From positions 496,001 through 560,000 of the forward strand of contig NZ_JAJVDH010000002.1 in NCBI RefSeq assembly GCF_022758145.1: a stretch of 64,000 nucleotides of DNA. The letters are read 5' to 3'. Below are positions 1 to 64,000 of this stretch, in pieces (the stretch's first letter is position 1; each line of letters begins with the position of its first letter). Made by a program: the position numbers and the translations under genes. The notes under the pieces are model-generated. The model worked only from the letters and a program-made list of their open reading frames with translations. It did no database searches and had not been told where the DNA came from. Source of the DNA: Pontibacter vulgaris. GTDB taxonomy: Bacteria > Bacteroidota > Bacteroidia > Cytophagales > Hymenobacteraceae.

Positions 1-1
1 A

Positions 2-1711
2 GAGCCTGCTTACAAAAATACAGCTAAAAAGATCTTCGGGAACACGCCTGAAATGATGGAGTTCTTCTCTAAGAAACTGGGTGTTAGTTATCCGTGGGCT
101 TCAAAATATTCGCAGGTTGTAGTGCGCGATTTCGTATCCGGCGCCATGGAAAATACAACAGCCTCTACTTTTATGGAAGATGTGCAGTTGAACGAACGCG
201 AACTGCTGGATAAAAAGTGGGATAATATTATTGCGCATGAGCTTTTCCACCAATGGTTTGGGGATTATGTTACAACGGAGTCCTGGTCGAACCTGCCGCT
301 GAATGAGTCTTTCGCAAACTATTCTGAATACCTTTGGGCAGAGCATAAGTATGGTGCTGAGGAGGCAGCCTATTTGCAGATGGATGAGCTGAACCAGTAC
401 CTGGAAGAAGCTGAAACAAAGCGCGAGCCACTTATCCGTTACCGGTATGGCAACCGCGAGGAAATGTTCGACAGCCATTCTTATGCGAAAGGTGGGCGCG
501 TGCTGCACATGCTGCGCAATCTTGTTGGCGACGACGCTTTTTATGCTTCACTAAACCGCTATTTGTCTCAGCATAAACTGAACGATGTAGAGGTCGCTGA
601 GCTTCGAATGGCTTTTGAAGATGTTACCGGGCAGGATCTGATGTGGTTTTTTGACCAATGGTTTATGCGCGCCGGCCATCCGGAATTAAAAGTAAATCAT
701 ACTTACCGGGATGGGCAGTTGAGCCTGAACGTGAAGCAGCAGCAGGATACCTTATATGCGCCAGTATATCGCTTACCGCTTAAAGTTGCAGTATGGATAA
801 ACGGAAAAAGAAATGAATACCCGATTGAAGTTACAAAGGCCAATCAGGTGTTTACCTTTCCGGTATCATCACAACCTGAACTAGTGCTATTTGATTCTCA
901 GCAGCAATTACTAGGAACTATAAACCACGATAAAAACGAAAAAGAACTGGTCGCTCAGTTTTACCAGGCAAAACAGCTGGCCCCTAAAATTGAGTCGATC
1001 ACAAAACTCGCCGATAAGATAAAAAATCCGGAAGTGCAGAAAATGATGCAGGCTGCTTTGCAGGATAAATACTGGTTTGTTAGAAGTTCGGCACTGGGCG
1101 CAATAAGTAAGCTTAAAGAGGGAGAGAATAAAGCATTAACTGATAAAGTAAAACAGATAGCGCAGCAGGATAAAAAGGGAGCCGTACGCGCCGATGCTAT
1201 ACTTGCATTAGCAGGGTGGGGTACAGCTAACCAGCAGGAATTATACTTGCAGGCTATGAAAGACAGCTCATATCTGGTAACAGCTGCCGGCATTATGGCC
1301 TATGCCGGAACAGGAGCAGCTGATACAAAAGCAAAATTTGCCGCATACGAAAAAGAAAATAATGAAGAGGTAGTTCTGGCTCTGGCAACATTTTATGCGG
1401 TGCAGGGCGGCCCCGAAAAGTATGATTGGTTCGTAAGCAAAGTAAAAAATAGTAAAGGAGGAGCATTATATTACCTGTTGCAAAGTTTTAGCGCCTATCT
1501 GGCAGGCAATAGCAAAACAAACACACCAGAGGCTATTTCACTGTTAGCCGAAATTGCACAAACTCATAATCTGTATTATGTCAGACTATCTGCTTTTCAA
1601 ACACTTATGGTGATGTCTGAAAGACCTGAAGTAAAACAATTGCTACAGGAAATCAAGAAAAAGGAGCAGGATAAACGCTTGCTGGAGATGTATAATCAGG
1701 TAGTATTGTAG
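2..1711 (+). CDS. M1-family aminopeptidase, 3' part (5' end outside window)
   Basis: Zinc metallopeptidase that removes N-terminal residues from peptides. The reading frame is open from base 2, so the gene starts upstream of the window; an ATG at 53 is internal. The translated part shows the GAMEN substrate-binding motif (GAMENTTAST), the zinc motif HELFHQW, and the downstream glutamate in NLPLNESFANY, in the order expected for gluzincins of family M1. After about residue 320 the sequence becomes helical and repeat-like, as in the HEAT-like C-terminal domain of these enzymes. The gene is followed by a promoter region and a tRNA cluster and appears to be the last gene of its transcript. The motifs make the family secure; the natural substrate is unknown. 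Confidence 0.93.
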   Translation, partial: EPAYKNTAKKIFGNTPEMMEFFSKKLGVSYPWASKYSQVVVRDFVSGAMENTTASTFMEDVQLNERELLDKKWDNIIAHELFHQWFGDYVTTESWSNLPLNESFANYSEYLWAEHKYGAEEAAYLQMDELNQYLEEAETKREPLIRYRYGNREEMFDSHSYAKGGRVLHMLRNLVGDDAFYASLNRYLSQHKLNDVEVAELRMAFEDVTGQDLMWFFDQWFMRAGHPELKVNHTYRDGQLSLNVKQQQDTLYAPVYRLPLKVAVWINGKRNEYPIEVTKANQVFTFPVSSQPELVLFDSQQQLLGTINHDKNEKELVAQFYQAKQLAPKIESITKLADKIKNPEVQKMMQAALQDKYWFVRSSALGAISKLKEGENKALTDKVKQIAQQDKKGAVRADAILALAGWGTANQQELYLQAMKDSSYLVTAAGIMAYAGTGAADTKAKFAAYEKENNEEVVLALATFYAVQGGPEKYDWFVSKVKNSKGGALYYLLQSFSAYLAGNSKTNTPEAISLLAEIAQTHNLYYVRLSAFQTLMVMSERPEVKQLLQEIKKKEQDKRLLEMYNQVVL

Positions 1712-1761
1712 ACTCAGAATATTCGATTTTGAAAGTTTTTTAACTTTTTTTCCGAGAATAT

Positions 1762-1791
1762 TTGACTGTAATAAAAAAGCGCTTAATTTTG
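1762..1791 (+). promoter_or_regulatory. Promoter of the tRNA-Tyr-Gly-Thr-tuf transcript
   Basis: A TTTG -33 box (TTG at 1762-1764) is followed after 19 bases by TAATTTTG (1784-1791), an exact fit to the Bacteroidota -7 box TAnnTTTG. It lies about 85 bases before tRNA-Tyr. No terminator is seen between the tRNAs and tuf, so co-transcription is inferred. Confidence 0.75.
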
Positions 1792-1874
1792 CATCCACTT
1801 AGAACAACAAGCACACTTAAAGCGAGAGGTTCTGAGGAATAGTTCTGCTAGTTTTGTTGAAATAATTAGCAAAT

Positions 1875-1958
1875 GGGGAGATTCCAGAGCGGCCAAATGG
1901 GACGGACTGTAACTCCGTTGTTGTAATGACTTCGCAGGTTCGAATCCTGCTCTCCCCA
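1875..1958 (+). tRNA. tRNA-Tyr (GTA)
   Basis: 84 nt cloverleaf. The acceptor stem GGGGAGA pairs with TCTCCCC, the discriminator is A, and the anticodon GTA is at 1909-1911. The long variable arm is that of a class II tRNA, as bacterial tRNA-Tyr should have. The T arm contains GGTTCGAATCC. CCA is not encoded. Confidence 0.96.
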
Positions 1959-1993
1959 CATTTTAAGTCAGGTAATGGCTAGTTGATCTTGAA

Positions 1994-2066
1994 GCGGGAG
2001 TAGCTCAGTTGGTAGAGCGATAGCCTTCCAAGCTATAGGCCGCGAGTTCGACCCTCGTCTCCCGCT
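1994..2066 (+). tRNA. tRNA-Gly (TCC)
   Basis: 73 nt cloverleaf. The acceptor GCGGGAG pairs with CTCCCGC, the anticodon TCC is at 2027-2029, and D-loop and T-arm consensus sequences are present. It lies 35 bases after tRNA-Tyr in the same direction. Confidence 0.96.
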
Positions 2067-2169
2067 CTTAATCAATCGCAATTTACAGACTTGTCTTATG
2101 GGTTTGTTTTTGAAGGAATTCTATGAAAATGGATTTCCTTTTTACTATAGGATAAAGTTTGAAAATTAT

Positions 2170-2241
2170 GCCGACGTAGCTCAGGGGTAGAGTACTTCCT
2201 TGGTAAGGAAGGGGTCGTGGGTTCAATTCCCATCGTTGGCT
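2170..2241 (+). tRNA. tRNA-Thr (GGT)
   Basis: 72 nt cloverleaf. The acceptor GCCGACG pairs with CGTTGGC (one G-T wobble), the anticodon GGT is at 2202-2204, and the T arm contains GGTTCAATTCC. The 103-base spacer after tRNA-Gly holds no obvious promoter or terminator. tuf starts 72 bases downstream. Confidence 0.96.
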
Positions 2242-2313
2242 CAAAGTCCGTTACGTGTATTTAATAGCGCAACATCAACTTAAACGTTTTAACCTTAATT
2301 TAATAATTATACA

Positions 2314-3501
2314 ATGGCTAAAGAAACATTTGACCGTTCCAAACCGCACGTAAACATCGGTACAATCGGTCACGTTGACCACGGAAAAACTACTCTGACT
2401 GCTGCCATTACTACAGTGTTGGCTAAAAAAGGTCTTGCTCAGCTGCGCGACTTCTCTTCTATCGATAACGCTCCGGAAGAAAAAGAAAGAGGTATTACAA
2501 TCAATACTTCTCACGTAGAATACGCAACAGAAAACCGTCACTATGCTCACGTTGACTGCCCAGGTCACGCTGACTACGTGAAGAACATGGTTACTGGTGC
2601 TGCTCAGATGGACGGTGCTATCCTTGTGGTTGCTGCTACTGACGGTCCAATGCCACAAACTCGTGAGCACATCCTTCTTGCTCGTCAGGTAGGTGTTCCT
2701 CAGCTTGTAGTGTTCATGAACAAAGTGGACATGGTAGATGATCCAGAACTTCTTGAGCTAGTTGAAATGGAAATCAGAGAGCTTCTTTCTTTCTATGATT
2801 TCGATGGTGATAACATTCCAGTAATTCAAGGTTCAGCTCTTGGTGGTCTTAACGGAGATGCACAGTGGGTGAAAACTATTGAAGATCTGATGGATGCAGT
2901 TGATAACTGGATTCCAATTCCTGCTCGTCTAACTGATCTTCCATTCCTGATGCCAGTTGAGGACGTGTTCTCAATCACTGGTCGTGGTACTGTTGCTACA
3001 GGCCGTATCGAGCGTGGTGTAATCAACTCTGGTGAAGCAGTTGAGATCTTGGGTATGGGTGCTGAAAACTTAAAATCAGTTGTTACTGGTGTTGAGATGT
3101 TCCGTAAGATCCTTGACAGAGGTGAAGCTGGTGATAACGTAGGTCTTCTTCTTCGTGGTATTGAGAAAACTGATATCCGTCGTGGTATGGTTATCTGTAA
3201 GCCAGGTTCTGTGAAGCCTCACATGAAATTCAAAGCTGAGGTTTACGTTCTTTCTAAAGAAGAAGGTGGTCGTCACACGCCATTCTTTAACAAGTACCGT
3301 CCACAGTTCTACTTCAGAACTACAGACGTTACAGGTGAGATCATGCTTCCAGAAGGAGTAGAGATGGTTATGCCTGGTGATAACATCACTATCGAGGTTA
3401 ACCTGATCAACAAAGTAGCAATGGAGAAAGGTCTGCGTTTCGCTATCCGTGAGGGTGGTAGAACAGTAGGTGCTGGCCAGGTTACTGAGATTCTTGACTA
3501 A
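2314..3501 (+). CDS. tuf: Elongation factor Tu
   Basis: GTPase that delivers aminoacyl-tRNA to the ribosomal A site. 395 aa, the usual length. The GTPase motifs are G1 GHVDHGKT (about residues 19-26), G3 DCPGH and G4 NKVD, with the switch I region [12 protein letters not shown]; domains 2 and 3 follow intact. The start ATG is fixed by the conserved N-terminus [12 protein letters not shown]. It sits between tRNA-Thr and tRNA-Trp, the usual Bacteroidota position, and no second tuf follows fusA in this window. A strong terminator follows at 3511. Codons are highly biased towards a few choices, as expected for one of the most expressed genes. Confidence 0.99.
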
Positions 3502-3510
3502 TACTATACT

Positions 3511-3555
3511 ACAAACCCGTTTCTAAAGAAGTTTTTTAGGAACGGGTTTGTTTTT
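3511..3555 (+). terminator. Rho-independent terminator after tuf
   Basis: The 11-bp stem ACAAACCCGTT / AACGGGTTTGT (3511-3521 with 3541-3551) has a further inner CTAAA/TTTAG pairing and is followed by a T run. The 3' arm carries the TTTG -33 box of the next promoter. Confidence 0.85.
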
Positions 3556-3577
3556 ATAAAACAATTAAATAAATTTG
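3547..3577 (+). promoter_or_regulatory. Promoter of the tRNA-Trp-secE-nusG-ribosomal transcript
   Basis: TTTG at 3547-3550 is followed after 19 bases by TAAATTTG (3570-3577), an exact TAnnTTTG box. The -33 box lies inside the 3' arm of the tuf terminator, so termination and re-initiation are packed into about 65 bases. Confidence 0.72.
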
Positions 3578-3609
3578 CACTCCATTTCAGTAATGGTGTG
3601 CATTTTTTT

Positions 3610-3682
3610 ACGGGTGTAGCTCAATTGGTAGAGTAGTGGTCTCCAAAACCATTGGCTGGGAGTTCGAGTCTCTCCACCCGTG
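3610..3682 (+). tRNA. tRNA-Trp (CCA)
   Basis: 73 nt cloverleaf. The acceptor ACGGGTG pairs with CACCCGT, the discriminator is G, and the anticodon CCA is at 3643-3645. It precedes secE by 29 bases, a conserved bacterial arrangement. Confidence 0.96.
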
Positions 3683-3711
3683 CAATCAAACAAATAGCAA
3701 AGCGAAGAGCA

Positions 3712-3903
3712 ATGAGCAAGATTAAAAGCTATATGGCAGAAACAGTTGAAGAAATGAAACAGAAAGTTTCATGGCCTTCATATTCTGAGCTACAGAGTAG
3801 CTCTATACTTGTACTTATTGGCTCGCTGATTTTTGCTCTTGTAGTAGGCGCAATGGATATTGTGTTTGACTCAACATTATCATGGTTCTACAACCAATTC
3901 TAG
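3712..3903 (+). CDS. secE: Preprotein translocase subunit SecE
   Basis: Small essential subunit of the SecYEG channel in the inner membrane. 63 aa with a short cytoplasmic amphipathic part (TVEEMKQKVSWPSYSELQ) and one membrane segment near residues 35-55, as in minimal SecE proteins. The frame is open further upstream into tRNA-Trp; ATG 3712 gives the family-like start MSKIKSYMAETVEEMK and avoids the tRNA. nusG follows after 10 bases. Confidence 0.95.
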   Translation: MSKIKSYMAETVEEMKQKVSWPSYSELQSSSILVLIGSLIFALVVGAMDIVFDSTLSWFYNQF

Positions 3904-3913
3904 AAAGAAAGCA

Positions 3914-4471
3914 ATGGCTGATTTAAAATGGTATGTAGTACGCGCAGTAAGTGGTCAGGAAAAGAAAGCGAAAGCTTATCTTGAGAATGAAGTTATCAGA
4001 CAACATCTAGAAGAGTACGTTCCTCAAGTGCTTATACCTGCAGAAAAGGTATATGAAATGCGGGGAGGTAAGAAGCGAATCAGAGAGCGTAACTTTTTTC
4101 CAGGGTATGTATTAGTGCATGCAGATTTGTCTCACGGCGAAGCAGAGCACATTATTATCAGTACTCCTGGCGTTATTGGCTTTTTAGGCTCTAATGAAGG
4201 TGTTGCTAACAAAAAACCAGTTCCGCTACGCCAATCTGAAGTAAACAGAATTCTGGGGACAGTAGATGAGGCAGAAGAACAAACAGAAGTGCTGGATACG
4301 CCATTTATAGTTGGAGAAATGGTGAAAGTGATGGACGGTCCTTTCAGCGGTTTCTCAGGAACTGTAGAAGAGGTGTTTGAAGAGCGTAAGAAGCTTAATG
4401 TTATGGTGAAGATTTTCGGAAGAAACACACCAGTTGAGCTGAACTACATGCAAGTAGAAAAAGAATCGTAG
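3914..4471 (+). CDS. nusG: Transcription termination/antitermination factor NusG
   Basis: Binds RNA polymerase and modulates elongation, and couples it to Rho or ribosomes. 185 aa: an N-terminal NGN domain (KWYVVRAVSGQEKKAKAYLE) and a C-terminal KOW domain (VGEMVKVMDGPFSGFSGTVE). The start is placed at ATG 3914, giving MADLKWYVVRA; an upstream in-frame ATG at 3860 lies inside secE and adds non-conserved residues. It is co-transcribed with secE and rplK. Confidence 0.96.
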   Translation: MADLKWYVVRAVSGQEKKAKAYLENEVIRQHLEEYVPQVLIPAEKVYEMRGGKKRIRERNFFPGYVLVHADLSHGEAEHIIISTPGVIGFLGSNEGVANKKPVPLRQSEVNRILGTVDEAEEQTEVLDTPFIVGEMVKVMDGPFSGFSGTVEEVFEERKKLNVMVKIFGRNTPVELNYMQVEKES

Positions 4472-4483
4472 TAAATTTAAATA

Positions 4484-4927
4484 ATGGCAAAGGAAATTAA
4501 AGGTTATCTGAAACTTCAGATAAAGGGAGGTGCCGCGAATCCATCGCCACCGGTTGGACCTGCACTTGGTTCTAAAGGTCTTAATATCATGGAATTCTGC
4601 AAGCAGTTTAATGCAAGAACTCAGGATAAGCCTGGTCAAGTGTTACCAGTATTGATTACAATGTACGCAGATAAGTCCTTCGACTTCGTGGTGAAAACTC
4701 CACCTGCTCCTGTATTGTTAATGGATGCTGCTAAAATTAAAGGTGGTTCAAAAGAGCCTAACCGTAACAAAGTAGGTTCTGTTACATGGGATCAGGTAAG
4801 AGAAATTGCTGAACTGAAGATGCCTGACTTAAATGCTTTCACACTGGAGTCTGCTATGAAAATGGTAGCTGGATCAGCTAGAAGCATGGGTATCACAGTT
4901 TCTGGTAAGGCACCTTGGAACGAATAA
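4484..4927 (+). CDS. rplK: 50S ribosomal protein L11
   Basis: Forms the GTPase-associated centre on 23S rRNA with L10/L12. 147 aa, the normal length, with the proline-rich signature [11 protein letters not shown] near residues 19-29 and a C-terminal RNA-binding domain ending in SARSMGITV. It lies 12 bases after nusG and 14 before rplA in one operon. Confidence 0.98.
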
Positions 4928-4941
4928 TTAGTTAAAGGATT

Positions 4942-5634
4942 ATGGCGAAGATTTCAAAGAAAAGGAAAGCAGCTTTAGAAAAAGCTGACCTTACAAAAGA
5001 GTATTCTTTAACAGATGCCGCTTCAGTAGTTAAGGACATTACTTATACAAAGTTTGATGCCTCTGTTGACATTGATGTACGTTTAGGCGTTGACCCTCGT
5101 AAGGCTGACCAAATGGTACGTGGTATTGTTACACTTCCACACGGTACAGGTAAAGAGGTAAAGGTTCTTGCACTGGTTACACCAGATAAAGAGCAGGAAG
5201 CGAAAGATGCAGGTGCTGATTTCGTAGGTCTTGATGACTATATCCAGAAAATCGAAAAAGGTTGGACAGATGTAGATGTTATCATCACTATGCCTGCAGT
5301 AATGGCTAAAGTAGGTCGTCTTGGTAGAATATTAGGACCACGTAACCTGATGCCAAACCCTAAATCGGGTACAGTAACTCAGGATGTAGCGAAAGCAGTA
5401 AAAGAAGTTAAAGCAGGTAAGATCGACTTCAAAGTTGATAAAACTGGTATCATACACACAAGTGTTGGTAAAGTTTCTTTCTCTGCAGAGCAAATTGCAG
5501 CTAACGCTGCTGAAGTAATTCAGACTTTAAATAAGCTGAAGCCTTCATCTGCAAAGGGTACTTACATCAGAAGTATAACATTGTCTAGCACAATGAGCCC
5601 TGCCGTAATCGTTGACAAGAACGCAGCAATCTAA
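4942..5634 (+). CDS. rplA: 50S ribosomal protein L1
   Basis: Binds the mobile L1 stalk of 23S rRNA, helps E-site tRNA release, and in many bacteria represses its own operon by binding the mRNA. 230 aa, the usual length, with the signature [20 protein letters not shown] around residues 127-146. The leader hairpin mimicking the rRNA site was not examined in detail. It sits directly before rplJ. Confidence 0.98.
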
Positions 5635-5638
5635 GAAA

Positions 5639-6163
5639 ATGACCAGGGAAGAAAAAGAGATAATTGTAAAAGACCTGAGCGAGAAGTTAGCTAATACAAA
5701 CTACTTCTACATCACGGATGCCTCTAAAATGACAGTGGCGAGCATCAACCAGTTCAGGAGATTATGCTTCGACAGAGGTTTGGAGTATAAAGTATATAAG
5801 AACTCACTTATCAAGAAGGCATTAGATACATTAGAAGCAGATACATCTGCTCTTGATGGCGTGCTGAAAGGATCATCTGGCATCATGTTCTCTGCTGAAT
5901 CAGGTAACGCGCCAGCTAAGTTGATCAAAGACTTTAGAAAAAAAGGCAATCCCCTTCCACTTATCAAGGGTGCTTATATTGACAGTGGTATCTATATTGG
6001 TGATGACCAGTTAGAAACTCTTGTTAACATCAAGTCTAAGTTCGAACTTATCGGTGATATCATTGGTTTACTACAGTCTCCAGCTAAGAACGTTGTTTCT
6101 GCGCTTCAGAGCAGTGGTGGTAAGCTTGCAGGTATCCTGAAAACATTATCAGAAAAAGAATAA
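5639..6163 (+). CDS. rplJ: 50S ribosomal protein L10
   Basis: Anchors L12 dimers on the ribosomal stalk. 174 aa: an N-terminal rRNA-binding domain followed by a C-terminal helix that binds L12 (residues about 135-174). The start is ATG 5639, giving MTREEKEIIVKDL, 5 bases after the rplA stop; an in-frame upstream start at 5612 would lie inside rplA. rplL follows after 43 bases, longer than most gaps in this operon. Confidence 0.97.
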   Translation: MTREEKEIIVKDLSEKLANTNYFYITDASKMTVASINQFRRLCFDRGLEYKVYKNSLIKKALDTLEADTSALDGVLKGSSGIMFSAESGNAPAKLIKDFRKKGNPLPLIKGAYIDSGIYIGDDQLETLVNIKSKFELIGDIIGLLQSPAKNVVSALQSSGGKLAGILKTLSEKE

Positions 6164-6206
6164 TTTAAAAAACGTAATCAATAAGTAACTTTTAATTTCA
6201 ATAAAA

Positions 6207-6587
6207 ATGGCAGATTTGAAAGCATTCGCTGAGCAGTTAGTAAACTTAACTGTGAAAGAAGTTAATGAACTAGCTACAATCCTTAAGGACGAATACGGTA
6301 TCGAGCCAGCTGCTGCTGCTCCAGTGATGGTTGCTGGTGGTGGTTCTGCTGAAGGAGGAGCTGCTGCAGAAGAAAAAACTTCTTTTGACGTAATCCTTAA
6401 GTCAGCAGGTGCAGGTAAACTAGCAGTAGTTAAACTTGTAAAAGAACTTACTGGCCTTGGCTTGAAAGAAGCTAAAGAACTAGTAGATGGCGCTCCTAAG
6501 TCTTTAAAAGAAGGTGTTGCTAAAGACGAAGCTGATTCACTGAAGAAAGCTTTAGAAGAAGCTGGTGCTGAAGTGGAGGTTAAATAA
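6207..6587 (+). CDS. rplL: 50S ribosomal protein L7/L12
   Basis: Flexible stalk protein that recruits and activates translational GTPases, present in several copies per ribosome. 126 aa: an N-terminal dimerisation domain, an Ala/Gly-rich hinge (about residues 33-54) and a C-terminal domain with the factor-binding helix [16 protein letters not shown]. Downstream, two hairpins may reduce readthrough into rpoB. Confidence 0.98.
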
Positions 6588-6610
6588 TCCCACTTTTTCA
6601 ACATACCGAT

Positions 6611-6684
6611 AACAGGTAGACCTGGCAATTTCGTCAGGTCTTTTCCTGTTTGTATATGGATTCAAGAAATTGGATCCTTTTTTT
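6611..6684 (+). terminator. Two hairpins between rplL and rpoB, possible attenuator
   Basis: The first hairpin has AACAGG at 6611 pairing with CCTGTT at 6645-6650 around an inner ACCTG/CAGGT stem. The second has GGATTC (6658-6663) pairing with GGATCC (6672-6677) and is followed directly by seven T residues, the form of a weak rho-independent terminator. No new TAnnTTTG promoter was noticed before rpoB, so partial termination is the more likely role. Confidence 0.55.
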
Positions 6685-6746
6685 GCCCACGGCTGTTCTT
6701 AAGTCTGTGTGCTTGTAACTGATTTTAAACGTAAAATTCCAAGGCT

Positions 6747-9700
6747 TTGGCTAAGAATAAAACGACAGATAGAATCAATTTTGCCTCTATAAAGCAAGTA
6801 ATCGACTATCCTGACTTCCTAGATGTTCAGGTTCAATCGTTTCAGGACTTCTTTCAGCTAGAGACCCCAGCTGAAAATAGAGCTCAAGAAGGTTTGTTCA
6901 AAGTATTTGCTGAGAACTTTCCAATTTCAGATTCTCGCGAGAACTTCGTATTAGAGTTTATCGATTATCATATTGATCCTCCAAAATACTCTGTTGATGA
7001 GAGTATTGACAGAGGACTTACTTACTCTGTTCCACTCAAAGCAAAACTCCGTCTTATCTGTAACGATGAAGATAATGAAGACTTTGAGACGATAGAGCAG
7101 GAAGTATTCCTGGGCAATATACCTTACATGACAGAAAAAGGTTCTTTTGTAATCAATGGAGCCGAGCGTGTAATTGTTTCCCAGTTGCATAGATCTCCGG
7201 GTGTATTCTTTGCTCAAAGCAAACACACTAACGGTACAAAATTATACTCTGCCAGAATTATTCCTTTCAAGGGATCTTGGGTTGAATTTGCTACAGACGT
7301 TAACAACGTAATGTATGCATATATTGACCGTAAGAAGAAATTCCCGGTTACTACATTACTTCGTGCTATTGGTTACGGCACTGATAAGGATATACTTGAC
7401 CTATTCGGTTTATCAGAAGAAATTCCTGCAACAAAGGCAAATCTAAAGAATGCTGCTGGCCGAAAACTGGCTGCACGTGTTCTAAGAACCTGGACGGAGG
7501 ATTTCGTGGATGAAGATACAGGTGAAGTAGTATCCATTGATAGAAACGAGGTTCTATTAGAGCGTGATTCGGAAATCACTGCAGAAGATATAGATCTAAT
7601 CCTGGATTCAGGAGTAAAGTCTATCATCATGCACCGTGAAAATGTAAATATTGCAGATTACGCCATTATCTACAATACTTTACAGAAAGATAACTCAAAC
7701 TCTGAGCAGGAAGCAGTAGAGCAAATCTACCGTCAGTTGAGAAACACTGAAGCTCCGGATGTTGAAACTGCCCGTGACATTATTCAGAAACTGTTCTTCT
7801 CAGACAAGCGCTATGATCTTGGCGAGGTAGGACGTTACAGAATAAATAAAAAGCTTGGTCTTGATACAAACTGGGATGCTAAAGTTTTAACTAATGAGGA
7901 CATTGTTCTTATTGTTAAATACCTGATCGGTTTGATTAACTCGAGAGCTGTAGTGGATGATATTGACCACTTAAGCAATCGCCGTGTAAGAACAGTAGGT
8001 GAGCAGTTATATGCTCAGTTTGGTGTTGGCCTTGCACGTATGGCTCGTACTATAAAAGAGCGTATGAACGTACGCGATAACGAAGACTTTAAACCAGTTG
8101 ATCTGATCAACGCACGTACATTGTCTTCTGTTATTAACTCTTTCTTCGGTACAAACCAGCTTTCTCAGTTCATGGACCAAACTAACCCTCTGGCAGAGGT
8201 AACGCATAAGCGTCGTGTTTCTGCCCTGGGACCAGGTGGTCTGTCAAGAGAGCGTGCTGGTTTCGAAGTACGTGACGTTCACTACACACACTATGGCCGA
8301 CTGTGTACAATTGAAACGCCGGAAGGTCCGAACATTGGTCTGATTTCTTCTCTATGTGTGCACGCACGTGTAAACCACATGGGCTTTATCGAAACTCCTT
8401 ATCGCAAGGTAAATGAAGGTAAAGTAGAAATGGATGGTAGTGTTATCTATCTGACAGCTGAAGAAGAAGATACGCATCATATAGCTCAGGCAAATGCTAT
8501 TATCGATGATAATGGTAACTTCATAAATGATAAAGTAAAAGGTAGATTTGAAGGTGACTTCCCTGTTGAAGAGCCATCTACCTATACTTATATGGACGTT
8601 GCTCCAAACCAGATTGTATCGGTAGCTGCTTCATTGATTCCATTCCTGGAGCATGATGATGCTAACCGTGCCCTGATGGGATCTAACATGCAACGCCAGG
8701 CAGTACCACTATTGAAAGCTGAAGCTCCAATAGTAGGAACTGGTCTGGAAAGAAGAGGTGCAATAGATTCTAGGGCACTGGTAGTTGCTGAAGGCGAAGG
8801 TATAATTGACTTTGTTGATGCAACTAAGATTGTTGTTAAGTATGACCTGACAGAAGATGAGAAACTAGTATCATTCAATGCAGAGTATGTTACTTATAAC
8901 CTGATCAAGTTTAGAAGAACCAACCAGGACACTTGCATTAACCTGACTCCAATTGTTTACACTGGTCAGCGTGTAACAAAAGGACAGCCACTTTGCGAAG
9001 GTTACGCAACTAACAATGGTGAACTTGCTCTAGGAAGAAACCTACAGGTAGCTTTCATGCCTTGGCAGGGATATAACTTTGAAGATGCGATTGTAATCTC
9101 TGAGAAAGTGGTTCGTGATGATGTATTTACATCTATCCACATCGAAGAGTTTGAACTGGAAGTTCGTGAAACGAAACGTGGAGAAGAAGAATTAACTTCT
9201 GAAATCCCTAACGTAAGCGAAGAAGCAGTTAAGAACTTAGATGAAAATGGTATCATCCGCTTAGGTGCTGAAGTTAAGGAAGGAGATATTCTGATAGGTA
9301 AGATCACTCCTAAAGGTGAGACTGACCCGACGCCAGAAGAAAAACTGCTTCGTGCGATTTTCGGAGATAAAGCTGGCGATGTGAAAGATGCTTCGCTTAA
9401 GGCGCCTCCGTCACTGAATGGTGTTGTTATCGATACTAAACTTTTCTCAAGACCTAAGAAGGATAAGAATTTAAGAGCGAAATCTAAGAAAGAGGTTGAA
9501 GAGCTAAAGGTTAAGTATTCTAAAGACCTGAACGCCATCAAGAATGTAATGGTTGATAAACTCGTTGCTTTGCTGGAAGGCAAAACTTCACAGGGTATCA
9601 AGCACAAGTTCGGAGATGAGATTCTTTCAAAAGGCGTTAAGTTTAGCAGAAAGAATATTATTGAGGCATTATTCCCAGAGAAGAACCCATACAAGGACGA

Positions 9701-10619
9701 AAGTAACTATGCGGTGCCGGAAGAGGTGAATATGTTCAAGGATCTAATTCTTGAAAACTGGACAAGTGACGAAAAGGCAAATAGCATGCTGGTAGAGCTT
9801 GTTAAAAACTATAACAAGCGCAGAAACATCGTTTCAGCACACTTTAAGCGTGAGCGATTCACACTGGAAGTTGGAGACGAGTTACCAGCAGGTATTGTAC
9901 AGCTTGCTAAAGTATACATCGCTAAAAAGCGTAAGCTGAAAGTTGGTGATAAGATGGCAGGTCGTCACGGTAACAAAGGTGTTGTGGCACGTATCGTTCG
10001 TGAAGAAGATATGCCATTCCTGGAAACAGGTGAACCAATGGATATCGTGCTTAACCCACTGGGTGTACCTTCAAGGATGAACATCGGTCAGATCTACGAA
10101 ACAGTGTTAGGTTGGGCTGGTAAAAAACTTGGTAGAACATACGCTACACCAATATTTGATGGTGCTACAGACGCGCAGGTTCAGGCTGAACTAGCAGAAG
10201 CAGGTCTTCCAAGTTATGGCCGTTCATACTTGTATGATGGTCTGTCAGGTGATCGTTTCGATCAGCCGGTTACAGTAGGTGTTATTTACATGCTGAAACT
10301 TGGTCACTTGGTTGATGATAAAATGCACGCTCGTTCTATCGGACCATACTCTCTGATTACGCAGCAGCCACTTGGTGGTAAAGCCCAGTTTGGTGGTCAG
10401 CGTTTTGGTGAGATGGAGGTGTGGGCGCTTGAGGCATTTGGTGCATCAAACGTACTGCAGGAAATTCTTACAGTTAAATCTGATGACGTGATCGGCCGTG
10501 CGAAAGCTTATGAAGCAATCGTAAAAGGCGATGTGTTGCCAAAACCAAATATCCCGGAATCATTCAACGTATTGATTCACGAGTTAAGAGGTTTGGCTCT
10601 GGAGATCACATTAGAATAA
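6747..10619 (+). CDS. rpoB: DNA-directed RNA polymerase subunit beta
   Basis: Catalytic core subunit of RNA polymerase. 1290 aa, in the normal range. The rifampicin-pocket region reads [20 protein letters not shown] then [15 protein letters not shown], with the usual wild-type Asp, His and Ser, so no common resistance change is seen. Other core motifs include GRHGNKGV and the C-terminal [19 protein letters not shown]. The start codon is TTG at 6747, which gives the family start [16 protein letters not shown]; no ATG fits. rpoC follows after a gap with a strong hairpin. Confidence 0.98.
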
Positions 10620-10629
10620 TAAAGTATAA

Positions 10630-10663
10630 GCTAAGCGCTGAGGCAACGTCCGAAGCGCTTAGC
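10630..10663 (+). other. Strong intercistronic hairpin between rpoB and rpoC
   Basis: A perfect 10-bp inverted repeat, GCTAAGCGCT (10630-10639) and AGCGCTTAGC (10654-10663), has a 14-base loop; AAAGT and ACTTT outside it can pair further. No T run follows, so it does not look like a terminator. An mRNA processing or stability element is an inference. Confidence 0.6.
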
Positions 10664-10721
10664 GCACTTTATAGAGAGTAGCTGTAAAGCATATTCATTG
10701 TATCGACATTATTATAATAAT

Positions 10722-13700
10722 ATGGCATTTGCGAAAAATAAAAAGCTAACTCAGGACTTCTCAAAAGTAACGATAAGCTTAGCTTCTCCGGAGTCGATTC
10801 TGGAACGTTCCAATGGGGAGGTAACAAAGCCTGAGACAATTAACTATAGAACCTATAAGCCTGAAATGGGTGGTTTATTCTGCGAAAGAATATTCGGACC
10901 TGTTAAGGACTGGGAATGCCACTGCGGAAAGTATAAGAGAATCAGATATAAAGGCATTATCTGCGACCGTTGCGGTGTAGAGGTGACTGAGAAAAAAGTG
11001 CGTCGCGAGCGCATGGGCCACATCGAACTGGTAGTTCCTGTAGCGCATATCTGGTACTTCAAGTCTCTTCCGAACAAAATTGGTTATCTGTTAGGCTTAC
11101 CAACAAAGAAGCTTGACCAGATTATCTATTACGAAAGATATGTAGTTATTCAACCAGGTATTCTGGCTGAAGACAGTGTAAATACGCTGGACTTCCTGAC
11201 AGAAGATGAGTACCTGGATATGATTGACAAGCTCCCACGCGAGAACCAGATGTTGGACAATAATGATCCAAACAAGTTTATCGCGAAAATGGGTGCTGAA
11301 GCATTGCAAATGCTATTAGAGCGTACGAACCTTGATGACTTGTCATACGAGCTTCGTCATGCTGCCGCTCACGAGACATCGCAGCAGCGTAAGGCTGAAG
11401 CGTTAAAACGTCTTCGTGTAGTAGAAGCATTCCGTGATGCTGCAACTCGTATTGAAAACAGACCAGAGTGGATGATCATCCGCATGGTTCCAGTAATTCC
11501 GCCAGAGCTTCGTCCGCTTGTTCCGTTGGATGGTGGCCGTTTTGCTACTTCTGACTTGAACGACCTTTACAGACGCGTTATCATCCGTAACAACCGTCTG
11601 AAGCGTCTGATCGAGATCAAAGCTCCTGAAGTTATACTTCGTAATGAGAAGCGTATGTTACAGGAAGCGGTTGACTCCCTGTTCGACAACTCACGTAAAG
11701 TGAACGCTGTTCGTGCAGAAGGTAACCGTGCGCTGAAGTCGCTTTCTGATATGCTGAAAGGTAAGCAGGGACGTTTCCGTCAGAACTTACTTGGTAAGCG
11801 TGTTGACTATTCTGGCCGTTCGGTAATTGTGGTTGGTCCTGAATTGAAGCTTCATGAGTGCGGTCTGCCAAAGAATATGGCAGCTGAGCTTTTCAAGCCA
11901 TTCATCATCCGCAAACTGATTGAAAGAGGTATAGTTAAGACTGTAAAGTCTGCTAAGAAAATAGTAGATCGTAAAGACCCTGTAGTTTGGGATATCCTGG
12001 AAAATGTGCTGAAAGGCCATCCGGTACTCCTTAACCGTGCTCCTACACTACACAGATTAGGTATTCAGGCATTCCAGCCAAAACTAATCGAAGGAAAGGC
12101 AATCCAGTTACACCCATTAGTGTGTACTGCATTCAACGCCGACTTTGACGGTGACCAGATGGCGGTGCACGTTCCACTTGGACCTGCAGCTGTACTGGAA
12201 GCCTCAATGCTGATGCTTGCTTCGCACAACATCCTGAACCCTGCTAACGGTGCGCCAATTGCAGTACCTTCTCAGGACATGGTACTTGGTTTATACTATG
12301 TATCAAAAGGAAAGCGTAGCACAGAAAATGAGACCATCGCTGGTGAAGGCATGAGCTTCTACTCTGCAGAAGAAGTAATCATAGCTATTAACGAAGGCCG
12401 TCTTTCTAAACAAGCTTACATTAAAGTAAGAACAACGATTAGAAACGAGCAAGGCGAACTGGAGCTAAAACTCATTGAGACAGTAGCTGGCCGCGTTCTA
12501 TTTAACCAGTTTGTTCCGGAAGAAGTTGGATACATTGATGAGCTGTTAACGAAGAAGAAACTTCAGCAGATCATTTCAAGAGTATTCAAAGAGACAGGTA
12601 TGGCTCGTACCGCTCACTTCCTGGATGATATCAAGACATTAGGATTCCAGTCAGCCTACAAAGGTGGTCTGTCAATGGGCCTTGGTGATATTGTTGTACC
12701 AAAAGAGAAAGATATACTTGTTGAGCAGGCTAAAAAGGATGTAGATGCTGTATGGCAGAACTACTCTATGGGTCTGATCACAGATAACGAGCGTTATAAC
12801 CAGGTTATCGATATCTGGACTCGTATCAATAACCAGATTACTGAAACGTTGATGCGCCGTCTGGAAAATGATGATCAGGGCTTTAACTCGATCTTCATGA
12901 TGATGCACTCTGGTGCACGTGGTTCGAGAGAGCAGATTCGTCAGTTAGGTGGTATGAGAGGTCTGATGGCTAAGCCTCAGAAATCATTGCAAGGTTCAGT
13001 TGGAGAAATTATCGAGAACCCTATCCTTTCTAACTTTAAGGAAGGTCTGGATGTAATCGAGTACTTCATCTCTACACACGGTGCTCGTAAAGGTCTTGCC
13101 GATACAGCCCTTAAAACTGCTGATGCTGGTTACCTGACCCGTCGTCTAGTTGACGTATCACAAGATGTGATCGTGAATGAAGAAGATTGCGGTACATTGC
13201 GTGGTCTTGAAGTAAGTGCACTGAAGGACAATGAGGATATCGTAGAGTCTCTGTCAGAACGTATACTTGGTCGTGTAACAGTACATGATGTATACGACCC
13301 AATCTCAAATGAACTGATTGTAGAATCTGGTTCTGAGGTTACAGAAGAAGTTGCTCGTGCAATTGAAAATACAGCTATTGAGACAGTAGAGATCCGTTCA
13401 GTACTTACTTGTGAGTCTAAGCGTGGTATCTGTGCTAAGTGCTACGGCCGTAACCTGGCAACAGGGTTTATGGTGCAGAAAGGCGAGGCAGTAGGTGTAA
13501 TTGCAGCACAATCAATCGGTGAGCCAGGTACACAGCTGACACTACGTACATTCCACGTGGGTGGTACTGCATCTAACATTGCGGTAGAAGCAACCATTAA
13601 AGCGAAATTTGCTGGTAAAATTGAGTTCGAGGATGTTCGTACAATTGATACGATCAATAACGAAGGCGAACCGGTGAAAGTAGTGATGGGTCGTTCAGGT

Positions 13701-15038
13701 GAGGTGAAAGTTGTAGATCCTGCATCTGGCAAGTTACTCATCAGTAATCACGTTCCTTATGGTTCATTCCTGACAGTAAATGATGGCCAAGCTATAGAGA
13801 AAGGTGATCAGATCTGTAGCTGGGATCCATATAACGCGGTTATACTTTCAGAATTTGATGGTGAGATTGCTTACGAATCGATCATTGAAGGTATTACTTA
13901 CCGTGAAGAATCAGATGAGCAGACAGGTTACCGCGAGAAAGTAATTATCGATACAAAAGATAAGACACAAAACCCGGCTATACTTGTAAATCCTAAGAAC
14001 GGCGAACCAAAAGGTTATAACATACCAGTAGGAGCACACTTGACAGTAGAAAACGGCGAGAAAATTAAAGCAGGTCAAATCCTTGTTAAGATTCCTCGTG
14101 CTATTGGTAAGACACGCGATATTACTGGTGGTCTGCCACGAGTTACCGAATTATTCGAGGCTCGTAACCCATCTAACCCAGCAGTTGTGTCTGAGATTGA
14201 TGGTGTAGTGACTTATGGTAGCGTGAAACGTGGTAACCGTGAAATCTTCATCGAGTCAAAAGACGGTGTGAAGAAGAAATACATGGTTCCGCTTTCTAAG
14301 CACATTCTGGTTCAGGATAATGACTTTATCCGAGCAGGTATGCCGCTTTCAGATGGTGCAATCACTCCTACAGATATACTTAATATTCAGGGCCCAGGTG
14401 CTGTGCAGGAATATCTGGTAAATGAGATACAGGAAGTATACCGCTTGCAAGGTGTGAAAATCAATGATAAGCACATTGAAGTTGTAGTACGCCAGATGAT
14501 GCAGAAAGTAGTTGTGATCGATCCAGGTGATACTAGTTTCTTAGAGCACCAGGTTGTTGATAAAATTACATTCATGGAAGAGAATGATAGAATCATTGAC
14601 ATGAAAGTAGTGGAAGATGCAGGAGACTCAGCTAACATGAAGCCAGGCCAGATTGTTACAGCAAGAAGATTGCGTGACGAGAATTCTAGCTTGAAGCGTC
14701 GTGATCTTAAACTGGTAACAGTACGTGATGCTCAACCATCTGTATCAAGACCAACTCTGCAGGGTATTACTCAAGCATCATTGGGTACACAAAGCTTTAT
14801 CTCTGCAGCATCGTTCCAGGAAACTACTAAAGTACTGAGCGAAGCAGCAATCAAAGGTAAGGCAGATGAACTTCTGGGCTTGAAAGAAAACGTAATTGTA
14901 GGTCACTTGATACCAGCGGGTACAGGTCTGAGAGAATATCAGAAACTGATCGTTGGTAACCAGGAAGAATACGATTCACTTGTAGAGTCTAAAAAGACTT
15001 CAACAAGATCAAAACAGCAGGAGCTGCAGAATAAATAA
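10722..15038 (+). CDS. rpoC: DNA-directed RNA polymerase subunit beta'
   Basis: Catalytic and clamp subunit of RNA polymerase. 1438 aa. The N-terminal zinc site is visible ([20 protein letters not shown]), as are the catalytic Mg-binding [15 protein letters not shown], the trigger-loop region and a second cysteine cluster ([16 protein letters not shown]). ATG 10722 is chosen because it gives [13 protein letters not shown], similar to other Bacteroidota; an in-frame TTG at 10698 adds eight unlikely residues. Co-transcribed with rpoB, and followed after 5 bases by a DUF3467 gene. Confidence 0.98.
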
Positions 15039-15043
15039 TAAAA

Positions 15044-15355
15044 ATGGCAGAAGATCAGCAAAATCAGATTCAAATAGAACTGTCTGAAGAAATAGCAGAA
15101 GGGCAATATGCAAATCTGGCTATGATAGCACATTCAAGCAGTGAATTTGTGATAGATTTCATAAGATTGATGCCGGGAGTTCCTAAAGCGAAAGTAAAAT
15201 CTAGAGTAGTTATCACACCAGAGCATGCCAAACGTTTATTGGCTGCTCTGGCAGATAACATCAAGAAATACGAAGAAAGCTTTGGAGACATCAAACAGGC
15301 ACAAGAAGCCCCTTCATTTCCGATGAACTTCGGAGGTACAATGGGCGAAGCATAA
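15044..15355 (+). CDS. DUF3467 family protein
   Basis: A 103-aa acidic protein without signal peptide or membrane segment. It resembles the DUF3467 family found next to RNA polymerase genes in Bacteroidota; the function is unknown. Conserved-looking stretches are FVIDFIRLMPGVPKAKVKSR and ITPEHAKRLLAALADNIKKYE. It starts 5 bases after rpoC and precedes the str promoter, so it should be made from the rpoBC message. The placement suggests a role in transcription or its coupling to translation, but that is guilt by association only. Confidence 0.85.
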   Translation: MAEDQQNQIQIELSEEIAEGQYANLAMIAHSSSEFVIDFIRLMPGVPKAKVKSRVVITPEHAKRLLAALADNIKKYEESFGDIKQAQEAPSFPMNFGGTMGEA

Positions 15356-15382
15356 TGTGCTAATAATTAATGAATTAAAATT

Positions 15383-15413
15383 TTGAATTTGCAAAGTGAT
15401 TTTTATACCTTTG
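15383..15413 (+). promoter_or_regulatory. Promoter of the str operon (rpsL-rpsG-fusA-rpsJ)
   Basis: TTTTG (TTG at 15383-15385) is followed after 20 bases by TACCTTTG (15406-15413), an exact TAnnTTTG box, about 47 bases before the rpsL ATG. Confidence 0.75.
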
Positions 15414-15459
15414 CAGACCAAAATTTAGAGTGGAAAAATCTATAATTAACAGATTGTAA

Positions 15460-15873
15460 ATGCCTACTATACAGCAATTAGTAAGAAAGGGAAGAGAGAA
15501 ATTAACGTCAAAATCAAAATCTCCTGCCCTAGATTCATGCCCACAGCGCCGTGGAGTATGTACAAGAGTATATACTACTACACCTAAGAAGCCAAACTCT
15601 GCTATGCGTAAAGTAGCAAGGGTAAGACTTACAAATGGAAAAGAAGTTAACGCTTATATTCCAGGTGAAGGTCACAACTTGCAAGAGCACTCAATTGTGC
15701 TTATCAGAGGTGGTAGAGTAAAAGACCTTCCTGGTGTACGTTATCACATAGTACGTGGTGCTCTGGATACAGCCGGTGTTAATGGCCGTCTTCAGTCACG
15801 TTCTAAGTATGGTGCTAAGAGACCAAAGCCAGGCCAGGCTCCAGCTGCTGCAGGAAAAGGTAAAAAGAAATAA
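15460..15873 (+). CDS. rpsL: 30S ribosomal protein S12
   Basis: Decoding-centre protein. 137 aa, longer than the E. coli protein because of a basic Ala/Gly/Lys tail ([11 protein letters not shown]). The two loops where streptomycin-resistance changes arise, [10 protein letters not shown] and [13 protein letters not shown], keep their wild-type lysines. First gene of the str operon, with its own upstream promoter; rpsG follows after 18 bases. Confidence 0.98.
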
Positions 15874-15891
15874 TTTATATAGTATAATACA

Positions 15892-16359
15892 ATGAGAAAA
15901 GCAAAGCCGAAGAGTAGAATTCTCCTTCCAGATCCAAAATATAAAGAGACATTGGTAACACGTTTTGTTAATTACCTGATGGTAGATGGCAAAAAGAGTG
16001 TTGCTTATGGTATCTTCTATGACGCTGTAGATCTAGTAGAGCAAAGAACAAAAGAAAACGGTCTTGAAACTTTCAAAAAGGCATTGAATAACATCATGCC
16101 AAGTGTGGAAGTTAAGAGCCGTAGAGTTGGAGGAGCTACTTTCCAAGTGCCGACTGAGGTTAGACCTGACCGCAGAGTATCTCTAGGAATCAAATGGATG
16201 ATTTCCTACTCGCGCAAAAGAGGCGAGAAAACAATGAAAGACAAATTAGCAGGTGAGATTATTGCAGCTGCTAAAGGTGAAGGTGCTGCCGTGAAGAAGA
16301 AAGACGATACACACAGAATGGCAGAGGCAAATAAAGCATTCTCACACTTTAGATTCTAA
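15892..16359 (+). CDS. rpsG: 30S ribosomal protein S7
   Basis: Nucleates assembly of the 30S head and contacts the E site. 155 aa, the usual length, with the signature [20 protein letters not shown] around residues 74-93. It is separated from fusA by only two bases, suggesting translational coupling. Confidence 0.98.
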
Positions 16360-16361
16360 TA

Positions 16362-18464
16362 ATGGCACGCGATTTAAGATACACAAGAAACATAGGTATT
16401 GCTGCGCACATTGATGCCGGTAAGACTACAACAACAGAGCGTATCCTGTATTATGCAGGTAAATCGCACAAGATTGGTGAAGTGCACGAAGGTGCAGCCA
16501 CCATGGACTGGATGGAGCAGGAGCAGGAGCGTGGTATCACGATCACTTCAGCTGCAACAACAGTTAACTGGAACTATAGAAATAATGATTATCATATAAA
16601 CATTATTGATACTCCGGGCCACGTGGACTTTACGGTAGAAGTAAACCGCTCACTACGTGTACTTGATGGTCTAGTATTCCTATTCAGTGCTGTTGATGGC
16701 GTTGAGCCACAGTCAGAAACTAACTGGCGCCTTGCCGATAACTATAAAGTAGCTCGTATCGGTTTCGTTAATAAAATGGACCGTTCTGGTGCTGATTTCC
16801 TTGCAGTTTGTAAGCAGGTAAAAGAAATGCTTGGCAGTAATGCCGTAGCACTTCAGCTTCCAATTGGTGCAGAAGATAACTTTAAAGGGGTAGTTGACCT
16901 GGTAAACTTTAGAGGTATTCAGTGGAACGAGCATGATAAAGGTATGACCTTCACAGAGGTTCCTATTCCGGATGATATGCTGGAAGAAGCTGAAGAGTAC
17001 AGAGAGAAGTTACTGGAAGCAGTAGCTGATTACGATGAGAGGTTAATGGAGAAATACTTCGATGATCCGGCTTCGATTACTGAAGATGAGATTATCGCAG
17101 CTCTTCGTGCCGCAACTATAGATATGGCAATTGTACCAATGCTTTGTGGTTCTTCTTTCAAGAACAAAGGCGTTCAAACAATGCTTGACTACGTAATGGC
17201 GCTTTGCCCTTCTCCTATGGACAAGGAAAGCATCATTGGTACAAACCCTGATACAGGCGAAGAAGTATCAAGAAAACCAAGCGAAAGCGAGCCATTTGCC
17301 GGATTAGCATTTAAAATTGCAACTGACCCTTATGTAGGTCGCCTATGCTTTGTTCGTGCTTATTCAGGTGTATTAGATTCAGGTTCATACGTATTCAATA
17401 CACGTTCGAATAACAAAGAGCGTATATCACGTATTTTCCAGATGCACGCTAACAAGCAAAACCAAATTGATAAACTTGGTGCTGGTGATATCGGTGCAGT
17501 AGTAGGTTTCAAAGACATCAAAACAGGAGATACACTTTGCGATCAGAATGCAAAGATCGTTCTTGAGTCAATGGAATTCCCTGAGCCAGTAATTGGATAT
17601 GCAATTGAGCCGAAAACTCAGGCTGACTCTGATAAAATGGGTATGGCTATTGCCAAACTTGTTGAAGAAGATCCAACACTTCAGGTGAATACAGACGAGG
17701 AAACTGGTCAGACAATTCTGCGTGGTATGGGAGAGCTTCACTTGGAGATCATCATCGACCGTATGAAGCGTGAGTTCAAGGTTGAACTTAACCAGGGTGC
17801 GCCTCAGGTTGCTTATAAAGAGACTATCACTAAATCTGTAGAACACAGAGAGGTATTTAAAAAGCAGTCAGGTGGTCGTGGTAAATTTGCGGATATCGTG
17901 TTCACAATGGGACCACGTGAAGATGGCAAGCCAGGACTTGAATTTGAAAATGCTATCGTAGGGGGTGTAATTCCAAGAGAATTTATTCCTGCAGTTCAGA
18001 AAGGTTTTGAAGATTCAATGAAGAACGGTATTCTTGCTGGCTTCCCTGTTGATTCAATGAAAGTACGTTTATTCCACGGTTCTTTCCACGATGTTGACTC
18101 TGATTCGCTGTCATTCGAATTAGCTGCACGTCAGGGGTTCAAAGAAGCTGGAAAGCAATGTGCGCCAAAACTTCTTGAGCCAATTATGGCAGTGGACGTA
18201 GTTACTCCAGATGAGTATACTGGTCCGGTAACAGGTGACTTGAACAGAAGAAGAGGTATCATGAAAGGTATGGATACTAAAGGTACATCAACAGTAGTAA
18301 AAGCTGATGTTCCACTTTCAGAACTTTTCGGATACGTGACTGATCTTCGTACAATCACTTCAGGAAGAGCCACTGCTTCACTTACTTTCTCACACTATGA
18401 GCAAGTACCACAGAACTTAGCAGATGGCATTATTGCAAAATTGAAAGGAACTGCAGCTAAATAG
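16362..18464 (+). CDS. fusA: Elongation factor G
   Basis: GTPase that drives ribosomal translocation and, with RRF, ribosome recycling. 700 aa, the normal length. G motifs are [13 protein letters not shown] (G1), DTPGHVDF (G3) and NKMD (G4), with the switch sequence [12 protein letters not shown]. Domains II-V follow, including GMGELHLEI. It sits between rpsG and rpsJ; unlike many proteobacteria, no tuf follows. Confidence 0.98.
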
Positions 18465-18475
18465 TAGTAAAAATA

Positions 18476-18781
18476 ATGAATCAGAAAATCAGAATTAAGC
18501 TAAAGTCTTACGACCATAACCTGGTAGACAAATCTTCTGAGAAGATTGTAAAAGCAGTAAAAGCTACAGGTGCCATCGTAAGCGGACCAATTCCTCTTCC
18601 AACAGAAAAGGATAAATTCACAGTACTACGTTCACCACACGTTAACAAAAAGTCACGTGAGCAGTTTCAGCTTTGCACTTACAAGCGCTTGGTAGATATC
18701 TATTCAACAAGCTCTAAAACAGTAGATGCTTTAATGAAATTAGAACTTCCAAGCGGAGTTGATGTTGAGATCAAAGTTTGA
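18476..18781 (+). CDS. rpsJ: 30S ribosomal protein S10
   Basis: 30S head protein that also serves as NusE in antitermination. 101 aa with the motif [20 protein letters not shown]. Here it ends the str operon and is followed by a strong terminator, so it is transcriptionally separate from the rplC-rplD cluster it heads in many other bacteria. Confidence 0.98.
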
Positions 18782-18796
18782 TAATACAACAGTTAT

Positions 18797-18834
18797 AAAA
18801 AAAGGAGAGCTAAGAAATTAGCTCTCCTTTTTTT
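18797..18834 (+). terminator. Rho-independent terminator after rpsJ
   Basis: A perfect 16-bp stem, an A run plus GGAGAGCTA (18797-18812) against TAGCTCTCC plus a T run (18819-18834), has a 6-base loop. The matching A and T runs would let it work in either direction. Confidence 0.9.
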
Positions 18835-18869
18835 ATAACTACATGATTAATAAATATTTTTGACAAAAC

Positions 18870-18901
18870 TTGTTACGAGAGTTTAAATTTTATTAACTTT
18901 G
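18870..18901 (+). promoter_or_regulatory. Promoter of the rplC (S10-spc-alpha) cluster
   Basis: CTTG (TTG at 18870-18872) is followed after 21 bases by TAACTTTG (18894-18901), an exact TAnnTTTG box, about 60 bases before rplC. It lies just after the rpsJ terminator. Confidence 0.72.
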
Positions 18902-18961
18902 CACTCCCTTAGCGAAAACTATAGGGAAGAAATTGTTATATCCATCTTAAAAAAAAGTTGA

Positions 18962-19579
18962 ATGCCTGGAATTATCGGTAAAAAAATCGGAATGACAAGC
19001 CTCTTCACAGCAGATGGTAAATACACACCAGTTACGCTTATTCAAGCAGGCCCGTGTGTAGTTACTCAGGTGAAGACAGTAGAGACTGACGGCTATGAAG
19101 CTGTACAGCTTGGCTACGGCGACAAGAAGTTAAAAAGAGTAACTAAAGCGGAAGCTGGACATTACAAGAAAGCAAATACTGCTGCTAAGAAAAAAGTAGC
19201 AGAATTTGATGCTGAAGGCACTACACTGAATCTTGGTGATTTAGTAGACGCTAGCCTGTTCGAAGAAGGTGAATTTGTTGATGTTGTTGGTACATCAAAA
19301 GGTAAAGGTTTTCAAGGCGTAGTTAAGCGTCATAACTTTGCCGGTGTGGGTGGTCAGACTCACGGTCAGCACAACAGAGCTAGACACCCTGGTTCTATTG
19401 GTGCTTGTTCTTGGCCTTCAAGAGTGTTCAAAGGAATGCGCATGGCAGGCAGAATGGGTGGTAATAGAGTGAAGGTTCAGAACTTAACTGTAGTACGAGT
19501 TATTGCAGATAAAAACCTTTTAGTAGTTAGTGGCTCTGTACCAGGTGCCAAAAATTCTTACGTGTTAATTGAGAAATAA
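18962..19579 (+). CDS. rplC: 50S ribosomal protein L3
   Basis: Early-assembly protein near the peptidyl-transferase centre. 205 aa with the L3 signature region [20 protein letters not shown] and the loop [20 protein letters not shown]. First gene after the promoter at 18.9 kb; the leader of about 60 bases could carry autoregulation but no structure was identified. Confidence 0.98.
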
Positions 19580-19580
19580 A

Positions 19581-20207
19581 ATGGAGCTTTCTGTATTCAA
19601 TATTAAAGGTGAAGATACAGGTAGAAAGGTAACACTTTCTGATGCTGTTTTTGGTGTTGAGCCAAACCAGCATGCAATGTATCTTGACGTGAAGCAGTAC
19701 CTGGCGAATCAGAGACAAGGTACACATAAGTCGAAAGAGCGAAACGAAGTAGCTGGTTCAACTAAGAAGATTAAAAAACAAAAGGGTACAGGTGGTGCTC
19801 GTGCAGGTAGCTTGAAATCTCCTGTGTTTGTTGGTGGTGGTAGAGTATTTGGTCCAAAACCAAGAAACTACAGCTTTAAACTTAACAAAAAGTCTAAGGC
19901 TGCTGCTCGTATCTCTGCACTTTCTCTTCTTGCTCGTGATAGCAAACTGTCTTTGATAGAGTCTTTCAATTTTGATGCTCCAAAGACTAAAGAATTCAAA
20001 TCAATTCTGAGTAATCTAAAAGTTGAAGGCAAGTCAATGTTCATTCTGTCAGATGTTAATCAGAATGTTGTATTGTCTGGTCGCAATTTGCCTAAAGTGA
20101 AGATTGCTACAGCTAATGATATCAATACTTATGATCTTTTAAACACAGATAAAGTTTATCTGGTTGAAGATTCAATTTCAATTATTGAAAACCTCTTAAG
20201 CGCATAA
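19581..20207 (+). CDS. rplD: 50S ribosomal protein L4
   Basis: Exit-tunnel protein; in E. coli it also represses the S10 operon. 208 aa, with the tunnel-loop sequence KKIKKQKGTGGARAGSLKSP. ATG 19581 gives MELSVFNIKGEDTG, one base after the rplC stop; an upstream in-frame start lies inside rplC. Its stop overlaps the rplW start. Confidence 0.97.
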   Translation: MELSVFNIKGEDTGRKVTLSDAVFGVEPNQHAMYLDVKQYLANQRQGTHKSKERNEVAGSTKKIKKQKGTGGARAGSLKSPVFVGGGRVFGPKPRNYSFKLNKKSKAAARISALSLLARDSKLSLIESFNFDAPKTKEFKSILSNLKVEGKSMFILSDVNQNVVLSGRNLPKVKIATANDINTYDLLNTDKVYLVEDSISIIENLLSA

Positions 20208-20497
20208 TGATGAACGTACTGAAAAGACCGCTTGTGACGGAAAAATTTACTGCCATGAATGAGGTTGGTAAATATGCTTTTGAGGTTGAAATCAAAGCTA
20301 ATAAAGTAGAGATCAAAAAAGCAGTTGAGAAACTTTATGGTGTTACAGTTAATAAAGTAGCTACTATGAAGACTATCGGTAAAGTAAAGAGCAAGTACAC
20401 TAAATCAGGTACTGTTTCTGGCCGTACTTCAGCTATCAAGAAAGCAATTGTAACCCTTAAAGAGGGTGAAGTAATAGACTTTTACAGCGGCATATAA
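20207..20497 (+). CDS. rplW: 50S ribosomal protein L23
   Basis: Protein at the tunnel exit; docking site for trigger factor and SRP. 96 aa beginning with the typical VLKRPLVTEKF. Two adjacent ATGs (20207 and 20210) are possible; the first overlaps the rplD stop by one base (TAATG-type junction), suggesting coupled translation. Confidence 0.97.
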   Translation: MMNVLKRPLVTEKFTAMNEVGKYAFEVEIKANKVEIKKAVEKLYGVTVNKVATMKTIGKVKSKYTKSGTVSGRTSAIKKAIVTLKEGEVIDFYSGI

Positions 20498-20507
20498 TTA
20501 AATAAAA

Positions 20508-21335
20508 ATGGCTTTAAAAAAGTTAAGACCAATAACACCAGGTCAAAGATTTAGAGTAGCGCCTGCATTCGATGAGATTACAGCTACTACTCCTGAGAAA
20601 TCTTTGTTGGCGCCGATTAAAAAATCTGGTGGACGCAATAACACAGGTAAAATGACTATGCGCTATATTGGCGGTGGTCATAAGAAGAAGTACAGAATGA
20701 TCGATTTCAAGCGTACAAAGCATGGCATTCCTGCCACGGTGAAGACGATAGAATACGATCCAAACAGAACAGCTCGTATTGCTTTGGTTTACTATGCAGA
20801 TGGTGAAAAAAGCTATATAATTGCTCCTTCTGGGCTTCAGGTTGGTACAGAAATCGTTTCAGGTCCTGGTATCGCACCAGAAGTTGGAAACTGCCTTCCT
20901 TTATCTGATATTCCTCTTGGTACAATAATTCACAACATTGAGTTGCAGCCAGGTAATGGCGCTACATTAGCAAGAAGTGCAGGTTCTTATGCACAGCTTG
21001 TAGCAAGAGAAGGTCGTTATGCAACAATTAAGCTTCCTTCAGGTGAATTAAGAATGGTATTAGTAACATGTTATGCTACTATAGGTACTGTTTCTAACTC
21101 TGATCATATGAATGTTAAGATCGGTAAAGCTGGTCGTAACAGATGGTTAGGTAAACGTCCTCGTGTAAGAGGTGTTGCAATGAACCCGGTTGATCACCCT
21201 ATGGGTGGTGGTGAAGGTAAATCTTCAGGAGGTCAGCCTCGTTCACGCAAAGGTTTATACTCAAAAGGTCTTAAGACTAGAAACAAGAATAAATATTCTG
21301 AAAAGCTTATAGTAAATAGAGGAAAGAAAAAATAA
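20508..21335 (+). CDS. rplB: 50S ribosomal protein L2
   Basis: Essential for subunit joining and close to the peptidyl-transferase centre. 275 aa, the usual length, with the late signature [18 protein letters not shown] carrying the conserved histidine. Its stop is immediately adjacent to the rpsS ATG. Confidence 0.99.
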
Positions 21336-21614
21336 ATGGCTAGATCATTAAAAAAAGGGCCTTATATTGACTATAGGCTTGAAAAGAAAGTTGACGTGAT
21401 GAATGAGGCTGGTAAGAAAACAGTTATCAAAACATGGTCACGCAGATCGATGATTTCTCCTGAATTCGTAGGTCACACATTTGCAGTACATAATGGTAAT
21501 AAGTTTATTCCTGTTTATGTTACTGAAAACATGGTAGGCCATAAATTAGGTGAATTTGCACCTACCAGAAACTTTAGAGGTCACATTGCTAAAAAAGATA
21601 AAGGCAAGCGTTAA
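21336..21614 (+). CDS. rpsS: 30S ribosomal protein S19
   Basis: 30S head protein contacting S13 and the A-site finger. 92 aa, beginning [19 protein letters not shown] and carrying the signature [19 protein letters not shown]. No gap separates it from rplB, and one base separates it from rplV. Confidence 0.98.
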
Positions 21615-21615
21615 G

Positions 21616-22008
21616 ATGGAAGCAGTAGCAAAACTAAATAATGTGCCTACTTCTCCTCGTAAAATGAGATTAGTAGCAGGCTTAGTACGCGGTAAGAGCG
21701 TAACTAAAGCGCTAGGATTGTTGAAGTTCGAAGCTAATTCTGGTGCTGCCAAAATTGAAAAGCTTTTATTATCTGCTTTAGCAAACTGGCAACAAAAAAA
21801 TGAAGATGCTCGCATCGAAGATGCAAACCTTTACATCAAAGAAATATTTGTTGATGAAGGTAAAATGTTAAAGCGTCTTCGTCCAGCTCCACAAGGACGT
21901 GGTCATAGAATCAGAAAGCGTTCAAATCATGTTACTGTTATCGTTGATAGCATGACGGATGAACAAATAGAGCAGCAATCAAAGAAATCTAAAAAAGCCA
22001 ACAAGTAA
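21616..22008 (+). CDS. rplV: 50S ribosomal protein L22
   Basis: Tunnel-lining protein. 130 aa with the tunnel hairpin region [20 protein letters not shown], where macrolide-resistance changes can arise; nothing unusual is seen. ATG 21616 gives [19 protein letters not shown]; the frame is open upstream but lies within rpsS. Confidence 0.97.
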
Positions 22009-22012
22009 GAAA

Positions 22013-22777
22013 ATGGGACAGAAAGTAAATCCAATCGGTTTTCGACTAGGAGTTATCAAAGGCTGGGATTCTAACTGGTATGGTGGAAAAGATTTCGCTG
22101 AAAAACTGGTAGAAGACGAGAAAATCAGAAAATATATTTTAGCTCGTATCCCTAAAGGCGGTATTTCTAAAATCATTATTGAAAGAACGCTTAAGCGCAT
22201 CACTATCACAATAAATACAGCTAGACCAGGTGTTGTTATTGGTAAAGGTGGACAAGAGGTAGATAAGATCAAGGAAGAACTAAAGAAGCTTACTAGCAAA
22301 GATGTTCAAATTAACATTTTTGAAATTAAGCGTCCAGAACTTGATGCTAAACTTGTAGGTGAGTCTATTGCTCAGCAGTTACAAGCTCGTATCTCTTTCC
22401 GTCGTGCCATGAAGCAAGCTATAGCTTCTGCTTTACGTGTTGGTGCTGAAGGCATCAAAGTTCAGGTTTCAGGTCGTTTAGGCGGTGCTGAAATGGCAAG
22501 AACTGAGCACTACAAAGAAGGTAGAACTCCTCTTCATACACTGCGTGCTGATATTGACTATGCACTGTCTGAAGCACAGACTGTATATGGCAAGCTTGGT
22601 ATTAAGGTATGGATCTTTAAAGGCGAAGTTTACGGCAAAAAAGATCTTTCACCTAATGCAGGTATGGAAGCTAAAGGTGGCCCTGGTGGCGCACCAAGTG
22701 GTGATAGACGTGGTGGTAACAGCCGTAAAAAAACGGATGGTGCTGCACCAAAGCGCAATAACAAGCGTCGTCAATAA
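22013..22777 (+). CDS. rpsC: 30S ribosomal protein S3
   Basis: mRNA-entry protein with RNA-unwinding contribution. 254 aa: a KH domain with [14 protein letters not shown] near residues 75-88 and the C-terminal S3 domain. The tail after about residue 212 is a low-complexity Gly/Lys/Arg-rich extension ([14 protein letters not shown]), longer than in E. coli. Confidence 0.98.
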
Positions 22778-22807
22778 TTGATTGTAAACATTATTATAAT
22801 TTAGAAA

Positions 22808-23230
22808 ATGTTACAGCCTAAAAGGACTAAATATAGAAAAATGCAAAAAGGCCGCGTGAAAGGTCTGGCTCATAGAGGCAGTACTATTTCATTTGGTTCA
22901 TTTGCAATAAAATCTCTAGAAGCTTCTTGGATTACAAGCCGTCAGATTGAATCGGCTCGTATTGCCATGACAAGAGCAATGAAACGTGAAGGTCAGGTTT
23001 GGATTCGTATTTTCCCTGACAAGCCTATTACCAAAAAGCCTGCAGAGGTTCGTATGGGTAAGGGTAAAGGTTCTCCAGAGTATTGGGTAGCCGTTGTTAA
23101 GCCTGGTACTATCATGTTTGAATCTGATGGTGTTACTTTAGAGGTAGCCAAAGAGTCTCTGCGCTTAGCTGCTCAGAAACTACCTGTAAAAACAAAATTT
23201 GTTGTACGTAGGGATTACGTTGAGAATTAA
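22808..23230 (+). CDS. rplP: 50S ribosomal protein L16
   Basis: Shapes the A-site region of the large subunit. 140 aa beginning [16 protein letters not shown], with the downstream signature [20 protein letters not shown] 30-base AT-rich spacer precedes it; rpmC follows after two bases. Confidence 0.98.
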
Positions 23231-23232
23231 AA

Positions 23233-23433
23233 ATGAAAAATTCAGAGATCAAAGCTTTGTCTTTAGAAGAATTGAAAGAGAAGCTAAACACTGAGAACTC
23301 CAACATGCAAAACCTTCGTTTTGCACATGCAATATCTCCGTTGGAGAACCCAATGAAAATCCGTGAGACCAAGAAGGCTATAGCTCGCCTAAACACAGAG
23401 ATTCGTCGTCGTGAAATTGAAGCTAACTCTTAA
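23233..23433 (+). CDS. rpmC: 50S ribosomal protein L29
   Basis: Small helical protein by the tunnel exit next to L23. 66 aa, two helices, with the conserved NLRFAHAISPLENPMKIRET. Part of the continuous rplC-rplQ cluster. Confidence 0.97.
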   Translation: MKNSEIKALSLEELKEKLNTENSNMQNLRFAHAISPLENPMKIRETKKAIARLNTEIRRREIEANS

Positions 23434-23448
23434 TACTAAGTAAAAATC

Positions 23449-23706
23449 ATGGAAGAGAGAAATCTTAGAAAAGAAAGAAGTGGTAAGGTTGTTAGCAACA
23501 AGATGGACAAGTCTATCACTGTACTAGTAGAAAGCAAAATGAAGCACCCAATGTATGGGAAATTTGTTAGCAAGTCTACTAAATTTATGGCTCACGACGA
23601 AAAGAATGAATGCAACATTGGTGACATTGTTCGCATCCAGGAGACACGTCCGCTAAGCAAGAATAAAAATTGGCGTTTAATTGAAATTGTAGAAAGGGCT
23701 AAGTAA
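23449..23706 (+). CDS. rpsQ: 30S ribosomal protein S17
   Basis: Primary 16S rRNA-binding protein with an OB fold. 85 aa, with [17 protein letters not shown] and the signature [18 protein letters not shown]. One base separates it from rplN. Confidence 0.97.
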
Positions 23707-23707
23707 G

Positions 23708-24076
23708 ATGATACAGCAAGAATCAAGATTAACTGTAGCTGATAATAGTGGTGCAAAGGAAGTTCTTTGCATCCGTGTACTGGGTGGTACTGGTAAAAAG
23801 TATGCCTCTATCGGTGATAGAATTGTAGTAACTGTAAAGTCTGCGCTTTCTTCAGGTAACGTTAAAAAAGGTACTGTTTCTAAAGCAGTGATTGTTAGAA
23901 CGAAAAAAGAGATTAGAAGAAAAGATGGATCTTACATTCGTTTTGACGACAATGCCGCTGTTCTATTGAATGCTAACAATGAACCACGTGGTACGCGTAT
24001 CTTTGGACCGGTTGCACGTGAACTTCGTGAAAAGCAATTCATGAAAATTGTTTCGTTAGCACCTGAAGTTCTTTAA
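23708..24076 (+). CDS. rplN: 50S ribosomal protein L14
   Basis: Intersubunit-bridge protein. 122 aa, the normal length, with [18 protein letters not shown] at the N-terminus. First gene of the classical spc section, here without a separate promoter. Confidence 0.98.
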
Positions 24077-24094
24077 TCATTAATTAGAATCGAA

Positions 24095-24418
24095 ATGAAT
24101 AAGAAAAAACTTCATGTTAAAACTGGCGATACAGTAAAAGTAATTGCTGGTGATGAACGTGGTAAAACAGGAAAAGTAATAGCTGTTAAAACTGATACAG
24201 GAAAAGTAGTTATCGAAGGATTAAACCTGGTAACTAAACATTCTAAGCCAAGTGCTAAAAATCCGCAAGGAGGTATTAGCAAGATTGAAGCCCCTGTACA
24301 TGCAAGTAACGTTATGTTAGTAGATCCAAAAACAGGCGCTACTACTAAAAGTGGTACTAGAAAAAACAGCGAAGGTAAATCAGAGCGTTATTCTAAAAAG
24401 ACAGGAGAAGTAATCTAA
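24095..24418 (+). CDS. rplX: 50S ribosomal protein L24
   Basis: Assembly initiator of the large subunit. 107 aa with the KOW motif [20 protein letters not shown] near residues 11-30. One base separates it from rplE. Confidence 0.97.
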
Positions 24419-24419
24419 G

Positions 24420-24974
24420 ATGGCTACTACAAGATTAAAAGATAAATATCAGAAAGAGGTAGTTCCTGCATTACAAGAGAAGTTCCAGTATAAGAACATC
24501 ATGCAGGTGCCTAAGATCACTAAGATCTCTATCAATAAAGGAATTGGTGCTGCAGTTGCTGATAAGAAATTAGTTGATATTGGTGTAGAAGAATTATCTA
24601 CTATAACTGGTCAGCGTGCAGTTGCAACTATAGCAAAGAAATCAGTTTCCAACTTTAAGCTTCGCGAAGGTATGCCGATTGGTGCTCGCGTAACGCTTAG
24701 AGGTGAGAAAATGTATGAATTCCTTGACCGTCTTTTGACTGTTGCTCTTCCACGTGTACGTGACTTCAGAGGTGTAAATGAAAAAGGTTTTGATGGCCGA
24801 GGTAATTATACTCTTGGTGTAAAAGAGCAGATCATTTTCCCAGAAATCAGTATTGATAAAATCAAAGCCATTAGTGGTATGGATATCACTTTTGTAACTA
24901 CAGCTAAAACTGACGAAGAAAGCTATGAGTTACTTAAAGCATTTGGTATGCCTTTCACTAATATAAAGAAATAA
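24420..24974 (+). CDS. rplE: 50S ribosomal protein L5
   Basis: 5S rRNA-binding protein and bridge to the 30S head. 184 aa with the signature [15 protein letters not shown] and the C-terminal [15 protein letters not shown]. rpsN follows after 4 bases. Confidence 0.98.
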
Positions 24975-24978
24975 TAAA

Positions 24979-25248
24979 ATGGCGAAAGAAGCAATCAAAG
25001 CTAGAGAGCTTAAAAGACAAAAGATGGTAGCTAAATATGCTGCCAAAAGAGCTGAACTGAAAGCAAAAGGAGATTACGAAGGATTAGATAAACTTCCTAA
25101 AAACGCTTCTCCTGTAAGATTACATAATCGTTGCAAGCTTTCAGGAAGACCACGTGGTTACATGAGAAAATTCGGAATTTCTCGTGTTGTGTTCAGAGAA
25201 TTAGCCGTTATGGGTAAGATTCCTGGTGTAACTAAGTCAAGCTGGTAA
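24979..25248 (+). CDS. rpsN: 30S ribosomal protein S14, zinc-free long form
   Basis: 30S head protein. 89 aa, the length of the long C-minus form; only one cysteine of the zinc-finger pattern is present ([16 protein letters not shown]), so it should not bind zinc. It is followed by a 91-base gap that holds a promoter-like box, the largest break inside the cluster. Confidence 0.97.
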
Positions 25249-25287
25249 TTTTTTCTTAATACATAAAGAAAATAAGCAAGATATTTG

Positions 25288-25295
25288 TATCTTTG
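25288..25295 (+). promoter_or_regulatory. Possible internal promoter before rpsH (-7 box)
   Basis: TATCTTTG fits TAnnTTTG exactly and lies 45 bases before the rpsH ATG in an AT-rich 91-base gap. No convincing TTG is seen at the right distance upstream, so this is a weaker call than the other promoters. Confidence 0.5.
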
Positions 25296-25339
25296 CGGCT
25301 CGCTTATTAAAAAGCATTCATTATTTAAGTGAATTCATA

Positions 25340-25738
25340 ATGAACTCAGATCCAATAGCAGATTATTTAACTAGAGTGCGTAACGCTATCAAAGCTAACC
25401 ACAGGATAGTTGAAGTACCATCTAGCAACATTAAGAAAGAAATAACTAAAGTACTTTACGATAAAGGGTACATCCAGAGTTACAAGTTTGATGACTCTTC
25501 TGTACAAGGTACTATTAAAATTGCTCTAAAGTATAACCCAAGCACTAAGCAGTCTGCTATTGTGAAACTTGAGCGTATTAGTAAGCCTGGGTTACGTAAA
25601 TACACTGGTGGAGATAACTTGCCTCGCGTTCTTAACGGTTTAGGAATTGCGATCTTGTCTACTTCAAAAGGTGTAATGACAGAAAAAGAAGCTAAATCAC
25701 TGAATATCGGTGGTGAAGTGTTGTGTTACGTTTACTAA
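25340..25738 (+). CDS. rpsH: 30S ribosomal protein S8
   Basis: Binds the central domain of 16S rRNA; in E. coli it is the spc-operon repressor. 132 aa with the C-terminal signature ILSTSKGVMTEKEAKSLNIG. It lies behind the possible internal promoter at 25.29 kb. Confidence 0.98.
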   Translation: MNSDPIADYLTRVRNAIKANHRIVEVPSSNIKKEITKVLYDKGYIQSYKFDDSSVQGTIKIALKYNPSTKQSAIVKLERISKPGLRKYTGGDNLPRVLNGLGIAILSTSKGVMTEKEAKSLNIGGEVLCYVY

Positions 25739-25752
25739 TAGGAGGATAGACA

Positions 25753-26307
25753 ATGTCACGTATAGGAAAATTGCCAATCAACCTTCCAAGCAACATCACT
25801 TTAACAGTAGGTGAAGATAACCTGGTAACGGTTGCCGGACCAAAAGGTACTCTTAGTACTCCTGTTAACAAGGATATTATTGTTAAGCAGGAAGATAACC
25901 AAATTGTGGTTGAGCGCCCTACTGAGCAAAAACGTCATAAAGCTATGCATGGCCTTTACAGATCATTGATCAATAACATGGTTATTGGTGTGAGTGAAGG
26001 TTATAAAGAGCAGTTAGAACTTGTAGGTGTTGGTTATAAAGCAACAGTTCAAGGTAGTGTTCTTGAGCTTGCACTTGGTTACTCTCACAACATTTTCATG
26101 ACTATGCCAACTGAGGTTACTGCTTCTGCTGTAACTGAAAAAGGTAAAGCTCCAGTTATAACTTTAGAGAGCAACGATAAGCAACTTTTAGGTCAGGTTG
26201 CAGCTAAAATCAGATCACTACGCAAAGTAGAACCTTACAAAGGTAAAGGTATCCGTTTTGTTGGTGAAGTAGTAAGAAGAAAAGCTGGTAAAACAGCATC
26301 TAAATAA
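25753..26307 (+). CDS. rplF: 50S ribosomal protein L6
   Basis: Protein near the sarcin-ricin loop. 184 aa with the C-terminal signature [19 protein letters not shown]. Unusually for this genome it has a full Shine-Dalgarno sequence, AGGAGG at 25740-25745, seven bases before the ATG. Confidence 0.98.
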
Positions 26308-26315
26308 TCATCATC

Positions 26316-26669
26316 ATGTCTGCTAATAAAGTACAAAGAAGACTTAGAATTAAGAGAAGCATCAGAAACAAGATTTCTGGTACTCCTGAAAGACCAAGAT
26401 TATCTGTATTCAGAAGCAATAAAGCTATCTATGCACAGATCATCGATGACACTACCGGCAAAACGCTGGTAGCTGCTTCTTCAGCTAAACTTGATGATGC
26501 TGCTGCTACAGCTAATATTGAAGTATCTAATCGTGTAGGTAAGGAAATTGCTGCTAAAGCTCTGGAAAAAGGAATCAATCAAGTAGTTTTTGATCGTTCT
26601 GGTTACCTCTACCATGGTAAAGTTAAATCATTGGCAGAAGGCGCACGCGAAGCTGGCCTTAAATTCTAA
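26316..26669 (+). CDS. rplR: 50S ribosomal protein L18
   Basis: 5S rRNA-binding protein. 117 aa with [20 protein letters not shown] near residues 23-42 and the C-terminal [20 protein letters not shown]. Six bases separate it from rpsE. Confidence 0.97.
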
Positions 26670-26674
26670 TAATT

Positions 26675-27193
26675 ATGTTGAAGAATAATATAAGAAGCGT
26701 AAAGGCTAGCGAGATTGAGCTCAAAGAGAAAGTTGTTGCTATCAATCGTGTTGCCAAAGTTGTTAAAGGTGGTAGAAGATTTAGTTTTGCTGCCATTGTA
26801 GTAGTAGGTGATGGTAATGGTGTTGTTGGTTATGGTTTAGGTAAAGCTAATGAAGTAACTGATGCCATTGCTAAAGGTATTGATGATGCAAAGAAGAACT
26901 TAGTTAAAGTTCCACTTTATCACCATACTGTTCCTCATTCTATGGAGGGCAAATATTCAGGTGGTTTCGTTTTAGTTAAACCAGCTGCACCTGGTACAGG
27001 TGTTATTGCCGGTGGTGCTATGCGTGCAGTATTAGAAAGTGCAGGTATTAAAGACGTACTTTGCAAATCAAAAGGTTCTTCAAACCCTCATAACGTGGTT
27101 AAAGCTACTTTTGATGCTCTTTCTAAAATGCGTGATCCTCTTGCAGTTGCTCAGCAACGTGGTGTAAATCTTCAGAAAGTTTTTAACGGTTAA
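26675..27193 (+). CDS. rpsE: 30S ribosomal protein S5
   Basis: Fidelity and mRNA-entry protein. 172 aa: a double-stranded RNA-binding-like N domain ([20 protein letters not shown]) and a C domain with [17 protein letters not shown]. Nothing unusual is seen. Confidence 0.98.
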
Positions 27194-27198
27194 TTGTC

Positions 27199-27378
27199 AT
27201 GGCTCAGGTAACGATAAGACAGATTAAAAGCATAATTGACAGACCTAAGAATCAGAAGCTTACAATTAAAGCACTTGGCTTAGGCAAAATCAATAAGTCA
27301 GTAACTGTTGAAAATACTCCACAGATTGCTGGAATGATCAATAAAGTTCATAATTTAGTAGAAGTAAAAGAGATTTAA
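27199..27378 (+). CDS. rpmD: 50S ribosomal protein L30
   Basis: 59-aa protein, short enough to be missed by length cutoffs. It begins MAQVTIRQIKSIIDRPKNQK and continues with the family pattern LGLGKINKSVTVENTPQIAG. It starts 5 bases after rpsE and ends one base before rplO, the classical position for rpmD. Confidence 0.96.
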   Translation: MAQVTIRQIKSIIDRPKNQKLTIKALGLGKINKSVTVENTPQIAGMINKVHNLVEVKEI

Positions 27379-27379
27379 T

Positions 27380-27826
27380 ATGTATCTAAGCGCATTACAA
27401 CCTGCAGAAGGAGCGATAAAGTCTCGTAAAAGAATAGGCCGTGGTACTGGTTCTGGTAGAGGGGGTACTTCTACAAGAGGACATAAGGGTGCTAAGTCTC
27501 GTTCTGGATATTCTCAAAAATCTGGTTTTGAAGGTGGTCAGATGCCTCTTCAAAGACGTGTTCCTAAATACGGCTTTAAGAATATCAATAGAGTAGAGTA
27601 TAAAGCTATTAACTTAGATGTTATACAATCTCTTGCGGACAACAGTACTGAAACTATCTTTAACTTTGATTTCTTCAAAGCTCATGGATTAGTTTCTAAA
27701 AATGATAAAATAAAAGTATTAGGTAGAGGCGAGTTGAATAAGGCAATTGAGATTCACGCTCACGCTTTCTCTCAAACAGCAACTACTTCTATCGAAAACG
27801 CAGGCGGCAAAACTGTAGCTCTTTAA
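27380..27826 (+). CDS. rplO: 50S ribosomal protein L15
   Basis: Late-assembly large-subunit protein. 148 aa; the N-terminal half is Gly/Arg/Ser-rich (RIGRGTGSGRGGTSTRGHKG), followed by a globular C-terminal part. secY follows after 4 bases. Confidence 0.97.
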   Translation: MYLSALQPAEGAIKSRKRIGRGTGSGRGGTSTRGHKGAKSRSGYSQKSGFEGGQMPLQRRVPKYGFKNINRVEYKAINLDVIQSLADNSTETIFNFDFFKAHGLVSKNDKIKVLGRGELNKAIEIHAHAFSQTATTSIENAGGKTVAL

Positions 27827-27830
27827 TTGT

Positions 27831-29147
27831 ATGAAGAAGTTTATAACAACTATTAAGAACATTTTCGCTATTGATGACCTTCGGGTAAGGATTTTAAATA
27901 CCCTTGGCTTCATAGCAATATTCAGATTAGGTTCTTATGTTGTTCTTCCAGGCATAGATCCAACTCAACTTCAAGCTAATACCGCTGGATTGTTTGGATT
28001 GTTAGATACTTTCTTAGGTGGTGCATTTAGTAATGCATCCATCTTTGCTTTAGGTATAATGCCTTATATTTCGGCTTCTATCGTTTTACAATTATTGACT
28101 ATTGCCGTTCCTTATTTTCAAAAGATGCAGAAGGAGGGTGAGTCTGGTAGAAAAAAAATCAACCAAATCACCCGAGTTCTTACTATCATTATAACACTTG
28201 CACAGGCTGTTGGGTTTGTTGCAACTATTAATAATGAAGCTATAGCTATAAACCATACTTTATTCACTATCACATCAATGATAGTGCTTACATCCGGTAC
28301 CATATTTTGTATGTGGCTAGGTGAAAAGATAACAGATAAAGGAATTGGTAATGGTATCTCTATGCTTATTATGATAGGTATAGTTTCCAGATTACCTGGC
28401 GCCTTAGTACAGGAGGCACTTTCAAAGCAATTAAATGGAGCACTAGTTTTCTTAGTAGAGATTGTTGTTTTGTTCTTTGTGGTTATGTCTGTTGTAATGC
28501 TTACTCAGGCTATTCGCAGAATACCTGTACAATATGCTAAGCAAGTTGGAGGAAGTTCTTTATATAGTGGTCAAAGACAGTTTATTCCTTTGAAAGTAAA
28601 TGCTGCTGGTGTAATGCCTATAATCTTTGCTCAATCATTAATGTTTTTACCATCGATGATTGCTTCAATTTGGGCTAACACAAATGAAACTGCTAACTAT
28701 ATAGGATCTACTTTCTCTGATTATACTTCATGGCAATATAATCTGGTGTTCGGTCTAATGATTCTAATCTTCACGTATTTTTATACTGCGATAAGCGTTA
28801 ACCCGAATCAGATTGCTGATGATTTAAAAAGAAGTGGAGGCTTTGTGCCTGGAGTTAAGCCTGGTAAAGCAACTTCGGAATATATTGATAATATTCTAAC
28901 TAAAATTACCCTTCCTGGCGCTATTTATTTAGCATTGGTAGCTATTGCTCCATCAATTGCTATGCTTTTAGGAGTAACAAGAGAATTTTCTCAATTCTTT
29001 GGCGGTACTTCTTTAATTATTATGGTTGGTGTAGTGTTAGATACATTACAACAAGTTGAAAGCTACTTATTAATGCGCCACTATGATGGTATGATGAAAT
29101 CTGGGAAACTACGTGGTAGAACAGAGAATATCGCCATGGTTTCTTAG
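27831..29147 (+). CDS. secY: Preprotein translocase subunit SecY
   Basis: Channel subunit of the SecYEG translocon in the inner membrane. 438 aa with about ten membrane segments. Visible family motifs include the first-helix region FRLGSYVVLPGIDP and the cytoplasmic-loop motif RRIPVQYAKQVGG. It is in the usual spc position behind rplO; map starts one base after its stop. Confidence 0.98.
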   Translation: MKKFITTIKNIFAIDDLRVRILNTLGFIAIFRLGSYVVLPGIDPTQLQANTAGLFGLLDTFLGGAFSNASIFALGIMPYISASIVLQLLTIAVPYFQKMQKEGESGRKKINQITRVLTIIITLAQAVGFVATINNEAIAINHTLFTITSMIVLTSGTIFCMWLGEKITDKGIGNGISMLIMIGIVSRLPGALVQEALSKQLNGALVFLVEIVVLFFVVMSVVMLTQAIRRIPVQYAKQVGGSSLYSGQRQFIPLKVNAAGVMPIIFAQSLMFLPSMIASIWANTNETANYIGSTFSDYTSWQYNLVFGLMILIFTYFYTAISVNPNQIADDLKRSGGFVPGVKPGKATSEYIDNILTKITLPGAIYLALVAIAPSIAMLLGVTREFSQFFGGTSLIIMVGVVLDTLQQVESYLLMRHYDGMMKSGKLRGRTENIAMVS

Positions 29148-29148
29148 C

Positions 29149-29919
29149 ATGATATATTACAAAACAGAAGAAGAAATTGAGTTAATTCGCCAGAGTGCTT
29201 TGATATTAAGCAAAGCACATGGCGAAATTGCTCTTCATATAAAAGAAGGTGTTCCAACTATAAAATTGGATAAAAGGGCTGAAGAATTTATTAAAGATCA
29301 TAAAGCGCAGCCTTCTTTTAAGAACTATAATGGGTTTCCTTATAGTTTATGTATTTCAGTAAACTCTACTGTAGTTCATGGCATGCCAGGTTCTTATGAA
29401 CTAAAAGATGGTGATGTTATTTCAGTAGATGGTGGAGTTCTTTTTAATGGTTATCATAGTGATTCTGCTTACACACATGCTGTAGGTAATGTTTCAGAAG
29501 AAGTTTCTAACCTTTTATCTGTTACTAAAGAGTCATTATACAAAGGAATAGAGCAAGCAATTGTTGGTTCAAGAATGGGGGACTTAGGTTATGCTATACA
29601 AAAGCATGCTGAGTCTCATGGCTATTCTGTAGTAAGGGAGCTTGTCGGCCATGGAATTGGTAAAAGCTTACATGAAGCGCCAGAAGTACCAAATTACGGC
29701 AAGCGCGGCCAAGGCATGAAATTATTGAATGGCCTTGTGCTTGCAATTGAACCAATGATAAATTTAGGTGTTCGTCATATAGTACAGGAAGATGACGGAT
29801 GGACTATCCGGACAAGGGATCATAAACCTTCAGCTCATTTTGAGCATACTGTTGTAGTAAGAAAGGATAAAGCCGAGATTTTAACAACTTTTGAATATAT
29901 AGAACAAGCTAAACAATAA
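29149..29919 (+). CDS. map: Methionine aminopeptidase, type I
   Basis: Removes initiator methionine from nascent proteins. 256 aa. The metal ligands are visible: two aspartates in DGGVLFNGYHSDSAY, a histidine in GHGIGKSLHEAP, and glutamates in IEPMI and HFEHTVVV. ATG 29149 gives MIYYKTEEEIELIRQS; an upstream in-frame ATG lies inside secY. Confidence 0.97.
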   Translation: MIYYKTEEEIELIRQSALILSKAHGEIALHIKEGVPTIKLDKRAEEFIKDHKAQPSFKNYNGFPYSLCISVNSTVVHGMPGSYELKDGDVISVDGGVLFNGYHSDSAYTHAVGNVSEEVSNLLSVTKESLYKGIEQAIVGSRMGDLGYAIQKHAESHGYSVVRELVGHGIGKSLHEAPEVPNYGKRGQGMKLLNGLVLAIEPMINLGVRHIVQEDDGWTIRTRDHKPSAHFEHTVVVRKDKAEILTTFEYIEQAKQ

Positions 29920-29922
29920 TAA

Positions 29923-30141
29923 ATGGCGAAGCAGTCCTCTATCGAACAAGACGGTACCATCATAGAAGCATTATCGAATGCTATGTTCCGGGTAGAGTTA
30001 GAAAATGGTCATCAGGTAGTTGCTCATATTTCTGGTAAAATGAGAATGAATTACATTAAGATTTTACCCGGAGATAGAGTTAAACTGGAAATGTCTCCTT
30101 ATGATCTTACCAAAGGCAGAATTGTTTATCGATATAAATAA
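29923..30141 (+). CDS. infA: Translation initiation factor IF-1
   Basis: Blocks the A site during initiation. 72 aa, exactly the usual size, with an OB-fold sequence ([20 protein letters not shown], then [20 protein letters not shown]). It lies three bases after map and five before rpmJ. Confidence 0.98.
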
Positions 30142-30146
30142 ATACA

Positions 30147-30263
30147 ATGAAAGTCAAAGCATCAGTAAAAAAGAGAAGTGCTGAATGTAAAGTTATCCGC
30201 CGTAAGGGGAAACTTTATGTAATCAACAAAAAAAATCCAAGATACAAACAAAGACAAGGATAA
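30147..30263 (+). CDS. rpmJ: 50S ribosomal protein L36, zinc-free form
   Basis: 38 aa, too short for usual ORF cutoffs. It begins [20 protein letters not shown] and ends NPRYKQRQG. Of the four zinc-finger positions of the C-plus form only one cysteine remains; the others are Ser, Asn and Tyr, so it should be zinc-independent like the S14 in this cluster. It sits in the conserved place between infA and rpsM. Confidence 0.96.
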
Positions 30264-30274
30264 TTTAAAGTAGT

Positions 30275-30652
30275 ATGGCAAGAATAGCAGGAGTAGATAT
30301 TCCGGATAACAAAAGAGGTGAGATTTCTTTGACCTACATCTTTGGTATTGGTCGTAGATTGTCTCAGACAATTCTTACTAAAGCCGGGGTGGATCTTGAC
30401 AAGAAAGTAAAAGACTGGACTGAAGACGAAGCCAGTGAGATCAGAAATATTATAGCAGCTGATCATAAAGTTGAAGGTGTTCTTAAGTCAGAAGTGCAGT
30501 TGCACATTAAGCGTCTTATGGATATCGGTAGCTATCGTGGATTGAGACACCGTAAAGGTTTGCCAGTTCGTGGTCAGCGTACTAAAAACAACACTCGTAC
30601 CAGAAAAGGTAAGCGTAAGACAGTTGCTAATAAGAAGAAAGCTTCTAAATAA
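30275..30652 (+). CDS. rpsM: 30S ribosomal protein S13
   Basis: 30S head protein that contacts P-site tRNA and L5. 125 aa, beginning [20 protein letters not shown], with the C-terminal [20 protein letters not shown] and a basic tail. First ribosomal gene of the alpha section. Confidence 0.98.
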
Positions 30653-30661
30653 TATTTGATC

Positions 30662-31054
30662 ATGGCTCAGAAAAGAAAAGATAAAGCAAAAAAGCGTGTT
30701 GTGGTTGTTGAATCAACTGGCCAAGTACACATCAAAGCTTCTTTCAATAATATCATTATCTCAGTAACCAATAACGCAGGACAAGTTATCTCTTGGGCTT
30801 CTGCTGGTAAAATGGGTTTCAAAGGTTCTAAAAAGAACACTCCTTACGCTGCACAAATGGCAGCTTCAGATTGCGCTAAGGTTGCTTATGACCTGGGTAT
30901 GCGTAAAGCTGAAGTTTTTGTTAAAGGTCCTGGTGCAGGTAGAGAGTCCGCCATCCGTACTGTACAAAATGCAGGTATCGAGGTAACAACTATCAAAGAT
31001 GTTACTCCACTACCTCACAACGGATGTCGTCCTCCAAAACGCAGAAGAGTTTAA
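30662..31054 (+). CDS. rpsK: 30S ribosomal protein S11
   Basis: Platform protein near the E site. 130 aa; a C-terminal signature is [21 protein letters not shown] 30662 gives [19 protein letters not shown]; a TTG two codons upstream is in frame but unlikely. Confidence 0.97.
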
Positions 31055-31078
31055 TCTATCTAATTCGATTTATTAATT

Positions 31079-31684
31079 ATGGCAAGATATACTGGTCCTA
31101 AAAGTAAAATCTCTAGAAAATTTAACGAAGAGATTTTCGGCCCAAGCAAAGCATTAAAGAAGAAGAGCTATCCTCCAGGGATGCACGGCCGTGGCCGTCG
31201 TAAGAAGCAATCTGAATATGCTATACAGTTAGCTGAAAAGCAAAAAGCAAAATATATCTATGGTATGCTTGAGAAGCAGTTTGCAAACCTGTTCGACAAA
31301 GCTCATAGAAAAGGTGGTATCACAGGTGAAAACCTTTTGATCCTTCTTGAATCAAGATTAGATAACACTGTTTACAGATTAGGTATTGCTCCAACAAGAA
31401 GAGCTGCTCGTCAGCTAGTACTTCATAAGCATATCACTGTTAATGGTGATATCGTTAACATCCCTTCATACAGCTTGAAAGTTGGTGATGCTATAGCTGT
31501 TAGAGAGAAATCAAAGTCGCTTGAGGCTATCACTACTAGCCTTTCTGTACGTAATGCACGTCAGTTCGGATGGTTAGAGTGGAATGCTTCTGAAATGGTT
31601 GGCCAGTTTGTGTCTGCACCTCAGCGTGACCAAATCCCTGAGAAAATTCAGGAGCAGCTAATCGTCGAGCTTTACTCTAAGTAA
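31079..31684 (+). CDS. rpsD: 30S ribosomal protein S4
   Basis: Primary 16S rRNA-binding protein; in E. coli it represses the alpha operon. 201 aa with an S4 RNA-binding domain ([20 protein letters not shown], then [19 protein letters not shown]). Nothing unusual is seen. Confidence 0.98.
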
Positions 31685-31721
31685 GCAGCATAATCAATTT
31701 TTAACCTTTAACACTGCAAGT

Positions 31722-32711
31722 ATGTCAATATTAGCATTTCAAATGCCAGAGAAAGTTGTGATGGAAAAAGCCGACGACTTTCATGGTTTATTTGAATTCA
31801 AGCCGCTTGAAAAAGGTTACGGCGTAACCATTGGTAATGCTTTGCGAAGAATATTGCTTTCTTCTCTTGAAGGATACGCAATCACTAGCATTCGCATCCC
31901 TGGTGTACTGCATGAATTTTCGTCTGTTGAAGGCGTAGTTGAGGATGTTTCTGATATCATTCTTAACCTGAAGATGGTTCGCTTTAAGAAAATAAGCGAA
32001 GTAATTGACGATAAGATTACAGTTACCATTAGTGGCCAAGATACCTTTGCTGCTGGTGATATAAGCAAGTTTACTTCTAGTTTTGAGGTTTTAAACCCTG
32101 AACTGGTAATCTGCAATCTTGATAAGAACATGACATTAGAAGTAGAGCTTACAATTCAGAAGGGGCGTGGTTACGTTCCTGCTGATGAAAATAAGCCTGC
32201 TGACCAAGTGTTCGGTGTTATCTCTATTGATGCTATTTACACTCCTATTAAGAATGTAAAATTCAGCGTAGAGAACACACGTGTTGAGCAGAAAACTGAC
32301 TACGAGAAACTTGTTCTTGATATCCAAACAGATGGTTCTATCCATCCGGAAGATGCATTAAAAGGCGCTGCCAATATCTTGATCCAGCACTTCATGCTCT
32401 TCTCAGACAACACTATGACTTTTGAAACAGCCAAGCCTGAAGAGGAGGAAGCTGTAGATGAAGAACTGCTGCACATGCGTAAGGTTCTTAAGACCTCGCT
32501 GCAAGATATGGATTTATCAGTTAGAGCTTATAACTGCCTTAAAGCAGCTGATATCAAAACACTAGGTGACCTGGTGCAACTTGATATTTCTGACATGATG
32601 AAATTCAGAAACTTCGGTAAGAAGTCGTTGACTGAGCTTGAGAATTTAGTTCAGGAGAAAGGTTTGACGTTTGGTATGGACCTTTCTAAGTATAAATTAG
32701 AAGAAGATTAA
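31722..32711 (+). CDS. rpoA: DNA-directed RNA polymerase subunit alpha
   Basis: Assembles RNA polymerase and contacts activators and UP elements. 329 aa: an N-terminal dimerisation domain with [19 protein letters not shown], a linker rich in Glu near residues 240-250, and a C-terminal helix-hairpin-helix domain ([20 protein letters not shown]). It is placed between rpsD and rplQ as usual. Confidence 0.98.
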
Positions 32712-32780
32712 TAATCCTACGGCATAATTCCCGATCCCGCTTAGGTTGATCGACGGTATGCACGTGCACAAATTACAATA

Positions 32781-33272
32781 ATGAGACACGGTAAAAAAAT
32801 AAATCACTTAGGAAGAACCGCAGCGCACCGTAAAGCGATGTTGTCAAATATGGCAGCTTCTCTTATCCTGCACAAACGCGTTTCTACTACAGTAGCTAAA
32901 GCTAAGGCACTTCGCAAGTATGTGGAGCCTCTGCTTACTAAATCAAAAAACGATACTACTCACTCTAGAAGAACTGTATTTGCTTACTTACAGGACAAAG
33001 AGTCTGTAAAAGAACTTTTTGATGAAGTAGCTGGCAAAATTGCTAACAGACCAGGTGGTTACACTCGTATTCTTAAGACTGGCTACAGACTAGGTGATAA
33101 CGCAGAAATGTGTGTTATTGAGCTTGTAGACTACAACGAAGATATGATCTCTACTACTGGCGCTGCAGCTGCTGGTGCTAAGAAAACTCGTCGTCGTGCT
33201 ACTACTAAGAAGAAAGATGTAGAAGCAACTGATGTAGCTACAACAACTGAAGAAACAAAAGATGCTGAATAA
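32781..33272 (+). CDS. rplQ: 50S ribosomal protein L17
   Basis: Tunnel-exit protein. 163 aa: the core ends near residue 120, then comes a low-complexity tail of Ala, Lys, Arg and Thr ([20 protein letters not shown]), an extension also known from other Bacteroidota. The 69-base leader contains a perfect TGCACGTGCA palindrome (32759-32768). A strong terminator follows, ending the ribosomal cluster. Confidence 0.97.
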
Positions 33273-33293
33273 GCTCATTTGTTAAATATTATT

Positions 33294-33327
33294 AAAGGGA
33301 CATGACGTAAGTCGTGTCCCTTTTTTA
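33294..33327 (+). terminator. Rho-independent terminator after rplQ
   Basis: The stem AAAGGGACATGAC (33294-33306) pairs with GTCGTGTCCCTTT (from 33311) around a GTAA loop and ends in a T run. It closes the rplC-rplQ cluster. The T run holds the -7 box listed for carA. Confidence 0.9.
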
Positions 33328-33333
33328 TTTTTG
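33326..33333 (+). promoter_or_regulatory. Candidate carA promoter (-7 box) in the rplQ terminator T run
   Basis: TATTTTTG fits TAnnTTTG and lies 15 bases before the carA ATG. No -33 TTG is evident at the right distance, and the T run raises the chance of a random match. Confidence 0.45.
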
Positions 33334-33348
33334 TAAAAATCTTAATAA

Positions 33349-34455
33349 ATGAAAAAACATACTTTCTCCGAGGCAATCCTTCTTTTAGAAGATGGTACAG
33401 TTTTCAAAGGCAAAAGCTTGGGGCGCATAGGTACTTCTGGCGGTGAGTTATGCTTTAATACCGGCATGACGGGTTACCAGGAGATTTTTACAGATCCGTC
33501 TTATTACGGGCAAATGGTAGTTACTACAGTATCCCATGTAGGTAACTATGGTGTACAACACGAAGAAGTGGAGTCTGATAAAGTACAAATCAGTGGTTTG
33601 GTTTGTAAAGATTTTTCTCATCATTTCTCGCGTAAAACTGCCGAAGGCTCTTTGCAGGATTATTTTGAAAAAGCCGGTGTAGTAGGAATCTGTGAAATCG
33701 ATACCCGAGCTCTAGTGCGCCACATTCGTGATAAAGGTGCGATGAATGCTATTGTTTCATCTGAAATAACAGATATTGAGGAGTTACGTAATAGGCTTTC
33801 TGAAGTGCCTTCTATGGCCGGCCTAGAGCTATCTTCTCGTGTTAGTACACCTGAAACGTATGAGATGAAACCAGAGGATGTTAAGTATAAAGTAGCTGTA
33901 CTTGACCTTGGTGTTAAGCGTAACAGCCTTTATAATTTTATGCAAAGAGGCTGCGAAGTGAAGGTATTCCCTTATAACACACCTTTCGAAGAAATGGAGA
34001 AGTGGAATCCGGATGGTTATTTTATTTCTAATGGCCCAGGTGATCCGGCTGCTACGCTTGATGCTGTGAATAGTGTGAAACAAATTCTTAAAGTAGAAAA
34101 ACCACTGTTTGGTATTTGCATGGGCCACCAGGTACTCGCACAGGCTAATGGCATTGCGACTTATAAAATGCATAATGGCCACCGTGGTTTAAATCATCCT
34201 GTTAAGAACCTGATTACAGGTAAGTGTGAGGTTACAAGTCAGAACCATGGTTTTGTTGTGGATGCTGAGCAGATCAAAAATCATCCGGATGTAGAAGTAA
34301 CCCATATTAACCTAAACGATAATACAATTGAAGGTATCCGAATAAAAGGTAAGCCTGCTTTTTCGGTACAATATCACCCGGAGTCTTCTCCAGGGCCACA
34401 CGATTCGACTTACCTGTTCGATGATTTTATCGCATTACTAGAGCAAAACAAGTAA
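33349..34455 (+). CDS. carA: Carbamoyl-phosphate synthase small subunit
   Basis: Glutamine amidotransferase subunit supplying ammonia to CarB for arginine and pyrimidine synthesis. 368 aa: an N-terminal CPSase domain and a C-terminal class I GATase domain. The catalytic cysteine is residue 257 in GICMGHQVLAQ, and the His/Glu pair is in YHPESSPGP. carB is not adjacent. The order rplQ-carA-eno is common in Cytophagales. Confidence 0.97.
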   Translation: MKKHTFSEAILLLEDGTVFKGKSLGRIGTSGGELCFNTGMTGYQEIFTDPSYYGQMVVTTVSHVGNYGVQHEEVESDKVQISGLVCKDFSHHFSRKTAEGSLQDYFEKAGVVGICEIDTRALVRHIRDKGAMNAIVSSEITDIEELRNRLSEVPSMAGLELSSRVSTPETYEMKPEDVKYKVAVLDLGVKRNSLYNFMQRGCEVKVFPYNTPFEEMEKWNPDGYFISNGPGDPAATLDAVNSVKQILKVEKPLFGICMGHQVLAQANGIATYKMHNGHRGLNHPVKNLITGKCEVTSQNHGFVVDAEQIKNHPDVEVTHINLNDNTIEGIRIKGKPAFSVQYHPESSPGPHDSTYLFDDFIALLEQNK

Positions 34456-34463
34456 AACCATAA

Positions 34464-35753
<1,290 letters not shown>

Positions 35754-35780
35754 AATCCTATCTGGTAAAATAATTATGGC

Positions 35781-35817
35781 TAAGGCTGTGGGTTATATAA
35801 CTCACAGCCTTATTTTT
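35781..35817 (+). terminator. Rho-independent terminator after eno
   Basis: The 10-bp stem TAAGGCTGTG / CACAGCCTTA (35781-35790 with 35803-35812) is followed by five T residues. Its 3' end merges with the -7 box of the next gene. Confidence 0.85.
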
Positions 35818-35818
35818 G
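35811..35818 (+). promoter_or_regulatory. Candidate promoter (-7 box) of the divIC-like gene
   Basis: TATTTTTG fits TAnnTTTG and begins with the last two bases of the eno terminator stem, 27 bases before the next ATG. No clear -33 TTG is seen. Confidence 0.45.
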
Positions 35819-35844
35819 TAATAGGTCTTTAGCCAAAACACTTT

Positions 35845-36147
35845 ATGTATAAGCGCATCCCGAAACTTTTCCGCAATTTCTACTTTGTTACTTCTGTGTT
35901 GTTTCTGGCTTGGATGATATTTTTTGACTCGAATGATTTTATTACCCAGTACCAGATGAGCAAAAAACTAAGCGACCTGGAGAACGACAAACAATATTAC
36001 CTGGATAAAATAGACGAAGTACAGAAAGACCGCAAGGAGCTGATGAGTAATACGGAATTGCTGGAAAAATTTGCCCGCGAAAAGTACCTGATGAAGCGCC
36101 CGAACGAGGATGTATTTATTGTAGTGCCTAAAAAGGAAGAAGAATAA
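35845..36147 (+). CDS. Septum formation initiator, DivIC/FtsB-like
   Basis: 100 aa with one N-terminal membrane segment (about residues 12-28, SVLFLAWMIFF) followed by a charged coiled coil (KKLSDLENDKQYYLDKIDEV) and a short globular end (FAREKYLMKRPNEDVFIV). This is the DivIC/FtsB plan: a bitopic protein that joins the FtsL/FtsQ division complex. The rplQ-carA-eno-divIC context supports the assignment. FtsB or DivIC naming cannot be decided from sequence alone. Confidence 0.88.
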   Translation: MYKRIPKLFRNFYFVTSVLFLAWMIFFDSNDFITQYQMSKKLSDLENDKQYYLDKIDEVQKDRKELMSNTELLEKFAREKYLMKRPNEDVFIVVPKKEEE

Positions 36148-36227
36148 GTTTATTTTAAATGCTGCTAAGTATAAAGCCAGCATCCCATATCTGTTTACCT
36201 TAACACAGCCCCCTCCCAAATTATTTG

Positions 36228-36235
36228 TAACTTTG
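36228..36235 (+). promoter_or_regulatory. Candidate hscA promoter (-7 box)
   Basis: TAACTTTG fits TAnnTTTG exactly and lies 51 bases before the Hsp70 ATG. A -33 TTG is not evident in the C-rich upstream stretch. Confidence 0.5.
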
Positions 36236-36286
36236 TGCCAACGCGCTGCTGCTCTTTAGCGGCGGCCTTATCTAACTATAGATATT

Positions 36287-38149
36287 ATGGCAAAAGTAGC
36301 AATAAACCTTTCTACAGGCGCTCTTCAGCAGGAAGAGGTAATTGTAGGTATAGACCTGGGTACAACCAATAGCCTGGTTGCCTATGTGCACCCCGAAACT
36401 AAAACACCAACTGCAATAAACGATTTAGGCCGTGGTACCATTGTGCCTTCGGTAGTTCACTTTACACAACAAGGCGAAACCATAATTGGTACGGAGGCAA
36501 AAGATTACCTGATCACTGATCCTGCTAATACTATTTATTCTGTAAAGCGCCTGCTTGGTAAATCATACAAAGATTTAGGTGAGCACAAAGATTACTTTGG
36601 CTACAAGATAATTGATGATAACTCCGAAGGCTTGGTTAAAATCAGGGTAGGAGACAAGTTCTATTCTCCGATTGACCTTTCGGCAGAGATACTGAAAGAA
36701 CTTCGTGCACGTGCCGAGCATGCTTTAAAAACTCCCGTAAACCGTGCTGTGATCACAGTGCCAGCCTACTTCAACGATTCGCAACGACAGGCAACACGTG
36801 ATGCCGGTAAGTTAGCTGGTCTGGAAGTTTTACGAATTGTGAACGAGCCAACAGCAGCGGCCCTTGCTTACGGCATAGGCATAGACCCAACAGAAGAAAA
36901 AACAGTAGCAGTTTATGACTTGGGTGGCGGCACATTCGATATTTCTATACTTAGCATACATCAGGGCATTTTTGAAGTACTGGCCACTAACGGCGATACT
37001 TACCTGGGTGGCGATGACCTGGACCGCGCCATCATCAACCACTGGATACTGGACAACCAGCTTATTGCAGATACTATAAACTCTGACAAAAACCTGTCGC
37101 AGGAGCTGCGCCTGAAAGCCGAAGAAGCCAAGAAAGTACTAAGCACGGGAGAAGTATATGATAGCTATATTAACGATAGCATTAAGTGCCACATTACCCG
37201 CCATACTTTCGAATCGCTGATCAGGCCTATAGTTGATAAAACCATAGATAGCTGCCGAATGGCACTGGCTGATGCTAAATTAACGCCTGAGCAGATCGAT
37301 ACCGTTATTATGGTGGGTGGCTCTACGCGTGTTCCGCTGGTTTATACTTCAGTTTCCGATTTCTTTGGCAAGCCAGCCAACAACTCGCTTAACCCGGATG
37401 AGGTGGTAGCCCTTGGCGCTGCAATTCAGGCCGATATTCTGGCTGGTAACCGCAAAGATATTCTGCTGCTGGATGTAACGCCGCTCACGCTTGGTATTGA
37501 AACTATGGGCGGTTTGATGGATTCTATTATTCCGCGCAATTCTAAAATACCAACCAAGGCAGGCCGCCAGTATACCACCTCTGTAGATGGCCAGGTGAAC
37601 ATGAAAATTTCGGTTTACCAGGGCGAGCGCGATCTGGTACGCGAGAACCGCAAACTGGCTGAGTTCGACCTGAAAGGAATTCCAGCTATGCCGGCAGGCT
37701 TCCCGAAAGTAGATGTAAACTTTATACTTAATGCAGATGGCATCCTTAAAGTAGAAGCCATTGAACTGCGCTCGGGTGTTCGCCAGGAAGTGGAAGTGAA
37801 GCCACAGTATGGTTTAACGGATGCACAGGTAGAGCAAATGCTGATGGACTCGATTACGCACGCCCGCGAAGACGTATCGGCGCGCATGGTAATTGAGGCA
37901 CGCACAACAGCTGAACAAATGCTTTACCAGGTTGAGCGGTTCCTGGAGAAAAACGGCGAACACCTGACTGAAGAAGAGATTGATCTGACGAGAAGCAACA
38001 TTCAAAAGCTGCGTGAATCCCTGACCACAAACGATAAAGACACCATTCTGAAAGCAGTAGATGTGCTGGAAGAACAGACAAGCCCGTTTGCTGAACGTGT
38101 GATGCAGATATCGATCAAGAAGGCGATGGCCGGAAAAAAGATCGAGTAA
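36287..38149 (+). CDS. hscA: Hsp70 chaperone of the HscA type
   Basis: ATP-dependent Hsp70. 620 aa, close to HscA rather than the longer DnaK. The nucleotide-binding domain shows GIDLGTTNSLVAYV (phosphate 1), AVYDLGGGTFDISIL and VMVGGSTRVPLV. The substrate domain reads LDVTPLTLGIETMGGLMDSI, and the C-terminal lid is short without the DnaK EEVD-like tail. The N-terminal extension before GIDLGTT is typical of HscA, which helps transfer Fe-S clusters from IscU. No iscU, iscS, hscB or fdx gene is nearby. A generic Hsp70 role remains possible. Confidence 0.85.
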   Translation: MAKVAINLSTGALQQEEVIVGIDLGTTNSLVAYVHPETKTPTAINDLGRGTIVPSVVHFTQQGETIIGTEAKDYLITDPANTIYSVKRLLGKSYKDLGEHKDYFGYKIIDDNSEGLVKIRVGDKFYSPIDLSAEILKELRARAEHALKTPVNRAVITVPAYFNDSQRQATRDAGKLAGLEVLRIVNEPTAAALAYGIGIDPTEEKTVAVYDLGGGTFDISILSIHQGIFEVLATNGDTYLGGDDLDRAIINHWILDNQLIADTINSDKNLSQELRLKAEEAKKVLSTGEVYDSYINDSIKCHITRHTFESLIRPIVDKTIDSCRMALADAKLTPEQIDTVIMVGGSTRVPLVYTSVSDFFGKPANNSLNPDEVVALGAAIQADILAGNRKDILLLDVTPLTLGIETMGGLMDSIIPRNSKIPTKAGRQYTTSVDGQVNMKISVYQGERDLVRENRKLAEFDLKGIPAMPAGFPKVDVNFILNADGILKVEAIELRSGVRQEVEVKPQYGLTDAQVEQMLMDSITHAREDVSARMVIEARTTAEQMLYQVERFLEKNGEHLTEEEIDLTRSNIQKLRESLTTNDKDTILKAVDVLEEQTSPFAERVMQISIKKAMAGKKIE

Positions 38150-38163
38150 CGATAATTTACGCT

Positions 38164-38208
38164 AAAGAGAAAACGCCGGTAACTATAAATTGCCGGCCTT
38201 TTCTCTTT
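38164..38208 (+). terminator. Bidirectional-type terminator after hscA
   Basis: The stem AAAGAGAAAA-GCCGG / CCGGC-TTTTCTCTTT (38164-38179 with 38193-38208) has one C-C mismatch. The loop contains AACTATA, a word over-represented in this genome. Confidence 0.8.
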
Positions 38209-38353
38209 ATATACTTATAGCTTATTTAAGATGCTGTTGCAGCCAGTTTATAGTTTGGACTGTATCACATATTTATTAGAATTGCCGTCGTACTTTGCTG
38301 GTGATAAGTATAAACTGAGCCTGCTGGTTGCTTACAAGTATAAAACAATGGCC

Positions 38354-38701
38354 TTAGGTCTGCATTTGATAGACAGACAGAGCCAGGTGCAGAAATTTAT
38401 AGTTCAGGAAAAGCAAGGTGCCCGCAATTACAACTCCAATAAATAAGTTCGCATAGGCAGCATCCTGTTCTCGTATCTCTTTCAGAGCCCAGTAGATATA
38501 AGCAGCCAAAGCAAGTATGGCATACATCAAAAGCAGCGCAGGTACAGCAACCAAAACAAAAGCAGGTACCAATTGCCAGAAATAGTTAAAACCAAACCAT
38601 GCCAGGTTCAGCACCCAAACCAGCAATTGTGCAGCCATACTTTTCTTCGCTGAGCTTAAACTCAACTTTCTGAAAATGGCTGCCTCTTTGCCTGCTGCCA
38701 T
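38354..38701 (-). CDS. Small membrane protein of unknown function
   Basis: 115 aa with three hydrophobic segments (about residues 25-45, 48-72 and 85-108) after a short basic N-terminus. No family is recognised. It begins 5 bases after the dehydrogenase stop on the same strand and is probably translated from the same message. Reading frame and position are convincing; the function is unknown. Confidence 0.7.
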   Translation of the reverse strand: MAAGKEAAIFRKLSLSSAKKSMAAQLLVWVLNLAWFGFNYFWQLVPAFVLVAVPALLLMYAILALAAYIYWALKEIREQDAAYANLFIGVVIAGTLLFLNYKFLHLALSVYQMQT

Positions 38702-38705
38702 TTGG

Positions 38706-39773
38706 TTATAGTTTTACACCCAGCTTTTTGCCCAGCTCTTCCAGGTCTTTTTCAACAGGCTCCAGTAGTGGTATTCCTTTCTTCAGGCGCTTTTCTGTCA
38801 TTTCACGTTCCGGATCACCAGGAATAAGTACAGCTTTCTCGTTTTTCTTCACTTTGGCGTGCCTGAAAGAATTGATCCAGTTATCCATGTGCGATTTAAA
38901 CTCATCAGCAGGGCGGAAAGCATCTATGCGCATGGCGCCCAGAAAGTGCCCGATGCCTTCGCCAGGCAGGTTATCAGCCACCGGTAAAAAGCTAACAAAA
39001 GGAGGTACCCACGGGCCATAGTTCGCACCCGAAAGTACAGCCGAAAAAATATCTACAATGGCGCCTAGTGCATAGCCCTTATGGCTGCCGTGAGTCAGGT
39101 CGCTACCCAGTGGCAGCAGTGCGCCGCCAATTTTCAGTTCGTTGGCATTGTCCGTATCCTCGCCATCGGCAGTCTGTATCCAGCCTAGAGGGGCTTTCTT
39201 TTCTTTGCGTTGCAGGATTTCCAGTTTACCGTTGGCAGCTGAGGCAGTGGCAAAGTCGGCTACAAAAGGTGGCTGGTCTTTGGTAGGTATGGCTACAGCA
39301 ATCGGGTTGGTGCCCAGCATGCGGTCTATGGAATGAGTAGGCGCAACCAAGGGGCTGGCGTTGGTCATGGCAATACCGATCATATCAGATGAAAGTGCTT
39401 CCATAGCGTGGTAACCGGCTATGCCAAAGTGGTTGGAGTTTTTAACCGATACCCAACCTGTTCCAACATTATTGGCTTTCTCAATAGCAATATCCATGGC
39501 GCGCGGCGCTATTACCAGGCCTAAGCCCGCGTCGCCATCTACTGTGGCTGTGCTTGGTGTTTCGTGTACAATGCGAATTTTAGGTTTTATATTAATGCGG
39601 CCGGCTTCCCATAAACGCACATAACCACTCAGGCGGGCAACACCATGCGAATCAACGCCACGTAGGTCGGCTTCTAATAAAACCTCAGCGGCAAGTTTTG
39701 CATCTTCGGGCGGGCAGCCCATACGCAGGAAAATTTCCTGGGTAAAATCGAAAAGTTGTCGGTATGGATACAT
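38706..39773 (-). CDS. Type 2 malate/L-lactate dehydrogenase family oxidoreductase
   Basis: NAD(P)-dependent oxidoreductase of the Ldh/Mdh type 2 fold (malate, lactate, ureidoglycolate and related 2-hydroxy acids). 355 aa. Family motifs are DLRGVDSHGVARL near residues 36-48, with the catalytic-type histidine, VKNSNHFGIAGYHAM, NASPLVAPTHS and GSHKGYALG. It is on the minus strand, with the small membrane gene directly behind it. Substrate specificity cannot be assigned. Confidence 0.92.
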   Translation of the reverse strand: MYPYRQLFDFTQEIFLRMGCPPEDAKLAAEVLLEADLRGVDSHGVARLSGYVRLWEAGRINIKPKIRIVHETPSTATVDGDAGLGLVIAPRAMDIAIEKANNVGTGWVSVKNSNHFGIAGYHAMEALSSDMIGIAMTNASPLVAPTHSIDRMLGTNPIAVAIPTKDQPPFVADFATASAANGKLEILQRKEKKAPLGWIQTADGEDTDNANELKIGGALLPLGSDLTHGSHKGYALGAIVDIFSAVLSGANYGPWVPPFVSFLPVADNLPGEGIGHFLGAMRIDAFRPADEFKSHMDNWINSFRHAKVKKNEKAVLIPGDPEREMTEKRLKKGIPLLEPVEKDLEELGKKLGVKL

Positions 39774-39971
39774 AATGTATAAGCTATTTCAGGGTGGTAA
39801 AAGTAATAAATTATGAAAGCAATGCCTCGGATTATACTTTGTTAACTCATTTGGCAACAGCATTCACGGAGCTTTTTTACTTAAAATATCTTCTTTTTTC
39901 TATACTTTCGGCCTGGCTTAAGTTTTTGGAACATAATTTGTCTGTGACAGCTTAAGCAAAACAATCTTCCT

Positions 39972-42332
39972 ATGAAAAAAGCGTTACTATCGATTTGGTT
40001 ATTGGCAGCGGCATTTATGGCGCAGGCGCAAACCAAGCTGTTGTTCGAGGAAACTCTTACCGAGGCCTACCTGCTAAAGTATAACACTACTTCCGGAGGT
40101 GCCAGTCAGGCCAGCATCAACAGCATTATTTCAGCATTAGCCACCAGCAGCGGTCGTACTAAACCTGAGTTTGTGGTACGCTACGAGCAGCAGTCCCGCA
40201 TTTCTGATAACGGCGATCAGTTACAGCTAAAAGTACAGCTGGATCGCATAAAAGTAGGCGGCGATGTAAACTATAAGGGCTTCGATATAAGTGAGGTGTT
40301 ACTGCCTGAAAAGCTGAATTTCAAGGTAAAACTGCTGAACGCTCAGAACAAAGAGATCAAAAGTTATACTTACACCAACATCGCCTTTAATAAAACAGGC
40401 GTGGTGCTGGCTGATTTTACCATACCTGATACAGCCGCCAATCAGAACTATAAGTTAAAAGTAGAGGATAAAGAGCTAGTTTATACTTCGGAAAGTGTGC
40501 GCCGTGTGCAGGAGCGCCTGAACCTGGTGCGCGATTATTATGCTGCCGAAACTACTATAAATGTAGCTCTACGCGATATTCAGCGCATCACGCCTGATGA
40601 TATAGACCGTATCAGCCACCACGACCGCAACCTAAGCCAGATGGAGGAGCTTTTCGGGCGATTGCAGGCTGCCGATTATAAAGAAAAGCTGAACCTACGC
40701 CAGTATGACCCTCAAAACCTGGCCTCTAAAATGAGCCAGTTGCACCAGTTGTTGAAAGAGCGCCGCCGTGCCATTGATTATGCACTGGCTACCTTGGATC
40801 AGCAGTTCTATAACCGTGGGGTAGGTATGCTTACTGGAGGCAATGTGCGTGCTGCACAGGATTACTTCATAAAATCTTTGGAGGTAAATCCGAAGTTTGC
40901 TCCTGCGCACCTGCAACTGGCCCGCCTCGATTTTGTGAACGGCTATATAAAAGAAGCTGCCGGCCGAACCCGCGACATGCTGAAAGGTATGCGCATCGAT
41001 CCTGAAACAGAACAGATGACATTGGTGCTGGCAAATGATATTTATACTTCCTACCTCAGCCAGGGAAATAACCTGATCTCGCGCGGTGACTATAACAATG
41101 CCCTAGCTGCTTTTAACGATGCCCGCGAAATGTGCAGCATAGGTGGGGTTCGCTGCAACATGCCTGCCCTGAACGATGGCGAAGGCCGCGCTGCGCTGGG
41201 AGCTTATAAAAGTATAATAGCTGAAGGCAAACGCGCCTTATCACTGAATAACCTGGCTAAAGCGGAGCAACTGGCTGCGGAAGCACTGCATTTTCAGAAG
41301 GAATACGATAATTACCTGCACACAGAGCCACAGGCTACAGAGCTGCAAAACCAGGTGAAATACCAGTTTTATGTGCAGAACATAGACAAAGGCAAGCGCT
41401 ACCTGAACGAGAAAAACTACGAAGCAGCGCTCGGGCAGTTTGAAGAAGCGCTGGAACTGGAACAAAACTATACTTTTAAGTATGTACAGGAACTGGGGTT
41501 ATTGACTCAGAAAGCGGCAAAACCTGTGTTGCTGGCTAAACTGAACGATGGTTACCAGCAGGCAATGAGCAACCAACTGGCCAATGCCCGCGAAGTAGCT
41601 TCAGTTACGCTTGCCATGCAAACCCGTTATGCGTTGGAGCAGGATGCCGATATCAGAACAAAGTATAACCTGCTGCGCGATCGCATTTTTACACAGGAAT
41701 GTATAAATACACAGGCTGCTTACGATAAGCATTTCCAGGCTGCAAAAGAGCTGATTAAAGCAAAGCAGTTTATATCTGCTGATATGGCCTACCAGGCTGC
41801 CATAAAAGCAGCTGACGATATGGCCACCTGCAACATTGCTACTTTTACAGCAAAAGATGGGCGCGAAGCTATTGCTGCAGCAGCTATTTACCAGCGCATG
41901 CTGGAAGAAGCAGCGCATTTTGTATATAGTAGCCGTTACACCGAAGCGATCCTGAAGTATAACGAAGCCGAAAAACAGTACCTCACGAACGATGTAAGAC
42001 GTTTTGGGCTGAACCATATTTCGCTTTTCAACTATGCTAAAGATAACCAGAAGCTCCCTTTTACAGCTGCTGTTGTTAACCATTTTGCAAGTATAGGAGA
42101 GGAGCAGATAGCAGTGCAGTTATTAAATGTGCTGCTGGAAAAAGACTATCCGAGGAGAAAAACCAAAAAAGTACAGGAGCAGTTAGGCAAGCAGTTGGCT
42201 GCTAAGGATGCGCAATTAGGTTTAAAAGAAGATGTGGAAGCCTTAGCCTCTAAACACACCAACAATAACCGCGACCTGAAGAAGTTGAGAAAGGCTTACG
42301 AGAAAGAAAGAAAACGCATATCAAAAGCATAA
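39972..42332 (+). CDS. Exported TPR-containing protein of unknown function
   Basis: 786 aa with a clear signal peptide (MKKALLSIWLLAAAFMAQAQ, cleavage after AQA) and no lipobox. The N-terminal 180 residues look beta-rich. The rest is helical with TPR-like units, for example near residues 280-335 (NVRAAQDYFIKSLEVNPKFA) and 473-497 (YLNEKNYEAALGQFEEALEL); the C-terminus is Lys/Arg-rich. No catalytic motif is seen. A periplasmic or surface scaffold is a reasonable guess. It stands alone, with an 18-bp terminator stem overlapping its stop codon. Confidence 0.82.
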   Translation: MKKALLSIWLLAAAFMAQAQTKLLFEETLTEAYLLKYNTTSGGASQASINSIISALATSSGRTKPEFVVRYEQQSRISDNGDQLQLKVQLDRIKVGGDVNYKGFDISEVLLPEKLNFKVKLLNAQNKEIKSYTYTNIAFNKTGVVLADFTIPDTAANQNYKLKVEDKELVYTSESVRRVQERLNLVRDYYAAETTINVALRDIQRITPDDIDRISHHDRNLSQMEELFGRLQAADYKEKLNLRQYDPQNLASKMSQLHQLLKERRRAIDYALATLDQQFYNRGVGMLTGGNVRAAQDYFIKSLEVNPKFAPAHLQLARLDFVNGYIKEAAGRTRDMLKGMRIDPETEQMTLVLANDIYTSYLSQGNNLISRGDYNNALAAFNDAREMCSIGGVRCNMPALNDGEGRAALGAYKSIIAEGKRALSLNNLAKAEQLAAEALHFQKEYDNYLHTEPQATELQNQVKYQFYVQNIDKGKRYLNEKNYEAALGQFEEALELEQNYTFKYVQELGLLTQKAAKPVLLAKLNDGYQQAMSNQLANAREVASVTLAMQTRYALEQDADIRTKYNLLRDRIFTQECINTQAAYDKHFQAAKELIKAKQFISADMAYQAAIKAADDMATCNIATFTAKDGREAIAAAAIYQRMLEEAAHFVYSSRYTEAILKYNEAEKQYLTNDVRRFGLNHISLFNYAKDNQKLPFTAAVVNHFASIGEEQIAVQLLNVLLEKDYPRRKTKKVQEQLGKQLAAKDAQLGLKEDVEALASKHTNNNRDLKKLRKAYEKERKRISKA

Positions 42333-42371
42333 ATGTAAAAAGGCAGGATGTTCTCCTGCCTTTTTACATTT
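42331..42371. terminator. Perfect 18-bp bidirectional terminator after the TPR gene
   Basis: AAATGTAAAAAGGCAGGA (42331-42348) and its exact complement (42354-42371) enclose a 5-base loop. A and T runs on the two arms suit both directions. The stem begins within the TAA stop of the TPR gene. Confidence 0.92.
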
Positions 42372-42535
42372 ATAGTTGTTTTAATGTCATTTTGAGCGCA
42401 GTTGGGAAATCGATTTCAGCTTATAGTTAAAGTTTATACTTGATTGAACCAGGCTATACTTTCATAGTTACATCTATTCCTGGGAGCTCTACCTACCTAT
42501 TGTTATCATAGTTAGCTTTGGTGCGCTCATGGCCG

Positions 42536-42635
42536 CGAGGCCTCGTCTTTGGGCATCGCGCTGCTTTCGCTTCCTTTGCTCGTGCCTCGCAATGCCTTCG
42601 GCACCGGAACCTCTCGAGGCGCTCAACCCAAAGAC
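42536..42635. repeat. GC-rich inverted-repeat element, possible dispersed repeat
   Basis: It starts with the perfect palindrome CGAGGCCTCG (42536-42545). Arms GTCTTTGGG (42545-42553) and CCCAAAGAC (42627-42635) enclose about 73 bases that include CTCGAG. It is much more GC-rich than its surroundings. Only one copy lies in the window, so its dispersal is an inference. Confidence 0.5.
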
Positions 42636-42787
42636 TGATAATAGTTCGATAGCTAATCTATAGTTGCAGGAGAAGCTATAGTTTTATAGCCTTTCCTGCA
42701 ATGTATTCCGTAGGGACAGGTCAAGACCTGCCCGATCTCAGCCAGAAACTATAAAACAATAACTAAAACTATAGCATTTACAAAAGT

Positions 42788-42815
42788 GTCCCCTTGAGGG
42801 GACTACGGGGGTGTT
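42788..42815. repeat. C-rich hairpin element, copy 1
   Basis: The stem GTCCCC TTGA GGGGAC (42788-42803) is followed by TACGGGGGTGTT. It resembles copy 2 at 42866, which has the same plan of a CCCC/GGGG hairpin followed by a G run and TG(G)TT. Confidence 0.5.
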
Positions 42816-42865
42816 AAAAAGCAACTATAAAACTATAACTTAAACTATAGTAGTAGGTCAAAGCT

Positions 42866-42899
42866 CCCCGCCTTAGACAAGGAGGGGTAGGGGGTGGTT
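42866..42899. repeat. C-rich hairpin element, copy 2
   Basis: The hairpin CCCC-G-CCTT / AAGG-A-GGGG (42866-42887) is followed by TAGGGGGTGGTT. It is similar in plan to copy 1; such hairpins are a familiar intergenic element in Bacteroidota as I remember them, not verified here. Confidence 0.5.
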
Positions 42900-42954
42900 G
42901 GACTGCTATAGAACTATAGCTAGCACAATTGCGTCCCCTGTCCTTTCAGGCCAG

Positions 42955-43003
42955 TTGAGTCGGAAGACTCAACACCATCCTAAGTCACGAGTCTGGAGAC
43001 TCG
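42955..43003. repeat. Pair of short perfect hairpins
   Basis: TTGAGTC GGAA GACTCAA (42955-42972) and CGAGTCT GG AGACTCG (42988-43003) lie 15 bases apart, just before the convergent ppx/gppA stop. The shared GAGTC core suggests related units of a REP-like element. Confidence 0.55.
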
Positions 43004-43015
43004 CGCCAGTTGAAA

Positions 43016-43957
43016 CTATAACTTCCTTTCCAGCATCTGCTGCAAAACGCCTTCCTTCAGCGCATAAGCCGACACCCGAATTTCCTGCAGGTTATACTTC
43101 TGCAGCACAAAATCTACAACTATACTTGCCAGCACGATCATATCCACACGCATTTCCAGCATACCGGGTATAGCTAAACGCTCTTCGTGGTTTTTGCGGA
43201 GCAGCTCTTCGTGTATGGCATAATAATCTGCAATGCTTATAGTTGATGCCGGTGGTATAGTTTGCTGGCGTGATATATCGCCTTTGCGGAGTGCATCAAT
43301 ATCACAAAGCGTATCGAAGGTGCCGGATGAGCCTACAAGTATAGTTGGTTTATAGGTGGCTACAGCTTCGGTGAGCGGTTGCAGCTTTTCGGCTAAATAA
43401 GTTTTTTCGGCGGCTATACTTTCGCTTGGTATCGGGTCTGCGGTAAAGAACTGGTCCATCAGGCGCTGGGCTCCTACCTCGAAGCTGCGTTTCCAGAAGA
43501 TCTCCTGGTTGTTGCAAACTATAAACTCCACGCTGCCGCCACCAATGTCCATGATCAGGGCCGTCTGCTCGTCCAGCACACCAGCGAAGCGCACACCATA
43601 GTAGATTAGTTCTGCTTCGCGGGCACCGTCTATTACTTCTACTTCTATGTTGGTCTGCTTATAGATGTCCTTTACAAAATCTTCGCCGTTGGCAGCGTTA
43701 CGCACCATGCTGGTAGCCATGGCCCGAACCGTTTCAGCACCATGCTCATCAATCACCTTCCGGAAATCTTTCAGAGTTTTAAGGGCACGCTCGTAGGCTT
43801 CGGGAGCTATGTTGCCGTTGCTGATGCCGCCCTGCCCCAACCTCACCGGTACTTTGGTTTTATACAGGTCGCGCAACTGCCCCTGCTCATTCACTTCCGT
43901 TACCAGCAAGTGAAATGTATTCGTACCCATATCTATTAGTGCAAGGCGGTTGGTCAT
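43016..43957 (-). CDS. Ppx/GppA family phosphatase
   Basis: Hydrolyses polyphosphate or pppGpp; the two activities share this fold. 313 aa, the short form without the C-terminal HD-like domains of E. coli Ppx. ASKHA-fold motifs are ALIDMGTNTFHLLV at the N-terminus and LIMDIGGGSVEFIV around residues 145-158, with ILVGSSGTFDTL later. It faces the repeat-rich stretch. The EVE-HNH gene lies upstream on the same strand, 34 bases away. The substrate (polyP or pppGpp) is not decidable here. Confidence 0.93.
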   Translation of the reverse strand: MTNRLALIDMGTNTFHLLVTEVNEQGQLRDLYKTKVPVRLGQGGISNGNIAPEAYERALKTLKDFRKVIDEHGAETVRAMATSMVRNAANGEDFVKDIYKQTNIEVEVIDGAREAELIYYGVRFAGVLDEQTALIMDIGGGSVEFIVCNNQEIFWKRSFEVGAQRLMDQFFTADPIPSESIAAEKTYLAEKLQPLTEAVATYKPTILVGSSGTFDTLCDIDALRKGDISRQQTIPPASTISIADYYAIHEELLRKNHEERLAIPGMLEMRVDMIVLASIVVDFVLQKYNLQEIRVSAYALKEGVLQQMLERKL

Positions 43958-43991
43958 TGTTTGGAATGTTAATTGATAATTGTTGTAAGAA

Positions 43992-44804
43992 TTAATGCAG
44001 AGAGTTTATACTGATGAATTCTTTTAGCTCCTCTATAGTATATGGCTCCTTTCTTTTATGCAACATTGCATGACAGTTGGGGCAAACAGGTCGTAAGTCC
44101 TTAATAGGGTCTACTTGGTACTGTCCTCCAATTGAAGAAATTTGATTTAAATGATGAACATGAATGAAGTTTTGACCTAATTCACCAAATCTTTCTTCAA
44201 AATTAAAATCACAAACTTGGCAGGATAGACCATAGTGGTCTATGCAAGTTTGTCTAGCAAAAGGATTTCTTTCATATTTTGTAACCAAAACCTGGTTTGG
44301 AGTTCCTTCAGTAAAAACTTGATGGTTATCTGATTCAGAGTTTATAAAAGGATTTGTTCTTATGTTTTGTGTCGTAAGAAAATCAAACCATAGCCCTTCT
44401 AACTCTTTAGTAAACTCTTTTTGAATTTCTATTCCTGAAGCTTGCGGAGTCCAGTTGATTCTAGATAAATCTCCTTGCTTCAATAAGTCAAGACTTAATA
44501 TTGGCTCTTGCTCTACATTAAGCAATACATCAAACTCAATATCAACCATGTGGATCGTTTTATTCTCTCCACTCCAGTGTTTGGCTAAGAATACATGGCT
44601 TGAAACATATCCGGAGCCAACAATCCCTTTTGGTTCTTCTCCTAAGCGGAAAAGAAAAGCACGATCTCCAGGAGATATTTTTTTATGACTTGCTACGCTC
44701 CAGTCTTCTGTTGCCTTTCCTTTAATTTTAATCTTACTTATAGTTTGTTCGAGATCTTTCCATTCCCACTTTTTAGGATTCCATACAAAAAGAAATGTCT
44801 TCAT
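43992..44804 (-). CDS. Predicted EVE-HNH modification-dependent endonuclease
   Basis: 270 aa. The N-terminal 130 residues resemble EVE/PUA-like base-reading domains (FVWNPKKWEW, then ISPGDRAFLFRLGEEPKGIV and GSGYVSS). The C-terminal part is an HNH nuclease: C195-C198 (CQVC), HVHHLN at residues 215-220, and C241/C244 with H245 and H249 (CPNCHAMLH), the expected zinc and catalytic pattern. This architecture is known from type IV, modification-dependent restriction enzymes such as VcaM4I, which cut DNA with modified cytosine. The gene is more AT-rich than its neighbours and has ordinary housekeeping genes on both sides, suggesting recent acquisition. The modified base recognised is unknown. Confidence 0.8.
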   Translation of the reverse strand: MKTFLFVWNPKKWEWKDLEQTISKIKIKGKATEDWSVASHKKISPGDRAFLFRLGEEPKGIVGSGYVSSHVFLAKHWSGENKTIHMVDIEFDVLLNVEQEPILSLDLLKQGDLSRINWTPQASGIEIQKEFTKELEGLWFDFLTTQNIRTNPFINSESDNHQVFTEGTPNQVLVTKYERNPFARQTCIDHYGLSCQVCDFNFEERFGELGQNFIHVHHLNQISSIGGQYQVDPIKDLRPVCPNCHAMLHKRKEPYTIEELKEFISINSLH

Positions 44805-44859
44805 ATAATGATCGCTTTAAGTTCTAGATATAGAAAGATACCTATTTAAACTATAACTT

Positions 44860-45753
44860 CTACCTCCCAACCGAAGTAAACCTGAAGAAAGTACCCAACG
44901 GCAGTTTCCTGTCACCGCCATCCAGCAGATATAGTTCGCCGAGCTCTTCGTTTTTCACCATGTCGCCAAACGTGCCGCGCATCAGGTTATCGAGCACCAT
45001 CGCCGAGAAGCCCATCGAGTACAGGTTTATCAGCAGGAAATAATCGGTGCCATCCAGCATTTCGCGGCAGAGCTTTATCATTTCATTCAGTTCGTCTTCC
45101 AGTTGCCATTTTTCGCCGTTCGGGCCACGGCCATAGCTTGGTGGGTCCAGGATGATTCCGTTATACTTGTTGCCACGTTTCACTTCGCGGCGGGCATACT
45201 TCATGGCGTCTTCCACTATCCAGCGCACGTTATCCAGGTTGCTGGCTTCCATGTTGTCGCGGGCCCAGAAGTTAACCTGCTTTATAGAGTCCAGGTGGGT
45301 TACATCGGCACCGGCAGCTTTGGCAGCTAAGGTAGCAGCACCGGTGTAGGCAAACATGTTCAGTACTTTTGGCTGTGGCGTTTTTAGCTTGCGGGTGGTA
45401 TCATAAATAAACTTCCAGTTAGCGTCCTGCTCCGGAAACAAACCCACATGCTTAAACGACGACAAACCCAAACGGAAACGCAGCTTCAGGTCGTTATACT
45501 TATAGTTGATGAACCATTGCTCCGGCATTCCTTTCTTCAGTTTCCACTGGCCTTTTTCCTGGCTGCCTTTGTCGCGGGTAAACACGGCATTGGCCATACG
45601 CTGCCACTCCTGCTCAGGCAGGTGCTTGTCCCAGATGGCCTGTGGCTCGGGGCGTGCTACATAATACTGGCCAAAACGCTCCAGTTTCTCAAAGTTGCCA
45701 CTATCCACTAATTCGTAATCGGCCCAGTTTTCTGTTGTAAGAAAGGAATACAT
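44860..45753 (-). CDS. Class I SAM-dependent methyltransferase, RlmI/RlmK-like
   Basis: 297 aa. The Rossmann methyltransferase half shows motif I-like NMFAYTGAATLAAKAAGADV and the acidic residue VTHLDS, and the active-site loop ILDPPSYGRGPNGEKW, as in the rRNA methyltransferases RlmI and RlmK-C. The N-terminal part (ELVDSGNFEKLERFGQYYVA) matches that group too, but the usual PUA domain is absent. An rRNA target is likely but not shown. It is transcribed divergently from dapF with a 108-base gap. Confidence 0.85.
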   Translation of the reverse strand: MYSFLTTENWADYELVDSGNFEKLERFGQYYVARPEPQAIWDKHLPEQEWQRMANAVFTRDKGSQEKGQWKLKKGMPEQWFINYKYNDLKLRFRLGLSSFKHVGLFPEQDANWKFIYDTTRKLKTPQPKVLNMFAYTGAATLAAKAAGADVTHLDSIKQVNFWARDNMEASNLDNVRWIVEDAMKYARREVKRGNKYNGIILDPPSYGRGPNGEKWQLEDELNEMIKLCREMLDGTDYFLLINLYSMGFSAMVLDNLMRGTFGDMVKNEELGELYLLDGGDRKLPLGTFFRFTSVGR

Positions 45754-45861
45754 ATCTTTGTCGTTTATTTCAGGCGCAGCGCCTATAAGGTGGTAAAATT
45801 ACGCATTATATGCCACACCTTAAAAAGTGCACGAACCTGCAGTTTTAATTGTTTCAGATAC

Positions 45862-46638
45862 ATGGCAATCAGCTTTTACAAATACCAGGGCACCGGCAAC
45901 GATTTCGTGATGATCGATAACCGGAAACATACTTTCCCGGGAGACAACGAAGCGTTGGTAAAACACCTCTGCGACCGCCGCGTAGGCATTGGCGCCGATG
46001 GACTTATACTTCTGCAGGACCACCCGGACTACGATTTCGAGATGGTATACTATAACGCCGACGGCCGCTTAGGCTCTATGTGCGGAAATGGCGGGCGCTG
46101 CACTGTTCGCTTTGCCAAACAATTGGGTGTGATAGAAGACGTAGCCTGTTTTTTAGCAGCAGATGGCGAGCACCAGGCAAGTATAGAACGTGACCTGATT
46201 CAACTGAAAATGAACGACGTGCAGGGCGTTGAAAGAATTGGCGATGATTATTACCTGAACACTGGCTCGCCGCATTACATTCGTTTTGTAGATGATGTGC
46301 AAAGTATAAATGTGTTTGAAGAAGGCCGCGCCATCAGATATAACGATCGTTTTGCAGCTGTAGGTACCAATGTAAACTTTGTGCAGAAGACAGGTGAGAA
46401 CGAGATTTTTGTACGCACCTACGAGCGCGGTGTGGAAGACGAAACCCTGTCGTGCGGAACAGGTGTAACAGCTGCGGCGCTGGTAGCAGGTATAGAAGGC
46501 ATGCAAAGCCCGGTAAAAGTAAAAGTGCTGGGCGGCGAACTGGAAGTCGCTTTCCGGCAAACTGGCGAAAATAGCTTTAAGTATATTTATTTGATTGGCC
46601 CAGCCAGGCAGGTGTTTACAGGCTCGGTTTCAGTTTAG
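45862..46638 (+). CDS. dapF: Diaminopimelate epimerase
   Basis: Converts LL- to meso-diaminopimelate for lysine and peptidoglycan. 258 aa. The two catalytic cysteines are in MCGNGGRCTVRF and LSCGTGVTAAALV. ATG 45862 gives MAISFYKYQGTGNDFVMIDN, the family start; the frame is open 24 codons further upstream without conservation. A TATCTTTG box at 45753-45760, overlapping the start of the divergent methyltransferase gene, may be part of its promoter, though its TTG lies only 15 bases upstream. Confidence 0.96.
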   Translation: MAISFYKYQGTGNDFVMIDNRKHTFPGDNEALVKHLCDRRVGIGADGLILLQDHPDYDFEMVYYNADGRLGSMCGNGGRCTVRFAKQLGVIEDVACFLAADGEHQASIERDLIQLKMNDVQGVERIGDDYYLNTGSPHYIRFVDDVQSINVFEEGRAIRYNDRFAAVGTNVNFVQKTGENEIFVRTYERGVEDETLSCGTGVTAAALVAGIEGMQSPVKVKVLGGELEVAFRQTGENSFKYIYLIGPARQVFTGSVSV

Positions 46639-46666
46639 AAAGTATAAACTATACTTGTAAGTATGG

Positions 46667-46686
46667 CGCGAGCGTCTATGCTCGTG
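46667..46686. repeat. Short GC-rich hairpin after dapF
   Basis: CGCGAGC GTCTAT GCTCGTG, a 7-bp stem with one G-T pair, lies in the dapF-GNAT gap. At 46716-46729 a weaker GAGT/ACTC hairpin follows, with the GAGTCTGGA core also seen at 42990. It is probably the same class of dispersed element as in the 42-43 kb stretch. Confidence 0.4.
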
Positions 46687-46865
46687 GCTTACTATAGTTT
46701 GGGTGTCCTGCCCAGTGAGTCTGGATACTCTATTACACGCTTCGTTACAATTCTGGCAACTTGCTCCAGAACCGTACAACTTAAAAAAACAAGACTTTCA
46801 GCAAGTATAAATTGTTGGGAGTCTTTGCTTTTTATACCTTTAGGTAAGCAAAAAGTATAAACCAC

Positions 46866-47381
46866 GTGTTCCTGAAAACAGACCAGACCTATTTGCGCGC
46901 CCTCGAGCCCACCGACCTGGATTTTCTATATTCCCTCGAAAACGACACCTCTGTCTGGCATGTGGGCAATACGCTTATGCCCTGCTCTAAATTCGTACTG
47001 GAGCAATATTTAGAGAATGCTACGCTCGATATTTATACTGTAAAACAACTCCGCCTTGTCATCTGTACTTCAGATCATACTCCTGTTGGCGCCATCGACC
47101 TGTTTGATTTTGAGCCCTTGCACCGCCGTGCCGGAGTAGGTATTTTAGTAGCTTCAGAGTTCAGAGGCAAAGGCTATGCAAGCGAGGCATTGCAGTTATT
47201 GCTGCATTACTGCCAGCAAACGCTGCAGTTACACCAGGTATATTGTTCCGTAACAGCTACCAATATGGCAAGTATAAATCTTTTTACAAAGGCTGGTTTT
47301 ACAGAAATTGGTACTCGCAGGCAGTGGCTCAGAACCCTGCAGGGATGGGACGATGTGATTGAATACCAGCTTCTTTTTTAA
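46866..47381 (+). CDS. GNAT family N-acetyltransferase
   Basis: 171 aa. The acetyl-CoA binding motif A is visible as VGILVASEFRGKGYASEALQ near residues 91-110, and a C-terminal NLFTKAGFTEIGTRRQW follows, typical of RimJ/RimL-like acetyltransferases. GTG 46866 is used as start because it gives MFLKTDQTYLRALEPTDLDF and no ATG fits. The substrate, protein N-terminus or small molecule, is unknown. The gap before it carries hairpins and a possible TACCTTTA box. Confidence 0.9.
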   Translation: MFLKTDQTYLRALEPTDLDFLYSLENDTSVWHVGNTLMPCSKFVLEQYLENATLDIYTVKQLRLVICTSDHTPVGAIDLFDFEPLHRRAGVGILVASEFRGKGYASEALQLLLHYCQQTLQLHQVYCSVTATNMASINLFTKAGFTEIGTRRQWLRTLQGWDDVIEYQLLF

Positions 47382-47576
47382 ACCTTTCTCAACTGAACTT
47401 TCTACCCCCGCTTATCAGTTTTACTTTATCGGCAGCCTGCCACATTGCCACATTTTACCGTTTATGGCACAAGCAAAGTATAGCCTTAAACTAAGTATAG
47501 GCTAATAACTATATTGTACCGGTAAATTTGGCAGGCACAGGTATAAGCTGCCACTATGGTATTGTTTTCGTGCAAA

Positions 47577-47610
47577 TTGTAAAATATGTCAGAAAAACAG
47601 CTTATTTTTG
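47577..47610 (+). promoter_or_regulatory. Promoter of secA
   Basis: TTG (47577-47579) is followed after 23 bases by TATTTTTG (47603-47610), fitting TAnnTTTG, 45 bases before the secA ATG. The rest of the 273-base gap shows inverted CCTGCCA/TGGCAGG copies about 90 bases apart but no gene. Confidence 0.6.
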
Positions 47611-47654
47611 ACGATATTACAGGCACAAAAAACTTCATTTAATAGACTTACAGA

Positions 47655-50600
47655 ATGTTTGATTTTTTCGGTAAAACCGTTGCGAAACTATTCGGAACCA
47701 AATCCGACAGAGATATAAAAGAGGTTGTACCCTACGTATCTAAAATTAACGAAGAGTACGCCAAGCTTGCCAGCCTTACAGATGACCAGCTGCGCCAGAA
47801 AACGGCAGAAATTAAAAGCATCATTAATGAGCGCTTAAAAGGTATCGATGATCAGATCGCGGCCTTGCACAAGCGCATAGCCGATGAGCCTGAACTGAAT
47901 ATCGTTCAGAAAGAAAACATTTTCGCAGAAATTGATGAGCTGGAAAAACAGCGCAACAAAGATCTGGAAGTAGTATTGATGGAGGTGCTGCCTGTTGGTT
48001 TTGCTATAGTAAAAGAAACAGCCCGCCGCTGGAAAGAGAACGGCCAGTTAGTAGTAACCGCTACCGACATGGACCGCGAACTTTCTGCCCGCAAGCCAAA
48101 CGTACAACTGGATGGCGACAAAGCTATCTGGGCAAACAAATGGGTTGCTGCCGGAAGCGAGATTACCTGGGAAATGTTGCATTACGATGTGCAGTTAATT
48201 GGTGGTATTGTATTGCACCAGGGTAAAATCTCAGAAATGGCTACAGGTGAGGGTAAAACACTGGTAGCTACGTTGCCAGCTTTCCTGAATGCCTTGTCTG
48301 GTCGTGGTGTGCACGTAGTAACGGTAAACGATTACCTTGCCAAGCGTGACTCTGAGTGGATGGCGCCATTGTTCGAGTTCCATGGCCTGACCATCGATTG
48401 CATTGATAAGCACCAGCCAAACTCTGAATCGCGCCGCAATGCTTACCGCGCAGACATCACGTATGGTACAAACAACGAATTCGGTTTCGATTACCTGCGC
48501 GATAACATGGCCCGCGAGCCGCAAGACCTGGTACAGCGCAAGCACCATTACGCCATGGTCGATGAGGTGGACTCTGTATTGATTGATGATGCCCGTACGC
48601 CTTTGATTATCTCTGGTCCGGTGCCGCGCGGCGATGAACATGAATTCTATCAACTGAAGCCACGCATTGCGATGCTGGTAGAGGCGCAGCGCAAAATAGT
48701 TACCAACTTCCTTACAGAAGCAAAACGCCTGACTAAAGAAGGCAACACACAGGAAGGTGGCCTGTCGCTTTTCAGAGCATACCGTGGTTTACCAAAGAGC
48801 AAGCCGCTTATCAAATTCCTGAGCGAAACTGGTAACCGCGCCATCTTACAGAAAGTTGAGAACCACTACCTGCAGGATAACTCCCGCATGATGCCGGAAG
48901 CTGATGAGCCGCTATACTTTACTATTGATGAGAAGCACAACCAGATCGAACTGACCGAGAAAGGCATTGACCTGATTACAGGCCAGGGCGAAGATCCAAG
49001 TTTCTTTATACTCCCGGATATAGGTACCGAGATTGCTAACATCGAGAATAATAAATCGCTTTCCAATGAAGAACAACTGCACGCAAAAGAGCAGCTGATC
49101 TCTGATTTCCAGGAAAAGTCGAAGCGTATTCACACGATCAACCAATTGCTGAAGGCTTATACTTTGTTCGAGAAGGACGTGGAGTATATCGTTACGCCTG
49201 ACCATAAAGTGAAAATCGTAGATGAGCAGACTGGCCGTGTAATGGAAGGCCGCCGTTATTCTGATGGTTTGCACCAGGCAATTGAGGCGAAAGAGAACGT
49301 GAAAGTAGAAGATGCTACGCAGACTTACGCCACCGTTACGCTGCAGAACTACTTCCGTATGTACCACAAACTTTCTGGTATGACGGGTACTGCCGAAACA
49401 GAAGCAGGCGAGTTCTGGGAAATTTATAAACTGGATGTAGTAGTTATACCTACCAACAGACCAATTCAACGCAAAGACGAGCACGACAAAGTATACAAAA
49501 CCGTTCGTGAGAAGTATAACGCAGTAGTTGATGAAATTGTAGAACTTACTGAAAAAGGCCGCCCGGTACTGGTAGGTACAACATCAGTAGAAATTTCAGA
49601 ATTACTGAGCCGTATGCTTACCCTGCGTAAGATTAAACACCAGGTACTGAACGCGAAAATGCACCAGAAAGAAGCCGAGATTGTGGCAGAAGCTGGTAAG
49701 CCAAGCACCGTTACTATTGCTACCAACATGGCCGGTCGTGGTACCGACATTAAGCTTACGCCGGAGTCTAAGGCTGCAGGTGGTCTGGCTATTATTGGTA
49801 CAGAACGCCACGAGTCTCGCCGCGTAGACCGCCAGTTGCGTGGTCGTGCAGGCCGCCAGGGCGACCCGGGTTCTTCGCAGTTCTTCGTATCTCTTGAAGA
49901 TAACCTGATGCGTTTGTTCGGTTCTGACAGAATTGCCCGCCTGATGGACCGTATGGGTCTGGAAGAAGGCGAGGTTATTCAGCACTCGATGATCACGAAC
50001 TCAATTGAGCGTGCGCAGAAGAAAGTTGAAGAAAACAACTTCGGACAGCGTAAGCGCCTGCTGGAGTACGACGACGTGATGAACGCACAGCGCGAGGTTG
50101 TTTACAAACGCCGCAGAAATGCCCTTTATGGCGAGCGACTGGAACTGGATATCTGGAACATGATCTATGATCTGAGCGAGGAACTGGTAGTTAGCTATAA
50201 GAATGCGAATGATTACGAAAACTTCCAGCTCAACATTATCCGCGTATTTGGTTACGATACAGCTATAACACTGGAAGAGTTTACGTCTACGCAGGCTACG
50301 CCATTGGCAGAGCGCTTGTATAACGAAGCACTTAACCACTACTTAACCAAGAACAAGCATACAGCAGAGCAGGCTTTCCCGATTATTGCCGATATTCATG
50401 CAAACCGTGGGCCGATGATCGAGAATGTGGCTGTACCATTTACAGATGGTAAGCGCCAGCTGGCTGCAGTTGCAAACCTGACCAAAACGTACGAATCGCA
50501 TTGCATGGAGCTGCTTCGCTCTATGGAAAAGATCATCTCGCTAGGTACAATCGACCAGGCCTGGACAGACCACCTGCGCCAGATGGACGACCTGAAGCAA

Positions 50601-51026
50601 TCGGTGCAGAATGCAGTGTACGAGCAGAAAGACCCACTGTTGATCTATAAGTTCGAATCATTTGAGTTGTTCAAGCGCATGATCGGTAAAGTGAATGAAG
50701 AAACTGTTTCTTTCCTGATGCACGCCTTTATACCAGTACAGGCACCAGAGCAGGTGCAGGAGCCTCGTCCACAGCGTGCCCCAAAAGCGCCGATACTGCA
50801 CGAGCAAAAAGCTGAAGTTCATTCTTCGCTGGAAGATGAAACAGGCCATACTTCTATTCCGGCGCCAGAGCCTCCTAAGTTAGTGCCTGTGCACTCACAC
50901 AAAGTAGCTGGCCGAAACGATAGAGTAAGTGTTCAGTATAGCGATGGCCGTGTGCTGAAAGACGTGAAGTTCAAAACGGTAGAGGAAGACCTGCTGAATA
51001 ATCGTTGCATACTTATTGAAGAATAA
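47655..51026 (+). CDS. secA: Preprotein translocase ATPase SecA
   Basis: ATP-driven motor of the Sec pathway. 1123 aa, longer than E. coli SecA (901) because of insertions in the preprotein-binding and linker regions, as usual in Bacteroidota. Walker A is [16 protein letters not shown] near residue 195 and the DEAD-like box is [20 protein letters not shown]. Motor domain 2 shows [12 protein letters not shown] and [20 protein letters not shown]. The extreme C-terminus is odd: after the usual GRND sequence it continues as a new tail rich in Val, Lys and Glu, instead of the CxCxSGK...CH zinc motif that binds SecB and ribosomes. Confidence 0.98.
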
Positions 51027-51033
51027 AAATAGA

Positions 51034-51066
51034 AGCAGCCACTAACCAAAATTTAGTGGCTGCTTT
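51034..51066 (+). terminator. Probable terminator after secA
   Basis: The 11-bp stem AGCAGCCACTA / TAGTGGCTGCT (51034-51044 with 51054-51064) has a short T stretch behind it (TTT then ATG). The weak T run makes it less certain than the others. Confidence 0.6.
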
Positions 51067-51130
51067 ATGTATTACCAGCTTCTGTTTTAGAGTTAAGTAA
51101 GAAGTATAGCCGCAAGGCTGATGTGAAAAT

Positions 51131-51802
51131 ATGGCAGGAGAAGAACTTGCATCTTATATAGACCATACCCTGTTGCGCCCTGATGCAACCGCTGATATGG
51201 TAGAGCAGCTTTGTGATGAAGCGCGCAACTATAGCTTTGCTGCGGTTTGTGTGCCGCCTTGTTATGTGCAGCTTTCAAAAGATCGCCTTGGGCCGGGTAC
51301 GCTGGTTAAAATTGCTACGGTGGTTGGTTTCCCGTTAGGGTACCAGCATGCTAAAGTAAAATTCCTGGAAACCCACCAGGCTATTGCCGATGGCGCCAAC
51401 GAGATTGATGTGGTAATGAACGTGTCTGCTTTTAAATCAGGCAAGTATGAAGAGGTAGAAAACGAGCTGAGCGACTTAGCTAAATTCTGCCATCTGAAAG
51501 AAGCCGAGTTAAAAGTGATCATCGAAACCGCCCTGCTTACGCCTGAAGAAATTGTAAAAGCATGTGAGCTGTGCGCGGCTGCCGGTGTAGATTTTGTAAA
51601 AACATCTACAGGCTTTGCTGCACGAGGCGCTTCCGTTGAAGATATTCTTGTTATGCGCAAGTCTTTGCCGGGGCATATTAAAATCAAAGCGGCAGGAGGT
51701 ATAAAAACTTTCGCTGATGCGGAAGCGTTAATCAAAGCCGGCGCCGACAGGTTAGGCTGCTCGGCCAGTATCCAAATCATATCCAATGAACAGAACGCTT
51801 AG
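51131..51802 (+). CDS. deoC: Deoxyribose-phosphate aldolase
   Basis: Cleaves 2-deoxyribose-5-phosphate to glyceraldehyde-3-phosphate and acetaldehyde in nucleoside salvage. 223 aa. It begins with IDHTLLRPDAT; the Schiff-base lysine is in DFVKTSTGFA, and the C-terminal IKAAGGIKTFADAEALIKAG matches the family. Its last 17 bases overlap the next gene, pointing to translational coupling. Confidence 0.96.
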   Translation: MAGEELASYIDHTLLRPDATADMVEQLCDEARNYSFAAVCVPPCYVQLSKDRLGPGTLVKIATVVGFPLGYQHAKVKFLETHQAIADGANEIDVVMNVSAFKSGKYEEVENELSDLAKFCHLKEAELKVIIETALLTPEEIVKACELCAAAGVDFVKTSTGFAARGASVEDILVMRKSLPGHIKIKAAGGIKTFADAEALIKAGADRLGCSASIQIISNEQNA

Positions 51803-52316
51803 CCTTATACTATCACTACTTTTTGTGATCATAACAGCATGTGCCTCTTCTTCAGGTACTGCAACCAGCGAAACAAAAACCTCGGGCGGTAAAGCTAAAA
51901 CAGCTGAAGACCTGAGTGTTTACCGACCAAAGTATCCGGTAGCTGATGCAGGCACCACAACGCCAGCTGCACGCCCGGTACCGGCAAATCATGTAAACGA
52001 TAAGGTAGAGGCTCTTCTTGATACCGTAGCTAATGTTAACAAGAGCATCAGATATGCACAAGGCTACCGTATTTTAGCTTACAATGGTTCGGAGCGCCAA
52101 ACCGTAATGAACCTACGTAAAACTATAATTGCGCGCGTGCCGGAGCAAAAAGATTACCTGACGTATCAGCAGCCTAATTTCAGGTTAAAGGTCGGAGATT
52201 TTTTTTCAAGGGTTGAGGCACAGCAGGTACTGAACCAGCTTCGTGACATCCTGCCCAATGCCCTGATCGTTTCAGACCAGATAACCATAAACAAAAGTGT
52301 AGGCAGAGGCCGTTAA
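51786..52316 (+). CDS. SPOR-domain lipoprotein
   Basis: 176 aa. A lipoprotein signal peptide ends in IITAC, with the lipidated Cys at about residue 18. A low-complexity Ser/Thr/Pro linker follows, then a SPOR-like domain (YRILAYNGSERQTVMNLRKT, and FRLKVGDFFSRVEAQQVLNQ). SPOR domains bind peptidoglycan stripped of stem peptides, often at division sites. A role in cell wall or envelope is inferred. It overlaps deoC by 17 bases with no obvious functional link. Confidence 0.85.
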   Translation: MNRTLSLILSLLFVIITACASSSGTATSETKTSGGKAKTAEDLSVYRPKYPVADAGTTTPAARPVPANHVNDKVEALLDTVANVNKSIRYAQGYRILAYNGSERQTVMNLRKTIIARVPEQKDYLTYQQPNFRLKVGDFFSRVEAQQVLNQLRDILPNALIVSDQITINKSVGRGR

Positions 52317-52337
52317 AACCTGTTTTTACTATACTAT

Positions 52338-52378
52338 AAACGTTGCGGTTGCTTTACCAGAAGCCGCAACGTTTTTTT
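52338..52378 (+). terminator. Rho-independent terminator after the SPOR gene
   Basis: The stem AAACGTTGCGG / CCGCAACGTTT (from 52338 to 52374) is followed by seven T residues. Downstream bases TTATTTTG (52377-52384) resemble a -7 box for the following amidohydrolase gene. Confidence 0.85.
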
Positions 52379-52439
52379 ATTTTGCAGCCATCTGTTACCT
52401 TCATCAACAGAACAAGCTATACTTTATAGTTTCTTACCT

Positions 52440-53630
52440 ATGACATCATTATTACAAAGTATAAAACAGCTGGCCGCTACGTACACGCCAGACACAGTAG
52501 CCGTGCGCCGGCATTTGCACGCCAACCCAGAGCTATCTTTTGAAGAGCATAACACGGCTGCTTATGTAGAGGCTACATTAAAAAGCTATGGCCTGAACCC
52601 AGTACGAATGGCGAATACCGGCCTTGTAACGATAATAGAAGGCCGGAATCCGGAGAAGAAAACCATAGCCCTGCGCGCCGACCTGGATGCCTTGCCAATA
52701 ACTGAGCAAAACGAAGTAGATTATAGATCGAAGAATGAAGGTGTGATGCATGCCTGCGGCCACGATGTGCATACTTCGTCGTTGCTGGGAACTGCCCGCA
52801 TACTGCAGGAGTTGCGCCATGAGTTTGAAGGAAGTATAAAACTGATCTTTCAGCCGGGAGAAGAAAAATTTCCGGGAGGCGCTTCTATTATGATAAAAGA
52901 AGGTGTGTTGCAAAACCCGAGTCCGGAAAGTATAGTGGGGCAGCACGTGTTTCCGCTGCTGCCCGCCGGTAAAGTTGGTTTCAGGCCGGGTATGTACATG
53001 GCCAGCGCCGACGAGATTTACATAACCGTAAAAGGCAAAGGCGGCCACGCGGCAATACCTGAAATGAACATAGACCCCGTGCTGATAACATCGCACCTTA
53101 TAGTTGCCCTGCAGCAGATCGTGAGCCGCCATGCCAGCCCTAAAATTCCTACCGTGTTATCGTTTGGTAAAATAGAAGCCAAAGGCGCTACAAATGTTAT
53201 CCCGAACGAGGTAAAGCTGGAAGGTACGTTCCGGACAATGGATGAAGGATGGAGACGCGAGGCGCACAAGCGTATTAAAAAGCTGGCAGAAGGCCTGTGC
53301 GAAAGTATGGGCGGCAGTTGCGAGATCGATATTAAGGATGGCTACCCGTTCTTAAAAAATGACCCGGCCCTTACAGCACGTGCCATAGAAGCAGCCGAAC
53401 TATACCTGGGAGCCGAAAACGTAGTTAACCTTGACTTGTGGATGGGTGCGGAAGACTTTGCATACTACTCGCAGGAAGTGCCGGCCTGTTTTTACCGATT
53501 GGGTACGCGCAACGAGGAGCGTGGCATTACCTCATCTGTGCATACGCCTATGTTTGATATAGACGAAACTGCACTGGAAACTGGCATCGGGCTGATGGCC
53601 TGGCTGGCAGTACAGGAGCTCAACGCCTAA
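52440..53630 (+). CDS. M20-family amidohydrolase (N-acyl amino acid hydrolase-like)
   Basis: 396 aa. Metal ligands and catalytic residues of the M20D group are visible: Cys106 and His108 in ACGHDVHTSS, the Glu pair 141-142 in PGEEKFPGG, His169 in VGQHVFP, and a late histidine in SSVHTPMFDIDE. It probably hydrolyses N-acyl amino acids (hippurate-like or IAA-conjugate-like); the substrate is unknown. Between the M20 motifs, the dimerisation domain has GKGGHAAIPEMNIDP. It may form a unit with the downstream outer-membrane-type gene 28 bases away. Confidence 0.94.
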   Translation: MTSLLQSIKQLAATYTPDTVAVRRHLHANPELSFEEHNTAAYVEATLKSYGLNPVRMANTGLVTIIEGRNPEKKTIALRADLDALPITEQNEVDYRSKNEGVMHACGHDVHTSSLLGTARILQELRHEFEGSIKLIFQPGEEKFPGGASIMIKEGVLQNPSPESIVGQHVFPLLPAGKVGFRPGMYMASADEIYITVKGKGGHAAIPEMNIDPVLITSHLIVALQQIVSRHASPKIPTVLSFGKIEAKGATNVIPNEVKLEGTFRTMDEGWRREAHKRIKKLAEGLCESMGGSCEIDIKDGYPFLKNDPALTARAIEAAELYLGAENVVNLDLWMGAEDFAYYSQEVPACFYRLGTRNEERGITSSVHTPMFDIDETALETGIGLMAWLAVQELNA

Positions 53631-53658
53631 CCATACTTATACTTAGCAGATCAACCTG

Positions 53659-54459
53659 ATGCGGTTAAAACTATACATTATACTTCTGATGGGCCTTTTG
53701 CCATACTTTTTGCAGGGGCAGAGCAAAGTAACAGCGCCAGCAACTTTATGGCCTGAGCTACAGCTAAATTACGGAGCAGGCGATGCAGGTATACTTTTCG
53801 TGCGCAACCAATACCGCATTAACACCGATTCCCGTTACAACGACCTTAAAAGCAGTGGGATACTAAGCAATTTTGAGCGTGTGCAGCTGGCAGTTGGCTA
53901 CGAACATACATTAACCGAGCATTGGAGGGGAGGTGCTATACTTCGGTATGCGATAGAAGATTTTCCGAAGGCATTGTTTGCTACTGCTTTTCTGCGCCAC
54001 AATGGTAACATTGGCAGTTTATACTTTAACAAGCAAGGCATGTTCGAGTATGTGTTGCAGGAAAAAAGCCAGGAAGATTACGGGCGCTGGCGCATACTGG
54101 GCGAGCTGGGTAAGCGGCTTCCTGTTAAAGATAAATTCCTGACACCAGCCTTGTTGTATGAATTGTTTATACTTTCTGATTTTGGCAACGAGGAGCAAAC
54201 TGCAGAAGAACGATCAATAGACCGCACCCGCCTTCGCCTCAGCTTAAACTACGAGCTTACGCCCAGGTTTCATATAGCACCATACTTTATGCGCCAGACA
54301 GACTATTACTATGTGCTCATCCCGCCTGTGTATGACGAGAACAATAACCTGGTAAAAGATGGATATACTACCAAACGAAACCGCATTACGCCTGTTTTTG
54401 GGCTGGAGCTAAAGTATAATCTGAACCTGCAACCTAATACTGCCAGTATTGCTTACTAA
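53659..54459 (+). CDS. Exported beta-rich protein, DUF2490-like
   Basis: 266 aa with a signal peptide (LYIILLMGLLPYFLQGQ, cleavage after GQ). It is beta-rich with repeated aromatic strands (LRYAIEDFPKALFATAFL, LRLSLNYELTPRFHIAPYFM) and ends in a tyrosine, a pattern of outer-membrane barrels. It resembles DUF2490 proteins, whose function is unknown. The 801-base gene carries six copies of TATACTT/AAGTATA in three reading frames. Confidence 0.78.
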   Translation: MRLKLYIILLMGLLPYFLQGQSKVTAPATLWPELQLNYGAGDAGILFVRNQYRINTDSRYNDLKSSGILSNFERVQLAVGYEHTLTEHWRGGAILRYAIEDFPKALFATAFLRHNGNIGSLYFNKQGMFEYVLQEKSQEDYGRWRILGELGKRLPVKDKFLTPALLYELFILSDFGNEEQTAEERSIDRTRLRLSLNYELTPRFHIAPYFMRQTDYYYVLIPPVYDENNNLVKDGYTTKRNRITPVFGLELKYNLNLQPNTASIAY

Positions 54460-54520
54460 TCAGTTGTTTATCTGAAAAAAAGTCAGGGAAAGATTAATCG
54501 TTAAAGTATATATAATGACA

Positions 54521-54536
54521 TTATTTCACGAAATAA
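54521..54536. promoter_or_regulatory. Palindrome upstream of hsp20
   Basis: TTATTTC AC GAAATAA is a perfect 7-bp inverted repeat with a 2-base centre, about 80 bases before the hsp20 ATG. It could be an operator for heat-shock control or a small hairpin; no known repressor site is claimed. Confidence 0.4.
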
Positions 54537-54614
54537 AAGGATAATGTTGTTGGTATGGTTTTTACTCCTAAGTAATTGTACATGTTAAACAACAAATCTT
54601 AGGAGGATAAAACT

Positions 54615-55133
54615 ATGGCACTTAGCAAATACAGCGGCATGCAAGAAACAATGCCTCAGAACTTTAGCTCAATGCTGGACAGGTTTTTTAACGAATCTGT
54701 AAATACACGTCGTGTAGCAGGTTTTACGCCAAGTGTTGATGCTTTTGAAACAGACAACGGTTACGAGATTGAAATGGCTTTGCCAGGTGTGAAGAAGGAA
54801 GATATCAATATTGATTTCCAGGAAGGCAGACTTACAATATCAGGTGAGCGTCGCTTTGAGCGTAAAGAAGACAGCAAGCGCTATCACATGGTAGAAACAC
54901 AGTATGGCACCTTCTCCAGAACTTTCTTCCTGCCAGATAACGTGCAGGCCGATAAGATTAGTGCACAGTTTGAAGATGGCATTCTGCTGGTAAGCGCACC
55001 GAAGGATGTACAGAAAACCATGAAGCGCCAGATCCAGATCTCGTCCGGAAGCCAGGAAAGCAAGGCAGGTGGCAGCAAACAAAAAAAGCAAGTAGAGGTA
55101 GAAAGCAACGGTAAATCTGCTGCCAAAGCCTAA
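54615..55133 (+). CDS. Small heat-shock protein, Hsp20/alpha-crystallin family
   Basis: Holdase that keeps unfolding proteins soluble. 172 aa: the alpha-crystallin domain runs from about residue 38 (PSVDAFETDNGYEIEMALPG) to the conserved FEDGILLVSAPK near residue 122. A Lys/Gln/Ser-rich tail replaces the compact IxI end. A strong Shine-Dalgarno AGGAGG lies at 54601-54606, eight bases before the ATG, unusual for this genome and suggesting high inducible translation. Confidence 0.95.
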   Translation: MALSKYSGMQETMPQNFSSMLDRFFNESVNTRRVAGFTPSVDAFETDNGYEIEMALPGVKKEDINIDFQEGRLTISGERRFERKEDSKRYHMVETQYGTFSRTFFLPDNVQADKISAQFEDGILLVSAPKDVQKTMKRQIQISSGSQESKAGGSKQKKQVEVESNGKSAAKA

Positions 55134-55147
55134 GCTTAAATCAATAG

Positions 55148-55178
55148 AAAAAGAGGCCACCATTTTGGCCTCTTTTTT
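55148..55178. terminator. Terminator after hsp20
   Basis: AAAAAGAGGCCA (55148-55159) pairs with TGGCCTCTTTTT (from 55166), giving a stem with A and T runs on either arm. Confidence 0.88.
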
Positions 55179-55308
55179 GTTTATAAAAGGAATAGATAGA
55201 AGTACTTACCATGGCACTATATACTATCGTATACTATATTAGCGTTAGAGAATTATAATATAGATAAATCTTAATATTTAAAGTATAATTACATATCAAC
55301 AAGTATTC

Positions 55309-56808
55309 ATGAAGACAAATCAGTTTATCGTAGGCCTTACCCTTTCTGCCCTCCTGGGTGGCGGCGTGGCTGTAGGAAGCTATAAGCTGCTGGAGGACGA
55401 CAAAACACAAAGCGCACAGGAGCAACCGGAGCAAACAACTGTTCGCTACACAAGCGACATGCGCAGTAGTACATCTATAGTGCCCGAAGGCCTTAATTTT
55501 GTAAAAGCAGCCCAAGTAAGCACACCAGCGGTAGTGCACGTTATGACGGAGTATAGCGTACGCTCATCAGACCAGTATGGCAGCAGCCCTATGGATCCGT
55601 TTCTGCGCGAGTTCTTTGGCGACGGCTTTGGCGAGCGTGCTCCCCGTGGCCCGCAAATGGGATCCGGTTCGGGAGTAATTATTGCCTCTAACGGTTACAT
55701 CGTTACAAATAACCACGTAATTGACCGGGCCGATAAAATTGAAGTAGTGCTGGATGATAAACGCAAGTTTGAAGCTACGCTGGTAGGAACCGACCCCACC
55801 ACTGACCTGGCACTGTTAAAAATTAATGCAGATAAATTGCCGGCTGTACGGTATGGTAACTCCGATGACCTGCAGGTAGGCGAGTGGGTTTTGGCTGTAG
55901 GTAACCCTATGAACCTGACATCAACGGTAACTGCTGGTATTGTAAGTGCTAAAGGGCGTAATATTAACATTCTGCGTACCAATGCTACCAAAGATCTGAG
56001 TGTTGAGTCGTTTATCCAGACAGATGCAGCTGTGAACCCTGGCAACAGTGGTGGCGCACTGGTTAACCTGAACGGTGACCTGGTAGGTATAAACACAGCT
56101 ATAGCTTCGCAAACAGGTACTTTTGCCGGTTACTCTTTTGCGGTGCCATCTTCTATTGTAAGCAAGGTAATTGATGACCTGCTGAAGTATGGTGAGGTGC
56201 AGCGTGCTTTACTGGGTGCAACCATACAGGAGATTGATGCTTCTTTTGCAAAAGATAAAGGTATTACTACACTCAATGGTGTATACATTGCCGGCGTAGA
56301 AGAAAAAAGTGGAGCCAAAGAGGCAGGTTTACAGGCTGGCGACATTATCACGGCGATCAATGGCGTAGCCGTAAATAAATCGTCGCAATTGCTGGAGCAG
56401 GTGGCCCGTTACCGCCCTGGCGATAAAGTAAAAGTTAGCTACCTGCGAAACAACAAAGAAAAGAGTGCCAATGTAGTTCTTAAAAACCTGGAGAACAGCA
56501 CCAGTATAGCCAAGCGCAGCGTTGCTAAAGCTGTTACATTTGATGGCGCTACCTTTGAGCCTGTAAATAAGCAGGAAATGAACAAGTTAGGTATAGATGG
56601 TGGTGCTAAGATCACGGGCGTGCGTGGCAGCAAGTTCCGCGAAACAGGCATGAAAGATGGCTTTATCATTACCAGAATCGATAAGTATGCAGTAAATGAG
56701 CCAGCTGATGTGGAGAAGCATTTAAAGAACTTCGATAGCGGCGTGGTTTACATTGAAGGCATTTACCCGGATGGTCTGAAAGCCTATTACCCGATCGGTA
56801 AACAATAA
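55309..56808 (+). CDS. degP: DegP/HtrA-family periplasmic serine protease
   Basis: Quality-control protease and chaperone of the periplasm. 499 aa: an N-terminal signal-anchor-like segment (FIVGLTLSALLGGGVAVG) and a trypsin-like domain with catalytic His136 (NNHVID), Asp166 (TTDLALL) and Ser247 (GNSGGAL). A first PDZ domain follows near residues 295-375 (AGLQAGDIITAINGVAVNKS) and a second near 415-480. Two PDZ domains fit DegP/DegQ. It stands alone, next to hsp20, both being stress functions. Confidence 0.95.
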   Translation: MKTNQFIVGLTLSALLGGGVAVGSYKLLEDDKTQSAQEQPEQTTVRYTSDMRSSTSIVPEGLNFVKAAQVSTPAVVHVMTEYSVRSSDQYGSSPMDPFLREFFGDGFGERAPRGPQMGSGSGVIIASNGYIVTNNHVIDRADKIEVVLDDKRKFEATLVGTDPTTDLALLKINADKLPAVRYGNSDDLQVGEWVLAVGNPMNLTSTVTAGIVSAKGRNINILRTNATKDLSVESFIQTDAAVNPGNSGGALVNLNGDLVGINTAIASQTGTFAGYSFAVPSSIVSKVIDDLLKYGEVQRALLGATIQEIDASFAKDKGITTLNGVYIAGVEEKSGAKEAGLQAGDIITAINGVAVNKSSQLLEQVARYRPGDKVKVSYLRNNKEKSANVVLKNLENSTSIAKRSVAKAVTFDGATFEPVNKQEMNKLGIDGGAKITGVRGSKFRETGMKDGFIITRIDKYAVNEPADVEKHLKNFDSGVVYIEGIYPDGLKAYYPIGKQ

Positions 56809-56838
56809 AGCTGAAACAAGTATAAGTATAACCTCAGG

Positions 56839-56869
56839 AAAGCTTCTGCAAGATTGTAGAAGCTTTTTT
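56839..56869 (+). terminator. Terminator after degP
   Basis: The stem AAAGCTTCTGCA / TGTAGAAGCTTT (56839-56850 with 56855-56866) has a 4-base loop and is followed by T residues. Confidence 0.85.
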
Positions 56870-56884
56870 GTTTTAGTAGATTTG
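56854..56884 (+). promoter_or_regulatory. Promoter of the aldehyde dehydrogenase gene
   Basis: TTG at 56854-56856, at the apex of the degP terminator hairpin, is followed after 20 bases by TAGATTTG (56877-56884), an exact TAnnTTTG, 33 bases before the next ATG. Confidence 0.6.
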
Positions 56885-56916
56885 TACTAGACCCTTAACC
56901 AATTAAACTATAACCC

Positions 56917-58494
56917 ATGAAACAAACCATCGACGAACTTCCGCTGGCAGCAACTATACTGGATGTACTCAAACAGTTGGGTATAAAAGAGATAAATCCT
57001 GCTTACAGCACTGGCTTAGTATGGGGCGGCACTGAAGGCAGAACTACAAAGGCTATACACTCGCCAGCCGATGGCAACCTGATCGCAACAGTTAATATGG
57101 CAACTGCCGATGATTACGAACAGGTAGTTCTTACTGCAGAGGAAGCTTTTAAAGTATGGCGCAAGGTACCATCGCCAAAGCGTGGCGATATTGTGCGCCA
57201 GATAGGCAACAAGCTGCGTGAGCACAAAGAGGCGTTGGGCAAACTGGTAAGTTACGAAATGGGCAAAATTCTGCAGGAAGGCTTAGGCGAAGTGCAGGAA
57301 ATGATCGATATCTGTGATTTTGCTGTAGGCTTATCGCGCCAGCTGCACGGTTTTACCATGCACTCAGAGCGTCCGCAGCACCGTATGTACGAGCAGTATC
57401 ACCCGGTTGGTATAGTAGGTGTAATTTCGGCCTTTAACTTCCCGGTTGCTGTCTGGAGCTGGAATGCTATGCTGGCTTCTGTTTGCGGCGATGTAACCAT
57501 CTGGAAACCTTCTGAAAAAACACCGCTTACGGCAATTGCCTGCCAGCACATAATAAGAGAAGTTCTGGAAGAGAATGAAATGCCGGAAGGCGTATTTAGT
57601 GTTATCATTGGTGATGCAGAAATTGGCAGCCTGATGGCAAATGATAAGCGCATCCCGTTAGTTTCGGCTACGGGCTCTACGCGCATGGGCAAAAAAGTAG
57701 GCGAAGCTGTAGGTGCCCGTCTGGGTAAGTCGCTGTTGGAACTTGGCGGTAACAATGCCATCATCATTACAGAAAATGCTGATATTGATATGGCGATGAA
57801 CGCCGTAGTTTTTGGGGCTGTTGGTACCTGTGGCCAGCGCTGCACGTCTACCCGTCGCCTGATCATCCACGAGAATGTATACAACCAGGTGCGCGACCGC
57901 CTGCTTAAAATTTATCCGAAACTGCCAATTGGTCATCCGTTAAGCAACACAACACTGGTAGGCCCATTAATCGATAAGGATGCTGTAAAAGCCTTTAACA
58001 ATGCGTTAAAAGAAGTACAGAAAGAAGGTGGTAAGCTTATAGTTGGCGGCGATGTGCTGGAAGGCGAAGGTTATGAAACAGGAACATACGTTACGCCTGC
58101 TATTGTAGAAGCTGAAAACCACTACCACATGGTGCAGGAAGAAACCTTTGCGCCAATTTTATACCTGATCAAGTATAGCGGCGAAGTGGAAAATGCTATT
58201 GAGCTGCAAAACGGTGTAAAACAAGGCTTATCGTCATCTATTTTCTCTACCAACCTGCTCGAAACCGAAGCATTCCTGAGCCACTGGGGCTCTGACTGTG
58301 GTATTGCCAACGTAAACATTGGTACATCGGGTGCTGAGATCGGGGGCGCTTTTGGTGGCGAAAAAGAAACAGGAGGAGGCCGTGAGTCCGGGTCCGATGC
58401 CTGGAAAGTATACATGCGCCGCCAGACAAATACCATCAACTATAGCCGTGAGCTGCCATTAGCGCAAGGTATAAAGTTTGATATAATGGACTAA
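56917..58494 (+). CDS. ALDH7-family aldehyde dehydrogenase (aminoadipate semialdehyde dehydrogenase-like)
   Basis: Oxidises alpha-aminoadipic semialdehyde (in equilibrium with piperideine-6-carboxylate) in lysine degradation. 525 aa. The catalytic Cys309 is in GTCGQRCTSTRRL and the general base Glu275 in LELGGNNA. The C-terminal NIGTSGAEIGGAFGGEKETG and YSRELPLAQGIKF are characteristic of ALDH7A1/antiquitin-like enzymes (named amaB or pcd in some bacteria). No other lysine-degradation gene is adjacent, so the pathway assignment rests on family similarity. Confidence 0.92.
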   Translation: MKQTIDELPLAATILDVLKQLGIKEINPAYSTGLVWGGTEGRTTKAIHSPADGNLIATVNMATADDYEQVVLTAEEAFKVWRKVPSPKRGDIVRQIGNKLREHKEALGKLVSYEMGKILQEGLGEVQEMIDICDFAVGLSRQLHGFTMHSERPQHRMYEQYHPVGIVGVISAFNFPVAVWSWNAMLASVCGDVTIWKPSEKTPLTAIACQHIIREVLEENEMPEGVFSVIIGDAEIGSLMANDKRIPLVSATGSTRMGKKVGEAVGARLGKSLLELGGNNAIIITENADIDMAMNAVVFGAVGTCGQRCTSTRRLIIHENVYNQVRDRLLKIYPKLPIGHPLSNTTLVGPLIDKDAVKAFNNALKEVQKEGGKLIVGGDVLEGEGYETGTYVTPAIVEAENHYHMVQEETFAPILYLIKYSGEVENAIELQNGVKQGLSSSIFSTNLLETEAFLSHWGSDCGIANVNIGTSGAEIGGAFGGEKETGGGRESGSDAWKVYMRRQTNTINYSRELPLAQGIKFDIMD

Positions 58495-58811
58495 AGTATA
58501 GTTTAGTAAAGTATAAAAGCCAGCCTCGCAAGGGCTGGCTTTTTTGTGCCTGTACTTAGCCGGTTCGTCCATACTTGGGCTTGCTTTATACTTTGTTAAT
58601 CTGGTAAAAACGACTATTAACGCCCACAATACACCTGAAAGTATAAATAAACAGCAGCAAAAAATAAATTTTTGCAACTTGATGCAACCTCGCGCAATTG
58701 CTTTTGTCTTTAGTGTGGAATTGGATGAAGGAGATGCAGAAATAGAAAGCAAAAACTAAAAATCGAAAGTGTTGCGCTTAACCCGAACGTGTAAAGTAAA
58801 ACGGTACTAAC
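58495..58811. other. 317-base gap between ALDH and the ECF sigma gene
   Basis: It holds the ALDH terminator (58515-58546), several AAGTATA words, and an inverted repeat TTGCA (58672-58676) and TGCAA (58683-58687) with a six-base spacer, 125 bases before the sigma gene start, which may belong to its promoter. A 71-codon open frame through the terminator has no family character and is not called. Confidence 0.6.
58515..58546 (+). terminator. Terminator after the aldehyde dehydrogenase gene
   Basis: AGCCAGCC / GGCTGGCT (58518-58525 with 58533-58540) is flanked by an A run and a T run. Confidence 0.88.
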
Positions 58812-59372
58812 TTGGAAACACTCAGCTATCAGGATGTGAACATGGGCGTAGTAGACCGGTGCAGGGAAGGCGACAACCGGGCCCAATACGAGTTGTACAA
58901 GCTGTACGCCAAGGCCATGTTCAACGTGAGTATGCGCATCACAAACGATTATGCCGAAGCAGAAGACGTGCTTCAGGAAGCTTTCATCAGCGCTTTCAAA
59001 AACCTCCATTCCTATAAAGCAGAAGCTTCTTTCGGGAGCTGGCTAAAAAAAATTGTGGTTAATGCCGCCATTAATGCCATACGCAAACGCAGGTCGGAAT
59101 TAGTACCGATGGACGAGCGACTGGCAGGCGAGGTGCCCGACGAAATAAACAACGACGAGGACACCGAGTGGCAAGTAGAAAAAGTACGCAAGGCTATTCA
59201 GAAACTACCGGATGGCTACCGCATTGTGCTAAGTTTATACTTGCTGGAAGGCTTTGACCACGCTGAGATAGGGGAGATACTTGGAATAACCGAGTCGACC
59301 TCTAAATCTCAGTTTAGCCGCGCCAAAAAGAAGTTGCTTGAAATAATGCGCGAACCGCAGTTTGCGGCCTAG
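58812..59372 (+). CDS. ECF-type RNA polymerase sigma factor
   Basis: 186 aa RpoE-like sigma factor. Region 2 spans about residues 28-68 (DYAEAEDVLQEAFISAFKNL contains the 2.2-2.4 core). Region 4 spans about residues 130-180 (KLPDGYRIVLSLYLLEGFDH, then ILGITESTSKSQFSRAKKKL). TTG 58812 gives METLSYQDVNMGVVDRCREG; ATG 58842 is an alternative. It is followed by an anti-sigma-like gene and an exported DUF4097-like gene, so it probably controls an envelope response. Confidence 0.93.
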   Translation: METLSYQDVNMGVVDRCREGDNRAQYELYKLYAKAMFNVSMRITNDYAEAEDVLQEAFISAFKNLHSYKAEASFGSWLKKIVVNAAINAIRKRRSELVPMDERLAGEVPDEINNDEDTEWQVEKVRKAIQKLPDGYRIVLSLYLLEGFDHAEIGEILGITESTSKSQFSRAKKKLLEIMREPQFAA

Positions 59373-59404
59373 CAACAAGACAGGAAATAACGGGATCTTT
59401 AGAT

Positions 59405-60043
59405 ATGAAAGATAGACTGGAAGAGTTTGTGAGCGAAAACCGTGAGGCATTCGATGTATTCGAGCCCCGGCCGGAGCTGTGGCAGGAAATATGCCACGAG
59501 CTGCCAAAAGCCAAAAAAGAAACTACCAGAGTAATTAAATTTAATTTCGGGGATAGCTTTAGTTTAAGCGGTAACCTTGTGTTTATGCGGGTGGCGGCGG
59601 CTGTAGTGTTGCTGTTAGGTTGTGCCCTTACACTTGTGCTGATGAAGCTGAACGCACCTGATACAAATAATACACTGGCAGCCGCAGCCGAACAGGCACC
59701 ACTTAACAGAATAGCACCCGAACTGGTAGAGGTAGAAGCCTATTACGCCAGCCAGATAGAAGCTAAAAAGAGCCAGCTAAGTGCCTATGACCTAAAAGTG
59801 CTGGGCCTGGATAAAGACCAGGAAATAGACCAGGAACTGGAGCGATTGAATACCAGCTACCAGCAACTTAAAAAAGAACTTTACACAACACCCAATACCG
59901 ATAAGGTTATGGATGCCATGATCCAGAATCTGCAGATACGGATCCGTGTCCTGAGCCGCCAATTGGAAATACTACAGAAAGTAGAACAACTGCAAAAACA
60001 GCAAACTTCAGAACCTCAAAAAGATGAAACCGCGAATGTTTAA
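59405..60043 (+). CDS. Putative anti-sigma factor, single membrane segment
   Basis: 212 aa. The N-terminal cytoplasmic part (about residues 1-55) begins RLEEFVSENREAFDVFEPRP and has a W-containing segment. One membrane segment follows at residues 58-80. A periplasmic part has a long coiled coil (about 118-205, ending QLEILQKVEQLQKQQ). No zinc-binding HxxxCxxC is present, so it is not a ZAS anti-sigma factor. Its position after the ECF gene and its topology suggest a membrane anti-sigma protein. The last 20 bases overlap the next gene. Confidence 0.75.
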   Translation: MKDRLEEFVSENREAFDVFEPRPELWQEICHELPKAKKETTRVIKFNFGDSFSLSGNLVFMRVAAAVVLLLGCALTLVLMKLNAPDTNNTLAAAAEQAPLNRIAPELVEVEAYYASQIEAKKSQLSAYDLKVLGLDKDQEIDQELERLNTSYQQLKKELYTTPNTDKVMDAMIQNLQIRIRVLSRQLEILQKVEQLQKQQTSEPQKDETANV

Positions 60044-61124
60044 CTCTATACGCTACATTGCCTTACTTATCATTGTAATGGTACCTGCTTTGGTGCAGGC
60101 CCAGCATGCCCCGCAAGCACCTTGTCCTCCGGCAGCACCCGCTGCTGGCCCCTTGGTTAAAGTAGTAGGCCCGGAATTCCTGGCTATGCTTAGCCACCAG
60201 GGCCCACATATCAATCAGAATCAGGATGCCGAAGCAGCCTATGATTCTGAGAAGCGCAAAACCTTCGAAAAGATTTACAAGGTTAGCAGCTCCGATATGC
60301 TGAGCATCGAGAACAAATTTGGTAAAGTACACATCAATACCTGGGATAAGAACGAGATAAAAGTACAGGTAAACATTATTACCCGTGCCAGTTCAGAGCA
60401 AAAAGCCCAGGAAATTCTGGATAACATTAGCATCAGTGATAAACGCGAAGGAAAGCTTATTGCGTTAAAAACAATAATGGAACCGATGCGAATTTCCGGC
60501 AATACCCAAAAGAGCTTCGAAATAAACTACACGGTTTACATGCCTGATGATAACCCGATCGCAGTTAAAAATAGCTTTGGAGATGTATACCTGGCGGCTT
60601 TTAAAGGTAAAGCAGATATAAGCGTTAAATACGGCTCTCTGAAAACCGGCCGCCTGAACAACTCCGCCAACTCGGTAAAGCTGGCTTATGGCTCTGGTAA
60701 CTGCGGCTACATAAACGGTGGTAACATTGAAGTTTCATACTCAGACATGACGTTGGAAGGTACAAATGGCCTGCAAGGCTTCTCTAAGTTCAGTGATTTT
60801 AAATTAGGCAGCTTAAATCAGGATCTGGATATGGAGGTAAAGTATGGCTCATTCCGAATCGATAATGTGAGCAAGAACATCCGGAAGATAAACCTGGAGA
60901 GCGGCTTCAGCCCGATTTCATTAAACTTTGAAGACAACACGGCCTTTAATTTCAATGTGAATGTGCAGTTCGGAAACTTCAGAGTAGATAAAGAACTGGT
61001 AAATATTACTTCGCTTGAAAAAAGCCACACTTCAGCAGAGTATAAAGGCAAGTATGGCAGCACATCACCAAAAGGATTAGTTAGCATTGTATCCAAGTAT
61101 GGCGATGTGAAATTCACCAGATAA
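60024..61124 (+). CDS. Exported DUF4097-like putative adhesin domain protein
   Basis: 366 aa, or 362 from ATG 60036. A signal peptide (SIRYIALLIIVMVPALVQAQ) is followed by a Pro/Ala-rich stretch and then a repetitive beta-helix-like body with recurring units containing KFGKVHINTWDKNEI, NSFGDVYLAAFKGKADI and KYGSLKTGRLNNSA. This resembles the DUF4097 family (function unknown, often next to anti-sigma genes). It may be the periplasmic sensor or effector of the ECF system. Confidence 0.78.
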   Translation: MKPRMFNSIRYIALLIIVMVPALVQAQHAPQAPCPPAAPAAGPLVKVVGPEFLAMLSHQGPHINQNQDAEAAYDSEKRKTFEKIYKVSSSDMLSIENKFGKVHINTWDKNEIKVQVNIITRASSEQKAQEILDNISISDKREGKLIALKTIMEPMRISGNTQKSFEINYTVYMPDDNPIAVKNSFGDVYLAAFKGKADISVKYGSLKTGRLNNSANSVKLAYGSGNCGYINGGNIEVSYSDMTLEGTNGLQGFSKFSDFKLGSLNQDLDMEVKYGSFRIDNVSKNIRKINLESGFSPISLNFEDNTAFNFNVNVQFGNFRVDKELVNITSLEKSHTSAEYKGKYGSTSPKGLVSIVSKYGDVKFTR

Positions 61125-61164
61125 GATTTCCTGTTAGTAAATAAATTGTTTGTTTAAGGTGAGA

Positions 61165-61191
61165 GAAAGGGCCGGCAGTAATGCCGGCTTT
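61165..61191. terminator. Terminator after the DUF4097-like gene
   Basis: GCCGGC (61169-61174) pairs with GCCGGC (61181-61186) and is followed by T residues. It lies between convergent genes and may serve both. Confidence 0.8.
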
Positions 61192-61196
61192 TTCAT

Positions 61197-62846
61197 TTAT
61201 GGCTGCTTATCGAATGGGCGCAACGAAACAGGGCCACGGCCAAAAATATCGCCGGTAAGGAAATAACGGTTGGGCTTTCCGGAATAAAATAAAGTAGGTC
61301 CATACTGCTGTTGTATAAAACCAGGCTGGTAACCCAGGAACAAAAGTAATGTCGGGAAAATCTGCTGATGAGATTGTTGGTTGGGCTTAGGTATAGTATA
61401 AGAAGAAGTATACTTTGATTTATCTAAGACCCAGAGCGGAACATTAGCCTCAATTGCAGCCGTGTTATTTATAGAGGCATGAGCAATGCTAATGCCATCA
61501 CCAGATAAATCCTGGCCGTGATCAGAAGTATAAATGGCAACCGTGCTGTCGGTAGCTGATATGCCTGGCAGTAGTTTTTTCCAAAAGCCATCTACCGCCC
61601 ACCGAATAGAATTATAATAGGTGTTACGCGACAGAACAGGGTCTTGCAGCATGCTTTTTTCAGAAAGCGTCGGGCTGAATATGGTGGAATCAGAGTTATA
61701 TGTTCTGGCATAAGGCCAATGAGCGCCCGCTTTGTTCACATAAACAAACACCTTTTTTTGGGATTTAGTTAATTGTAGCAGCAAATCGGCAACAACATAA
61801 TCCCGCAGGTAGTAAGGCAGGTCCTGGTTTTGGTCACTAGGCTGGATAAAATGATCTACATACTTTAGATCTGCAAGAGAAACATAGTTTTGCAGCGCGC
61901 CCAGGCCAATTTGGGCATCTACAAAATAGGTAGTATAACCAGCTGCCTGCGCATACTGGAAAATACTGGGGCGTGTAAGCGCCAACCCCTGTTTGTCGGG
62001 CAACTGCGATAGCTGCACACCGCTCATTAAGGCAATATTGCTGCCGGCGCTATAGTTGGTATAGGAGTTGGCAATTCCAAAATTTATGATGCTGTCCTTG
62101 GCCGTTTCCAGGAATGGCGTCGTTTTTTCAGGGTTGCCATTTAAAGATAAAGCGCTGCCTGTTATACTTTCATCCACAATCATAAAAAGATGTTTTACCC
62201 CTGTAGCTGTAGCTGTAGCTCGCGCCTGTACTTGCTGGCGGTTTCCAATGGGGAGGGTGTGGTTGTGTACAAGTAAGGTGCTGATGGGAACCCGGTAAAA
62301 AGCAGGCAAATCATCTATCACGCCCAGTGAGCGGTTGGCATACCAATACCCCAGCAGCACTGTGGGCAGCAGCACAATGGCATGCCAGGCTTTATAGTTG
62401 ATCCGGGTGCGGTTTGCTGTCAGGTAAAGTATAGCAACTGTTAGGGTGGCACCCATAAGCGCTAAAATAACGGGAAAGGTATAGTTTGTAAGAGCTGCCT
62501 GCAAAAAACTGGCATTATTTAAAGCTGTCTGGGCATCGGTATAAGAGAAATTGTAGCCCGAAATAATGCGGTAACTCAGACTGATGGTAAAAAATACCCA
62601 GAACAGCAGCAGGTAACTATACCGAATGGCTTTGCTTTTGTTGAGGATGAAAACCTGCAAGCTCCATACTGTGAAGCCGAATACTGCCAGGTATAAAAGT
62701 AAATCCAAAACGCTATCCTGAAAAAGCAGCATCTGCAGTAAAAAGTATACCCGGCCCGGCCGCATTTCAACCGTAACTACAAACAGCGAAAGCAGGATAA
62801 AAAACACGAAGGCTTGCGTGTATATTTTCTTTGGTATCAGGTTCAT
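61197..62846 (-). CDS. Membrane sulfatase-fold transferase (phosphoethanolamine transferase-like)
   Basis: 549 aa: about five N-terminal membrane segments (to residue 175), then a periplasmic alkaline phosphatase/sulfatase-fold domain. Metal and nucleophile regions are FMIVDESITGSALSLNGNPE, with TNYSAGSNIALMSGV as the nucleophile loop (Ser rather than the usual Thr of EptA is a guess), and IYTSDHGQDLSGDGISIAHA with the late metal ligands. EptA-like enzymes decorate lipid A or other surface glycans with phosphoethanolamine. The donor and acceptor here are unknown. Confidence 0.82.
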   Translation of the reverse strand: MNLIPKKIYTQAFVFFILLSLFVVTVEMRPGRVYFLLQMLLFQDSVLDLLLYLAVFGFTVWSLQVFILNKSKAIRYSYLLLFWVFFTISLSYRIISGYNFSYTDAQTALNNASFLQAALTNYTFPVILALMGATLTVAILYLTANRTRINYKAWHAIVLLPTVLLGYWYANRSLGVIDDLPAFYRVPISTLLVHNHTLPIGNRQQVQARATATATGVKHLFMIVDESITGSALSLNGNPEKTTPFLETAKDSIINFGIANSYTNYSAGSNIALMSGVQLSQLPDKQGLALTRPSIFQYAQAAGYTTYFVDAQIGLGALQNYVSLADLKYVDHFIQPSDQNQDLPYYLRDYVVADLLLQLTKSQKKVFVYVNKAGAHWPYARTYNSDSTIFSPTLSEKSMLQDPVLSRNTYYNSIRWAVDGFWKKLLPGISATDSTVAIYTSDHGQDLSGDGISIAHASINNTAAIEANVPLWVLDKSKYTSSYTIPKPNQQSHQQIFPTLLLFLGYQPGFIQQQYGPTLFYSGKPNRYFLTGDIFGRGPVSLRPFDKQP

Positions 62847-62895
62847 CTTTTAAAGTGCATACCTTTTAAAATGGCTCAGGTATACTTCGTGAAGT

Positions 62896-63990
62896 TTAAT
62901 CTTGCCCAACGGCTTTCGGTATGCTTAACCTTAACGCTACTAAATTCCGAACAATGTACTTAAATGCCATAGTTAAAGCTGTTACAACAAGCAGGTAAAG
63001 CAACGCCGCTACCCAAGACCATACTACAGACCGATTTCCTAAAGGAACAAAAGGCGCTCTGCAAAGCCCGTGTACAGCAAAAAAGTATAGCGAATTGTTG
63101 CCAAAGAAATTCAAAAGCTTTGCTGTTATACTTGTATCGGGTATTGTTATCTGGTTATAGGTTACTAAGAAGAATACTGGCACTAGTATACCCGATAATA
63201 ACCAGATTTCAGCATTAAAAGCGCCTGCAGCAAACATGATTACGAGTAGCAGGAGCATGCCTTTACTTATTTTTACTTCCCTTTTTCTGGCAAAGTATAT
63301 GCCCAGGCAAAACTCGGGCAGGTGGCCTAAAAGGTTAAGGCGAAAATATTCCATATAAGCAGGAGCGGAAGTCAGTACCAAAAGCTGAAGGAGAAGGCAT
63401 GCAGCCGCTATGATAAATAATATTTTGCTATTCCGGATACGAAGTAGGAGCGGTGCAATTAAGTATAACTGGAATATGAGTGAGAAAAACCACCAGGGAC
63501 CTGAAATACTAAAACCCTCACCGGGTAAAAAATTTGATAGCAGCGTGAGTTTTAAAAAAGCTTGCCAGGCAAAAATTGCGAGGTCCATGCCCTTAGCCGG
63601 AAACAAAACAGTTACAAGTGCTTTATAACTGAAGAGAAAAACAATAGCAAAAAATAGTGCCGGATAAAGCTTCTTTAAACGCTGCCAGATAAACAATTTA
63701 TACTTTAAATAAGATGTGTTGCTGCATTTAACAGCAAGGCCATAGCCACTTAAAAATATAAATACCTGCACCGCATAATGCCCAAAAAACGAAAAAAGCT
63801 GTTTAACAGCATCGAGTGGTGTAGTTGCTAAATGATGCAGCAGGTTTAAAATATGAGAGATTGAGAACGTAAACTCGTTCTCGCCGGGTGCATTATCTAA
63901 GATATGGTAATAATTATGCAGCATGATAAGCAGGATAGCTATTCCCTTCAGGTGAGTAGTGGCTTGCAGGTCAACTTTTCTGATTATCAT
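62896..63990 (-). CDS. Acyltransferase 3 family (OafA/YrhL-like) membrane protein
   Basis: 364 aa with about ten membrane segments. The family-typical N-terminal LKGIAILLIMLHNYYHI, with the catalytic-type histidine near residue 25, and SGYGLAVKCSNTSYLKYKLF follow the O-acyltransferase pattern; GPWWFFSLIFQLYLIAPLLL is another hallmark. Such proteins acetylate or acylate cell-surface polysaccharides or lipids. The start lies 10 bases from the window end. It is 49 bases from the sulfatase-fold gene on the same strand, suggesting a shared surface-modification unit. Confidence 0.87.
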   Translation of the reverse strand: MIIRKVDLQATTHLKGIAILLIMLHNYYHILDNAPGENEFTFSISHILNLLHHLATTPLDAVKQLFSFFGHYAVQVFIFLSGYGLAVKCSNTSYLKYKLFIWQRLKKLYPALFFAIVFLFSYKALVTVLFPAKGMDLAIFAWQAFLKLTLLSNFLPGEGFSISGPWWFFSLIFQLYLIAPLLLRIRNSKILFIIAAACLLLQLLVLTSAPAYMEYFRLNLLGHLPEFCLGIYFARKREVKISKGMLLLLVIMFAAGAFNAEIWLLSGILVPVFFLVTYNQITIPDTSITAKLLNFFGNNSLYFFAVHGLCRAPFVPLGNRSVVWSWVAALLYLLVVTALTMAFKYIVRNLVALRLSIPKAVGQD

Positions 63991-64000
63991 ACAAGCTAAA

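What the first reader, a model, noticed from the sequence alone, without database searches (positions are those of the whole stretch)
43992..44804. Single-gene EVE-HNH restriction candidate of foreign composition
An N-terminal EVE-like base-reading domain is joined to an HNH nuclease with CxxC...HxHH...CxxCHxxxH. The gene is visibly AT-richer than ppx and the methyltransferase gene beside it, and no methyltransferase partner belonging to a classical restriction system is adjacent. That fits a stand-alone type IV, anti-phage or anti-modified-DNA enzyme newly inserted in a housekeeping locus.
Basis: partly seen in the sequence, partly recalled or inferred. Interest (0 to 1): 0.58.

Follow-up and report, generated by a model that had tools for sequence, protein, structure and literature searches.

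The report
Stand-alone EVE-HNH restriction gene, cassette-borne kin
A Pontibacter genome carries a one-gene enzyme that probably cuts DNA bearing modified bases, such as disguised phage DNA; it sits in a chromosomal slot where nearly every related species keeps a different gene, and its closest relatives travel between bacteria as integron-type gene cassettes.

Summary
Observation confirmed. ORF 43992-44804 (-), 270 aa, has an EVE domain (25.8 bits, cut-off 23) and an HNH nuclease domain (30.4, cut-off 21.4). The modelled N-terminus has the EVE/YTH fold; Foldseek's top hit is the EVE-HNH enzyme VcaM4I. Motif residues are invariant in 31 homologues. Best reading: a single-chain modification-dependent (type IV) restriction enzyme, a new member of a known kind. 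Substrate and activity are untested.

The interval between an RNA-methyltransferase-like gene and ppx measures 80-31,176 bp in 49 of 50 congeners, with mostly unrelated co-oriented genes; the neighbouring interval is 100-112 bp in 48 of 50. (2) The nearest relatives are integron-type cassettes (gene plus ~124-bp attC-like repeat, complementary ends), near-identical across bacterial families; one Tenacibaculum array holds three. The recombinase beside that array lacks the additional domain that defines integron integrases. The window copy itself has no attC.

The parts
43992..44804 (-). EVE-HNH gene, 270 aa, predicted single-chain modification-dependent restriction endonuclease
   Evidence: ORF; Pfam EVE + HNH above gathering cut-offs; AlphaFold/Foldseek/VIA
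44370..44804 (-). N-terminal EVE (PUA-superfamily) domain, about residues 1-145; invariant W8 N9 P10, W35, D47 R48, W118, S123 G124 mark the likely base pocket (the pocket assignment is inference)
   Evidence: Pfam match residues 3-110; VIA range 1-144 against EVE structures; invariants in 31 homologues
44052..44222 (-). HNH (beta-beta-alpha-Me) nuclease core with two CxxC zinc half-sites and the HxHH / CHxxxH catalytic residues
   Evidence: Pfam match residues 195-251; invariant in 31 of 31 homologues; EcoKMcrA 6ghc matched over residues 173-268, E 8.6e-4
43958..44859 (.). Variable slot between the methyltransferase stop codon and the ppx start codon; EVE-HNH is its only gene here
   Evidence: interval of 80-31,176 bp with mostly unrelated cargo in 49 congeners
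43016..43957 (-). ppx (Ppx/GppA phosphatase), conserved flank of the slot, downstream in transcription order
   Evidence: PF02541 211.7 bits; present in 50 of 50 genus genomes
44860..45753 (-). RlmI/RlmKL-like SAM methyltransferase (RNA-methylase-like), conserved flank, upstream in transcription order; not a DNA-methylase partner
   Evidence: PF10672, NCBIfam rRNA-methylase matches below cut-off; present in 50 of 50 genus genomes
45754..45861 (.). Control interval between the methyltransferase and dapF, nearly constant in length across the genus
   Evidence: 100-112 bp in 48 of 50 genomes, 159 and 277 bp in the other two

Best explanation
The gene makes a stand-alone modification-dependent (type IV) restriction endonuclease. 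Most likely mechanism: the EVE domain binds DNA carrying a modified base (5mC or 5hmC by analogy with VcaM4I; another cytosine modification or 6mA is possible), flips that base into an aromatic pocket, and this relieves inhibition of the C-terminal Zn-stabilised HNH domain, which as a dimer makes a double-strand break nearby. No methyltransferase partner is needed because the host's own DNA lacks the modification. The gene lies as a co-oriented cargo gene in an operon-like slot between an RNA-methyltransferase-like gene and ppx, probably read through from the upstream gene. The lineage arrived by horizontal transfer, and its closest relatives move as integron-type gene cassettes. Shown: domain architecture, fold of the EVE part, conservation, purifying selection in relatives, variability of the slot, cassette status of relatives. 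Inferred: substrate, cleavage, autoinhibition, anti-phage role, read-through expression, and the route into this slot.
For: Pfam EVE and HNH above cut-offs. Foldseek over the whole model ranks VcaM4I (6yex) first, E 1.9e-5, followed by EVE proteins. VIA-align Z 9.7-12.4 for EVE structures including VcaM4I. 44 invariant columns among 31 homologues include aromatic residues of the EVE part and the Cys/His of the HNH motif. dN/dS 0.04-0.13 in pairs of seven close relatives. PADLOC's best match is a type IV REase model over the HNH part, E 5.4e-5, weak. No DNA methylase adjacent. No C5 DNA methylase (PF00145, E<=1e-10) in the window genome or in the other full-length Pontibacter carrier, against 23 of 50 genus genomes with one. 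VcaM4I's 5mC/5hmC flipping, linker-helix autoinhibition and phage restriction are published (PMC7897488; abstract and sections 18, 19, 21, 22, 25 read); EVE-HNH as predicted type IV enzymes: PMC7641849 (passages).
Against: Ten of 20 genomes carrying EVE-HNH relatives do encode a C5 methylase, so recognition of just any 5mC would be self-damaging; the sensor must be selective or read something else. Sequence searches do not reach VcaM4I itself; the link is structural and at about 14% identity. VcaM4I's active site (Ser-H224, N241, D250, D254) differs from the HH/CHxxxH arrangement here. The inter-domain linker 156-173 is poorly predicted, so the autoinhibition geometry was not tested. The HNH half gave no row of its own in the VIA list. 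PADLOC has no model that fits the whole protein.
Confidence: 0.78

Rival explanations
1. EVE-HNH reads 6mA rather than a modified cytosine, i.e. it works like a YTH-type reader fused to HNH.
For: YTH domains (6mA/m6A readers) score Z 8.4-9.4 against the EVE part, within about 1 of VcaM4I's 9.7; C5 methylases coexist with EVE-HNH in 10 of 20 carrier genomes; related HNH proteins carry another front domain that may be a winged helix, and wH-HNH enzymes are published 6mA-dependent nucleases (PMC11037411, passages).
Against: Proper EVE proteins rank above YTH in both structure searches; the one characterised enzyme of this architecture that I read about prefers 5hmC/5mC (PMC7897488).
Confidence: 0.2
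2. A homing or other selfish HNH gene, or a domestic gene in RNA metabolism, rather than restriction.
For: Many HNH genes are homing endonucleases (general knowledge); [quoted passage not shown]
Against: It does not interrupt a gene; the front domain is a base reader; relatives sit in cassette arrays beside other accessory genes; a distant relative of the HNH part in Pontibacter G020 lies beside two C5 methylases, as in a type II R-M system (G020:C1:2740996; 2741728 and 2742756).
Confidence: 0.06
3. The gene's low GC and patchy presence reflect vertical inheritance with loss at a fast-evolving locus, not transfer.
For: The slot's content is AT-rich in many congeners (23 of 49 intervals at GC 0.37 or below), so low GC partly belongs to the slot.
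Against: Full-length copies in 2 of 50 genomes, which fall in different parts of the tree, the window copy joining cassette-borne proteins of other families (95/81 support) and the G027 copy a Cytophagaceae protein (100/99); near-identical copies are shared between families in relatives (98.8% DNA over 965 bp, Aequorivita and Algoriphagus).
Confidence: 0.05

Closest known systems
VcaM4I (EVE-HNH modification-dependent endonuclease, PDB 6yex; PMC7897488)
   Same: N-terminal EVE, C-terminal HNH, one chain of about 270-310 aa, no methylase partner; top whole-model Foldseek hit
   Different: About 14% identity over the EVE part; not found by sequence search; VcaM4I's active site is Ser-H224/N241/D250/D254, whereas this protein has HH217-218 with a CHxxxH helix and two CxxC half-sites
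EcoKMcrA (HNH 5mC-dependent enzyme, PDB 6ghc)
   Same: HNH core with CxxC...HH...CPNCHxxLH; matched by sequence over residues 173-268, E 8.6e-4
   Different: The match covers the HNH part only; nothing of the EVE part was matched
[quoted passage not shown]
   Same: Interchangeable sensor fused to HNH; Pontibacter and Hymenobacter relatives share this HNH with another front domain (L003, L004, L012, L163)
   Different: The window protein has only EVE; in the three-domain relatives the order is front domain-EVE-HNH, not PUA-wH-HNH
Integron gene cassettes (attC sites, IntI)
   Same: 19 of 32 tested relative loci show cassette-type ends; the attC helix is supported by covariation
   Different: The window copy lacks attC and paired ends; the recombinase next to the Tenacibaculum array lacks the IntI additional domain

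Membership tests
EVE-HNH modification-dependent (type IV) restriction endonuclease, VcaM4I type | N-terminal EVE/PUA-superfamily domain | tested here: met
   Pfam 25.8 bits over cut-off 23; VIA Z 12.4-9.7 to EVE structures
EVE-HNH modification-dependent (type IV) restriction endonuclease, VcaM4I type | C-terminal HNH domain with intact catalytic residues | tested here: met
   Pfam 30.4 bits over 21.4; motif Cys/His residues invariant in 31 of 31 homologues; by sequence only, the HNH fold was not matched on its own
EVE-HNH modification-dependent (type IV) restriction endonuclease, VcaM4I type | Single chain without a cognate DNA methylase or NTPase partner | tested here: met
   Neighbours are ppx and an rRNA-methylase-like gene; no PF00145 methylase anywhere in the genome at E<=1e-10
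EVE-HNH modification-dependent (type IV) restriction endonuclease, VcaM4I type | Base-flipping pocket equivalent to P24/W82/Y130 of VcaM4I | tested here: inconclusive
   Conserved aromatics W8, W35, W118 fit a pocket, but VcaM4I could not be aligned residue by residue
EVE-HNH modification-dependent (type IV) restriction endonuclease, VcaM4I type | Cleaves modified DNA and restricts modified phage | not testable with these tools
   needs a bench assay
Integron gene cassette (the window copy) | attC site downstream of the gene | tested here: not met
   no attC match in the window or in its whole genome (G000 0 matches); 34 bp to the ppx start
Integron gene cassette (the window copy) | Start GTTN6 complementary to an N6AAC at the end | tested here: not met
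   best 6 of 9, reached by 137 of 300 shuffles
Integron gene cassette (EVE-HNH relatives, e.g. L131, L132, L133, L203) | attC hairpin with complementary cassette ends | tested here: met
   9 of 9 complementarity, 0 of 300 shuffles; in the Tenacibaculum array 5.33 of 6 free positions match against 2.21 when shuffled, maximum 2.93 of 1000, n=46; 61 compensatory cells, 0 of 500 shuffles
Integron (Tenacibaculum array, G422) | Integrase with the IntI additional domain | tested here: not met
   the adjacent recombinase L218:1177-2364 lacks the ~40-residue insert that the Desulfamplus IntI L210 has; TIGR02249 195 bits under cut-off 265; no other match in that genome passed the cut-off (1 of 20 genomes did, G430)
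PADLOC anti-phage system protein | Match over the whole protein to a defence model | tested here: not met
   only partial weak matches, best mREase_IV over residues 174-267, E 5.4e-5

The most novel reading that the evidence does not exclude
EVE-HNH restriction genes are stock cargo of a little-recognised integron platform in Bacteroidota, run by an IntI-like tyrosine recombinase without the additional domain that defines integron integrases. The window copy is an escaped cassette that lost its attC and settled in a chromosomal operon slot (RNA-methyltransferase-like gene to ppx) which samples promoterless single genes, several of them nucleases or defence genes, by exchange between conserved flanks.
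Probability: 0.3. Interest if true: 0.68.

Novelty: new member of a known kind. Interest (0 to 1): 0.45.

Why it matters
As an enzyme this is one more EVE-HNH type IV candidate, from a branch that sequence search does not connect to the characterised example VcaM4I, so it would widen what is known of EVE specificity. The larger point is how such genes move. Single-chain type IV enzymes need no partner, which suits them to one-gene carriers, and here the same family is found as integron-type cassettes shared almost unchanged between families of Bacteroidota. Integron cassettes as anti-phage libraries have been reported for Vibrio and for mobile integrons (2025 papers cited in PMC12444791; I read only its passages). 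If Bacteroidota keep large arrays with a recombinase that current integron criteria pass over, a sizeable store of defence genes is being missed.

Tried and rejected
Window copy as an integron cassette: rejected. Target-site duplication or terminal repeats round the gene: none found. Terminator after the gene: none; the promoter scan there found 4 sites against 3.0 by chance. Recurrence in viruses: no relative among 42 pattern matches in viral contigs; 7 phage records match the C-terminal part only, none over 80% of the query; plasmids, 202 records with one covering 98% at 25% identity, a Lactococcus plasmid HNH gene. The BFVD search gave one strong match (E 2.0e-11, 27% identity, 152 columns) to a predicted podovirus protein, not followed up. 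5mC self-incompatibility as proof of specificity: rejected, since 10 of 20 carriers encode a C5 methylase. Slot cargo as generally drawn from the cassette pool: of 69 slot ORFs only EVE-HNH itself (circular, as the arrays were found through it) and the MNT/HepT pair of G176 hit 259 kb of array loci; of 60 window ORFs used as control only EVE-HNH hit. So the link is not shown beyond EVE-HNH. Winged-helix identity of the extra N-terminal domain: Pfam silent; the model's order H-H-E-H-H-E-E-H fits, but the structure search was filled by the EVE part; left as inference. First extraction of slot intervals read minus-strand loci in the wrong orientation; corrected.

Rows dropped before counts: of 49 single-contig intervals, two over 3.5 kb (G032, G028) were not read for ORFs and three had no ORF of >=80 aa, leaving 44; G034's flanks lie on different contigs. 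Pfam was run on 20 of the 69 slot ORFs, chosen by hand, so no enrichment of defence genes is claimed. The cassette label in the tree was set before the end-complementarity test; L142, L144, L163, L192 and L198 passed later though labelled otherwise, and L136, L140, L150 and L151 were labelled cassette but did not pass the 60-nt test.

Full report
What is there. The ORF at 43992-44804 on the minus strand (270 aa) carries an EVE domain and an HNH domain, each above Pfam's curated cut-off. It lies between ppx (43016-43957) and a SAM methyltransferase (44860-45753), all on one strand, with gaps of 34 and 55 bp. The methyltransferase matches PF10672 and, below cut-off, mainly 23S rRNA methyltransferase models, so it is not a restriction partner. 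GC is 0.353, the lowest of 46 ORFs of 150 aa or more in the window (mean 0.432, sd 0.043); the next lowest are mostly ribosomal-operon genes. The window's genus is most likely Pontibacter: the congener G027 has a contig of the same length and match as a named record, uncultured Pontibacter; G297, of the same family, likewise matches Hymenobacter busanensis.

Fold. An AlphaFold model from 31 aligned proteins has pLDDT 82 and pTM 0.77, with a low-confidence linker at 156-173. Foldseek ranks VcaM4I (6yex), an EVE-HNH enzyme, first over the whole chain (E 1.9e-5); the superposition of the whole is loose (rmsd 15.6), as expected if the two domains are placed differently. VIA-align gives Z 12.4 (2ar1), 11.1 (2eve), 10.4 (THYN1 5j3e) and 9.7 (6yex) over residues 1-144 or so, and 8.4-9.4 for YTH domains. 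Sequence profiles do not reach VcaM4I; EcoKMcrA is matched, over the HNH part.

Conservation. Among 31 EVE-HNH proteins, W8 N9 P10 W13, W35, D47 R48, W118, S123 G124 in the EVE part and C195, C198, H215, H217, H218, D236, C241, N243, C244, H245, H249 in the HNH part are invariant. Seven close relatives give pairwise dN/dS of 0.04-0.13. The proteins are kept under function, nuclease included. VcaM4I flips 5mC/5hmC into a pocket of P24/W82/Y130 and its linker helix silences the HNH dimer (PMC7897488); I infer the same logic here but could not map the pocket residue by residue.

Self and non-self. The window genome and the other Pontibacter carrier of a full-length copy (G027) encode no C5 DNA methylase, while 23 of 50 genus genomes do. 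That fits a 5mC/5hmC-reading enzyme. But 10 of 20 genomes carrying relatives do encode one, so the pattern is not a rule and the base read remains open.

The slot. Both flanking genes are present in 50 of 50 genus genomes. In 49 they lie on one contig with the same order and strand, and the interval runs from 80 to 31,176 bp (median 1009). On the other side of the methyltransferase the interval to dapF is 100-112 bp in 48 of 50 genomes and 159 and 277 bp in the other two. In 44 readable intervals, 69 ORFs of 80 aa or more fall into 35 families, 25 of them single. 67 of 69 lie on the strand of the flanking genes; the two exceptions are in G421, and the longer one overlaps an SDR-like ORF on the other strand and is probably spurious. 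Even the closest relative by methyltransferase protein identity (G033, 100%) has an unrelated 179-aa gene there. Of 20 slot ORFs scanned, those above Pfam cut-off include SduA_C (Shedu; G011), Abi_C (G012), DUF559 (G031), RusA (G413) and a Polbeta/HepT pair (G176), besides FkbM, OMP, TonB-plug and erythromycin-esterase families. The edges are abrupt: nothing is shared after the methyltransferase stop codon, and often only a ~25-bp leader before ppx. No flanking direct repeats were found. Flanking genes are 87-94% identical in DNA between the window genome and G033, which would allow exchange by homologous recombination; that is inference.

Relatives travel as cassettes. Scanning GTDB genomes with the EVE domain gave 79 loci. 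By my reading encode full EVE plus HNH, 38 encode EVE alone (30 of these in records titled Mucilaginibacter), and 10 are cut or broken. Copies in Aequorivita and Algoriphagus, of different families, share 98.8% DNA identity over 965 bp that end with the gene and a ~124-bp repeat. The repeat is an attC-like site: GTRTAT...ATAYAC arms, 95.7% of cells paired, 61 compensatory cells against 17.9 in shuffles (0 of 500). The cassette begins GTTACCTGC and the gene ends in GCAGGTAAC, its stop codon overlapping that motif; such complementarity of own ends is found in 19 of 32 tested loci at 8 or 9 of 9 with at most 4 of 300 shuffles as good (weakest L142, L163, L192, L198). In Tenacibaculum sp. AHE14PA a 73-kb stretch holds 51 attC profile matches (a few sites split in two), all on one strand, and 46 testable cassettes whose own ends match at 5.33 of 6 free positions against 2.21 for shuffled ends (maximum 2.93 of 1000); three of these cassettes are EVE-HNH. 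In the second genome read, G073, the same test was not decisive (6 cassettes, 2.17 against 1.63, maximum 2.67), probably because sites were missed or poorly bounded.

The recombinase. Just upstream of the Tenacibaculum array, with one 220-aa ORF between it and the first attC, lies a 395-aa tyrosine recombinase that matches TIGR02249 in two pieces at 195 bits, under the cut-off of 265, and NF040815 (site-specific tyrosine recombinase/integron integrase) at 207 under 220. In an alignment it and six similar proteins from Bacteroidota genomes lack the ~40-residue insert that a canonical IntI from Desulfamplus shows; I take this insert to be the additional domain, which has been used to select integron integrases (PMC2426708, passages). 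A similar recombinase lies about 3 kb before the first profile-detected attC in G073. Whether it moves these cassettes is untested. IntegronFinder 2.0 reports for Bacteroidetes proper one complete integron, in Salinibacter, where an earlier study had found only In0 (PMC9024848, passages). I found no report of EVE-HNH cassettes or of such Flavobacteria arrays in searches of the held library (listings read); most subscription papers are not in it.

The window copy. In a tree of 31 proteins it is sister, with 95/81 support, to a group of nine of which eight were labelled cassette-borne; the ninth, from Desulfamplus, also passes the end test (8 of 9, 4 of 300). The other Pontibacter copy (G027) lies elsewhere in the tree, so the genus probably acquired the family twice. 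The window copy has no attC, no paired ends, and its genome has no attC match, while 29 of 50 congeners have at least one, mostly single. So it is a resident gene with cassette-borne kin, not a cassette.

Modules. The same HNH part occurs behind several front domains. Two of these fronts also occur with EVE put between: N1-HNH (L003, L004, L015, L018, L023) and N1-EVE-HNH (L012/L159, L163, L169 cut by its contig end); N2-HNH (L032) and N2-EVE-HNH (L201) by my reading of the sequences. N1 is predicted as H-H-E-H-H-E-E-H, which would fit a winged helix; this is not established. If right, N1-EVE-HNH would read two marks in the order wH-EVE-HNH, unlike the published PUA-wH-HNH order (PMC11037411, passages).

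Verdict. Known kind of enzyme, real, well conserved, most likely a type IV restriction endonuclease. The gene itself is of modest novelty; the slot and the cassette-borne kin raise the interest.

Noticed in passing
L241-L244 (Tenacibaculum sp. AHE14PA, 1.285-1.358 Mb) and L218:1177-2364: Large integron-like array (46 testable cassettes) beside a recombinase without the IntI additional domain; some cassettes occur in near-duplicate.
   Followed up: partly
L012/L159 (Hymenobacter busanensis), L163, L169: Three-domain proteins with an extra N-terminal domain (possibly winged helix) before EVE-HNH, i.e. perhaps two modification sensors on one nuclease.
   Followed up: partly
L201 and L032: A second, different N-terminal domain occurs both as N2-HNH and N2-EVE-HNH, suggesting that EVE is an insertable module.
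   Followed up: no
L155-L209 (38 loci, 30 titled Mucilaginibacter): Stand-alone EVE proteins of about 149 aa, close to the EVE part of these nucleases, recur across Mucilaginibacter; their role and genomic context are unknown.
   Followed up: no
L130 (Pontibacter G004, C6:204000-217000), 3.6-12.8 kb: Run of AT-rich single genes on one strand with three attC model matches, including an N1-HNH nuclease gene: an integron-like stretch in a Pontibacter genome.
   Followed up: partly
G020:C1:2740996-2743892: A distant relative of the HNH part lies next to two C5 DNA methylases, looking like a type II restriction-modification locus.
   Followed up: no
L120-L121 (G028) and L114 (G032): The methyltransferase-ppx interval is expanded to 31 kb and 9 kb in two congeners; contents not read.
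   Followed up: no
window 18962-31684: Ribosomal protein operon with secY and map; its genes are among the next most AT-rich ORFs of the window after EVE-HNH.
   Followed up: yes
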